This document shows, piece by piece, positions 1 through 64,000 of a stretch of DNA of 64,000 bases; position 1 is the first letter of the stretch, and each line of letters starts with the position of its first letter. This DNA is from Vitis vinifera (Eukaryota; Streptophyta; Magnoliopsida; Vitales; Vitaceae): NCBI RefSeq assembly GCF_030704535.1, contig NC_081809.1, positions 1,009,501 through 1,073,500 of the forward strand, in the 5' to 3' direction. A program made the position numbers and the translations under genes. The notes under the pieces were generated by a model. It saw only the letters and a list, made by a program, of their open reading frames with translations. It was not told the DNA's origin and ran no database searches.

Positions 1-195
1 ATGCATGTGTTTGTGTGCCAATTTTAGAGTTCTAACTTTACAAGCTCATCAAATCCCTCACCCAAAGAGGAAAAAAAGTTTCGGAAAAAGTTTCTTTCTA
101 CATGATGAGTGTTTTTGTTTTGGACTACTTTATAGCTATGTGATGATGGAAGCTTGGTGTAGAGGCAAGTCAGACATACAAACATCCAAAGTGGG

Positions 196-2129
196 ATGGA
201 GGAGTCAAAAGGAGTTTCGAAAGGTGGAAAGTGTTGGCTTGCAGTAGAATCCAAGACATTCGAAATCTCCATTGAAGTGGTCCGAGGTAAACTGAGAGAA
301 ACTATTTTGGAAAGGAGCAAAGGCTTTTCCTCTTGGATAAGATTTGGTGAAAAGAGCTTAAGTCTACTGCTGGAAGGTGTGGAAGCTTAGAGGCGAGTCA
401 AGTTCAAGGCGTTTAAAAGTTTGGGAAGAAGGAGGAAGAAAGTTTAGGTTGGATTGTCGTTCTAATGAGGCTGGTAGGTTTTTACTCTACTCAGTCAGAG
501 ATGTGGAAGCTAAGAAGTTCTGTCTTGTATTTCCAGAAGGAAAAGGTTTGGTAGGGGGTTGGTTACTGTTGGCTAAGAAGTTAAGGGCTCTTAGGGTCTC
601 CACTCCAGCTGTGAGGAATAACTTCCCGGCTGTTCCAACCTCTGATAAGGTGAGGAGTAGTGTCAAAGGTTTAGAGAAAGAGTCGGGTTCGTTTGCAGAA
701 GTAGTGAAAAGAAAGACAGGAGAGTTAGGGGATTCCTTAAGGGTGCACCTAGGGGACCGGGAATTGCTTTGCAGGGAGGAGCAGCTAGGGCGTTGTCTGG
801 TTGGCTGTTTTGGTGGTAGTCTTGAGTCCGTTCCTCCTCTGCCTTCCTTGAAGAGGTGAGCGGTTGAAAGTTGATTGCTTAAGGGGGATTTAAGAATTTC
901 CAGGTTGGGTGGGGCCCTTGTGTTATTTGAGTTTGAAAATAAATGGGAAGTTGATATGGTGCTTTTAAGAGGGAGCAAACGATTCAAGAATAAAGAGTTT
1001 ATCTTGCAAAGGTGAGGACCAGAAGTGGGATGTACTTGGAAAGAGAGCCATGCTAAGGAAGTTTGGGTGAGGATTGTAGGACTTCCTCTTCATCTTTGGA
1101 GTAGAGAGGTTTTTAAGAGAATTGGAGAGTGTTGTGGGGGGTTTTGTAGTTGTGGATGAGGAAACTGCTTTCTTTTACCAATTACAGTGGGCTCAGATTT
1201 TGGTTAAAGCTTCGGGGAAGAAATGGCCAGGGTCTCTACAGGTGGTGGCTGGAAATACTAGTTGGGAGCTTAGCCTGTGGTGGGAAGCTTCCCCGCGGGT
1301 GTCTCAGGTAGAGTCAAGTTCCTGGCTGCAGAAGAGAAAAGGGTGTGAGGTTGGGGATGAAGGTGGGGGCAATACATGCGCTGGAGTTAGTGTATGGGAG
1401 CTTCATTTTGAAATTCAAAACAGGGGGTCAGATGTGCAGGTGGAGTGTGGCAGAAGACAAAGGAATGCAAACGATGTAGGGGGTAGGTCAACTCTAGCTC
1501 CTGCAGCGGGCTCTTTAGTGAGTGGGCCTGGGCCCAAGTTTGTTTGCTGGGAGTCTTTAAAAGGGGCAAATGAAATGGATTTAAGAGGTGCAACGAGCTG
1601 GGCTGAGGGCCTTTTTTCCTTAAGTCCTAGGGTTTCGGGCTGGGAAAAGGTTTCAAAGAGGCCTCTTGGGCCTTTGATCCCTGAGGCCCAACCGAGTCTT
1701 TTTGGGGAGCCCTTCCCATCTAGGGCTCCCGCTGACCACGTCGAGGACTCTGCGGGGCTGGAGCAGGAGCTCCTGGCTGTGGAAGGTGCCGACGTTGGGG
1801 GTTCGTCTCTTGGCCGTTTGAAGCTCACTGACGAGGCACTATCGGATGAAGCATTCAGGTATCCCCTTAGCCACAAACTCTCTCTTCTCTCTCTGGGGCC
1901 TGAGGTTTCTTCTTCTTCTACTCCTTTCTTGGGGCCCGATGTTGTTGAGATGGGGACGGAGGGGGCTTCCAGTGGGTTATTTGGGTCAACGGAAGGGGCG
2001 AGGAGTAGGGTTCCGTTGCATAATGAGTTGATGGAAGATTTTTCGGCCCGTGAATGGCGAAACAAGTCTCCGCGGGCTGCGCTTGGCGGTGCAAGTGTGT
2101 CTGAACTAGCTATTATCCCATTCGGATAA
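196..2129 (+). pseudogene. LINE ORF1 remnant, DUF4283-like gag protein
   Basis: Broken nucleic-acid-binding ORF1 of the LINE. Around 1060-1150 it reads like the conserved VWVRIVGLPLHLW segment followed by a GECCGGFVVVDEET stretch, typical of the DUF4283/zinc-knuckle ORF1 of plant L1 elements. The downstream half (1200-2129) is a low-complexity, serine- and glycine-rich tail. Stops near 857 and 1013 and a frame change near 1120 interrupt it. The family assignment comes from remembered motif shape, not a search. Confidence 0.7.
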
Positions 2130-2452
2130 GGTTTTGAGAGTCCATTAGCGGAAAGAATGGCCCTTCAGATGGAAGAGGTGGAGAGAGATGAAGGATGGAG
2201 TTCCAGCTGCCTTGCGAAGTTCAATAGTTGTCTAGGTATGCCGATAGAAGGGTTCGAGGAGGAAATTTTGTACCTTTTGAGGAGAATGAAGGGGAGAATT
2301 GAACAAAAGAGCCAAGACGGGGTGCATAGAAAGATGAAGTTTGCGGCTTCAAAATCCAGTAGGGAATTAAAGAAGCTGGAGTGGAAAGTAAGCTATAAAA
2401 GAGCTAAGGTGGCTACAGGCATGTCTAGAGGGTTTTCTGGATCGGGGTGTAA

Positions 2453-5400
2453 ATGAAGATAAGGATTTTATCATGGAATGTCAGAGAGGCAAACGACAGT
2501 GATAAGAGAAAAGTCCTTAAGTCAGTCATAAAATCCAATAAAGTGGATGTGGTTTTCCTGCAGGAAACTAAAATCAAGGAAATGAGAACGGGGCTTGTCT
2601 GTAGTCTGAGGGTGGGAAGGCATCTAGACTAGAGAGCAATCAATTCTAGGGGGGCAGCTGGAGGTGTTCTGGTGTTCTGGGACAACAGATTGGTTGAATT
2701 GTTGGAGGTGGAAGAAGGGATGTTTTCAGTATCATGTTGGTTTAAGAATTGTGTGAATGGGCTGATATGGGTGTTCACTGGAATGTATAGGCCGATGTGC
2801 AGTAGGGATAGAGAGGATTTCTGAGAGGAGCTTGGGTCAATAAAAGGTTTATGGAAAGACCCCTGGTGTGTGGGGGGAGGATTTCAATATGGTCAGATAT
2901 CCAAAGGAGCGTAGTAGGGAAGATGGGTTTTCTGCTTCAATAGGAGATTTTCAGAAGTGGTGGAGAATTTGGAGCTAAGGGACTTTCCTTTACAAGGGGG
3001 TCCTTTTATATGGCGAGGCGGGTTAAATAATCAGTCCCAGTCTAGGATTGACAGGTTTTTAGCGACAAATAATTGGGACAGTATGTTCAATGGGGCCGTG
3101 AAAGGATCTTTCCTAGACCAGTCTCTGATCACTTTCCCATCCTCCTAGAAGGTGGAGGTTTGAAGAGAGGTCCTTCACCGTTCAGATTTGAGAACATGTA
3201 GCTGGAGGAATGGGGGTTCAAGGATCAGATGAAGAAGTGGTGGGGGAGTTTATCTTATATTGGGTCTTTCAGCTTTGTTTTGGATGCAAAACTGAGAGCC
3301 TTAAAAGATATTTTAAAGAATTGGAATAAAGAAGTTTTTGGTTTAATTGACACTAAAAAGAGTGAAGCTCTCAGACAGGTGGAGTACTAGGATGAATTGG
3401 AGAAACATTCAACTCTGAGTCTGGAAGATTGTGAAGCAAGGAATGAGGCAAAGGAGTCTTATAAGACTTGGGTGTTGAGGGAAGAAATTTCTAGGAGACA
3501 AAAGTCTAGGGAACTATGGTTGAAGGAGGGGGACAATAACACCAAATTCTTTCACAGGATGGCGAATGCCCACGGCAGAAGAAATTGGTTGTTGGCATAC
3601 GGAGGAGAATGATTTAAAGAATAGGGTGGTGAGGACGTTTCAAAAACTGTATTCTGAAGAAGGAGGGTGGCGTCCTTGTGTTGAGGGGTTGTCTTTCATG
3701 AGGTTAGCTAGCAATGAGGCTGAGGGGCTGGAGATTCCTCTTTCGGAAGGAGAGGTGTTTTCAACACTTTCAGATCTAGGCAAGGACAAGGCTCCCGGTC
3801 CGAATGGCTTTACCATGGCTTTTTGGCTATTTTGTTGGGACGTAGTGAAGATTGAGATCATGGGTTTTTTTAGAGAATTTCATGAGAGAGGCAAATTTGT
3901 TAAATCTCTAAATGCAACTTTCCTGGTTTTAGTTCTAAAGAAGGGAGGTGCAGAAGATCTGAAAGACTTTAGACCAATTAACCTTGTAGGCAGCCTCTAC
4001 AAGTTGTTGGCCAAGGTGTTGGCTAATAGAATTAAAAAGGTGATGGGGAAAGTGATCTCGGAGTCCCAAAATGCTTTTGTTGAGGATAGACAGATTTTGG
4101 ATGCAACTTTGATTGCAAACGAGGTTGTGCACTCAAGGCTGAAAGACAATGTTGGAAGTGTGTTATGTAAACTGGATGTAGAGAAGGCTTATGATCATGT
4201 TAGTTAGAGCTTTCTATAGGCATTTCTTAAGAAGATGGGTTTTGGGGAAAGATAGATAAAGTGGATGGATTGGTGCATCTCTACTGTGAAATTTTCTGTT
4301 TTAATTAATGGTTCTCCTTCCGGTTTTTTCCAAAGCTCGAGGGGGTTGAGACAAGGAGATCCTCTCTCCCCTTATTTGTTTGTGATAGCCATGGAGGTTT
4401 TTAGTTATATGTTGAGAAGGGTTATTAGTGGGGGCTTCTTATCTGGGCGGAGGGTGAGAGGTAGGAGTGGTGAGGGGGTTCAAATCTCGCATTTGTTATT
4501 TGCGGATGACACGTTGGTTTTTTGTGAGAAGTCTTTAGATCAGATGACTTATCCAAGTTGGCGTCTCATGTGGTTGAAGATCAACTTAGAGAAGAGTGAG
4601 TTGATCCCGGTGGGTAGGGTGAATGATATAGAGGGTTTGGCCTTGGAGTTGGGTTGTAAAGTGGGTGGGCTCCCTTCCTGTTATCTGGGTTTACCTCTAG
4701 GGCACCTTTCAATTCAATGGCTATGTAAGATGGGATTGAAGAGCATTTTCATAGAAGGCTTGCTATGTGGAAGAGGCAGTATATATCTAAAGGAGGGAGA
4801 CTCACCCTAATCCAAAACACTCTTTCTAGCATGCCTATATACTTTGTCTCTATTCTATTTGCCAAGAAAAGTGAGGTTGAGATTGGAGAAGATTCAGAGG
4901 GATTTTCTGTGGAGTGGGGGAGCTCTCGTCCAAAAGCCACACCTTGTTAGGTGGAACTTGGTTTGCTTGGATAAAAAGAAAGATGGGTTAGGTGTGAGAA
5001 ATTTAGCTCTGATGAATAGTGTTCTCTTGTGTAAGTGGAATTGGCGGTATGCATATGAAAGAGAGGCGTTTTAAAGGTGTGTCATAAGTCACAAGTATGG
5101 CGAAGAGGAGAGGGGATGACGCACTCGGGAAGTAAATGGGAGAAACGGTGTTGGGTTGTGGAAAGCAATTAAGAAGAAGTGGTCGCTTTTAGATAGTAGG
5201 TTAGCCTACCATATGGGTAGTGGGCAGAGAGTGAGATTCTGGACGGACAAGTGGTGTGGAAATGAGCCACTTTGTGAGTCCTTCTCCTCTCTTTTCTCCA
5301 TCTCATTGTCTAAGAATGCTTGGGTTTCGGAGGTTTGGTACCCCGCGGGAGATGGGGATGGTTGAACTTCTCTCTTTGCAAGGGCGTTTAATGATTGGGA

Positions 5401-6043
5401 GATTGAGATGGTGGAACTTTTGTTGCATAAGATCCAAACCTTTCAGGTACAAAGGGAGGAGGAAGATAGAGTGGTCTAGACAGCTTCAAATGGTGGCGCT
5501 TTCTCAGTTAAGTCTCTTTATTCTATTTTGGAGCGTGGGGGTTCTTCTATGTTCCCTAGCGAAAGTATTTGGAGGGTAAGAGTGCCTCCAAAGGTAGCTT
5601 TCTTTGCTTGGGAGGCATCCTGGGGTAAAGTCTTAACTTTGGAGCAACTTCAAAGGAGGGGGTTCTCTTTGGCAAATAGGTGCTTTCTTTGTCTATCTGA
5701 AGCAGAAACGGTGGATCACCTCTTACTTCATTGTGTTAAGACGCGGGTCTTGTGGAACCTTCTCTTCTCCCTTTTTGGTGTGTCTTATACTCTTTCGTGT
5801 ACAGTGAATGAAACTCTTCTTAGATGGAATGGAGTGTTTGTGGGGAAAATGTGCAAGAGGGCTTGGCAAATGGCTCCTTTATGTTTATTATGGTCAGTCT
5901 GGAAGGAGAGGAATAAATTAGCTTTCGGGAATGAGGAGTTTTCGCTTCAAAGATTGAAATATTCTTTTGTATATAATCTTTGGTCTTGGGTCAGGGTTTC
6001 CTTAGTTTTGAGCTCTTCTTCTCTTATAAGTTTTTTAGACTAG
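2453..6043 (+). pseudogene. LINE ORF2 remnant: endonuclease, reverse transcriptase, zf-RVT
   Basis: The ORF2 region starts with MKIRILSWNVREAN at 2453 and VVFLQETK soon after, the APE-type endonuclease signature. Reverse transcriptase follows: DKAPGPNGF near 3790, FRPINLVGSLYKLLAKVLANR near 3970, LRQGDPLSPYLFVIAMEV near 4350 and LLFADDTLVF near 4495, so the catalytic FADD box is still present. The zf-RVT segment (RVPPKVAFFAWEA ... CFLCLSEAETVDHLLLHC) is at 5570-5760. No RNase H domain follows. At least eight stops or frame changes occur (for example 2630, 2822, 3148, 4205, 5072, 5363), so the protein is dead. Confidence 0.88.
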
Positions 6044-6161
6044 ATAGGCTCTTAGTAAGGGAAGGCGGTGAGTATACTCCCTATATACTTTGAGGGTACT
6101 GATTTTTGGTGTTTCCTCTTTTTTATTAATATACTTCCTTTTCACTTATAAAAAAAAAAAA

Positions 6162-6552
6162 CATTCAAATAACTCAAATAACAATGCCCAATATTTATTG
6201 CAATTCTAAATTTTATTTAAGTACCGATGTTTCATGCATGCTTTTGACAACAATTGATACACTCTAAACAATTAATATAATAATTTTTTCCCTCCTCTTC
6301 TATAATTCCATTTTATCATCGATTTCTAACCTTAAATACACTTTAAACAATTAATCTAATGAATTTTTCAGGAAAAAAAATTTCTAATTTGATTTTCCTT
6401 AAAAACTGAGCAAATCTATGAAAGAATGCAAACTAATAAGCACAGATTAAAGCAAAAAATATGTAATAATGAAGCTAAGCACAAGACCAAAATTTCACAG
6501 GCCCAGCAAAATGGAAACTACATGGAACAAAAACCAAAAGAATCAGCCTTAC
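6162..6552. other. Intron sequence of the BRWD-like gene beside the LINE
   Basis: AT-rich intron DNA between the LINE poly(A) and the last exon seen in this window. Nothing else recognised. Confidence 0.6.
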
Positions 6553-9500
6553 GATAATAGTTGGTATACAGAGCTTGGTCTAGGACTAAAAGCAATAGCT
6601 GTAACAGCTCCAGTATGTCCACGTAAAACTGAAATTGGTAGTCCATCTGGCAAACGCCACTGAAATAAACCAGAAGGAATTAGACAATCAATGATTATCA
6701 AACAAGAAACACTTGATTGCTTGAAAGGAAAGGAAGCTTACAACTCGAATGATGCAGTCATTTGAAGAGGATGCCACCAAAGCATTGTTAGAACTCACAG
6801 CCAAGTCAGTAATATCACCCTTTCAAGCAAGAATGAGACATTTGAAATAATTAAAGCAACAAAGAAACAAATAATGCATGAATGTCAATAGACAATCAAA
6901 ACTCACTTCATGTCCACGGCAGCTGGCCAAGCAATATGCTGTTTCCATTGACCAGATCTTCACAAGGCGGTCATCTGAACCTGTAATAACATATCTGCCT
7001 GTCCGATCAAAAATGGCTGCAGTATCATCAAGGCAAAATTGTTAGGTATTTATCTGTGATCATCATCTTCTAAATACTAATTTAAAACCTGGATTCAAAA
7101 TTAAAATGTGCCATGTTAACAAGCCCTGAGATGGAGAAATAAAGGACCAAATAGTAACAGCAATAGTTAAAGCACAAAGGGAGAAAATCATTAGGTGAAC
7201 AAAAGTGGATGCCTAGTGTAAACAAGCACCAGATAGAAATGCATCAAATGCAATACTGCGACTGTTACTTTACACTCTCTCTTGAAGGCAAGAGAACAGG
7301 GGCACATGCTCTGCCATGACCATAAAATCTTCAAATATTTTTTTTTTTTGGTAGGTAACCATAAAATCTTCAAATATGAGTGATGGATTTTATATCGGCC
7401 CACCAAAATAAGAAAGGAAGCATTCATGTATACTTAGGGTGCACCCCCTTTCATTGGCACTATTTCAATAGATTCTTCATTTACTGATTAAACGAAAAAA
7501 AGAAAGAAAGAAAGAAAGAAAAAAGGAAGGAAGTAACCATGCTTTGTTATTCTGATTTTGACATTACAACTTCAGGATTATCTGAAAAGTGCAAGTGAAA
7601 TGGGATTTATGCATTGCGGACATAATGGAGAATAGAGAAGATGAGATCAATTCTTAAAGTTCTACCAAAGAATCAACTCAACTCAACAAAACCTGCCAAA
7701 CAAGTGCTTACCAAGAACTGATAGATGATTTAACTCAGGATCATAAACCAGTTTACCAAACAAAATATGGAATTTCCATTTCTCTGGGAATTTTAGGGAT
7801 AACTAGTCTCTTCTTTTTTTTTTCCTTCTTTTAATTGGAATTTGGGGATAACTAGTTGTCAGTTGCATGTCTTGCAAATGGACCAAAGAGACACACGCAG
7901 GCACATGTCTAGGAGGTGAACCAATAAAATATAGCATAGTTTCTATTTTGAAACAGTACCAAAATCCCAACTCATTCATGAATCAAACACAAATTATTTG
8001 TGGAAAAGTCACTTGTTGGAAAGTAAATTGATTACACTGGCAATGGTTGAATAGTGACTTTTGATTGATTGTGTAAGCAAGGGAAGAGAGAATAACTGGA
8101 CAACACATGTAAACTCTACACAACTAATCTTATAAATGATAATGTTGGAAGGTGATAAAATTAAAAATTTCTATAATTTTACTGTGGACAGAAGAGGATT
8201 TTTTTATTATTATTATTGGCAGGCCCTGCTCATTAGAACTTTTGTATTTCATTATTCCATTGGGGTGTTCCTGTCCAACAAATATTTTGCAGCTAAGATA
8301 GAAATAGAAGTTCAATCAGAATACATTAGCCTGGCACTAGAAAACAGTCGGGTCCTAAAGCTAGCACACTTTGTCAGGGGGGGACAACCCATAAACAGAA
8401 GTTAGAATCAACATGTTTCACAGAAAGCTTAAACAGATGGTCCATTTTCTAGTAAGGTTGAAGCCATTGAACTGTGAGATGAACACTGTGGCAATCTAAG
8501 GGTCTGTTTGCAATGTTTTCAAAAACATTTCTCAAAAAGGAGTTTTTGAGAACAGTCCTTAAAAATAGTTTTCGGTTATTTTCAAGACAAATATGCCTCT
8601 CAGTTTGATATAAGACAAACATGGCAAATGCATTAAGTGCTGCATAAGATAAATTACTAAACACAACATGATTACAAAATCTATATGTGCTTTGTACAAT
8701 GCTTATGACTACCTCCAAAAGTACCATCAATATTCTTTCAACAGATGCGACTCAATGACAAGTTAGATCAAACAGTATGGTCCTAGCTGATAATAGGATG
8801 ACTATAAGTATCATATTGCAAATATATCCAAATGCTAACTATGACTAACATGAATAAGAAGCTTACCACAATAAACAGCATTCCTGTGTCCCCTTAGCTT
8901 CTTAATATTTTGCATCTTTTGTACCATAGTTGATGGCTTTGCAACAGCATAACATGCCGCACGAATAGATGGTGCTCGATTATGCCTTGTAAAACCACCT
9001 CCAATTTCCCTCAAACTTAGCCCCCGGACCTGATCAGCTTGCATATGAGGCCAACGCATGTGAATAGGAGGAGGATTCACCTCGTTGTGTCCTTTGTCCA
9101 TATCATCTGCCAAAGAAAATAAAAGGAAAAAGAGAAAAGGTCCACACAAGAAATAAGTGGAAGGATTCCATTCACAAACAAATGAAAGTGAAAATGTGAT
9201 AGATGGAAAAAGGAATTGCCAAAGAAACAGAAAAAAGAGATGACAGATGAGAGGTTTTCCTCCTTTTTTAATCAGAGGACAAACAAGTTTTTCATTTGTC
9301 CATGGGTTGCCAAATTTAATTTCAGGCACCAAAAGGTATTACATGCCAATATATGTGGTGCTCAAAGACTAAAATAAATGTCACTTACTGCCCAAAAGTG
9401 AAAAGGAGCCCGTTCCTAGAAGGGTAGGAACATCAGCTGCATTTGGCACATTTCCACGAATCATGCCTTGTGATGGATGGGTAGTGCTCAGTATCAGTTG

Positions 9501-12500
9501 CTTCAAGAGCTTTACCAAATGATCCTTCCCAATATGAGGGTACCTGTATAACATAAATGGTGATTGTCAATTGAAATGGATTCGAGCCATTGCTTGCTTC
9601 TTAATTAATATCATAAATAATGCCATGGATAATGGAACAGGATTTACTCTGTGAATAGTTGACGTAGCATAGTACACACACACACACACAACACACAGAT
9701 AAATATGAAAGGGAAAAGCATAAACCATTTACCACATAAGTTATCCAAGATAAGACTTAGAAAACCAAAAAGGATATACTAGAGCAAGACAAGAAGCATA
9801 TTATATACCTCTCCACCAACTTATTATAACTTAATGGAAAAGATGATCCGTCATCATTTTCATCCCCACTGCGCAAGCCACTCCTTGAATACCAAGCATG
9901 GTATCTTCTAGGTAAAAGTTGATGTTCAAGAAGTTCATTCCAGAACTGCCCATAGGTTCTATGACATGGTCCAGCTGATAGAAAATGCATAATTAAAAAA
10001 TAAACTTCTCTAAGGTCAATATCCACATCAGCATCCATGGTAGGACTTCCCTCCGGATCAGCAAGTTGAACTTTCTCCTGAACCTTACTGGAAAAACTCA
10101 AAGGTTTCATACTAACAGAAGGTGCATCACCAGAAGGAATGTATTTCTGAAGAGCCATACTTCTCATAAAACCTAGACATGATAAACCAAGCATTCATGT
10201 TAAAACTATCATTTTGAAACACAATATATCCAACAGAATTTCACAAGTAATACAAGCCAAAACACATCATTTCGATTCACTGGAATGCAGAAGAGATGCA
10301 AGAATCATTTTTCTCTTCTTTTATTATAAATTTATAATTCACCAAAAAAAAAAATCACATTGGGGATTATGGCCCTTTTGGTGAGATATAATGAGATATC
10401 GCAAAATAGGGTTAAGAAATTCAATTGTTTAAATTTTAAATTGTCATCGACTTAAGCTGAAAGCTAACCCTTAAGGTCCACGGAGACCCTCAAAATTATT
10501 GCATGGCATTTTTGACAACTAAGTGGGGTTAGATACATAATGGTTCAAAGTATCAGCTGATACTGGTATGTATCAACTGAGTCACATCCATCTCGACCAT
10601 GGCTGCAATGAGTCCAATATCCGAGTTGATTGGTCCAACAATAACTCAGTTTCAACTCAAATATGAATCACTTGACCAACTCATGGTACAACTCAAAGTT
10701 ACAACACAAATTTCAAATTGATTCATCTTCAAAATAATTATTCTTACCAATCACCTTTTATCATTTTTATTTTTATTTTCAAGATATACCACTATTAAAA
10801 ATTGGTACTTGGTGTAAAAATAAATATGGTAGTGTTCCAAAAATTTTAAATTCTCATAAACTAATTGTGATGCATGTATTTATAATTATTTAGATAAAGT
10901 TAGATGTGATAGATGTTAAGTTATTAATTTATTGAGTCTGTCTAATTATAATTATTTTTCTAAAATTTGTATTAGTCTTAGAGTTTTTTGAATTTTTTAA
11001 CTAGCATGTTATGTGTATCACATGATATCGATCTTAGATATCAAGACCAATGCACCTTGGGACTTGCCGAGCAAGTGACTGATACCATGACTTTGAACAA
11101 TGGGTAGATACTTGCCCCTCATGGGTTTCATAGAATGGATAACAGGGACCAGATTTATTCAGCAAGGTGAAAGGTCAACAAGGAACCTGATTAATTAGTT
11201 TCTCACTTGGATCCTCATTTCTTTTTTCCTATTTTTTCCCTTTTTTGCATTATCCCTGTGTTATAGTTGTTGTCCCCAGCTTACATGGGTATGTTCATGA
11301 TTGTAAGTTCATTACTTTTGAAAACAAAATATATAAAATTGGAAACCTCAATAAAAACTTACTAACTAAAGAAAACCCAATTGTATATCATGTTGGAGAT
11401 TATGGCCCTCTTGGTGAGATATAATGAGATATTGCATAATAGGGATATTGCATAATAGGGTTTAGAACTTCTATTGTTTAAATTGTAAATTGTCATCATC
11501 TTAGCCGAAAGCTAACCCTTAAGGTCCATGGAGACCATCAAAATTATTGCATGCCATTTTGGACAACTAAGTGGGGGTGGATACTTAGCCCCTCATGGGG
11601 TTCATAGAATGGCCAACAGGGAACCAGATTTATTCAGCAAGGTGAATGGTCAACAAGGAACCTGATTGATTAGTTTCTCACTCAGATACTCTTTTTCTCC
11701 CCATTTTTTCCCTTTCTGGCATTGTCCCTGTGTTACAGTTTTTGTCCCCATCTTACATGGGTATTTTCCTGAATGTAAGTTCGTTACTTTTGAAAACAAA
11801 ATATATAAAATAGGAAACCTCAATAAAAACTTACTAAACTAAAGAAACCCCAATTGTATATCATGTTGGAGATTATGGCCCTTTTGGTGAGATATAGTGA
11901 GATATTGCATTTAAATTGTAAATTGTCATCAACTTAGCTGAAAGCTAACCCTTAAGCTCCATGGAGACCCTCAAAATTATTGCATGACATTTTGGACAAC
12001 CAAGAGGGAGTAGATGCTTAGCCCCTCATGGGGTTGATAGAAAGGCCAACAGTGAACTGGATTTATTCGGCAAGGTGAATGGTCAACAAGGAACCTGATT
12101 GATTAGTTTCTCACAGCGATACTCTTTTCTTTCTTTTTTTTTCCCTTTTTTGCATCATCCCTGTGTTATAGTTGTTGTCCCCATCTTACATGGTTATTTT
12201 CCTGACTGTAAGTTCATTACTTTTGAAAATAAAAAATACAAAATAGGAAGCCTCAATAAAAACTTACTAAACTAAAGAAACCCCAATCGTATATCATGTT
12301 AGGGATCATGGCCCTTTTGAAGAGATATTGCATAATAGAGTTAAGAATTTCTATAGTTTAAATTGTAAATTGCCATCAACATAGCTGAAACTAACTGGGA
12401 GTAGATGTAGCCCCTCATGGGGTTGATAGAATGGCCAACAGGGAACTGGATTTATTCAGCAAAGTGAATGGTCAACAAGGAACTTGATTGATTAGTTTCT

Positions 12501-13228
12501 CACTGGGACACCTTTTTTTCTCTATTTTTCCCTTTTTTGCATTATCCCTGTGTTATAGTTGTTGTCCCCATCTTACATTATTATTTTCCTGACTGTAAGT
12601 TCATTACTTTTGAAAACCAAAAATAAAAAATAGGAAACCTTAAGAAAAACTTACTAAACTAAAGAAACCCCAATTGTATCTGTCCAATTCGCTCTTCCAT
12701 CATAGTAATCAATGAAAAACCTCTGCTTGTTCCCTCCTATATTTCGATATTCTATGTATCAATTAGACATAGCCTACAATATTCAACCTATTCAGGTATC
12801 ACATCCAAACAAAAACTCCTCCTACGCAAATAAGTTTCAAAACCTAATACAAGATCTGATAAATCCACAAAAAAAAAAAAAAAAAAAAAAAAAACTGTTC
12901 TGATTGCAAGATGACTGTCAAAAATGTAGTCATATATTGTCAACTAGATAGTGGAACACATCAAACAGTAAAACAATTCACTGCCACGTGATTGAAATCC
13001 CTATCTAAATCATGAATCAGAAACAAATAAAGTAATAAAAGAAAAGGCAATGCAACACATTAAAGTGCAAAATATAAAATTCACTATACTCAACCGAGAA
13101 AAAATTTAAAATATAACAAAATAAAAATAAAAATAAACCTTTGCAATGCTGGAGATAAGCTAACCAGAAGAGGAATCGCTACAAGCCCGAAACTCGCCCT
13201 CTGTTCTTGCAAAACCCTTGCTTGCCAT
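6553..13228 (-). CDS. Bromodomain and WD-repeat protein (PHIP/BRWD-like), 5' part of gene
   Basis: Plant homologue of the BRWD/PHIP family: N-terminal WD repeats and, outside this window, a C-terminal bromodomain. Likely a nuclear chromatin or ubiquitin-ligase adaptor (family inference). Coding exons on the minus strand: 13165-13228, 9809-10172, 9389-9543, 8867-9106, 6907-7016, 6742-6819 and 6553-6659, all with GT-AG borders and phases that join. The conserved N-terminus includes [21 protein letters not shown] repeats begin at [10 protein letters not shown] and continue through [23 protein letters not shown] and [15 protein letters not shown]. Initiation is either MASKGF at 13228 or MALQKY at 10158; the first exon splices in frame and adds 26 residues. 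At least 346 residues follow MALQKY before the gene leaves the window. Confidence 0.85.
7017..8866. other. Large intron of BRWD-like gene
   Basis: Holds the short LINE tail, a GAAA-type microsatellite near 7497-7530, and at about 8503-8600 a sequence beginning GGGTCTGTTTGCAATG that resembles one end of the PIF/Harbinger-like element at 27877. No matching second end was seen. No coding signal. Confidence 0.5.
7319..7377 (-). mobile_element. Ultra-short LINE 3' tail (19 bp) with 20-bp target duplication
   Basis: Two perfect 20-bp copies, at 7319-7338 and 7358-7377, flank 19 bases. On the minus strand these read TACCTACC followed by a run of A. That matches the 3' end of plant L1 elements just before the poly(A), and a similar end is at 58703. 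The structure is what target-primed reverse transcription gives after extreme 5' truncation. Confidence 0.75.
9673..9698. repeat. (CA)n microsatellite in BRWD-like intron
   Basis: About 12 CA units with one interruption, between coding exons 9389-9543 and 9809-10172. Confidence 0.9.
10363..12680. repeat. Four-copy tandem repeat in BRWD-like intron 1
   Basis: Imperfect units begin near 10363, 11393, 11865 and 12299, each opening with a GATTATGGCCCTTTTGGTGA-like block. Each then shares an AGCTGAAAGCTAACCCTTAA block, a CCCCTCATGGG block and an AACTAAAGAAACCCCAATTG tail. The units decay left to right. Unit 1 is longer because it carries the inserted TIR element at 10537-11103. Units 2 and 3 are 472 and 434 bases. 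No coding potential was seen. Confidence 0.85.
10537..11103. mobile_element. Small TIR element inserted in tandem-repeat unit 1
   Basis: This 567-bp insert is absent from the other three units. Its ends are inverted (left ATAATGGTTCAAAGTATC, right reverse complement CCCATTGTTCAAAGTCAT). It is flanked by TTAGATAC at 10529-10536 and GTAGATAC at 11104-11111, an 8-bp duplication with one mismatch. An 8-9 bp duplication fits hAT or Mutator-like elements. No ORF is inside, so it is non-autonomous. Confidence 0.7.
12869..12894. repeat. Poly(A) tract in intron
   Basis: A run of about 26 A. No retroelement body was recognised immediately upstream. Confidence 0.8.
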
Positions 13229-13246
13229 AATCCATAATGCATTCCT

Positions 13247-13419
13247 CTGAAACCCCAAATTCAAGTCATTCTCACTCAATACTAAACTGAACAAAAATTC
13301 AGGATTAAAAAAACCACAAAAAAAAATCCAATTCAAGATCCAATTGAATACATGCACTAGCCCTACGCAATTCCCTAAACTACGTTTTCTTCCCAAATCC
13401 AAACCCCAATGACCCTACC
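13247..13419 (-). other. 5'-UTR intron of the BRWD-like gene; untranslated exon 1 lies at 13420-~13720
   Basis: On the minus strand a donor (AAG then GTAGGG, exon ending at 13419) and an acceptor (TTTCAG before 13246) fit a leader intron of roughly 170 bases. Upstream exon 1 has no ATG on the minus strand between 13420 and about 13740, so translation must begin in exon 2 or later. A CT-rich stretch near 13670-13720 resembles a plant transcription start region. This was predicted from splice signals only. Confidence 0.5.
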
Positions 13420-13739
13420 TTCAATGGAGTTCCGTTGGGGCGCGAAACGACGCCGCTTCGTGGACGGGAGTGAGCCTTGGGCTCCGTCGATTGTGCGATA
13501 ACAGCGAATGGGGATCGAGAGAGTCCAAGGATTCGAAAGAGAGAAATAAAAACCAAAAAAAAAAACACGGAGCGAGTGAGGAGCACGTGCGAGAGGGAAT
13601 TGGGATTGTTTGGAGGGAGCTCTGCGAATATTGTTAGAGCTTTCTACTTAGTTTTTCTATAGAGAGAGATAGAGCGGTGGGAGAAAAGAGAGAAAAAGAA
13701 GAAAGGCGAAGAAGAGAGAGAATGGTCGACGGAAGCGTT

Positions 13740-16700
13740 TTAAATCTTTACGCCCACTCCTCTTAGAGATGCCTTGAAAAATAAAAAAATTTAAAATTAA
13801 AAAACATGTATATGTATAATATATGGAAAACTAAAAGATACATATTTTGGGAGTGTCACACAACGCGCGTCCCTGTCGCGTGGCGGCGGCCATGGTGCCA
13901 AACGTGGAATGTGCTTTTCCTTTCTCTTTTTTTTTTTTTTTTTTTTTAACCTTTTTTCTTTAATAATTAATGTTACTCTTTTTGTCATAAATGCTATTAA
14001 CTTTTGCCAAATATGGAATGTGTTTTTTTCTTTATTATCTCCCTTAATGGGGATTCTAATTAATGAGTAATACAACTTTCTTTAATTTTATTGTAATTTT
14101 CATCAAGCAATCCTCTTATTTATTTCTTCAATTGATTTGAATAATAATCTTTTTCTATTTCTTACATTAATTCATGTGACTTAGCTTTTTTGTCTTATTA
14201 AATTCATTTTTAAATTTTAAGAATATTTGCATGTTTGTGACATGGCATCTTTCTTTTAATTCATATCATATTATATACAAATATTTAAAATATATATTAA
14301 TTAACATAATACGTATACAAAGCCCCCAATTTGACACATTCATTATAATATATTTTTTCCTTATTTCGTTTATAACATCATTAATCATGCTATGAAATAT
14401 TTACTACAAATATTTTTCCAATTTAAATAAATATTTTACTTGATTTACCAAATGCAACCCATTTACACCACAATCATTGATATAAGATGTCAAATTCTGA
14501 TTTAACTTATAGGAGTATAAATCGACTTTTTAACTATTACAAGGTAATGACAATGATATCCAATCAAAATTGAATTTGTAATTTCATAGATTGGTTGATG
14601 ATGAAATCCGATAATTTTTAAATATTTTATCGAAATATTTGTAATTTAAGATGTGTACATTGAAATAAAAGATATCAATATGTCATCAACATTTGACCAT
14701 CCTAGTGTCATGTAAAAATTTGAATATAGCATAGTATAAAATTTTAAATATTTTTTTTTATTATGAGAAAAAAGCAAAATAATGGTGACTAATTATATTT
14801 AATTTTAATATTAAAAATAATAAGTAAAACTAGCCCTTATTATTTAATATTAAAAATTTAATAATACAAAATATTTTTTATAAGGATCATTTTTTATTTT
14901 TCATAAAATAAGATTATTGAAAATTTCATCATTGGGCTGTGGACACGGTATGACAAAGATTCCTGAAAAGGGCAAAAAAAAGCCAAGGGAAAGGGAAAAG
15001 AAAATTTCACGCGCTTTTAAGTGAAAGTGATGTAGCATTCGATACGATTGAGGAAGGATACAAAAATGATTATAAAGGGGTTGTTGGTCATTGTACATAT
15101 CTCCTTCTAGCCTTCTTGTTTTTTCCCTCAGCTCTACGCCACTGACGCGAAAAATAAATAAATAAATAAAGGGAAAAATAAAATCGATAATTAATAAAAT
15201 AAAAGGCAAATGTGACTTTAGGGGTTGTATTGAATTTATCTAATAATAATCACATACATTAAATATAACAAAAATATATTAATTTAACTAATATTTTAAT
15301 CATAAATAATATAAATAATTATTTAATAAGCAACGTAAATATTAAAAAACATAATAAAAATAAAAATTAACAATAAAATATTATCCAAAAAAAAATAACT
15401 CAAAATAATATAAATATTTTTTTAATTTTGTAAAAAATAATATAAATCCTTACAAATTATAATCCAATCGTTTTCTAGTTTTGGTTGTCATTTAAAAAAA
15501 AAAACAATGACTGAAAAAAATAAATAAATAAATAAAAGGTAGAAGGGTTAGAACTTAGAAGGATGGTAGACTTTTTTTTCAAATGCAACGGCTTTTGCCG
15601 TGCATGACATGTCTCTGTTTTATTTATTTATTTATTTTTATTATTAATTTTCAATTTTTTTGGGACAGTGTCCCTACATGTTGGGGTAATAAATTTTCAA
15701 ACCTCTCACAACCTCGGATATTACTGGAATTTGGATAAGGTTGATGTGACTCTCCGATCTTTCTACTTCAGCAAAAAGTGGTGGAAATTCTCTATCATGC
15801 TTTGTAATTTAAGCTTAAACTACAACTATAGCCCCAGTCTCAACGGCATATCATTCTCCTCCAAATTAATTTTTATTTTTTATTATGAAAAAAATATATC
15901 GGATTCGGTTGGATGGTGGAAGAATTGGCGGAATTTAAAACTGTTTTATAATAAATAAAGCATAATTTTGAAATTTTAAAAAATAAAATAAAAAAATAAT
16001 TTGTACTTTTCCTTCAAGCAAAAGCATCTATTATTGTACTTTTTCAAATATATAAATAAACGATATATTAGGTAAAAAACTTTATCCCAATTAGAATTTT
16101 TCAAAAACTATTTTTGAAAAAAGTTACCAAACATATCCATATCATAAGTTTTTCAAATATGCTTCTTGTGGTGTTTCTCCCTTAAGACATATAATGCATA
16201 AAAGTCCGTTCGACAATGATTTTAGGAAACGTTTTTAATATTTTTAATACTTGAAAATTTTTATTGTTTAAGTGTTATAAATATTAGAAACATGTTATAT
16301 AATTATTATCAAACACACTCTAAGTAACTTTTAGAAAAATATTTTAGAAATCTGTTAATTTCATAAATTTAACCAGGAAGGAAAAAAATGGAAAATGCCC
16401 CTTTTCAGATAAGAAATTCCAAAGTATGGAATATGGGGAGCCCATACTGAACTTGGACTGATCCGTTTGGGCTTCACCCAAAGAGAAGTGTTTTGTTTTC
16501 TGGGCTGGGCTTTGTGTACACATCAACTCAAAGTTCAGTCTTTTGTTTCTCGTGGGCCGAACTCAGCAGAGATATGTGGAGTGGGCCTAACATATTAATC
16601 ATTAGCATTGGTGAGCTCGTCTGAGATGCTATTTTTGCCCATACATTTAGGCCCATAGAATTTATTTTGAACTTTCATATATAGGAAAAAAAAACATTTT

Positions 16701-18540
16701 TAGTAGTCCATTAAATGAGGATATATTTAATATAACTATTTGGAAATCAAATCTTCTATAATGAATTTCAAAATTAGTACCATAAATTGAAAATTGGTGA
16801 ATATTGAGTTGCCTGTCCTATAGAAAAAATATGTACCATACACATCTTTTCAAAAGATCTTTCATTGTTTTTGGCCACGATCACGTCATATGAGCCACTG
16901 TGCTTCTTTTATCACACAGATATAATTCCAAGCTAGTTTGGGTTCAAAGACTACTTTAGTAACAAATATTTAAAATGACTCCTTTTTGTCACATATCTCA
17001 TCTTCTATTTTTCAAAAAAAAGAATTCATATCTTGAAATTGCAACTTTAGTACAAATTTAAAAATTATTATTCTAGCAAATATTTAAAAACCATATTTTT
17101 GGGGGCCCATTGTAGCCCATGGTTCATACATTAATGATAAAGCAAGCTCCAATCCAACATTTGGAGTAGGCCCATTTCATCCTACAGATTAACACTAAAC
17201 TAGGGAAAAGGTGTATTACAGGTGGCTCTCTCTTTTTTCTCTCCGATCTTTCTCTTCTATGAAGTAGACATTGACTTAGCCATTGGAGAGGGATTCTTGA
17301 GATCCTCTCTAGGTATCCTTTGTTTCGCAGGCGTTCCTTGGCCAAACAGAAGGTAATCGCTGCTGAATTGAAGCAGAAGATATTCAACTTGTTGTAGTAC
17401 TATCTTTTTATTTTTATTTTTTATGTTAGAACAATATTAAAATTGTGATTTCTAATTTTTAAAGGTTTTAAATTATTTTAAAAAATAGAAAATGACAAGT
17501 TTTAACAACAGTGTCACATGCCCATGACCGACATTTTATTTGGTTCAAAAGGGTCATTTTGACCCACAATTCATTATAGGCTGCATAAAGGAAAAGTCTA
17601 TTGCAAGTTGGAACACTCCTACGCTATAAAGTCAGTCTATCCTCCTTTTTCTTACAAGAAAAGCAACGTTACTAGAGAAACGTGTCCAAATTAATCTAAG
17701 TCTGGAGCCGCCGGGATGATGAGACTTGGAGAGTAATAAATAGCATTTATGAACATGGCCACCAAAATAAAAATTTGAATGGATAATGAGATGGCTGGTC
17801 GCCCCACGTGATTTCTTGTCCTATGCTTCGCCTACTATATGTTAATGTTATATATGTTGATTAATATCATAGACCTAGGTCTACAAGTTGGGCACTAAAA
17901 CTTTTAAATCGAAGTTTAGAATATATTAATAAAGGAAGAAATTTATTATACCGTATATATACAGACAATAGATTCTTCTCGTTGGATCGACCAACAAATG
18001 TCTACACAAGTATTTCTTTATAAATTGCATCACGAATTATATTAACTTCATGATGTATGGTTTTTAAAATTGTGAAGGTCTATTGGACAGAGAGCCAGCC
18101 CAATTCCAATCGATCAGTTTGATCGGAGGGTGTGAAATAAGAAGGTCCATGGAGGAGCATCTTATGGGTACGCATGGGATATATGATCCCGGCCATAAAA
18201 ATTAAAATGTAAGAATGGTTACATTGGAGTTGGGGGCATTTCCACTTGCAAGACTAGGAAAAAGCAAAAGGAACCGAGACAGTGACTAATGTAGGCAGCG
18301 CGTGTGTTCTTCCACGACCAATTCGCTGCATGGAAAATCCATGAGCTGGCCACTGGGATTGATTTTTGAAAAAGCCAGAGTTCCACAAGCTCAAGAAATT
18401 GACATTTTGAGAGTGAATTATTGGCAGAGATAAGCACGAGTTGAATGGGTAAATGGACGTGGCAACAAGATTAATCACTTGTTTTGAAATTGGAAAGGTA
18501 CATCTTATTTTATTAATAAAGGACAAACAGCTCCCTACAT
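13740..18540. other. Intergenic DNA between BRWD-like gene and GH17 gene
   Basis: AT-rich; no gene recognised. A GC-rich patch lies at 13855-13905. Poly(T) and poly(A) tracts lie at 13925-13945 and 15485-15530. Several TGGGCC/GGCCCA motifs occur at 16430-16680, and a CACGTG G-box lies near 17805. The ORFs here are short and show no family signature. Confidence 0.6.
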
Positions 18541-18545
18541 ATCTC

Positions 18546-18552
18546 TATATAA
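18546..18552 (+). promoter_or_regulatory. TATA box of the GH17 gene
   Basis: TATATAA about 60 bases before the ATG at 18613. It lies only about 10 bases before the ATG at 18562, which would therefore precede the expected transcription start at about 18575-18585. Confidence 0.7.
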
Positions 18553-18612
18553 GGAGCTCAGATGGTGGGGAGAAGATGTACACTTGCTCTTAGAACTAGT
18601 AGAAGTTCTTCA

Positions 18613-19811
18613 ATGGCTGCAATGGTGCTTCTTCTCGGGTTTTTATTGGCAACCCTTCAGATAACAGGTCTCTCTTCCCTCTCTCCCCCTCTCCCTCTTT
18701 CTCTTTCTCTCTCTCGTTCTCTCTCACTACGTAGTACGTATATAACTTATCTTGGAATAAATGGATTCTTTTCAATGTTGCAGGAGTGAAATCAGTGGGT
18801 GTATGCTATGGAATGCTAGGCAACAATCTACCACCAGCATCACAAGTGGTAGCTCTGTATAAATCTCGCAACATCGACCGCATGAGAATCTACGATCCAA
18901 ATCAAGCAGCTCTTCAAGCCCTTAGGGGCTCCAACATTCAACTCATGCTGGGTGTCCCAAACTCGGACCTCCAAGGCCTCGCCACCAACCCTTCCCAAGC
19001 ACAGTCATGGGTTCAAAGAAATGTGAGGAACTACTGGCCCGGCGTCAGTTTCCGGTACATCGCAGTCGGGAACGAAGTGAGTCCCGTCAATGGAGGCACA
19101 TCACGGTTTGCGCAGTTTGTTCTGCCGGCCATGCGAAACATACGAGCAGCACTCGCATCAGCAGGCCTCCAGGACCGAGTCAAGGTCTCCACCGCAATCG
19201 ACTTAACACTTCTGGGCAACTCCTACCCTCCATCTCAAGGCGCTTTCCGGGGAGATGTGAGGGGTTATTTGGATCCCATCATCCGCTTCCTGGTAGACAA
19301 TAAGTCGCCGCTTCTGGCGAATATATACCCTTATTTCAGCTACTCAGGCAACCCCAAGGACATATCTCTTCCCTACGCTTTGTTCACTGCAAATTCAGTT
19401 GTTGTATGGGACGGCCAGCGCGGGTATAAGAATCTGTTCGATGCCATGCTAGATGCTCTGTACTCGGCTCTGGAGAGGGCCGGAGGGGCGTCGTTGGAGG
19501 TGGTGCTGTCGGAGAGTGGCTGGCCGTCTGCCGGGGGATTTGGGACTACGGTTGATAATGCAAGGACTTATAATTCGAATTTGATCCGCCACGTCAAAGG
19601 CGGGACTCCGAAGAGGCCAGGAAGAGCCATAGAGACTTACCTCTTTGCCATGTTTGATGAGAACAAGAAGGAGCCGCAGTTGGAGAAACATTTTGGGCTT
19701 TTCTTTCCAAACAAACAGCCGAAGTACTCTATCAACTTTTCTGGAGAAAAACCTTGGGATGTGTCTAGTGAAAATGATACAAATGAAGAATCCCTCAAGA
19801 GTGACATATAA
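18613..19811 (+). CDS. Glucan endo-1,3-beta-glucosidase, GH17 family
   Basis: Secreted hydrolase that cuts internal beta-1,3-glucan bonds; family roles are callose turnover and pathogenesis-related defence. Exons 18613-18667 and 18784-19811, with a short CT-rich intron; 360 residues. Residues 1-18 form a hydrophobic signal peptide ([16 protein letters not shown]). The intron near the signal-peptide border is typical of plant GH17 genes. The mature part opens with [13 protein letters not shown]. Catalytic glutamates sit in VGNEV (about residue 116, acid/base) and in the signature [10 protein letters not shown] (about residue 262, nucleophile). There is no X8 domain or GPI tail. A short tail after NFSGEKPW could be a vacuolar sorting extension. 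The start at 18613 is preferred over 18562 because of the TATA position. Confidence 0.93.
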
Positions 19812-19871
19812 GCATTGCAATAACAATGCTTTATTTCCATGTATCTTAGCTTTTCAGCGTTAAGAGCATAT

Positions 19872-19877
19872 AATAAA
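19872..19877 (+). terminator. Polyadenylation signal of GH17 gene
   Basis: AATAAA 61 bases after the stop codon. Confidence 0.6.
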
Positions 19878-20163
19878 GTGAAGAACTATAGCCTTGTAAA
19901 ATCCTTTATTTCCATGTATCTTATCTTCATATGTTACATCTACATCATTTGTTATTTGGTCTAATATCGTTGAGATTTCTATTCATGACCTTATAACAAT
20001 TCCACTTAAAATATTTTTATTGCTTTTATTAACATAATAGTGTTTCCATTAAAAATAATTTTAATTAAACATAATTAATTATGGTTAAAAGGATTAGAAA
20101 CTTTTTTAGTAAATGTTTGATACAACTTAATATTTATTATATTTTAAGTTAAATTATTTTTAA

Positions 20164-20550
20164 GGGAGTGTTTGGTAAAACTTAATCCTTATTATTTAAT
20201 GACTTAAGTTGGTTTTAAGTTAAATTATACTTAAATTGTTGACTTAAAACTTATTACTTTAAGTATTAAGATTGTTTGTAAAATTAACTTAAAATTTATT
20301 CTAAACCATTAAATTAATATATTTATCCTCATAAATTATGTAAAAGAGATAGTAACAACGAGATCATGAATGTATCTAGAGTAAACGAGGGTAAAGGTAA
20401 AATAAAGATTTGTATTTAAGAATAAGTTAATCATTTTTATTTAAAAATGTTTTTTATTTTAAATCACACCATTAAGTTATTTTATCAAACACACTTAAAT
20501 TAATTTATTAAGTCATTTTAAGTTATTAATTTCATTTACCAAACATTCAT
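20164..20550. mobile_element. Tourist-like MITE, copy 1
   Basis: A 387-bp AT-rich element with ends GGGAGTGTTTGGTAAAAC and (reverse complement) ATGAATGTTTGGTAAATG. TAA lies on both sides (20161-20163 and 20551-20553), the PIF/Harbinger 3-bp target. No ORF. A second, more decayed stretch of the same family follows directly at about 20551-21010. Confidence 0.72.
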
Positions 20551-21079
20551 TAAGTTTTTAACTTAAAATTTATTATTTAACTTTCAACTATAAATATTAA
20601 AGTTGTTTAATAAAGTAAACTTAAAATTTACTCTAAAATATAAATTTATATATTTATCCTCATTAAGCTTAATTTTTATTTATCCTCATTGATTTTAACT
20701 CATATTTATTTTTATTAATTTTAAATAATAAATTTATTAATAAAATGTTTATATTTAAAATATTGTAAATATATAATATAACTATAAAATATTTATATTA
20801 TAAAAAATAAATCATGAATGTCATAATTCTAAAATATGTTATCACTAGTATGAATAAATGGGGTAAAAAAGATTTGAGATTAACAATAAGTTAATTATAT
20901 TGACTTGATAATTAATGTTAAAATAACTTTAAATTATAATTAAGTATATTTAATGATTTAAATTAAGCTATTAAATAATATCAAATTAATAAGTTGATTT
21001 ATCCCACATGCTTTAAGTCTCTTTCAAAATCACTTAAAACGGGTTTTAATAAATTAAAATTTTAAATAAAATGATACCC

Positions 21080-22245
21080 TAACGTGATGTCTTACTATTA
21101 ATTAAGATTCAAGACCTAGGGCCGGCTGATTCGTCTGGTCGGACCGGCCCAATGTGGCCCATTAACTAAATCCCAAGTGGGGCTCATCCACGTGATCCAT
21201 GCCACCGCAGTTCAGTTCCCCAAAACCTATGATATATCATATATGATACACATCCAACAAAATAAAGTAATTCAAAGTCTTCAAACTAAGTTCACTACCG
21301 GATGAGAGCAAATGATATTCTAATGAACAAATAAATGCAGCCCCATACATGAACTGCTAGCTCTGTAAAACATGGGCTGTGTTGAAAGTGTCCGCGTGTC
21401 GAGGGTGTCCGATACGATACTTTGGGAAATTTCGGAGTTCCATGCGGGATTGCTTCTTGTTACTCGACCAGACCACAGCACCAAGGGGTCGTCAGGCAAC
21501 GGGACAACTGGACCAAACTTTTTTTAGTAGTAAATTTTCACAGGCTATTATTAGATATATTTTTATAATAATTAAATATAAAACATAATTTTATAAATAT
21601 TAAAAAAAAAACAATTTGAATATATACGGTTTTTTTATTTTGTTATTTTTTGAAATTTTATTAGAAGTGAATTTATTCGCTCATTTACATAATACTTTTC
21701 CTTGTTCTCTAATAAATCGACTAATTAAACTCGTGTTTGTATAATCAATTCAATCCCTCTATTGGATTGAGAGCAAGAGACTATGAAAAGATCACTTGGA
21801 CTTAAGAAAATGTGGCTTGGATTTAATATTTCTATTAATTTTTATTCCATCAATATTTGTATCAATATTTTTCGATATATCCGTAAATTTCAATTACCAA
21901 AATATTCATAAAAATATCTATATACTCTAATATATCTATAAAATTCAACTTTCAAAATATTTATAAAAATTGACTTTTTCATCATTATGTGAAAAAAAAA
22001 GTTCTTCACTTTTTTTTTTCTCTTTTCACTGAGAGGTGAAGAGCTTGAAAAAAAAAGGCGAAGGGTTCTTCGGCCTAGATTTCATGGCAGAAAACCCAAC
22101 CTAACTCACATTTGAAAGAAAATGTTGACCTCATAGGAATGTTAAAACACTAGGTCGCAAAGAAAAATCAAAATTTACCTAGTAATAGAATAACCATGAA
22201 TGTAGCTTGTAATAAATTAATTCAAACACCACTTTATTTTATCTA
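21080..22245. other. Intergenic DNA before the degenerate Copia
   Basis: Nothing coding recognised. Around 21120-21200 it is GC-richer with GGCCCA motifs; the rest is AT-rich. Confidence 0.5.
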
Positions 22246-22249
22246 CTTA

Positions 22250-25200
22250 CAAGATGGAAAACAAATCATTTTGGTATATGGTATAATCATGATTTTGGAA
22301 GAATTATTCCTAGTATGGTATAATTGTGATTTGGAAGGTATGAATGGCAAGGAATCCGGACCGTAGCAATGTAAATATCAAAGAAGTCAACAATTTCTTA
22401 GAATATATATATATATTTTCTTCTATGTATAAAATCCCTATAACACTGAAAGTGAAATGTATAGAGAAATACAGAGAGAGATTTTGCATTGTTCACCCAA
22501 TTATTTTATTTCTCCAGAGCACCGATCTTGGTGACTCTTGAAACCTAAGCTTGCTTTAGATTGATGTTTCGGATTCTTTTGTTTTACATTACTCAGACCA
22601 TCTAGGAATTGTTTTAATCTCCAAACTCCTTGAAGGTTATAACTATGGGTAATGGAGTTGTGTCATGCGTATCAATCTTAGCACAAAGAATAAGATCGGA
22701 TTCATCAATGGATCCATTGAGGCACCAACATCTACAGATCTAAAGTTTCCCATCTAGCGGCGATGCAATGACATGGTGCTGTCATGGATCCTGAACTCAG
22801 TCCATCCCGACATAGCCAATAGTGTTATTTACGTTGAGACGACGATCTCAAAGAGAGATTCTCACAAGGAAATGACCCCAGAATTTATCAAATTTGATAA
22901 GAAATTATTGAACATAGATAGGAACAACAATTTATTTCTGTTTATTATACCAAGATGAAAGCACTTTGGGATGAATTGGCCTCATATCATGATCCCCTAC
23001 CTCGCACTTGTGGTGGACTGAATGACCTTGCCAAACGAGAAGAAAATGAAAGAGTCGTGCAGTTCCTTATGGGACTGAATGAATCCTATGCCACTCAGAC
23101 ACATGCAAGGCCCATGCTTTGGTGCTTCAACAAGAAAGGAAAACTGATGTAGTCTCTTTCGCGAGCCCAACACCGGTCATCATGCAATGCAACTAACTAA
23201 TTTGCATCAGATGACACAAGTCAACCTTTCACGATGTAAGAAAATGAGACTTTAAGAAAGTAACTCAAGTGCAGCTATTGTGATCGAAACAGCCACCTTG
23301 TTGATTGTTGTTTTTATTTACATGGGTTTCCAGTTGGTCACAAATTGCATGGCAAAAATGTGAAGCCAAAGAAACCAGTTGCACACAACATTCCCACTAA
23401 CATAGTGGAACCAATCAAATGACCAACTACAGGGGCAACTACATTAGGTATAATAAGATTCACTTGCAATAATGCTCAATATGGTTCACATTCAACTTTA
23501 CATTGGATTGTGGATAGTGGTGCTACCAATCACATATCTTAGTCTATCACTGTCACAAAATAAATTGAATATTAATCATGATTTTGTGGAATTACCTAAT
23601 GCTGGTCAAGTTGAAATCAAATCAAATCAACTAGGTCTATTGAGTTATCATTTGACTTGATTCTTCATGGGGGGTGTTGTATGTTCCAAAATTTCGAGTT
23701 TATTTTGTTGTCAATTAGCAAGTTTACTCAAGCATTGAGATGTAATGTGACATTTTACCTTGATTTTTGTGTGGTACAAGATGTGTCTACAAAGAAGATG
23801 ATTGGCCTAGGCAAGCAACATAATGGGTTGTACTATCTCACATCCAACCAGAATCTTCACTTTGCTCACAGTGTTAACTATACCTTTAAACTATGGCATT
23901 AATGAGTAAAACATCCATCATCTGCACCTCTTTAAACTTTATCCAAGACTATTCCAAAAATAATTTTTGATTCTCAACATGTTTGTGACATTTGTCATTT
24001 AGCTAGACAAACACGTTTATTCTTTTCCCATAGTTCAATCTCATCTAATGCACCTGTTGATTTAATTCATTGTGATATTTGGGGACCTCATAAAGTCCAA
24101 TTTCATTATGGGGCACAATATTTTTTAACTATTGTGAAAGACTTTTCTTGTTTTACTTGGATTCATCTCATGAGTTTTACATTTGAAACATAATCATTGA
24201 TGAAATCATTTTTCTTTTGGGTTAAAACTCAATTAATTTACTGTGATATCAAGGTTGTACGTACTGATAATGAGAATAAATTCACCTTTATACGTTCTTT
24301 TTTTGATAGTCATGACACTATTTTTCAACATTCTTGCACATACACACCTTAATAAAATGGGTTGCAAAGTGCAAATATCGTCATCTCTTAAATGTGGGAC
24401 GTGCCCTTCGCTTTCAAGCAAATTTGCCTATAGAGTTTTAAGGAGATAGTGTCCAAACAACTTGCTATCTCATTAATCGTCTACCTACACCTTTGTTGTC
24501 TCACAAGTCACCATATGAAATTTTACATGGAAAGTCACCTACTTACTCTCATATTCGCATTTTTAGATGTTTATGACATGCAACCAACCTCACACCCATG
24601 CATAAATTTGACATGCGTGCTCGTCGTTGCAATTTTTTTTGCTATCCCCTTGGGCAAAAAGGATATTGTGTGTATGATCTTGATACTAAGAAAATTTTCA
24701 CCTTTCAAGATGTTGTTTTTCATGAACACATCTTTCTCTTTTCAATCTCACCACTTGAAAGTCAATTTGATTATCCTGTTTTACCCATACCACTTGATGA
24801 AGTCACGACCTTTACGCCCTTAGCCATGGTTAACTCTCTTGATTATATTTCATCACTTTCCCAAGTCAAACCCCCATTATCTATGGAAAGTTCCATTCCT
24901 ATTGAATCCACACAAATTTCACCACAACATCAGCCCCCATTTCATCGCTCTACTCAATCCACTAAGACCTCAACTCATCTTAGAGACTACCAAGTCAACC
25001 ATGCCTTGTTGCTTGACCAAGGAACAATCACTCCTTCCACGTCAAGTATATAATACCTTCTCAATTGGTATGTCACTTACTCTAACTTCTCCACTACTCA
25101 TTACAAATTTGTGCATAATATTTTTCACTTGGTAGAACCAACATCTTATGAGTAGGCCCGACAAGATCCTAAGTGGGTTGAAACAATGCAAACTGAACTT

Positions 25201-26927
25201 CGTGCTCTTACATACAACAATACATGGACCATGGTCCCTCTTCTTCTTAGATATTCAAAATTAAGTATAACTTTGATGGAATTGTCGAGCGTTACAAAGC
25301 CTGACTGGTTGCCAAAGGGTTTACACAACGTGAAGACATCAACTACAAGGAAACTTTTGTCTTAGTTGCCAAACTAATCACTGTGCGTTGCTTCTTGACT
25401 ATTGCCATTGTTTGAAATTTGGGTCTCTATCAAATGGACGTTCAAAATGCTTTTATGCAAGAGAAACTCTCTGAGGAAGTTTACATGCATTCCCCACTTG
25501 GTTTTCATTGTAAAGTGGAGCAAGTTGTATGTAGACTCAATAAATCTTTATATGGCCTCAAGCAAGCCTCTTGAAGTTGGTTTAATAAGTTTTCTTCTGC
25601 AATCTAAGACGTTGGTTTCAAATAATCAAGGGCATACTATTCTTTATTCACTAAGGTTCATGGTGATTCTTTCACTGCCATATTACTATATGTTGACAAC
25701 ATGATTATAATAGGGAGCAATGAAAAGGTGATTAGTGACCTTAAGAAGCATCTAAGCACTTGTTTTCGGATAAAGGATTTTAGACCTTTGAAGTATTTTC
25801 TTGGGGTTGAAGTTGCATGCTCTAAACCTGGAATTTTCATTTGCCAACGAAAATATACTTTGGATATATTAGAAAAAGTCGGTTTACTTGGTGTGAGGCC
25901 TGCCAAATTCCCAATGGAAGAAAATTTGAAGCTAACTCCAACTGATGGTGATCTTCTTAAAGACCCAACTCATTATCGCAGGATAGTTGGAAAATTAATT
26001 TATCTTACCATCATAAGACCATAAATCACATATTTAGTATCCACTTTGAGTCAGTTTATGCAACAACCAAGAAGACCACATCTCAATGCCATACATCACA
26101 TCATTCGATACCTAAAAGATGCACCAAGGAAAGGACTATTCTTCCCGTCACATAACCGATTGAAATTAGTTGGCTATTGTGATGCGGATTAGGCTAGATG
26201 CCTAACTACGCGAAGGTTAGTCATAAGGTACTATATATTTCTTGGCAAAGCACTCGTGTCTCGGAAAATCAAAAAACAAACAACAATGTCTAAATTTTTA
26301 ACAAAGGCCAAATATGGGTCAATGGTAGCAATCACATGCAAACTTACTTAGCTAAGATATTTGCTTCAAGACTTACATGTTTATCACCATGAACTTGCTA
26401 GGTTGTTTTGTGACAATCAAGCAACCATATACATCACAACAAATCTGGTATATCATGAACGTACTAAACACATTAAGCTGGATTGCCATACAATCCGTAA
26501 ACGAATTCAAAACGGTGAAATTGAAACTGTTTATGTGCAAATCGGGAAACAAGTTGTCGACATATTCACAAAATCGTTGGGACAAATAGCTTTCAAATTT
26601 CATCTTAACAAGTTGGGGGTTCTTGACATTCACACTCCAACTTGAGGGGGAGTATTAAGGGAAAACAGATCATTTAGGCATATGGTATAGTCGTGATTTT
26701 GGAATAATCATTTTAGGTATGGTATAATTGTGATTTGGAAAGTATGAATGGCAAGGATTTCGAACTGTGGCAATGTAAATATCAACGAGGTCAACAATTT
26801 CTTAGAATAGTTTTTTTTTTTCTTCTATGTATAAAATCTCTTCGACACTAAAAGTGAAATGTACTGAGAAATATAGAGAGAAATTTTGCATTGTTCTCCT
26901 AATTATTTTATTTCTCCGGTCACCATT
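22250..26927 (+). mobile_element. Degenerate Ty1/Copia LTR retrotransposon
   Basis: Old Copia on the plus strand. The 5' LTR (about 22250-22522) and 3' LTR (about 26653-26927) share a long diverged body including ATGGTATAATTGTGATTTGG and TTTTGCATTGTTC. A purine-rich tract GAGGGGGAG (26644-26652) precedes the 3' LTR. Internal fragments in order: gag (22640-23250), a zinc knuckle near 23278, protease-like WIVDSGATNH near 23505, integrase (CDIWGPHKV near 24070, VRTDNENKF near 24260), reverse transcriptase (25160-26020, with YVDN in place of YVDD) and RNase H (26200-26640). Stops and frameshifts are abundant throughout. The exact LTR ends and target duplication are not clear. Confidence 0.88.
22640..26645 (+). 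pseudogene. Copia gag-pol remnant
   Basis: Interrupted polyprotein of the degenerate Copia. The longest intact pieces are near 24598-25053 (integrase C-terminal and linker), 25701-26024 (reverse transcriptase, GVEVACSKPGIFICQRKY) and 26361-26645 (RNase H, LFCDNQATIYI and HIKLDCHTIRKRI). The catalytic reverse transcriptase box reads YVDNM, so polymerase activity would be lost even without the stops. Confidence 0.82.
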
Positions 26928-27040
26928 TTACAAAAGGAGAGGTAAAATGTGTGGTTTTATGCATTAATTCTTGACTTATGTTTTGAGCCACAAAAGGCTT
27001 TTGGTAAAAATATTTTGAATGGAAATATTGTTAGACATAA

Positions 27041-27410
27041 GGACGTTTAGTAAAACTTAATACTTTAATGGTTTAAGATGACTTTAAGTTAAATTATATT
27101 TAGATTATTGACTTAAAATTATTACTTTAAATATTAAAGTTGTTTGATAAAATTTATTTTAATGATAAGACAAATGAGGTTAAATAACAGTGGAGATCAT
27201 TAAGTAATGAAATAGATTATGGAGGAACTAAGATAAATTGTAGTAAAAAAGTAAAATGAAAATGTGGACTTAATAATAAGTTAATTGTTGTTTTTGACTT
27301 TAAGTCATATTATTAAATTATTTTACTAAGCATATTTAATTTAATGACTTAAATTAAGTTATTAAATCACTTTGAGTTATTAAGTTGGTTTATCAAATGC
27401 ACACGTACTC
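27041..27410. mobile_element. Tourist-like MITE, copy 2
   Basis: Same family as 20164-20550: shared interior AACTTAA...GACTTTAAGTTAAATTATA and ATTAAAGTTGTTTGATAAA. Flanked by TAA at 27038-27040 and 27411-27413. The ends are more diverged than in copy 1. No ORF. Confidence 0.6.
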
Positions 27411-27876
27411 TAAGAATGATTGGGTTTTTCATGATGATTAAGGTCTTATGTGGATTTGCATTTCATTTTTGCTTTAATTTGAAGTTAAAAGGGATAATAT
27501 TGATATTATAAAAATTTTCTTAAACATATAACTTGTAATATTATTACTTCCATATTAAGTTTTTTCTAAGTCATAATTTTTTTAATAAAATTAAATTAAC
27601 AAATATAAAACCTTTTGTTGAGTTTAGAAAGTGACTTTTAGACTATTCTTTAATATTTTGTAAAATAAAAGTTTATTTAAGAACTTAAATATTAAATTTT
27701 TTTATGTTTTAAAATATATTTTAATAATATAAATTTTTATTTATTTTAATCATTATCCATAATTATATAATTATTTTTTAAAAGAGTAGGTGAAAAAAAA
27801 TTAGAAAAATAAGTGGACCAATTTAAAAAAATATTATTTTAAAATACTATTTTTGGTTTTTAAGAACAAAGAATTA

Positions 27877-29219
27877 GGGCCTGTTTGGTTGCTGTTTTTG
27901 AAAACTGTTCTGGAAAACAATTTTTGTGAACAGTTTTTAAGAACAGTTTTTGGTGTTTTTTAAAAAAAAATTGTGTTTGGGAACTGAATTTTGAAAAACA
28001 GTTTTTGTTCTCAAAAACAAAAAAACATGTTTGGTTGAGTTAATAAAAAAAAAAATTTAGAACAAATAAAACAAAAAACATGTTTGAAAGATTTTTTTTT
28101 TCTTTTCTAATTAATAAAATATTTTCTTCAAGTAATTTTATATTATAAATTTATAAATAATTTTTAGATATATAGTTCATTTAAATTAAAAAAATTATTT
28201 ATTTTATTAATTTAAAAATAAAAATATTTTTTATATTTTTTTAAAATAAATCAAACATAATAAAATTATTTTTATTAATATTTTTTTATTTAATCTTTAA
28301 CTTTATTAAAAATTATAGCATATTTTATTAAGTTGAGATAAAATTGTTCTCATGATGTTAATTTTTTTTTATCTCTACTAAATCTAAAATTCAAAATGCC
28401 ACCCACTCACTTCTCTCATCGGGCATCAAGAAGCCCTTTTCTAAGTTGCCCTCCAGCCGAGAGAATCCGTAAAAGGCCCTATTTTCCTCTGCCACTCTCA
28501 ATCCTCACAGGTACTAATCTAATCATGTTATTATTATTATTTTTTTTTTTGCAACCCCCGTTTGATTCCCAAGAAAATCCATCCCCCATTCGATTTCCAG
28601 GAAAATTCATCCTCGTTTGATTTCCGAGAAAATCCAAGCAAAAACCCTGCAACCCCTGTTTGATTCCTAAGAAAATCCATCCCCCATTCGATTTCCGGGA
28701 AAATTCATCCTCGTTTGATTTCCGAGAAAATCCAAGCAAAAACCCTGCAACCCCCGTTTGATTCCCAAGAAAACCCATCCCCCATTCGATTTCCGGGAAA
28801 ATTCATCCTCGTTTGATTTCCGAGAAAATCCAAGCAAAAACCCCAAGGAAAACCAAAAATCCCTGCGTTTTCTGGATCCGTTTTAGGGGTCTCTTTGCTA
28901 TTGTGCGATTGGATTTAAATTTCACGAACCTTGAATCAAAACTGAGAAACAAGAAGAGGCGAGCCACTGTGCTGGAGAAGAGATGAAAACGGGAAGAAAA
29001 AAAAAACACGGGAAACAGATTGTTTTTTTTGGTTTAATTTTGTTCTGTGAACAGTAAAAAAAGGGGGAAAATAAGATTTTGTTGTTCTCTAAACAGTGTC
29101 ATTTTGAGAACACGGGAAACAACAAAAACAAAAATCACTCTCTCAACCAAACGAGTTTTTGGTGTTTTTTGTTTTCAAGAACAGAAAACAGTTCTTGAAA
29201 ACACTAAACAAACAGACCC
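27877..29219. mobile_element. PIF/Harbinger-like non-autonomous element with internal captured sequence
   Basis: A 1343-bp element. The left end reads GGGCCTGTTTGGTTGCTG. The right end, reverse complemented, reads GGGTCTGTTTGTTTAGTG. Both are followed by subterminal AACTGTTCT-type blocks in inverted orientation. TTA is present on both sides (27874-27876 and 29220-29222), the PIF/Harbinger target. The outer parts are AT-rich. The core (about 28395-28990) is markedly GC-richer and contains a 98-bp tandem repeat. No transposase was recognised, so it needs one in trans. Confidence 0.78.
28551..28845. repeat. 98-bp tandem repeat, three copies
   Basis: Copies start at 28551, 28649 and 28747 and are nearly identical. 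Each contains GTTTGATTCC(C/T)AAGAAAA and CCCATTCGATTTCC. It lies inside the PIF/Harbinger-like element. Confidence 0.95.
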
Positions 29220-29222
29220 TTA

Positions 29223-30027
29223 GTTTTTATTTTTTAATTATCAAACATGATTTTTTTCCTAGGAGAAGAAAAAGGTATTTTAAAAGACAATTGCAAAAAC
29301 ATAACCTTAGCCTCTCAATCCAAACGGGACGTAAAAGTATCAAAATGAATGGACGTTTCCATGAGGTCCAAAATGATAAAAATGAACGCACGTTTGCATG
29401 TGAGCCTGTGTATCCTTCGCTACGAGAGACATCTCTCTACCTCTCAGTATTGGACACGGGCTGAGTCGTCCCAATTGGATTGGGCCCAGCGTAATATAGC
29501 TCTCTGGGCCCAATTAAGGACACATAGAAATCTGTTCTTTGTGTTGAGAACGAAGGGATGAGTCGAATTCAGATTGGGCCCCCTGTAACGACAAGACTGT
29601 TCATCTAAATTTCTTGTTACTTCGCTACCACATAAACTTAATCTTGTAACTTCCTTTTGACCATTATAACACATTTTTTATAATGAGATGTTATACTAAA
29701 TCTATATTTAATTTGTAAAAAATAATTAAAAAAATATATTGCATTGATGATATTTTTTAAAACAATAAAGAATATATGACATCCCAATATTTGATATTAA
29801 AAAAAATATATGAAAATATTCTCTTGTTTAATATTATTTGAACATCTTTCCACAATTTAAATTCTAATATATAAATTTTTAATTTTTAATTTTACACAAT
29901 AATTTCATGATTAAATGTTTAAAATTTTACAAATAAAAATATTACATGTGTTATTAAGTAATAATATTAAATTATATTATATAAAAAATATATACGGGGA
30001 TTTTTTATGTATTAAATGATTGTGTAA
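29223..30027. other. Intergenic DNA
   Basis: AT-rich, with TGGGCC/GGGCCC motifs around 29480-29580. No gene recognised. Confidence 0.5.
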
Positions 30028-30834
30028 ATTTGTTATATTATACATTTTTTTTTAAACCGCATCTTGATGAGAGTTGGGTAACATTGCATTTTATATGGAG
30101 CAACACCATACAACGAAACCATAAAGATCAAGAAAAAGCCATGAAAAATAAACAAGAAACAAGTATGAGTGTAATGCGTACCTAGAATGCGACAAACTCA
30201 CGAAGAAACCCTAAAATCGCCTTCAATGGAAGCTAGAACGATGAACAAGGAAAGAAGAAACAAGGGGGAAAGGAGATGAAGTGATTTGGAAGTGGAAACG
30301 ACCGTTTGTAAAGGAGTTTGTGTGATTTCGGAATGAGCTTGAAATATAAATTAGGTATTTTGAATTGGATTTTGGTTAAGAAAAGTCATTTTGAAATTTA
30401 ACTATTGAATTTAAAAATAACCTTATTTTGAATTCGTTAACTGATGGTAAAAAAATGTTCATTTTAAAATCTAACCATTGAATTCGAAAGCTACCTTATT
30501 TCGAAATGACTCACTGTATACAAAAACATTTTAAACACCTCATTTCGAAATGAATAAAAATCATTTCTAAATTGGGCAAATTTCGAATTCACCTTTTGAA
30601 GTTCAAAAATCTCAATTTTAAAGCAAAAATTTCTATTTCGAAAAGCCCACATTTTCAAATTTGCTAACCGTAGCCTATTGATTCCCACTTCTATTTCGAA
30701 ATAGATTTTTTTTTTTTTTGAATTTGTCTTCATTTCGAAATAACCCACTGTGAGTGCTAAAGTTCATATTAAAGCATCAAACTTTCTCATTTCGAATTTG
30801 TCTCATTTGTTATATTATACATTTTTTTTAAACC
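30028..30834. repeat. 746-bp island bounded by ~30-bp direct repeats
   Basis: Copies at 30028-30058 and 30805-30834 read ATTTGTTATATTATACA, then a T run, then AAACC; they differ only by one T in the run. The DNA between (30059-30804) differs from its surroundings. Its left half is purine-rich, and its right half has many short TTTCGAAAT-type palindromic words and two ACCCACTGT/ACTCACTGT blocks. No ORF of note and no terminal inverted repeats. Confidence 0.65.
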
Positions 30835-33800
30835 AAAAGCTTAATTTTAATTAAACTCTTTTGTTTTGAAATATGAGTAATATAAAAAAAGAAAAATCAA
30901 AAATTAAGGAAATGAATATATGTTATGGATCATCCCTTATCTAAAATTTGGTTGAAAAGATGATATAAAAAAATGTTGGATAATTTACCTTATTCCTTCT
31001 TCTATGTCATAATTGGTTTAAAATAGGATAGACTAATGGAAACATGAGGTAGAATATCTCATCTTATCCTATCTTTATGGTTGACTATAAATATAATATA
31101 TTAGATATTATTTCAAGTAGGATCTCGAATATTATATCTAACGGGTAATAAAAATTAGAATAAAAATAATAATTCTAATAATAAATTTTTAGAAAATATT
31201 AGACTATTGAATCCAACTTTTCATCTAATTGTGGTTAAATTTAGATTATTAAATAATGATATAAATAAATGTGATTAAAGTGTAATAATATAAATATACA
31301 TGTGAAACCAATTGATCGACGATACATTTTTCAAATAGAAAATATATTAATTCTCCATGTTCGGATTTTCAAAAAAGAAGTTTCATTGGTATTTAACAAA
31401 CCCTTCCACAATTTTTTTAACAAGTAAATTTATTTTTTCCAATAATATTAAAATTTAAAAATTCAACAATTTTATATATTAGATCTTGATTTAAATATTA
31501 TAATATTTTTATCCTATTTCATTATTAACCAAATATAAATAGAATAATAACACATATCCTATAATATTATATTTGATCACCCAAACATGACTTTACCACT
31601 TAAAAAACCTTCATAATACCATCCTATATAATTTGGAAACCCAAGAAAACATTATTAAAGAAACTCATATTAGGATAAATAATATAGAGAATAAAAATAA
31701 TCTAAGAAGATATCCAAAATCAAACTCATAATAGGTAGGAAAGAAAAAAAATGATCAAATATTAAAAAGATTTGGTATTTCTTGTAAGAATCACAATACT
31801 TTCCTTTATGTACTTTCAAAAAAATAATAGATGAAAATATTTTTATTGCTAAATTATTAAACTCACTATGTCGTGTTTTCTTGGAATATACCATTAGATT
31901 TTATTTAGAAACCGTTTTCTAAAAACAAATTTTGAAAAATAAATTTTTAATATTTTGTACAATAAAACTCTATTTGAAAACTTAAAAATATTCTTAACCT
32001 ATATTTTATCCATAATATTTGATTTTTAATTAGTTTTTATATTTTTATAACTTATTTCTAAAATAATTTTCAAAAAATAAGTGAAATAATTAAAAAATTA
32101 AAAGATATTATCCAAAAACATTTTTTTTTAAGATAAAAAAACTGTTTTTTTTTTTTTTTTTTCAAAAACTGTTTTCCTGTTTTCTTAGGGAACAAAAAAT
32201 TATTTTCAAAACCAGTGGGACAAAACATGGCCTTCCCTTTCGTCATTCACGTGCCAAGGTCAGCTAGCTCACTAATAACAATTTTCTTTAATTAACTACA
32301 AAAGTTGGTAATGAAAGTGGGAATCTGTCGCAGTATTGCGGCTAATAATTGACACCAAGAAAAATAAAATAATAATAATAATAATAAAAAAACAAAAATA
32401 ATTCAAAATTAGTAATCGTGCCCAACAGATGCTGATGCATGCATGTAGACACTGAGCAACAGCCATTGTATATGAATTAATGTTAGGCTGTAGTCCATTC
32501 TTCTAAAAGAGTTTTAGGTCAAGAGCCGGCCACCAAGTCCACCTCCAACACTTGGTTCCCGCCCTGATCCGGCGGCCTAGTTTAAAATAAGAAATATTTA
32601 TGAAGCAAATAAATTAAATATTCATGGTGTGTGGTCGAGTTGATTTGATCATCTACTTATCATATATGGAGATCACACACGAAAAATTCTCAACATGTAT
32701 GTTTTACCATCGCAAATTTTACAATTTTTTTTTTAAATACAAGGTAAATTATTTTTTTTTATATAGAAATTTTTAGTTTTTAAAATAAAAAATAAAATAT
32801 GAACATAAGAAAAAAAAATTATTTTACTTTTATTTTGTCTTTTTTATTATTATTTTTCTTAAGCCTTTTCTTTGGACTTCCTCAATCATTTTAACATTAA
32901 AAAAAAAACTATAATTTACGATTAGCAATAAACCCGTTTGTCTTAAATTTAAAATTCAACATATATCGATTCAATACGAAACCTTATTATATTAAAATAT
33001 TGTGATAAATCTTTATAATAATCCGTTATATAACATACCAAATAAAATTATGACATATATCTAACCATCATAATCAATTTTTTATATTTTAACCATATTA
33101 TTTGTACCATTAATCATAATTTTCTATACTCCACATGTAATTGAGCCGTGGACGACACTAGGCCACAGGCCATAGTTCCAATTTACTTTGCTTAAAGAAG
33201 CAAATAATTTAACATAACATTTTCCGTAAGTTCTCAAGACCTAATAATTCATATAGCCGCTAGAATCAAAAGGCAATCAACACTATGGCTTAGCGTAGAC
33301 GTAAACTACCTTCCATCTCATTAAAAAAAACAAAAGACAAAAAGCAAAACAAAACGACGTCGCTATTAGCTTTTAGATGGCCGTCTAATACGATAAATAT
33401 AATTATAGAATTTATATTCAGAGTGATGGCAACATGTCCCCCCCCTAGTCCTTTAATCGAAGACAAAGGAAAAAGGCGAAGCACAATTTGAACACTAGAC
33501 AACAATGGGAGATAAAGACAACTATGGAATACGTGACGGACCAGACTTTGAATTTCCAAGCTTTCTATATATATATCTTTACGAAAACAATCTGTAAATG
33601 GTGGCGGGGCGACAAGTTGATGTCAGATGTCAATTCGTCTATGTCTATCCTTGTTCTGAATTAATCACATAGTCGGTATTGAATTGATCTGGACTTCTCT
33701 TTATGGGATGCATTTTTTTCCCTCTTCCTTTATTTTTGTCTGCCTGAGTGATAAGTTGACACTGAATAAGAAGTGTGGAGCCTACTTCAAAACTTAAAGG

Positions 33801-35460
33801 CCTGTTTGGTGACCTATTCGAAAATTAGGAGAAAATAAGAGGTGTTTGATACCTGCTTTTAAAAATGGTTTTTTTTTGTTATTAAAAATAAAAAACTATA
33901 ATTCAAATTCAAAAACATATTTAATAATTTTTTGACGGACAACTTTGGCCGTTTGGGGACCTATGAAAACAGTTTTAAAGAAAACAAGGATATGTTTGAA
34001 AGATATTTTTGAGAATAATTTTTTGTTATCCAAAATAAAAAAAAAATTAGAAAAATATATTTGATAATAATTTTTTTTAAATAATATATTTTAATTATTT
34101 TTTATTGTTTTTTTTATTTATCGTTTTTATTTGTTTTTTAAAAATTATTTTTAAAATTAATTATACAAACACGTAAAATAATTAAAAATAAAATATTAGA
34201 CATATAAAATATATATTTTAAAATATTAAAAATATTTTAGATTTTCAAACAAATTTTTATTTAAAAAAATTATTTTCAAAAACTGTTTTTAAAAGCAATT
34301 TTTTCAAAATTGTTTTCTAAAATAGTTGCTAAACAAGCTTTATAATTAAAAATAAAAAAAATTATAATTTAAATTGGAAACCACATTTAACAATTTTTTA
34401 ATAAACAAGAACTTTTTAAGAATTTATTATGAGAATAATTATTTTTAATGATTATTTTTAAAAGTAATTATATAAATATAAGGAATAATTAAAAATAAAA
34501 TAGTGTATGTAAAAGTTAATTTAAAAAAATAAGTTGATATCATTTTAAATAAATAAAAAGTTCACAAACAAACCTTAATTTTAAAAAATAAATTTTAAAG
34601 TAAAAACCTGTTTGAAAATTTAGAATATTTTTAATTCATTTTCAATATTTTCAACACTTTTTTTTAGATATTTTTCATATTTACATAATTATTTTTCCTT
34701 AAAAACAAATAGAAACAATATAATATAATTGAAATATATTATAATGGGTCTGGAATATTTTCTAGACTTCTCTTACGATTTGATTTTTCCTTTATTTTTA
34801 TGTATTTGAGACATGATGAAGTGCTTGTTGCAAAAAGTGTACAATGAAAATTCTATATAGAGTGAAGTCTAGTCAATATAAATATTTGAAATATTTATTT
34901 CTATAAAATTGTTAATTGCATGGTTGGCATGAATTTTTCTATTTTAAGTAAATCATCTTCAAGTTTCCACTACAAAGTGTTTTAATAATTTTTTTTTAAA
35001 CTCTATTATTTAAATTATCTTCTAAAATTTTAAAAACAATTTTCAAAAACATATAAAGAAACAAAGTGTTTTGAAACCGATACTAGTAAAGGAAGCCAAC
35101 CCTTTAAAAGGGAGAAAATATCTTAATATATTTATAAATAAGAAATTAGAGTAATTAAGAGGAATATAATATTAAAGGAATGGCACGAGGAGAGAAATGA
35201 AATACTAAATAAAGAAAGAATATAAATTTTATTTTATTTTATTTTATTGAAAAGGAAGTCACGAATATCCGTGTTTTTTTTTTCTTTTCATATTTATCCA
35301 AACAGTAAAAATAAAAATAAAAATAAGAAAAGAATATACAAATGTCAAAGATTTAGCAAATTTGCCACATTTTTCTTATGAAGTTCTCTTACTTTCTTTA
35401 ATTTCAATTGGAAATAATATTTTATTTGGTAAGTCCACTCACTAAGAAGTTTCCTTGAAA
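30835..35460. other. Intergenic AT-rich DNA with MITE fragments
   Basis: No gene recognised. MITE-like pieces: about 31905-32230 (ends with GTTTTCTAAAAACAAATTTTG-like blocks in inverted order) and about 33800-34340 (left AGGCCTGTTTGGTGACCTA, right reverse complement AGCTTGTTTAGCAACTATT). An internal second start near 33948 in the latter suggests nesting. An (AAT)n tract lies near 32368. Confidence 0.5.
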
Positions 35461-35517
35461 GATTCAAGATTTTAGGGTGTCCACCAAACTATTGGATATC
35501 TGGAAGGCCTTATCCTC

Positions 35518-35523
35518 TATAAA
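35518..35523 (+). promoter_or_regulatory. TATA box of the bZIP gene
   Basis: TATAAA in the context CCTCTATAAAGAGC. It places transcription start near 35550 and gives a leader of about 330 bases that includes both uORFs described below. Confidence 0.65.
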
Positions 35524-35679
35524 GAGCATATTTCAGAACTCTCAAAACTTCCCCACCACTCTTCTGGTTTCACCCAGTTCAATCATCAGTTTCGTTTCTG
35601 TTCTTCCTTTTTTTTGTTTTTGTTTTTTGTTTTCTGTTTCTGCTTTTGGTGTTTTTGATTGGTTTCTAAGCTTCTGATC

Positions 35680-35697
35680 ATGAATCCACGTCTGTAG
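35680..35697 (+). CDS. Minimal upstream ORF (5 codons) in bZIP leader
   Basis: ATG at 35680 followed by a stop at 35695-35697, encoding MNPRL. It lies 9 bases before the sucrose-control uORF. Its effect, if any, would be on ribosome reinitiation; nothing beyond position supports a function. Confidence 0.5.
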   Translation: MNPRL

Positions 35698-35706
35698 GAC
35701 TGTGAT

Positions 35707-35799
35707 ATGAACTACACAATCCTCCTGCGTCGGTTTCTTCTCCTCCAGTCCTTCTCTGTGATGTTTCTTTACTGGTTCTACACGTTTTCAGTATTGTGA
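35707..35799 (+). CDS. Sucrose-control (SC) upstream ORF peptide of S1 bZIP
   Basis: A 30-residue uORF ending in SFSVMFLYWFYTFSVL. This matches the conserved SC-peptide of group-S1 bZIP leaders, in which high sucrose stalls the ribosome on the uORF and lowers translation of the main ORF (known for Arabidopsis bZIP11 and relatives). It starts with MNYTILLRRF and stops 85 bases before the bZIP ATG. It is shorter than the 42-residue Arabidopsis bZIP11 uORF, but the C-terminal aromatic core is intact. Regulation here is inferred from that match. Confidence 0.88.
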   Translation: MNYTILLRRFLLLQSFSVMFLYWFYTFSVL

Positions 35800-35884
35800 T
35801 TTGTTTCGTTTCGTTTCGTTTCGTGCTTCTGTAAATTCTAAACGCGGCGTTTTGATTGATCTGAGATTCTGAAACATTGAGAAA

Positions 35885-36349
35885 ATGTCGTCTGCGCAAT
35901 ACGGAAGCGCAGGGTTGAAAGAGAACTCACCGTGCGGAGCGGTTGATGAGAAGAAGAGGAAGAGGATGATCTCGAACCGAGAGTCCGCGAGGCGGTCGAG
36001 GATGAGGAAGCAGCAGCATTTGGACGATCTGATAAAGCGCAAGAGTGAATTGGAGAATCAAAGGCTTGAGATCAAACGAAGGATCGATATGTTCCAGAAA
36101 CTGTGGGAAGCGACTGTGGGGGAGAACAATGCGTTGGAGGCTCTCAAGGCAGAACTCACCAAAGAATTGGAGTCCGCCAAATCTTGTGTCAGTGATTTCA
36201 AAGCGATCGATAGGTTGGAGACGAATTTCGCTGGAAATCGGATGCTGAAGCCATTGATGGATGTCTCTGGAGCTCGAGAGATTGTTCTACAACCATGGCA
36301 GCTTGGGCGCTCATCACAGCCGATCGCTGCTACCATGTTTCAGTTTTAG
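35885..36349 (+). CDS. Group-S1 bZIP transcription factor
   Basis: Intronless 154-residue nuclear DNA-binding protein. The basic region KKRKRMISNRESARRSRMRK spans about residues 23-42 with the invariant N31-x7-R39. A leucine zipper follows with heptad positions L49, L56, I63, F70, T77, L84. The C-terminal end IAATMFQF resembles the short hydrophobic end of S1 members (usually ending in FxC). S1 bZIPs bind ACGT-type G-box or C-box sites, usually as heterodimers with group C bZIPs, and control sugar- and amino-acid-starvation genes. The upstream SC-uORF supports S1 placement. The zipper interior and C-terminus are more diverged than in bZIP11/44/53, so no one-to-one name is given. Confidence 0.92.
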   Translation: MSSAQYGSAGLKENSPCGAVDEKKRKRMISNRESARRSRMRKQQHLDDLIKRKSELENQRLEIKRRIDMFQKLWEATVGENNALEALKAELTKELESAKSCVSDFKAIDRLETNFAGNRMLKPLMDVSGAREIVLQPWQLGRSSQPIAATMFQF

Positions 36350-36507
36350 TACTGACTTAATTTACCTAATCGGTTTAATTTTTAGATTTCTCTCTTAATC
36401 CGACTGACTTCAGTGAATTGGTTTCAGTGAATTGCAGATATCCTCTGCAATCTGCTTCTTCACTGAATTTTGTCCGTACCCGAGTTATAACTTATAACTG
36501 GTTTTAC

Positions 36508-36513
36508 AATAAA
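36508..36513 (+). terminator. Candidate polyadenylation signal of bZIP gene
   Basis: AATAAA about 160 bases after the stop. Confidence 0.5.
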
Positions 36514-37376
36514 GCAAAAATCACAATCATCAACTCCTTCTTCCAAGATTCGAAGATTTACCACCCACTTACACACTTGCACTCTTATATCAAGAAGCCA
36601 CTGTTAAAAGTTTGTTTTGAAGGGTGAGTATGCTTGTAAAAATATACTTTTTCGGTACCCTAATCCATTATCGATTGAACATATACAAAGTGAGATTGTG
36701 ATGTGAACATGAGTATATAAAGATAATTAAAGTTAAAGGTAGTATGAAAAATATGATCATGATACGAAGAAAGAAGAACATTAAAAAGAGAATTTTATTT
36801 TGTTCTCTTTGTAATAGTGTATAGATTGTATATTTTGATTAAGTTGTGCTATGTTTTAGTGGGGAGTTTGATTTTCTTGTTTTCTTTATGCATCTTGTAT
36901 TTCCATCCCACCATGTTTTGTTTGGCACCTTTAATCATATTCTACTTGCATATGTAAAAATAAGAAAATAAAACCCCATTCTCAATATACATATGGGTTT
37001 GACTATATTTTAGAAAAAGGCACCGTCAAGGATGTCATTTGCTCACGCCTTAATCCCATTGTTTTTTGCTTTATATGTGGTTGGACTGTATGGAATGCTT
37101 TATGATGTGATCTCATTGATTTTTTGCCTTAATTTTATTTACTTGTATCAAATCCATATTTGCTTATATTCTTATTCAATATCTAAATTTTATCGTACAT
37201 TTTTTTTACCAGAATTGCTGATTTTAGTCTCATATCACTACCATAATTTTTTCATATATATATATGGATTACTTTTGAAATGCCCAAGAATCCTTATTGG
37301 TTATACTTGAAGTCATTAATAGAACCATGAATACAAAAACTATTTTTTTTCCTCAGCACAAGAGTCTTGAGGAAGG

Positions 37377-37379
<3 letters not shown>
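36514..37379. other. Intergenic DNA after the bZIP gene
   Basis: AT-rich. Open frames near 37032-37310 encode hydrophobic low-complexity peptide with no recognised family. Nothing else seen. Confidence 0.5.

Positions 37380-37423
<44 letters not shown>
37380..37423. repeat. (TA)22 microsatellite
   Basis: Uninterrupted TA run of about 44 bases. Confidence 0.97.
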
Positions 37424-37425
<2 letters not shown>

Positions 37426-37658
37426 TCAGTGATGATAGTCCAGCCAAGTCCTCTCCTCTGGTTCGTGAGATTGAAGTTTCAGTGATTTGGGGAGGAAAAA
37501 GAATGAACAAATCCCGGTGGAGATTGACCAGAGAAGTCATCACAATAGGATGCATAGAGATTCTTCAACAAATTTCCAAGTTCCTTGAATCAATCAAGGG
37601 CATAGAAAGCTCCTCAAATTCTGATAAGAGATCAAGGAGTTCAAATCATACCCTTTAA
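37422..37658 (+). CDS. Unidentified coding-like exon fragment
   Basis: An open frame of 78 codons with no internal stop, terminated by TAA at 37656. It has protein-like composition (charged and hydrophobic residues alternate: LVREIEVSVIWGGKRMNKSR, then REVITIGCIEILQQISKFLE). A possible splice acceptor CCTCAG just after the TA microsatellite would start the exon near 37430. No family recognised and no convincing upstream exon found. It may be the last exon of a decayed gene or a captured gene piece. It converges on the TenA_E gene. Confidence 0.3.
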
Positions 37659-37931
37659 TATATCACACCAATCACCATTATTCAAGTCAATAAGATATAA
37701 TACTTGATGAATCCTTTTTTATATCAGAAGCCATCCAACATGTAAAACTACTCCCTTTCATACACAAAGTCATAAACATACCATTTTCATCAGCAGTTAA
37801 AAGAACTTCACTGCAAAAGCTCACTACGGAGAGACTAGAGGCAAAGCATATATATATATATATATACTTAAGAGCACATGTGCAATCAGATTCTATACCA
37901 TGTCTTTGGCACAAAGACAAAGTACTCAGGT

Positions 37932-39961
37932 TTAGCCTTGACTCATGTTCCAAAATTCAACTTCAAGTTCGAGAACCTGTAGTAAAGCCACTTCAGCTCT
38001 TGCTACTACATCTGGCGGGGCCTTCCCTAGATGCCTGTTTGCAATGTTTTGGAGAGAACGGCAGTATTGACCGAAGCCATCGTTGCCCCATCTTTGGCAA
38101 GTCTCTTTTAGTTCAGGGGGAGTTTTGGAGCCATCTTGCAAGCAGAGGGCAAAGCCCTCTTGATAAACAGCTTCAATGGCCCAAAAGGCTGTGATGGCTA
38201 CTGTGTACTCGACCTGCGGGCTCATCAGGCTCTCCAGAAATCTGTAGCACCATGCATACCATTCAATGACCTAAATTGTAGTAGTCAAGCATGTGTTGAA
38301 CAAATTTCTAATGGTGGATACAATTCTTTCTAGTGGTTTGCTTCATATGTTTGTTTTGGAGAACAAAGTGAACATGAACATGTTATCCTAAGCTTTCAAG
38401 CTCAACTCAATTCTTCTCTTTTAAGCTCCTAAATGTTATGCATTTGATTTTTAAGAAGGCGCCTGCATTGTAAATCTATTTTTTATTTTTCTTTATTTTT
38501 TTCTTTCCTTCTATCTTTCCTTTCTTATTCTCTTTTCCTTAGACTATGTTTAGTTCCGAAAATTTTGATAGAAAATATAAGGGAAAGAAAATAGGAAGAA
38601 AAAGTGGAAGGAAAGAAAAAATGAAAGAAAAATAAAAAATAAATTTAAAGTCAATAAATTATTTTTATATACTTCTTCAAACTTATTATCTTCTATTATA
38701 TAAAGATTAAATAATTTTAAAATACATAAATTTTAAACTAATTTTAATTATATTTGATTTTCTTTTGTATTTTAGAAAACTATTTTTCTTAATATTCTTT
38801 TTCTTTCCTTAGTACTTTCCGTGAACCAAGCGTTACACATTTGATTCCTAAGAAGCATGGGTGCTCACATCTTAAATCTGTTTTTAATTTTCTTTTATTT
38901 GTTCTTTCTTTCTACTTTTCCTCTCTATTTAATTTTCTAAAAACCAAGCATAGCCTAACAAGAACTCCCATAGTCACAGAGGAATCAACCAGTTCATACC
39001 TAGTAGACCAGTTACAGTATGGAACTTTCTCAATTGATTATTTTATTAATTGAGAGAATTTTTGCAGACCTTTCAACCCTTCAAAGACACAAATAAACAT
39101 GTATGAGAAACAGACATTCACAGCAATCACCATAATTCCATAGATCAGAGAGTAAATACCTCAAAAGTAAGGAAATTCAAAATACTGAAAGCTACATAAG
39201 ATTGATATCCAGGAGTAGTGTTATGTCAAGAATTTGTACCTGCAATACTCCTGGTTGACCTTCTGAGGAACAATGGTAGATAGCTCAAGTCCCCACTTAG
39301 AGGCTTCTTTCTTGAACCAAGCAATCTCATCATTCAGAGAAGCCATACCACCCAATATGACTTCCATATCAGAACTATTATCCGACTCCTTACAAGCTTT
39401 AAGCAACACACTTGCGGAAAATGGAACAAATGCCCTAACAAATATGTAATCTTGTCCCTGCATTTCGAATTTTCCACGAGGTCAGTGTTCAATTTCTGGG
39501 TTAGGGTTTAGGTTGGTCTAATTTTACTCATCAGGCCCCAAATTGTTTCTGATACGATAAAATTGATGAAGGGAAAATCAATGAGAAAGAATATGAATCC
39601 CTATTGTTTGGTTGAAGGGAAAATGTGATAGAAAGTACAACCGAATACAACATGGTGGAAATTTATTCACTTCGAATCTCCCCACGGAATTTGGAAAAGA
39701 AGAGGGAAAAAAAAATTGTCGGAACAGATTCAAAATATGAATTCATCGGAATGAGACGTTGCAGTGAACTGAAATTTCTTAAACCCCAAATCCAGAAAAG
39801 CAATTACAGAGTAAAAGCGAGAATACCAGCCATCGCTTGAAGGATGAGAAGTCGATGGTTCCATCGCGAATGCTGAGAATCAAAGGATGTTTGGTAGCGC
39901 GGATGTAAAGCATACGGTGCTTCTTCAGCCATGTCTCTATCACTCCGCCGCCTACCTCCAT
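37932..39961 (-). CDS. TENA_E: TenA_E family aminopyrimidine aminohydrolase (thiamin salvage)
   Basis: Exons on the minus strand: 39827-39961, 39240-39457 and 37932-38241 (GT-AG borders, phases consistent), 220 residues. This is the plant TenA_E type (Arabidopsis At3g16990-like). The family works in salvage of thiamin breakdown products, acting on formylamino- and amino-HMP to recover HMP. TenA_E members use glutamate where TenA_C uses cysteine. Landmarks: WLxKHR near the start, [23 protein letters not shown] across exon junction 1, [33 protein letters not shown] and [11 protein letters not shown]. No plastid transit peptide is evident. Length and both intron positions look intact, so it is probably functional. 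Confidence 0.92.
38242..39239. other. Intron 2 of TenA_E gene with a MITE
   Basis: Contains a probable MITE at about 38537-38960. Its left end reads TTAGACTATGTTTAGTT and its right end, reverse complemented, TTAGGCTATGCTTGGTT. Internally there are GGAAAGAAAAA-type purine tracts and their inverted counterparts. No ORF. Confidence 0.55.
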
Positions 39962-41114
39962 TTTCTTCGCCTATGTTCCTCTCACTTTCTCTTCAGCGCC
40001 AGCTCTCTGGAACTGGCGGCACAGGCTTTGAGGCTCACACCTCTTTTCTAAGCTCAGACGTGGGCAGCATGCAAAATGAACGACTGGGGACTCCGAGATT
40101 CCGTTAAAAACAACCCATTTACCCAAACAAATATACGTTTTATCTTTCATTTAAAAAATAAATAAAAAATTGATTGAAACTACATTTTAATAATAGATTT
40201 TAATTTGAATTAAAAAATTGCTTATCAAAACTATGATTTCAATACATATTTAAAAATAAAATTTGAAAATTTGATTTTTGATTTTTAAATTTATATTAAG
40301 ACTATATTTGAGTAAAAAGTAAAATTAACTTTTTAACTTGAAAAAAAAACTTAAGTAGTGTTTGTTTTTTAATTAAATAGAAAAAATTAAAATATTTAGT
40401 TGAATAGAAAAAAATCAAAATATTTAGTTTTTTCTATTAAATTAAAAGTAACGTGTCGATATCAGTCAATATAATTAAAGAAAATTTGTTATCAATGAAT
40501 TCGATTTTATTATATTGATTGATATCAACATATTATTTTTACTTGAATAAAAAAAACTAAATATTTTGATATTTTTTATTTAAGTAAAAAACAAATACCA
40601 CATTAATTTTCATATATTTTGAAATTATTATTTAAATTATAAAATTAATTGATTTAAGCAAATAAAAAGATTTCATGTTTGTAAATCTAATTTCATCCAT
40701 TTTTATTTTAAATACCCTTTAATATATTGATTATTTATATGTGTGTTTAACAAAAAAAGTTATTTCATAAGAGAAACGGAAAAATATGTTAAAAAATATT
40801 TAATTTGTATATTTATCATATTTTAACCAATCGAAACTGTAACGACCCATTTTAACTTATCATCACATTTATTAAAAGGTTGATTAGATGGACAAAGGTA
40901 CACGTTGGGTGGAAGATTGACTCTGATATCCTTTGTGTCAATCATATTAAATAAATATAATAAATTTTCATAATTTTAAAATACATCAACGCATTAGGAA
41001 ATGTACACACATATACAGTTAAAATTTTTTATTCTTTCTCCTTATCTAACCAATGTTGCCTATCATAAAACTAGTGATATGTTTCTTACATGCACTTGAG
41101 AATTGTAACTAAAC
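39962..41114. other. Intergenic DNA between TenA_E and the GRAS pseudogene
   Basis: AT-rich. Holds the inverted repeat at 40355-40602. A GTAACGACCCATTTTAA sequence at 40840 resembles the end of the inverted repeat in the UBC32-like intron. No gene recognised. Confidence 0.55.
40355..40602. repeat. Long inverted repeat (MITE-like hairpin)
   Basis: Arms at about 40355-40473 and 40511-40602 are reverse complements: TAGTGTTTGTTTTTTAATTA against TGGTATTTGTTTTTTACTTA, and GATATCAGTCAATATA against GATATCAATCAATATA. The loop is about 37 bases. The left arm contains a small internal duplication of an AAAATATTTAGTT block. TTAA lies close to both ends. Confidence 0.75.
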
Positions 41115-42909
41115 TTAGAAACTAGCAGTCAATTGGATACGAATCCACATTTCGAGTCCTTTCTTTTCACGTCGAAGGAAATTCCAAGCTGAAAGAGAAA
41201 GAATTGGAGTACCTCTCCACCCAATTAGTAGGCATTTCTGGTTCATATCTAGAGTGCATGAACTCCCACAAGCAAATTCTTTAGCCACCAGACTTGCTTG
41301 GTGCAAGGATGACTTGCTCAGCTCCGTCTCCACCATTCCAAACCGAGCAAAAAACGCCCTCCAAACATCTATCTTCACACTTCTCACCTTCCTTTCGTCT
41401 CCATCAGCTGCCACAATGTTTCTAATTCCATGCCCGAAGTACATATACTCTGTAATACTTCTATTTTCAAATCCTGGTTCAAACAAGCTTCAAGACAATC
41501 GAAGAATGCACTGAAGTAGAAAAGCGCTTCAATGAAACGGTTCACAAAAACCAGAGAATTATGGTTTGCTTCAACTTCACTTACCACCACTACACATGGA
41601 TCAATGCTTCTGATTACTCTCATCAAACACTCCAGCCTCTCCGGCTGTGCAATCATGGCCTCAGCGACGCTGGAGCGTAGACAGCGATTGCTTCATCAGC
41701 CTCTATCTCAAAGAGATCTTCTTTGAGATACAACATGTTTGATACCATAACTAATTTCGAAGAAAAGGGTAAGTTCATGGTCTGCGCAAAGCTCACCAAC
41801 CTTCTACCTGTCTCCTCGATTTTCTGCCTCGATGTTGTTCCAACAGCGGTAATATTAAGAAGCTCAAGGCGGCATTCATACCTGACTGCAAGAGCTGCAT
41901 CAAGATTGTCCACTGCACGCCACTTCTGATTTCGAGATCGATCAAATGAACCCTCTTCGCCTCGGCCGCATTCTCTAGTATGACTTGGATTCCAGTGAAC
42001 CGCGCAACCTGACTGAAAGGAACTTCTTGGTGATTTGCAAGGAGGGTGGGGTTTAAGCCCATCCTTGACTCTTCTGGATCAAATGACTCTTCACTTCTTG
42101 GGGACTTGAATCTGATTCTTCCGGTTTCTCTATGAATCTTCTCTCGAAGAGCTTCAGAGAAGTGGTAAACAACTCTTTGAACTGGATTCCTAGTACTGGA
42201 AGAGAAGTAATCACACTGGTTGAGCATTCTGCTTGCAGCCTCGAATTGTTGATTGACTACTTTCTCAACAGAAGCCAAAAGGACTTCAGCGAGCCTCACG
42301 TCTCTGCTCTCCTCCTCGGAGAGGCCAGAGAAAGAAAGGCCAAATGGATGGCTAAGCATGGAGATACCATCACTGCTTTGGAAAGACTGCATGAACCTTT
42401 CTCCAGCCACCCGCATTACTTCTTCAGTAGATAACCGTCGCCAAGCTGCTTCACTGCTTGCTGTATCATGCTTTGGCTCATTCAGCTTTTCCTCATTCAA
42501 GAGTCTGATCCCACTTCTGTAATTCTTGAGAAGCTCAAGCGAGGTTGAGGAAAATGGGCAGCCCTTCTTCTTCTTAGGCTCAACAAGGTTGGGAATTCCA
42601 GTTGGGGTTCGGCTCGGATTGATCATGTAGTCCTGGCATAATTGAATTGGCTGAGAGACCACATCAAAATGAAGATCATCAAGAAACTCATAATCCAAAA
42701 ATGATTGTTTCTGCTGCTCATCCTCTTGTTGTTGATACTTGGACAGTAGAAACCCTTCATCATCTGCGTTTTCTTGATCGAATCCGAACCCGAAGCCAGA
42801 ACAAAGGTTATCACTGTTGGCTGATTCTCCCCCATCTCCTGCTCCATAAAACTGAGTTTGATTCCCTTTCTTTCTTCCTCCACTGCTTCCCAAAATCGCA
42901 GAACCATAG

Positions 42910-44101
42910 TGATAGAAACCATGATCTACGCAGCGGAAACAAATCATGATGAAACAAGCATGGAGGCAAGCCAAAACCATATGTAAAAGACTGACCTTTT
43001 TCTCTGTTGAAAACGCCCACAATCTCCTACAATCTTCTGCTGTTTACCTTATCAATTTCCGGACTATGATTTCTGAGTGGGCAAAAAAAAACAATAGCTA
43101 GGGTTTTGTCACTCTCTTTTCTGTTTCTAATATACCTCTCTTCGATGGGAACAAGACCGCTTTCTTAGAAACTCTTAAGCGTATAATTTGCTTCAAGAAA
43201 ACCGATATAAGCGTGACTCCCTTTCCCTTAAAATGCTCATTTTAAATAAATTAGATTATCTATTTTTAATTAAATAAAATTTAATTAAAAACTAATCTAT
43301 CATTTATTTAAAACACATAATTCATGTATAGTCCAAACAATTAAGGCACAGCAGGGACCGCAAAAATAAAATTAACAAGGCTACTAATTATAATAAGAAT
43401 TCATACAGGACCAGTATATTCTCATTATAATTAATCACAAATTATACCACTAAAAATTCATGATTGAACTCCTTATTAATTTTACAATTCCATTACATAA
43501 TAATTTATGTTTCCCACGTTAAGATTACAAATGCTATTTACATCAAACAAATTACTGACAATTTATTTGAGTAACAATAGATTTTCAAGATTGTTGCTTA
43601 ACTTAATTTATGTGTCGGATAAAAATCCACCTACAGGGTTAACACTATGAAACCTTATAAGCTTACTTAAAATGCATCATCAATCTCTATACCGAGACGT
43701 GGATTCAATCATTATTTAATACATCGCGAACATAAAGCGTCTTTGTCCAACTCATCAAGTCTTATCGCTCTAATAAATGACACTCACTCTTTAATGAATC
43801 AAAACACAAGACATTTTATATTTGCTCATATTAATTAAATCATGATTAAAAACATAAATCTTATTTCTAATGTCCTAGAGAATATGTTTTAATAGTCAGT
43901 ACAAAACATCCATTCTCTACTTGGTCCAGTTAGTTATATATAAAATATACTAACACAATTATTATTAAATTATGTCGAAAGATTAATTTATCTAATGCAA
44001 ATCTCCAATTAAATACAAAGAAATAATTGTTTATAGAATGACATCATAATAACATACTATTAAATTCACGCTTATGCATGGTTAATAGTATATCTCTATC
44101 A
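42910..44101 (-). repeat. 3' LTR of the young Copia
   Basis: 1192 bases beginning TGATAGAAACCATGATCTAC and ending ATCTCTATCA. It carries the fusion frame that continues into the GRAS coding sequence. Confidence 0.95.
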
Positions 44102-44116
44102 ATCTCCCACTTAGAC

Positions 44117-47100
44117 TTATAACCATGCATCTGCTACTTTAACCCCCATTCCTTCTACATGTCTTTCAAAAGTCGTGGACGATAAGCTCTTTGTAAAAGG
44201 ATCTGCTAGGTTGTTTTCCGATGCAATCTTCATCACCACCACATCACCCCTTTGAACTATGTCTTGTATCAAGTGATACTTACGCTCTATGTGTTTTGCC
44301 CTTTTATGGCTCCGTGGCTCTTTTGAGTTTGCAACCGCCCCGCTATTATCACAATAAAGTGTAATAGGCGATTGAACCGAAGGAACCACACCTAGATCCA
44401 AAAGGAAGTTTCTAAGCAACACAGCTTCCTTGGCTGCCTCAGAGGCTACCACATATTCAGCTTCCATGGTGGAGTCAGCAACACAAGTTTGCTTGATACT
44501 CCTCCAACTAATGGCTCCATCTCCTAAGACAAAAACATTTCCCTAGGTAGATTTCCGAGAGTCCTGATCAGATTGAAAATCTGAATTTGTATACCCTATA
44601 GGCACAAGATTTTTTGACTGGAAAACTAACATATAATCTCTAGTTCTTTTTAAGTACTTGATTATATGTTTAACTGCAGTCCAATGTTCTCTTCCCGGGT
44701 TAGACTGAAATCTGCTTACCATGCCAACAGCAAAACAAATATCGGGTCTAGTACACAACATCGCATACATGAGACTTCCTACTGCAGAAGCATAAGGAAC
44801 TGCCTTCATGCTTTCTATCTCTTCAGGAGTCTTAGGAGACTGATCCTTATATAGAACAATTCCATGTCTAAAAGGTAGAAAACCCTTCTTTGAACCCTGC
44901 ATGTTGAAACGATTTAGAATAGTATCAATATAAAGTACCTGGGATGAGCCTATCATCTTTTTCTTGCGATTTCGCATAAGCTTGATCCCAAGAATATGAG
45001 CAGCTTCTCCCAAGTCCTTCATATCAAAACGCTGAGACAACCAGTCATTGACCGAAGTCAACATACCTATACAATTTCCTATAAGTAGAATATCATCCAC
45101 GTATAGTACCAAAAACACTACCTTCTTACCATTCCACTTCTTATACACGCAAGACTCATCATGACACTGATCAAAACCAAAAGTCTTGATCGTCTGGTCA
45201 AAACAAGTATTCCAAGATCTAGATGCCTGTTTAAGGCCATAAATGGACCTATTCAATTTGCATAGCAAATGTTCTTACCCATTTGTTATGAAACCTTCTG
45301 GTTGCTTCATATAGATGCATTCATCAAGACTTCCATTTAAGAAAGCTGTCTTGACATCCATTTGCCAAATTTCATAATCAAAATAAGCTGCAATGGATAA
45401 GAGAATTCTAATAGACTTAAGCATGGCTACTGGCGAAAAAGTTTCCTCATAATCGATCCCTTCTTTCTGAGTATACCCTTTTGCAACAAGCCTAGCTTTA
45501 TAAGTTTGCACTTTTCCGTCTATAACTCTCTTTTTCTTATAGATCCACTTACATCCAATGGGTTTCACCCCTTTAGGTGGTTCTACAAGTTCCCAGACTT
45601 GATTAGAGTACATAGACTCCATCTTAGATTTCATAGCTACAAGCCACTTATCAGCATCTTTATCTTGTAGTGCATCGTCGTAACATACTGGTTCGGTATT
45701 CACTTCTTCAGGGATTCTATCAAATGCTTCTCCCAAGAGTGTATATCGAACCGGTGGTCGTCTTGTTCTCCCACTACGATGAAGTACTACACGTTGTTCA
45801 ACCACACTTTCATCTTGTTGTGGCTGTAAGGCCGGCAAGTTTATGACTGGTGGGACCACATCCTGTACATCATCAATATGTTCTTCAAACGGCACATGTA
45901 CTGGTGCTTCAACATTTTCTTCATCACCAACAGGCAATGAAATGTCAGAAGTTTCAAATTCCGGTCCACTAACATTTCTCCCACTACGTTGAGGTAACAG
46001 AATGTCAGCTCCGACCATGAATGGTTCAGGTTCATGTTCTGATGGAAAAATTCTAGCTGGTATGGTGTCTCCTCTTAACTCATTTAAGGCTAATTGGCTT
46101 TTGGGAATATGGTTTCTAATATAGTCTTCCTCAAGATAATGTGCATTGGTGCTAACAATGATCTTTTTATCTTTAGGACTATAAAATAAACCATCTTTCG
46201 TTTCTCTAGGATATCCAATAAAAAAACATAATTCTGTTTTTGTTTCCAACTTATCTGTTTTCCCTTTCAACACATGTGCTGGACAACCCCACATCCGAAC
46301 ATGTTTCAGGCTGGGCTTACGTCCAGTCCACAGTTCTGTAGGAGTCTTAGGTACTGACTTAGAAGGAACTAAATTCAGAATGTATGCTGCTGTCTCAATT
46401 GCATGTCCCCAGAATGAAATTGGCAAATCTGAATAACTCGTCATTGATCTAACCATTTCCATAAGTGTCCTATTTCTTCTTTCTACTACACCATTCTGTT
46501 GTGGCATACCAGGTGTAGACAACTGTGAAGTAATCCCTTGTTCTGATAAAAAGCTAATGAATTCCCTAGAGATGTATTTTCCACCACGGTCAGACCGTAA
46601 TGTCTTGATATATTTTCTATGTCGCTTCTCCGTTTCTGCCTTGAATGCTTTGAATTTCTCAAAACACTCAGACTTACGGCGCAATAAGTAAATATATCCA
46701 TACCTTGAGTAATCATCTGTGAATGTCACAAAATACTCAAAACCACCCCTAGCTTGGACACTCATTGGACCACACAAATCAGAATGGATTAATTCAAGAA
46801 CATCGTTGGCTCTATTACCCTTTAAGGGAAAAGGTCTTTTAGTCATTTTTCCTTCTAGACAGGATTCACACGTTGGTAGTGCTTCCACTCTCAATGAACT
46901 CAAAGGTCCATCTTTAACCAACAGAGAAATTCTATCTAAATTAATATGACCAAGTCTCAAATGCAAAAGATAAGTATAGCTCAATTCAATAGGACACTTT
47001 CTTTTCAATGGAGCAACAATATCAAAGTTATTTACTTCAGAATTAGTAAGTTGCAATTCAGGTGTAACTTTAAGAATATATAAACCATCAGTTAAAGAGC

Positions 47101-48292
47101 CAGAACATATCATTTGTTCTCTAAATTTAATAACGACAAAATCATCATAAAATTCATTAAAACAAACAGAATATCCGTTCTTACTCAAACTAGAAACTGA
47201 AATCAAATTCCTTCTAATCGAAGGAACATACAAGACATTCTTTAAAAACAATGTTCTATTATTCTTAAAATTCAAAGCAATGTTTCCTACAGCTAAAACT
47301 GCAACTTCAGTGCCATCTCCCAGAAAAATGTTCACTTCCCCTTTACTTAGCTGGCGTGTTTCCTGAAACCCCTGCAATGAATTGCAGACATGATTAGTGG
47401 CTCCTGAGTCTACACACCATTGGTGTGTAGTCAACACCGCTAAACAAGTTTCAACAACCAGTAAATGAAAAGGAGATGTACTTTGCTTTTTCTTGGCTAG
47501 CCATGTCGGACATTGTAGCTTCCAGTGACCAGGTTGCTTGCAGTGAAAACACTTACCTTTCGGTTTTTTCACAACACCATTTACACCATTAGCAGCACCA
47601 TTGTTGTTCGGCTTAACATTTTTCTTTTTCTTACCTTTTTTCTGGACAGATGAAGAAGCTCGCTCAATGTTAAGCACAATAGGTGCAACTCCTTGCTTAA
47701 TAATAGTCTCAGCAGCTACCAGCTCATTCAGCAATTTAGACAGAGTAAAATCCATTTTATTCATGTTATAGTTCAAACGAAACTGCTGAAAACTGGGAGG
47801 CAAAGTGTTCAAGACCATCTCAATCTGAGTAGCCTTGTCAACTTCAGCACCTAGAACCTCCATGTCATTCAGAAGACTCATCATCTTCAAAACATGAGTT
47901 CTTACTTGAGTTCCTTCCTCCATTTTAGAAGTCAGGATCTCCCTTAGTGCGTTCTGCCTTGCTGCACTAGTTTGGTCTCCAAACATCTCCTTGAGATTTT
48001 ATAAGATGTCATAAGTTGTATCCATTTTCTGATGCTGATGTTGCAAAACATTTGACATAGATGCCAAAATGCAACATCGCGCCATCTCATCAACTTTAAC
48101 CCATTTCTGGTGAGCCTTAATTTGATCTTGAGTGGCACCTTCACCGGGTTTTTCAGGACACACTTCACTGAGCACAAACTTATATTCTTCTGCAGTAAGC
48201 AAAATGTCCAAGTTTCTTTTCCAATCAATATAGTTAGGACCCTCAAGCTTGTTTTGGGTTAGGATATTGGCTAAGGGATTGAAAGATGTCAT
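44117..48292 (-). pseudogene. Copia gag-pol polyprotein with three in-frame stops
   Basis: One continuous frame of 1392 codons, broken only by stops near 47999, 45272 and 44543. Order: gag from MTSFNPLANILTQNKLEG; zinc knuckle CFHCKQPGHWKLQC near 47550; protease WCVDSGATNHVC near 47400; integrase HHCC plus D,D,E segment (HSDLCGPM, TFTDDYSRYGYIYLL, LRSDRGGKYISREF, NGVVERRNRTLMEMVRSM); reverse transcriptase (KWIYKKKR, QMDVKTAFLNGSLDE, YVDDILL near 45100); RNase H (MEAEYVVASEAAKE, CDNSGAVAN). All catalytic boxes are present, but the stops prevent full-length Gag-Pol. Confidence 0.93.
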
Positions 48293-49313
48293 TTTGTCAC
48301 AAGATTATGCATAAAATAAAATTACAGCAATTCAATAATAATCCAAAACTGAATTTAAATCAAGATTGCATAATAACAATAATGACAGCAAAATTCATAT
48401 ATGCATCATAACATCCATGGACAGTAATCTCGATGGGAGAATTAAACTAAACATATGTTATGCATATAAAAGCAACATAAGATCAACATGTACCACTCGA
48501 TGGGAGAAAACATGCCTCTTAAATATAAATGTGAAATTATAACTTCTAGTCTATGTCCCTAATTAATTTACTCAGATAGAGAGATAAATAAATATAGACA
48601 ATACTAGAAGAGTTACAGTGATTACATCAAAACATATCATCTGCCGATGAGGAAGAAAATGTAAGTAATCACAACTAGCAACTCTTGAAATACTCACAAA
48701 TTAATGGAAATAAATGAGCTGCTGGTTTACTAAAACATTCATGTTATCAAAAACAAAATTGCAGCAAGCATGTTATGATTTGCGATAGAAAAATAACCTT
48801 TTAAAAATCAGTAATAAACACCAATGTTCAGCCATATAGCATTCTAATTATTGTCTTTTGCGCAATCTACAACAGTACAATCTTATTGCAGAAACTCGCA
48901 TGGCAAATCACCAAAATCACAAATGAAATTATGCATGACATTCAGATGAACAGCAGTGAACTTATGCACTTATATTTAAAAAAACTACAGCCATTATCAC
49001 TCTTGATTTGCGATAATTAGAAGCATTCAACAATACAATATTATAATTGAAGCATTTGATGAAAACAGCAGCCATTAACATCCTTATATGGAATATAATA
49101 TTATAATATTGTGGTAATGTTAAAAAACCCAATCTGCGTGTTAACATCAATGAACATATGCATATTCATATAACAACTACAACCATTATCTCTTGTGTTT
49201 TCAAAAATGAGTCTCTTTAATCCAACGCATATAACTCTGTTTTCATAATAAATCAGAAACCACAGTATGAATAATACCTCCAAACGAGGTTCAGACATGG
49301 CTTTGATACCAAT
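48293..49313. other. Untranslated leader of the Copia between 5' LTR and gag
   Basis: About 1 kb of non-coding sequence with several repeated CTCGATGGGAGAA and TTGCGAT(A)A blocks. It contains the primer-binding site at its right edge. No ORF. Confidence 0.6.
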
Positions 49314-50510
49314 TGATAGAAACCATGATTTACGCAGCGGAAACAAATCATGATGAAACAAGCATGGAGGCAAGCCAAAACCATATGTAAAAGACTGACC
49401 TTTTTCTCTGATGAAAACGCCCACAATCTCCTACAATCTTCTGCTGTTTACCTTATCAATTTCCGGACTATGATTTCTGAGTGGGCAAAAAAAAAACAAT
49501 AGCTAGGGTTTTGTCACTCTCTTTTCTGTTTCTAATATACCTCTCTTCGATGGGAAGAAGACCGCTTTCTTAGAAACTCTTAAGCGTATAATTTGCTTCA
49601 AGAAAACCGATATAAGCGTGACTCTCTTTCCCTTAAAATGCTCATTTTAAATAAATTAGATTATCTATTTTTAATTAAATAAAATTTAATTAAAAACTAA
49701 TCTATCATTTATTTAAAACACATAATTCATGTATAGTCCAAACAATTAAGGCATAGCAGGGACCGTAGGAATAAAATTAACAAGGCTACTAATTATATAT
49801 AATAAGAATTCATACAGGACCAGTATATTCTCATTATAATTAATCACAAATTATACCACTAAAAATTCATGATTGAACTCCTTATTAATCTTACAATTCC
49901 ATTACATAATAATTTATGTTTCCCACGTTAAGATTACATATGCTATTTACATCAAACAAATTACTGACAATTTATTTGAGTAACAATAGATCTTCAAGAT
50001 TGTCGCTTAACTTAATTCATGTGTCGGATAAAAATCCACCTACAGGGTTAACACTATGAAACCTTATAAGCTTACTTAAAGTGCATCATCAATCTCTATA
50101 CCGAGACGTGGATTCAATCATTATTTAATACATCGTGAACATAAAACGTCTTTGTCCAACTCATCGAGTCTTATTGCTCCAATAAATGAAACTCACTCTT
50201 TAATGAATCAAAACACAAGACATTTTATATTTGCTCATATTAATTAAATCATGATTACAAACATAAATCTTATTTCTAATGTCCTAGAGAATATGTTTTA
50301 ATAGTCAGTACAAAACATCCATTCTCTACTTGGTCCAGTTAGTTATATATAAAATATACTAACACAATTATTATTAAATTATGCTGAAAGATTAATTTAT
50401 CTAATGCAAATCTCCAATTAAATACAAAGAAATAATTGTTTATAGAATGACATCATAATAACATACTATTAAATTCACGCTTATGCATGGGTAATAGTAT
50501 ATCTCTATCA
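49314..50510 (-). repeat. 5' LTR of the young Copia
   Basis: 1197 bases with the same ends as the 3' LTR. The extra bases come from small indels such as a longer A run near 49487 and ATATATAATAAG near 49795. Confidence 0.95.
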
Positions 50511-50574
50511 CATAGCACTTATCTCCATTTCCATCAAAATCAAATTGCTCAAAAGAGAAAATAGAATCCGCCAT

Positions 50575-51234
50575 CTCAAATGATCTGGTTTCTGAATTCC
50601 AACAAGCCTACAATTCTAATCATAGACGGACAGGAAGATTTCTTCCATGATAGTATCATAAATTCAATCGGTATAAACAATTGGAGAAACATGGTAATAT
50701 ACTTTGATGCTTATGCCGTACAACACCAAGAATAATAGTTATAATATTGATATGTAGAATGTATCGAGCATGCATTGATTTGATTATACAAAAGGGATTT
50801 GGGTTTGCAGGTCTTAAGACAAGAAATCTAGTGATATTTTATCATTTCTTAACGACTCATTCAAGGGTTGGATCCAAAAGGCAGTGAAAGGGCCACAATC
50901 AATTTGAAATATTTTACGGAATTTCCGGTCAGAATCTGCTAAGAACTTCAGCCAATAATGAAACAGAAAAGATAAAAATAAAAACCAGTCTGTTTGACTG
51001 TTGAGAAAAACTAGAAATAGAAAATACAGTAGAAAATTTTTAACCTTTGTATTATTCATTGTTTGGGTTACGGAAAAAGGAAACAAAAACAAAAACAAAA
51101 ACCCACATTCAGTTACATCTATTCAATAGTGGATCCAAGAAAGAGGAATAAACGTACAGAGATATTTCAACAAGAATTATAAAGCATGAGGCTTGCTGAT
51201 CACACTTAACACGTAATATTCAAATTTTAATCTC

Positions 51235-51266
<32 letters not shown>

Positions 51267-51458
51267 CAGTTTCTTAGCAACCAAACAAGGTGGTGAAAAG
51301 CAGGAGAGAGTTAAAGAAGAAAAATGACCCGGAAGCTGACATAAGTCACATAATTGATGATACAGACTCTTGTTTATTAATTTACAGAAAAAAAAAATTA
51401 TAAAGCTTTGAGAATGACCTTGGTTTTGTCTGCACATTGCATTTCTTCAACCCCGGTT
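50575..51458. other. Former 5' flank of the GRAS gene
   Basis: AT-rich with a poly(T) run at 51240-51267. No gene recognised; likely promoter or leader DNA of the disrupted GRAS gene. Confidence 0.5.
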
Positions 51459-51695
51459 CCCCTTTCCAATGATTTAAAAACCGGACCGGACCGGCCGGTC
51501 ACCGGACCGGTCCGGTTCGTTCATTTGGACCGGATGGGCATCGAACCAGGGTCGGACCGGTCGAACCGGCGGTCCAACCGGTGAACCGGCCGGTTCAATT
51601 GATTTTATTTTTTATTTTTAAAACAACATCAAAATGACGCCGTTTTGGAGTCCTATTTAAGCAAAGATGCAATCCTTCTCCATCTCCAGGCTGCG

Positions 51696-51918
51696 CCGCT
51701 GCAAGGAATCGCACTCCAGCTCCAGGTCCAGCCCGCGACGCCAAGGGATCTCACCGACGGCCTGCAGCAGCGACTCGGCGACACTCACAAGGTCTCGTGG
51801 CCCACGACACCAAGAGAGCTCCGCTGCAAGGGATCCCGCTCCTCCAGCTCCAGCCCGCGACACCAACGGATCTCGCCGGCGGCCTGCAGCAGCGACAGTC
51901 ACAAGGTCCCGCCGGCGG
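51696..51918. repeat. GC-rich 125-bp tandem duplication in hAT leader
   Basis: Copies start near 51696 and 51821 and share CCGCTGCAAGG, CCAGCCCGCGAC and GGCCTGCAGCAGCGAC. This gives overlapping open frames in several frames, which are probably not genes. Confidence 0.8.
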
Positions 51919-51940
51919 CCCCCCCCCCCCCCCCCCCCCC
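51919..51940. repeat. Poly(C) tract, about 22 C
   Basis: Homopolymer just after the tandem duplication. The minus strand is a G run able to form a quadruplex. Length is prone to sequencing error. Confidence 0.9.
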
Positions 51941-53125
51941 GGCGTGGGAGTTTACCACTTTGCCCAGTGCCGAGTCTGCCGACAGTGAGTGCTAGTACTG
52001 TGGATTTAAAGTTTAAACTTCATTAAAATATTTGTTGTTTCTATACTATATAATAAAGCTGGAGATGCAATTTTGTTGTGATTGTTTTTGAACCTTATTT
52101 GACTTTTCATACTAAATTTTATTATTAGACTTCTTCAAGAATGTTTTCATATTAAATTTTGTTGTCAATATGTGTGATTATGAACTTAATTCATTGAGCT
52201 CTGTTGCTCATTCTCTAAATTGGATTTAAAGTTGGTTGAAAATCAATCATAGCTAAGTAGGAGGCCAATAAAAAATTAAATGAATAAATAAATACATCTA
52301 ATCTCTATCTATTAATCTCATTTTACACGGTTATATAATCAAATGCACATTTTCCATTGGTATCATAGTGGGTCAAAACCATTTCCCAATCCCAACTTTT
52401 CTTTGGAGGATTATGAAACCACAAAGAATGGACTCTTTCATTTGTTATCCACCTTTCATCAATAAAAATAACAAACGCCAAAGGAAATTCAAGAAGAGAT
52501 TTTTTTTTTTTGCATATAATGTCAAATGAAAAAGTTTAAAGCCAGTGAAGTTTTGTGTTCACCTCCATTGGTTAATAAAATTTTTTTAAGGGTTTTGGAT
52601 GGTGTTAAGCCTAAAGAAGAATGAGATACATAAGATAATTCAAATAAAGAATGTAAAATGTTAAAGCCTTATACAATATTAATTTTTAGTGTGAACAATC
52701 CTGATGAGTTTTGTTACCATTAGCAAATCAACAAAAATGTCTAGAATATACTTTTGTCATTAAATGAAAAAAAAAAAACCCGAGTGCCGAACCACTATAA
52801 ACCCGAGTTTGAATTCTCTAACTCTATCTCTTTCCTTTATTTATTTTGTGCATATATTATTGTGTGAAAAAAGTTTTTGAAAAACCCAATTCACCCCCCT
52901 TTTTGGGTATTTTCCTTAATTATTCATAGTCTTTGTTTTATCAGGATCAAAACATGCTTGTTATAATGATGGTTGTTCCTTTAGATAAATTTACCAATTG
53001 ATATATGATTGTTATAAATTGTTGATGACTTGATTATAAATCATTAAATGGTTGATGACTTCCATTCTCTACGTTAATGTGATATTTTTGTTTCTAATTT
53101 CAGTAATTTGATAGAGAAATAAAAC
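51941..53125. other. 5' untranslated/intron region of hAT transposase gene
   Basis: AT-rich with no coding signal; probably the leader intron. A TTTCAG acceptor-like site lies at 53098-53103, some 20 bases before the ATG. Confidence 0.45.
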
Positions 53126-55238
53126 ATGGAATCAAACTTGACTCCATCCTCTGGTCAAGATTCAACTACCAATTCTCAATCAACTAGAAGTAAGATCGAT
53201 CCTGCATGGGAGCATGTTTTTGAAGAAAGATATGCAAATGGAAGGAAAGCTCTTATTTGTTTGTATTGTAAAAAGATTACAAAAGGTGGGGGTATTCATA
53301 GAATGAAACAACATCTTGCTGGAGTGAAAGGAGATATTGGTCCATGTAAATCGGTTCCTCCAGATGTAAAATTTCGAATGGAAAATTCTTTGCAAGAGTT
53401 TGTGAATTCTAAGAAAGCAGCCCAAGAAGCATATGAATGTAGAAATCCTTATGGTCCTAATGTGTCACAATTTGAAAGGGATGGGGCAGAAGGTGAAGAA
53501 GAGGTTCAACAAATGCAAAGTCCTATGGCAGCTAATAGTGGAAAAAGGAAAAAATCAACAGTGGATAAGTATTTTGCACCAAGAAATACTCAAGGAGCTC
53601 AACCTTCCATGAGGAGTGTACTAGCTGGGAAAGAATCTATTTGGAGAGCGGATATGGCGGTTGGGAGATTCTTTTATGATGCATGCATTCCTACTAATGC
53701 AGTGAATTCCTTCTACTTCAAGCCAATGTTGGATGCTATATCTGCAATTGGTCCTGGATATAAGGGTCCAAATTACCATCAACTACGGGTTAATCTTTTA
53801 AAGGATGCCAAGAAGGAAGTTCAGTTACTTGTGGACTCTTATCGTGCAATTTGGGCAAAAGTTGGGTGTACAATAATGGGTGATGGTTGGACAGATAATA
53901 GACAAAGAACACTCATCAACTTCCTTGTGTATTGTCCTGAAGGAATATCATTTGTGAAATCCGTTGATGCTTCAGACATTGTCAAGGATGCAACTAATTT
54001 GTTTCAGTTATTTGATGAGGTGATTGAATGGGTTGGTCCACTCAATGTAGTTCATATGGTCACTGATAATGCAGCAAATTATGTGGCCGCGGGGAGATTG
54101 ATTTCTCATAAGCATAAACACATTAATTGGTCACCTTGTGCAGCTCATTGTCTTAATTTGATCTTTAAGGATATTGGTAAGATGGACCATGTTGCTGAAC
54201 TTGTAAGACGTGCATCAAAGGTGACAATTTTTGTGTATAATCATGTTGCTTTGTTAAGTTGGTTGAGAAAAAGAGAAGGATGGACAGAGATTCTGCGACC
54301 TGGTGCAACTCGCTTTGCTACTACTTTCATTGCACTCAAGAGTCTTCATGATCATAAACATGACTTGCAAGCTTTGGTGACTAGTAAGTTCTTTGTGGAC
54401 TCTAGATATTCAAAGGATTATAAAAGCCAAGTTGCAGTTTCCATCATCTTGGATAATAGATTTTGGAATGATTGTTTGATTGTTGTGAATCTTATGTCTC
54501 CACTAATGCGCTTATTGCGTATTGTTGATTGTGATGAGAGGCCTTCGATGGGATATGTGTATGAAGGCATGTATAGGGTTCGTTTGGGCATCAAGAAATT
54601 GTTTAACTACAACAAAAGACTATACAAGCCTTATACGGATATCATAAAGCAACGTTGGGATCAACAACTGAAGAAAAGCATTCATTCAGCAGCTTATTGG
54701 TTGAATCCATGTTTCCAATATGATCAGGAAAACTTTTGTAATAAGCCAAATGTTATTGGAGGTGTCATGGATGTTATTGATCAGAAAGTTCTGAAAGGCA
54801 AGCTTGAAACAATGAATGAAATGAAGTTATTTCGTGATCGATTGGGAAGTTTTGGAAGAAAACTTGCTTATTCTTCACGTGAAGTACTTCAACCTGGTAA
54901 AATATTATTATCATTTATTAGTATGTTTATTCTTCTTTATTAGTTACCTATTTATTATTTAATATTTTAAACTTGCTAATGTGTTTTATTTTTTTCTTAT
55001 TTTTAATGCGAAATGGTAATTAGATGAATGGTGGAGGCTACATGGATATAGTGCACCACATTTGCAAAAGTTAGCCATTCTAATATTGAGCCAAACCGCA
55101 TCGTCTTCTGGATGTGAGAGGAATTGGAGTGTCTTTGAACGTATACATACCAAAAGAAGGAATAGATTGGAACATCAAAGGCTTAATGATCTTGTATACG
55201 TTCATTATAATTTGCGCCTAAAAAATCGATATAAATGA
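53126..55238 (+). CDS. hAT transposase (BED finger, DUF659, hATC), altered 3' end
   Basis: Exons 53126-54896 and 55024-55238 give 661 residues as sequence now reads. The BED zinc finger (ALICLYCKKITKGGGIHRMKQHL) spans about residues 25-75. The DUF659 catalytic core has GDGWTDNR and VHMVTDNAANYV (first two acidic residues). The hATC dimerisation part SSGCERNWSVFERIHTKRRNRL supplies the glutamate. Two further exon-like frames (55308-55486 and 55581-55687, an acidic tail) would join if the donor at 55229-55230 were GT, but it is AT, so translation runs to a stop three codons later. The core is open, so activity is possible but untested. Confidence 0.88.
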
Positions 55239-56200
55239 TTTCTTAGTTGTTTTGAATTTAAATTCTTCTATTCACAATTATGAATAATTATATGTTTTTT
55301 TTTTTAGGTTCTATAACAAGAAAAGAATCTATGATCCAATTGACTATGCATGCATTGATGAGACCGATTTTTGGGTAGTTGATGATGATCAACCAGCAGA
55401 GTTAGATGTTGAAGAATTGGAAAATCTTCTATATGAAGAAGGGTCAATTCCAATAAATGAAGTGGAAGGTTCAAGTTCTCACATTGGTTAGTAAAATATT
55501 TAAACTTATAAAAGTTCAATAATTATATTTTTTTTCTTTAAAAATGATTTATTGTTGATATATATTCAATATTTTTGTAGATAATGAGGATGGTGGTGAC
55601 GTGGCTATAGAAAGGCTTGATGTGGAGAACTTTGGTTTTCCAAATGCTCATGTTCAATCTCCATATTCCAATTTCCAAAATGAATGAAGACATGAATTTT
55701 ATATTTATTAGTATGCAAAAAACTTCATGAATATTCAAACATTGACATGTTATATTTTTATTTTGAGTAATTATTTAAGTGTTGTGGACCTATGGTTGAC
55801 ATTTGTATTATTTATTATAGACAATGTGTTAAGTTAACAACTCTTTGATAATTTGATTATTATAGGATAGTAATAGTTTGATTATTTGATAAATATTGAG
55901 TTTATTGACATTGTGAATGTATAACATCTTATATTGTGTTATAGATATTATATATGATAATTGATGACTTCTATAGGTAAAAAAATTTGTGACAAAACTC
56001 AACAAACAAAGTAGATGCTGTCAAAATTTACATAGAATTTATTAATTTTTTAATTTTTTATAATATATAAAATAATAAAATATATATTTATGACGTCACC
56101 GGTTCGATAGCGGTTCGACCGCCGGTCCGACCGGTGAACCGTGAACCGGTAACTTTTCCGGTTCAATGACCGGTCCGGTTCTGAAAACATTGCCCCTTTC

Positions 56201-56918
56201 TACAGTTCGTTCATGTTATTCTGGACGTGTTTCGCTGCGATGGGCCGGGCCCATCACAGGTCTAATGGGCTCAACTGATGTTGACCCATACCACGACAAC
56301 TTGGGCGAGTTGGGTTCACAGTTGACCCAAGCATAACCAAATATGAAGCGCAATTGGCACACCATCCCAACCAACCCAACCCGATTTAACCCCGCCAACT
56401 GTTGAATCCAAGTCTCTCTCTCTATATATATAGATAAATTAAGTTGGACGAATCGAGTTGGGTTAGTTGAGCCTGAAACTCTTTTACAGTTCGTCCAAAT
56501 TGACCTTCAGTTTCGCTGTGGTAGGCTGGTTCCTCAGTGGCCCAATGGGCTTCAACATCTCCCAATAGTAGGACTAACACGCGTTTCCAACACAATCAAC
56601 CACTGGGCCCAAGGTCGGGCCCAACCCGTCAAAATGATTTCTGAGTCAATGCGGTGACTTGGTAAGTCGCCGTTTGCTAAAAACCCAGAGGGAAAAAGTT
56701 ACAGCCAAATCAAGCCAATCAATGAACGCCACGTAGCAATTGATACTTCGGATGACGTGTCAAGTCAATAACCGAGGTCGTGGTGTCGGGACTCCAGCGC
56801 TGTCCATAAAGCTCCTCGCTTTCCCCTCATTTCATTACCGTATCCTATTGTGTGTGATCACTCACACATTCGCGCGCTGCGATTGAGCTGATCGGACGGC
56901 GGGGAACGGGTCATCGCC
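56201..56918. other. Promoter region of the UBC32-like gene
   Basis: Contains two diverged copies of a block opening TACAGTTCGT (near 56210 and 56485), followed by TTTCGCTG(C/T)G and ATGGGCT. Many TGGGCC/GGGCCC site-II-like motifs lie around 56240-56625. TTGAC and CACGTAG-type words lie near 56730. The start of the transcript is not clear; no strong TATA box. Confidence 0.45.
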
Positions 56919-59900
56919 ATGGCAGAGGACAAGTACAATCTGAAGAACCCAGGTGTGAAGAGAATTTTACAGGAAGTGAAGGAGATGCAATCGAATCCTT
57001 CCGATGATTTCATGAGCCTCCCTCTTGAGGTTCGCTTCCCAAACCCTAACTTCGATTTCGAAATTTTAAGATCTTTTCTTCTTCTGCTTCAATTTGGATA
57101 GAAATCATGGTTCTTTTGGCTGATTTCTGCAACGACCCATTTTAAATTAGGGTTCCGTGATTTTATTTTGGTTATTTTAGGTATTTAGGAATAAGCCACA
57201 ATTGCTTGATTTTGTTTAATTTTATTCCGTGATTTATGCTTTTCATTATCTATGCTTTCCTTTTATTTTCGTTGAGTCTTAGATATAAAAATGGACTGGT
57301 GGCTTATTCCTAAATACCTAAAATAACCAAAAATAAAATCAAAATAAAATCACGGAACCCTAATTTAAAATGGGTCGTTGCAGTTTCTTTACTTTGTTTG
57401 ATTTGGGGTGTTGAGTAGTTGTTGGTAGATGGGAAATGTGGAGTGTTTGGTTTTGATTTTTTATTTCGATGTGGCACGCAATTAGGGTTTTGATTCTTTG
57501 ATTTCAACTCATTTTATGTCGAAATCTGTGTTATTATAAATTTTTTTTTATGAATTTGCCTAAATTTTAGATTACCAATTTTGCAATTCAACACAAATTT
57601 GTGAAGAAGCAAGAACGACGAAATCAATGAGACTGATATCTGGATTAGTATGAATTTTCGTGTTTAGTTGATGAGGGAGGATAAAAATTAAGGACATTGG
57701 GAGATTCAAAATGAGATTGCTTGAAGTCCCAGTTACTAGATCTAGGTTTAGGTTTTCCCAGGCTGAGAATAGGGATTTATGTAACTAAACAAGCTGGATG
57801 GAGACTGAGTGTTCATGTTGCCGACTGCGAATTGGTGGGATCAAGGGCTTTGTTGAGTGAGATGAGTTGATTTCTATACAAATAAAATCATGGACTTGGT
57901 ATTTTGTTTGGGATTCCATTGCAATGTGCATGAACATTTCATAAAACACCTGAATATCATGTATCAAACTTGTAAATACGTTCTGTGGTAATGACTTTAA
58001 CACGAATTAGTTTTTTTTAGAATGGATAAAGCGGTGACAAGGTTCTGATCTCTATTAATGATTCTGCTCTGTCTCTCAAAATCAACAACTATGCCAACTC
58101 TCATATATCACAAAATCCCTTGAAAACTTACCTGTAATCTCTAAAACTCTAATTCTCCCTAAATTTTCCATGCAACTACTCCAATCTCTTTTAATTGTGG
58201 GTGCACATATGCTGTGTACTGCCATCTTTAGTGTGTGTGTGTATCCTCACAAAGGGGAGCTTGATCTCTTTTGAGTGATTGCAGCTTGATGATCAATTAT
58301 TTGTTTCTTTTTGTTTGTTGATTTTACTCTTAATGGAAAGTTTTCATGATAGGGAACCATGTTTAATTGTTGAAATTTTTGTTTTGAATGTGAATTAATT
58401 TGATGCGCATAATATGATTATGTTCAATGTCTCTAATTGTATGCTTTTGGTTTATGTTTTCAGGAGAATATATTTGAATGGCAATTTGCAATCAGGGGAC
58501 CCAGTGATACTGAATTTGAGGGAGGCATCTATCATGGACGGATCCAGTTGCCTGCAGAATATCCGTTTCAGCCTCCTTCATTTATGTTGTTGACTGTAAA
58601 ATATCTTCCCTTAGAAAACTCTATCATATTAACTTGCTTTTTCTTTGTTTTGGTATGTTCATATGTCATATTATTTATTTTTCTCTTAATATATTGCTAT
58701 TTACCTATCAAAAAAATATTATATTATTTATTAATTTTTAGGATTGTATATGGGGTTTGGTTTGGTTTGTAAATTTTCATTTATATTTCACTTGAAACTT
58801 TCCATTGTTGAGATTTTCTAATCAAGTTTTCCTGCCTTGTTTCAGCCAAATGGTCGTTTTGAAACCCAAACCAAGATATGTTTAAGCATATCAAATCATC
58901 ATCCTGAGCACTGGCAGCCATCATGGAGTGGTAAATTCTTCTATTTCTCTTAATGCTTTCTGGTGACTAAAAATTATGTCTTGACATCATAGTATAACCA
59001 TGATTTTGATTGGGGAGAAGTGAGAACTATTGCCATGTTGCCTTCTTGGTTATTTAATGCAGCTGATTAAGGGTTTTTTATTTTAGAAACTACTAAAGCA
59101 ATCAAAACAGCACAAATTGTACACATGTGAAGCAGGGTTGCCAAATGCATTCCTTTACTTGGATTGTGCTTTGGCCTTGGCTGTTCATGGTTGTTTAGGA
59201 TTTTTGACTTGCTATAATCCTATCCTGAGTTTTGGGAAACAATTGTCCCAGCTTTAAGCCACATAGGGCCTGTCTGGTCTCAATTTATGGTCCCTTCTTT
59301 TTGTGGATGGAAGCGAACACAGTTTGATAAACTTTGGAGTGGGCCAGTCTCAAAGAAGCCTTGTAATATCTTAGTGCCACCACATTTTAATGGTTTTGCC
59401 AACAGTTGGAACACATTTTTGTTCTTTTTTATTTACTATGGGGCCAGGAACTGAATAAATTAGTATTTGGAATTATACTTGAAGAGAACAGCTGTAGTTT
59501 AATTGATTAGACGGAAAACTTTGAAACTAGTACCAGGACCTGTTCATGCTTTTGTTGTTTAGGGAAATAGGCTGCTTCTAGTCTTCTATCCTCTTGGAAA
59601 GCATGGGCAGGTCTTTGAAAAACTCCAGTTGCTTAGCAAAGTTGTTAATTGTCATGATAAAATGAGCTTTGTATGCATCTAAGCATCTTTTATGATCAAC
59701 TTCGGACTGGGTACTTGTAGTTTAATATGTAAGTCTGCTGTATGTGCTGTGTTGTGTTGTTGTTGGCAGTTCGGACTGCTTTGGTAGCATTAATTGCATT
59801 CATGCCCACCAGCCCAAATGGTGCATTGGGTTCATTAGATTATAAGAAGGAAGAGAGGCATGCTCTGGCCATCAAATCTCGTGAAGCAGCTCCAAAATTT

Positions 59901-60412
59901 GGGACTCCTGAACGTCAGAAGCTCATTGATGAGGTATGTTTTCACTTTTCACAATAATTCCTAAGTTATAGCATGTAAACCTTGCAATAAAAAACTCTTC
60001 AACAATGCAGATTCATGAATATATGTTAAGCAAGTCACCCCCAGTTCCTCAGCTCAACTCTTCGCAGGCTCCTGAAGAACCCTCCACCAACAGGGAGGGC
60101 GAAGGACAGACGAATCCTCCAAATGGCAGTGCCATAGCTGCTGCAGATGAGCTTTCAGATCCAAGAGTGGCTGACAGGATAGTTGAGGAGGAACCACCGC
60201 AGGTTCCCTTGAATGCTAATCCCAGCCCTGTATCAAGACAGGCTTCAGCAGCGCGACTGCTGCAGAAGCCCATGCCAAGGGTTCAAAGGCAGGCTGATGA
60301 TCGCTTGCTTACATGGGCTGCCGTTGGACTTACCATTGCAATTATGGTTCTTCTGCTGAAGAAGTTTTTGAAATCCAGTGGGCATGGTGCCGTTTTCATG
60401 GATGAGTCCTAG
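56919..60412 (+). CDS. UBC32: ER-anchored ubiquitin-conjugating enzyme E2 (UBC32/UBE2J-type)
   Basis: Five exons: 56919-57029, 58464-58595, 58846-58930, 59770-59933 and 60011-60412; 297 residues; all GT-AG and in phase. The UBC fold covers residues 10-165 (LPLEENIFEWQFAIRGP, GGIYHGRIQLPAEYPFQPPSFMLLT). The catalytic cysteine is in TKICLSISNHHPEHWQPSW (about C93), and RTALVALIAFMPT follows. A proline- and serine-rich linker leads to a C-terminal membrane anchor TWAAVGLTIAIMVLLLKKFL (about 265-284), making it tail-anchored with the E2 domain facing the cytosol. It is the plant homologue of yeast Ubc6/UBE2J, working in ER-associated degradation; Arabidopsis UBC32 also affects brassinosteroid and salt responses. 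UBC33/34 relatives cannot be wholly excluded. Confidence 0.93.
57030..58463. other. Intron 1 of the UBC32-like gene
   Basis: 1.4 kb; contains the inverted repeat at 57128-57382 and a short (GT)n near 58232. No coding signal. Confidence 0.6.
57128..57382. repeat. Inverted repeat, ~70-85 bp arms, in UBC32-like intron 1
   Basis: The left arm 57128-57199 begins TGCAACGACCCATTTTAA. The right arm 57299-57382 is its reverse complement, with a short internal duplication of an AAAATAAAATC block. The spacer is about 100 bases. The layout fits a small MITE with long inverted ends or a hairpin-forming insert; no clear target duplication. Confidence 0.82.
58680..58740 (+). mobile_element. 5'-truncated LINE tail in UBC32-like intron 2
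   Basis: CTTAATATATTGCTATTTACCTATC followed by A residues corresponds to the LINE 3' end at 6126-6161 (TATTAATATACTTCC...CACTTAT then poly(A)). Imperfect ATATTATTTATTTTT/ATATTATTTATTAATTTTT copies flank it, a probable decayed target duplication. Confidence 0.5.
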
Positions 60413-60595
60413 TCTCCTAAATGCCATGTGGATTGTGAATGTTGGCTTGATGTTTCATGAAGCATACAGACTCATAGTTTCTATGAAGTTTTTCATCCAA
60501 CTGGGAACAACTTGTAGTATATTACCCAAGATTTTTCCTAATGATGGTAATAATAATAATATAAGCCGTAACCTTGTATGTTTCTTGCATTATTG

Positions 60596-60601
60596 AATAA
60601 A
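60596..60601 (+). terminator. Polyadenylation signal of UBC32-like gene
   Basis: AATAAA about 185 bases after the stop codon. Confidence 0.6.
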
Positions 60602-61264
60602 GACCTTCTATGGATGTTACAGGAAAACCCCTCTACCTCTTTATGTAAAGGTCAAACTCCTGTCGTCACAAACTGTCTGTAGTTTTCATTCTTTTCTCTA
60701 GTTTTTAGTAATGGAAAACACCAGGATGCCAATTTAGAAATTAATATTCAATTGACACCCAGCAATAAACTCAACCATTAGCCAACAACATTGACTACAG
60801 CCCAACAGAAACGTGTCCTCTCTTCCTTTTGAAAGTCGTATCATTTTCAAGTTCTCATTTTTGAAAATGAGAATTTTCTTGATGTATTCACTTGAATCGC
60901 CATCCTTCTCTCATCCAATTCCTGATCAATGCTCATTCAATTCATGGTGGCAGGTGGTCGGTATTGGCTGCTGTCTCTCTCTCTCTCTCGCTCTCTATAA
61001 TGAAGGGAAAAATTGATGGGTGCTCCACCAATAAAACCAGCCAAAAAGAAATAAGAAAATGAGGCAATGAGACGAGGCTGAGAAAACAATATTTTGAAAT
61101 TACAGTTGATGAAAAAGGCGAGGTGGCCCCCATCATTAGCCTCCAAAGTCATCTAACCTTCCCAAAGGATGTTTGAAAAAAAGAGGCTAAGACACGGAGC
61201 ATATTTCATTCTACCCAAAAGCCTGAACTCCATTCTCATCCACTTTCTCAGACCATCTCCACAA
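60602..61264. other. Intergenic/promoter DNA before the CRK gene
   Basis: Contains a (CT)n tract at 60973-60998 and no other recognised feature. An upstream in-frame ATG at 61169 would extend the CRK N-terminus by 32 residues but would bury the signal peptide. Confidence 0.5.
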
Positions 61265-63895
<2,631 letters not shown>

Positions 63896-64000
63896 TCTTG
63901 AAGAGACAGCAGAATCCTAACTACAGATCTTGAGGCAATTGCCCTTTGAATTGGGATTGGTTTTTGGCATATAGGAGAGAAAAAATGCAGGTATTCCCTT
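63896..64000 (+). other. 3' untranslated region of CRK gene (window ends)
   Basis: Sequence directly after the CRK stop; no polyadenylation signal before the window edge. Confidence 0.6.

Follow-up and report, generated by a model that had tools for sequence, protein, structure and literature searches.

The closest described systems to the locus considered here are the sucrose-control (SC) uORFs in the leaders of AtbZIP11 and other S1 bZIP genes, catalogued as conserved-peptide uORF homology group 1 (HG1). A ribosome translating the AtbZIP11 uORF reportedly stalls at the stop codon, as the title of a 2017 FEBS Letters paper has it, and the weak start context of the SC-uORF is said, in the Rahmani 2009 abstract, to let ribosomes leak past. 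The uORF2 of AtbZIP11 comprises 42 residues (PMC2738917), while the SC-peptide itself is given as 28 residues (PMC8795868). According to the text of PMC4960570, Ser29, Ser31, Leu35, and Tyr39 of uORF2 are required for sucrose repression, and the position of the termination codon is described there as an invariable feature in angiosperms. A pair of arginines is also reported to be conserved in SC-uORFs (PMC7470447). Gymnosperm SC-uORFs, whose stop lies elsewhere, nevertheless repress under sucrose in Arabidopsis cells (PMC4960570), so the position of the stop does not define the SC-uORF family as a whole. Whether SC-peptides sense sugar directly or act through other machinery is described as unclear (PMC4960570).

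That grape possesses SC-uORFs is already known. Vitis vinifera is listed in the legend of Fig. S2 of PMC3310857, Figure 2 and a supplementary table of PMC8795868 are said there to cover grape, and the text of PMC7106846 assigns 43 grape uORFs to known families, reporting the recovery of HG1 with the species unstated. A first-pass annotation of the DNA analyzed here, which held that such frames are usually missed, overstated the case, as SC-uORFs are a catalogued family in which grape is named in print. Base edits of a strawberry SC-uORF raised fruit sugar (PMC7470447), which gives a practical use to knowing which grape copies are controlled by sucrose.

Organization of the Leader

The window analyzed here, a stretch of 64,000 nucleotides of the V. 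vinifera genome (C5:1009501-1073500), contains on its plus strand an intronless ORF for a 154-aa bZIP protein, probably VvbZIP14 (35885..36349; Pfam bZIP_1, 8.1e-08), that is preceded by two uORFs. The first is the 5-codon frame MNPRL (35680..35697, plus strand; ATG at 35680, TAG stop, A at -3), and the second, in the same reading frame, is a 30-codon uORF (35707..35799, plus strand; ATG at 35707, TGA stop) with its genomic position at C5:1045207 (+). The latter translates as MNYTILLRRFLLLQSFSVMFLYWFYTFSVL (30 aa) and carries the residues essential in AtbZIP11 as S15, S17, L21, and Y25, together with an arginine pair at R8-R9. The coordinates and peptides of both frames, and the 9-nt gap from the end of MNPRL to the SC start, stand as they were first annotated. 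Four ATGs occur in 35450-35890, at 35680, 35707, 35761, and 35885, of which the one at 35761 is in frame with the SC-uORF and encodes the Met of SFSVM. The main ORF lies in another frame from the two uORFs, with its start 187 nt beyond MNPRL and 85 nt beyond the SC-uORF stop. The spacer between that stop and the bZIP start includes an error-free GTTTC x 4.4 tandem repeat (35803..35824, plus strand) that could alter reinitiation if it is variable in length.

Transcription probably starts near 35550, with both uORFs inside the mRNA, as suggested by a TATAAA at 35518..35523 (plus strand), a likely TATA box, near which GC per 100 nt climbs from 0.18-0.30 to 0.33-0.43. This is the last of five TATAAA in 34885-35885 and says little when taken singly, the motif being frequent by nature in the local AT-rich DNA. 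The predicted 5′ leader deduced from it (35550..35884, plus strand) is about 335 nt long, similar in length to the tbz17 leader, which is given as 358 nt. At the other end, a polyadenylation signal-like AATAAA (36508..36513, plus strand), the sole AATAAA in 36350-36900, would put the transcript end near 36530. The implied transcript of ~982 nt matches in length the VvbZIP14 gene (878161-879142; PMC4023599), both of its ends being estimates that were set after the 982-nt span was known. It is very improbable that transcription of the leader departs from this picture, with the uORF falling outside the mRNA or being spliced out of it. TATAAA is common enough in AT-rich DNA to leave room for such an error, but the coding constraint amid many silent changes described below speaks against it, as does the agreement of the length predicted from TATA and AATAAA with the VvbZIP14 span, even with ends placed post hoc.

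In-frame splicing of the SC-uORF to the bZIP ORF, through the GT after Ser28, was considered and set aside. The predicted RNA fold of the leader (35550-35899) is no stronger than that of shuffled sequences (z +1.09), and no Rfam match in the 64-kb window reaches the gathering score.

Elsewhere in the window, Pfam assigns a GH17 glucanase (18735-19811, +), a TENA/THI-4 protein (37932-38267, -), a GRAS protein (41793-43043, -), a ubiquitin-conjugating enzyme (58437-58772, +), and a Stress-antifung domain protein (61157-62029, +). The next gene number, VIT_05s0077g01150, is named in parts of the literature where glucanase is mentioned too, as a co-mention only. Mobile-element remains are found at 3524-6043 (+), 44117-47998 (-), and 53123-54940 (+), and include copia-like polyprotein pieces and reverse-transcriptase-like ORFs recognized by eye, as well as a hAT-like ORF with a BED finger and DUF659 (Pfam).

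Relationship to Other SC-uORFs

Judged by its residues and its relatives, the 30-codon uORF is an SC-uORF by descent. AtbZIP11 uORF2 was compared through its published residue numbers rather than its letters, and S29, S31, L35, and Y39 correspond to grape S15, S17, L21, and Y25 with the same spacing and a single offset of 14. Subtracting the 28 residues of the SC-peptide from the 42 of uORF2 gives the same offset, and the grape Met1 thus corresponds to the AtbZIP11 internal start. A six-frame search of the window finds a single SFSVxFLYWxY motif, and none of 100 order-1 Markov simulations of equal length contains one, whereas the bare SxSxxxLxxxY pattern is not significant there (3 observed, 3.21 expected). 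The simulations with the longer motif and the existence of five sisters together rule out the 30-codon frame as a product of chance, homology to the sister SC-uORFs being, on the alignments, a stronger argument than motif statistics. Among solved structures, no sequence matches the SC peptide at E up to 10. Four short SC-peptide cores gave no match in the literature text, and a search of prokaryote contigs for relatives of the bZIP gave 31 pattern matches, none of them confirmed.

The assembly (495.6 Mb, 21 contigs) yielded five sister SC-uORFs, on the contigs designated C3, C4, C7, C14, and C18, and a bZIP ORF follows each of them. Those on C3, C4, C7, and C18 were recovered by peptide search; the C14 copy was missed there and found by position, that contig having been examined because the table of PMC4023599 names chr14. 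All five sisters accordingly means the five found, and the genome may hold further diverged copies. Alignment of the uORF with its homologues, which the first-pass annotation had proposed as a check, was run on the six grape copies and has ten columns invariant in all of them: M1, S15, F16, S17, V18, L21, Y22, W23, F24, and Y25. The Val-to-Met difference that was first noticed is confirmed at residue 19, which is Met in the C5 copy and Val in every sister. Residue 26 is Thr only in the C5 copy, with Val in four sisters and Tyr in C3. The short N-terminus that had been read as distinctive is real in so far as the longer start is absent from the C5 copy, whose in-frame ATG further upstream soon runs into a stop, but it is not peculiar to this copy, since the C7 and C14 SC-uORFs are likewise without a longer start.

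The closest sister is the C7 SC-uORF, whose peptide is 68% identical to that of the C5 copy, both being without the 41-aa form; it differs in having 28 residues, a stop within TCATGA, and T at -3. The C14 SC-uORF (C14:1023752, -) has 27 residues and ends in VTP; the arginine pair is lost from it, and its first half is shorter by one residue. All the sister leaders but that of C14 have a TCATGA at +83 from the SC start, where the TGA that stops the SC-uORF overlaps an ATG in another frame; this ATG resembles a third uORF and is absent from the C5 copy and C14.

The C5 gene is probably VvbZIP14 (VIT_05s0077g01140 in PMC4023599), as its protein length of 154 aa, the lack of an intron, and the chromosome (chr5) agree with that entry, although the strand does not. 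VvbZIP14 is placed on the minus strand at 0.88 Mb of chr5 in PMC4023599 and is found here on the plus strand at 1.05 Mb, for which a local inversion or an assembly difference is suggested. The sister genes correspond in the same table to VvbZIP07 (C3; chr3, 157 aa in both), VvbZIP13 (C4; chr4, 157 aa here and 249 in the table), VvbZIP22 (C7; chr7, 145 aa in both), VvbZIP37 (C14; chr14, 145 aa in both), and VvbZIP47 (C18; chr18, 154 aa in both). Over the six contigs, chromosome agrees with the table in all cases, length in five, and strand in five, which marks the genome as that of grape or of something very close to it. Membership of the S1 group is tentatively suggested by pairwise scores with the sisters and by the ortholog list given for VvbZIP14 (PMC4023599); in pairwise comparison with Arabidopsis sequences, the C5 bZIP scored higher with AtbZIP53 than with AtbZIP44 and AtbZIP1.

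Selection on the Peptide

Between the C5 and C7 copies, the 28 codons compared differ by 11.2 nonsynonymous changes over 64.8 sites and 10.8 synonymous changes over 19.2 sites, which gives a Ka of 0.196 and a Ks of 1.051 (p 8e-4 by Fisher test, counts rounded), and the contrast is found again in codons 15-28, with 3.2 nonsynonymous changes over 33.3 sites and 6.8 synonymous changes over 8.7 sites (p 1.4e-4, likewise with rounding). In comparisons with C3, C4, and C18, silent change has reached saturation across the 28 codons; C14 was left out of the test. On these counts the SC peptide is under purifying selection since duplication, with both branches pooled. Alongside the essential residues and the five sisters, this pairwise constraint upholds the original identification of the frame as an SC-peptide. 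A pairwise Ka/Ks averages two branches, and a recent loss of function could escape it. Within codons 15-28 there is no nonsynonymous difference among C7, C4, and C18, which places the approximately three core replacement changes relative to C7 on the C5 branch, and the C5 core is by this comparison evolving faster than the cores of these three sisters. The main bZIP has also diverged, with 59 of 141 residues identical to the C7 protein.

A Displaced Stop Codon and a Stronger Start Context

Two features of the C5 copy were overlooked by the first-pass annotation, a displaced stop and a stronger start context. The stop lies at Tyr+5, as against Tyr+3 in all five sisters and, by arithmetic from published numbers (42 minus 39 = 3), in AtbZIP11 as well. 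From the key tyrosine the C5 copy reads TAC ACG TTT TCA GTA TTG TGA, in which two added sense codons, GTA TTG (Val29 and Leu30; 35791..35796, plus strand), stand between Ser28 and the stop. None of the five sister SC-uORFs has this Val29-Leu30 extension, and a six-base insertion ahead of the stop would explain the displacement. The stop position described as invariable among angiosperms is thus not the one found here, and the C5 copy, which its alignment places in the SC-uORF family by descent, departs from a feature that is called invariable. An extended stop is not mentioned in the literature text that could be searched, published alignments being figures that lie outside such a search.

The stall could be weakened by the moved stop, by analogy with AtbZIP11, given that the stop position is described as invariable in angiosperms, is kept in all five sisters, and is reportedly where the AtbZIP11 ribosome halts. 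An extension of this argument, possible though on balance unlikely, is that sucrose control has been weakened or lost through the displaced stop and the changes in the core, and that the bZIP now escapes the repression expected for its sisters. The stop is displaced in the C5 copy only, among six, Met19 and Thr26 are peculiar to it, nonsynonymous core changes relative to C7, C4, and C18 sit on its branch, and its main bZIP protein has diverged, all of which would fit such an escape, as would a stall said to occur at the stop codon (the 2017 FEBS Letters title). Silent change, however, far exceeds replacement change relative to C7, most clearly in codons 15-28, the four essential residues are all retained, and gymnosperm uORFs with another stop position work (PMC4960570).

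The SC start has G at -3 and A at +4 in the C5 copy, and T at -3 and A at +4 in all five sisters; by the scheme set out in PMC3020687 these contexts class as moderate and weak, respectively. The weak start context of the SC-uORF family is therefore not found in the C5 copy, where G in place of T at -3 would let fewer ribosomes leak past the SC start. A translated uORF tends to reduce translation of the main frame, and together with the purine at -3 this could be taken to mean that the uORF represses the bZIP by mere translation, peptide and sucrose having no role. Such an account is decidedly improbable in view of the constraint on the peptide and its membership in a family with peptide-dependent control.

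The Upstream Frame MNPRL

The first-pass annotation had singled out MNPRL as an element that could change how often ribosomes reach the SC-uORF, but the frame does not emerge as special. Its peptide has no counterpart in any of the five sister leaders, and shuffling the C5 leader yields a uORF that ends between -20 and +10 of the SC start in 30% of cases (20-54% across the six leaders). That the ATG of MNPRL arose by chance and has no function, a question separate from the SC-uORF, is somewhat the likelier reading on these two grounds, though each of the six leaders has a uORF whose end falls between -20 and +4 of the SC start, a comparison made post hoc in which three cases amount to one similar uORF. 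Those three are the leaders of C3, C4, and C18, whose 17-residue uORFs resemble one another and end 19 nt ahead of the SC start; the C14 leader has a 7-residue uORF ending 20 nt before it, and the C7 leader, unlike that of C5, has a 10-residue uORF of its own that overlaps the SC start, ending 4 nt into it.

The 17-residue uORF of C3, C4, and C18 reads M-x-N-x-x-x-L-x-F-E-x-H-V-S-x-x-Q and extends from about -73 to -19 of the SC start. It overlaps the longer SC start, ends ahead of the internal start, and may itself be a conserved peptide.

A role for MNPRL in bypass is plausible from its spacing even if the frame is at chance level. On a simplified AtbZIP11 leader, reinitiation took place in wild-type Arabidopsis when the spacer was at least 50 nt long (PMC3020687), and by that requirement most ribosomes finishing MNPRL would pass over the SC start, with a restart at the bZIP open to them.

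Predicted Regulation and Comparison With Known Systems

The reading preferred here, at a probability of roughly 0.6, is that the C5 SC-uORF, of the S1 bZIP kind and in the leader of the probable VvbZIP14, still represses the bZIP at high sucrose. From the computed anatomy, homology, pairwise peptide constraint, stop position, and start context, the course of translation, stalling, sucrose response, and bypass would be as follows. Scanning ribosomes would translate the 30-codon frame, and at high sucrose the nascent peptide, its SFSV-FLYWFY core lying within the exit tunnel, would halt the ribosome close to the end of this uORF and so block scanning to the bZIP start 85 nt downstream. At low sucrose the ribosome would terminate, or some ribosomes would skip the uORF, and the bZIP would be made. 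MNPRL may let a minority by, 9 nt being too short for a restart at the SC start and 187 nt sufficient for one at the bZIP. A grape Ribo-seq data set exists (PRJNA903951).

With the core placed as in the sisters, the A site would contain the sense codon GTA and not a stop, and the stall would then be an elongation stall at GTA, or would tolerate a two-residue shift, or would be weakened. Tolerance is favored by the gymnosperm SC-uORFs that repress in Arabidopsis cells with another stop. The main doubts about function come from the reported stall of AtbZIP11 at its stop codon, known here from a title, and from the faster change of the C5 core. A more specific version, in which stalling is parted from termination by arrest on GTA and bZIP output owes more to ribosomes that reinitiate past MNPRL than to leaky scanning, is doubtful; its preference for reinitiation follows from the purine at -3 of both upstream starts. 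If true, it would signify an angiosperm SC-uORF that works without the "invariable" stop position. In a single genome, a natural displaced stop beside five sisters with the usual one offers a test of whether the stall needs termination or only the peptide in the tunnel.

Two-uORF reinitiation leaders, in which a short uORF lies before an inhibitory one, are known from GCN4 and ATF4. The resemblance of the grape leader to these is one of working alike only, the reinitiation role of MNPRL being putative and the gap to the second uORF 9 nt. The nearer comparison is with the SC-uORFs of AtbZIP11 and the S1 group, which the C5 copy matches in its essential residues and their spacing, the position of the internal start, the arginine pair, a bZIP ORF downstream, and a spacer of over 50 nt; it differs from them in a stop two codons later and in the residues at 19 (Met) and 26 (Thr), both of which are Val in most grape sisters. 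The S1 SC-uORFs of Picea abies and Pinus taeda, as described in PMC4960570, also lie off the usual angiosperm stop position and are without the two serines that the C5 copy retains.
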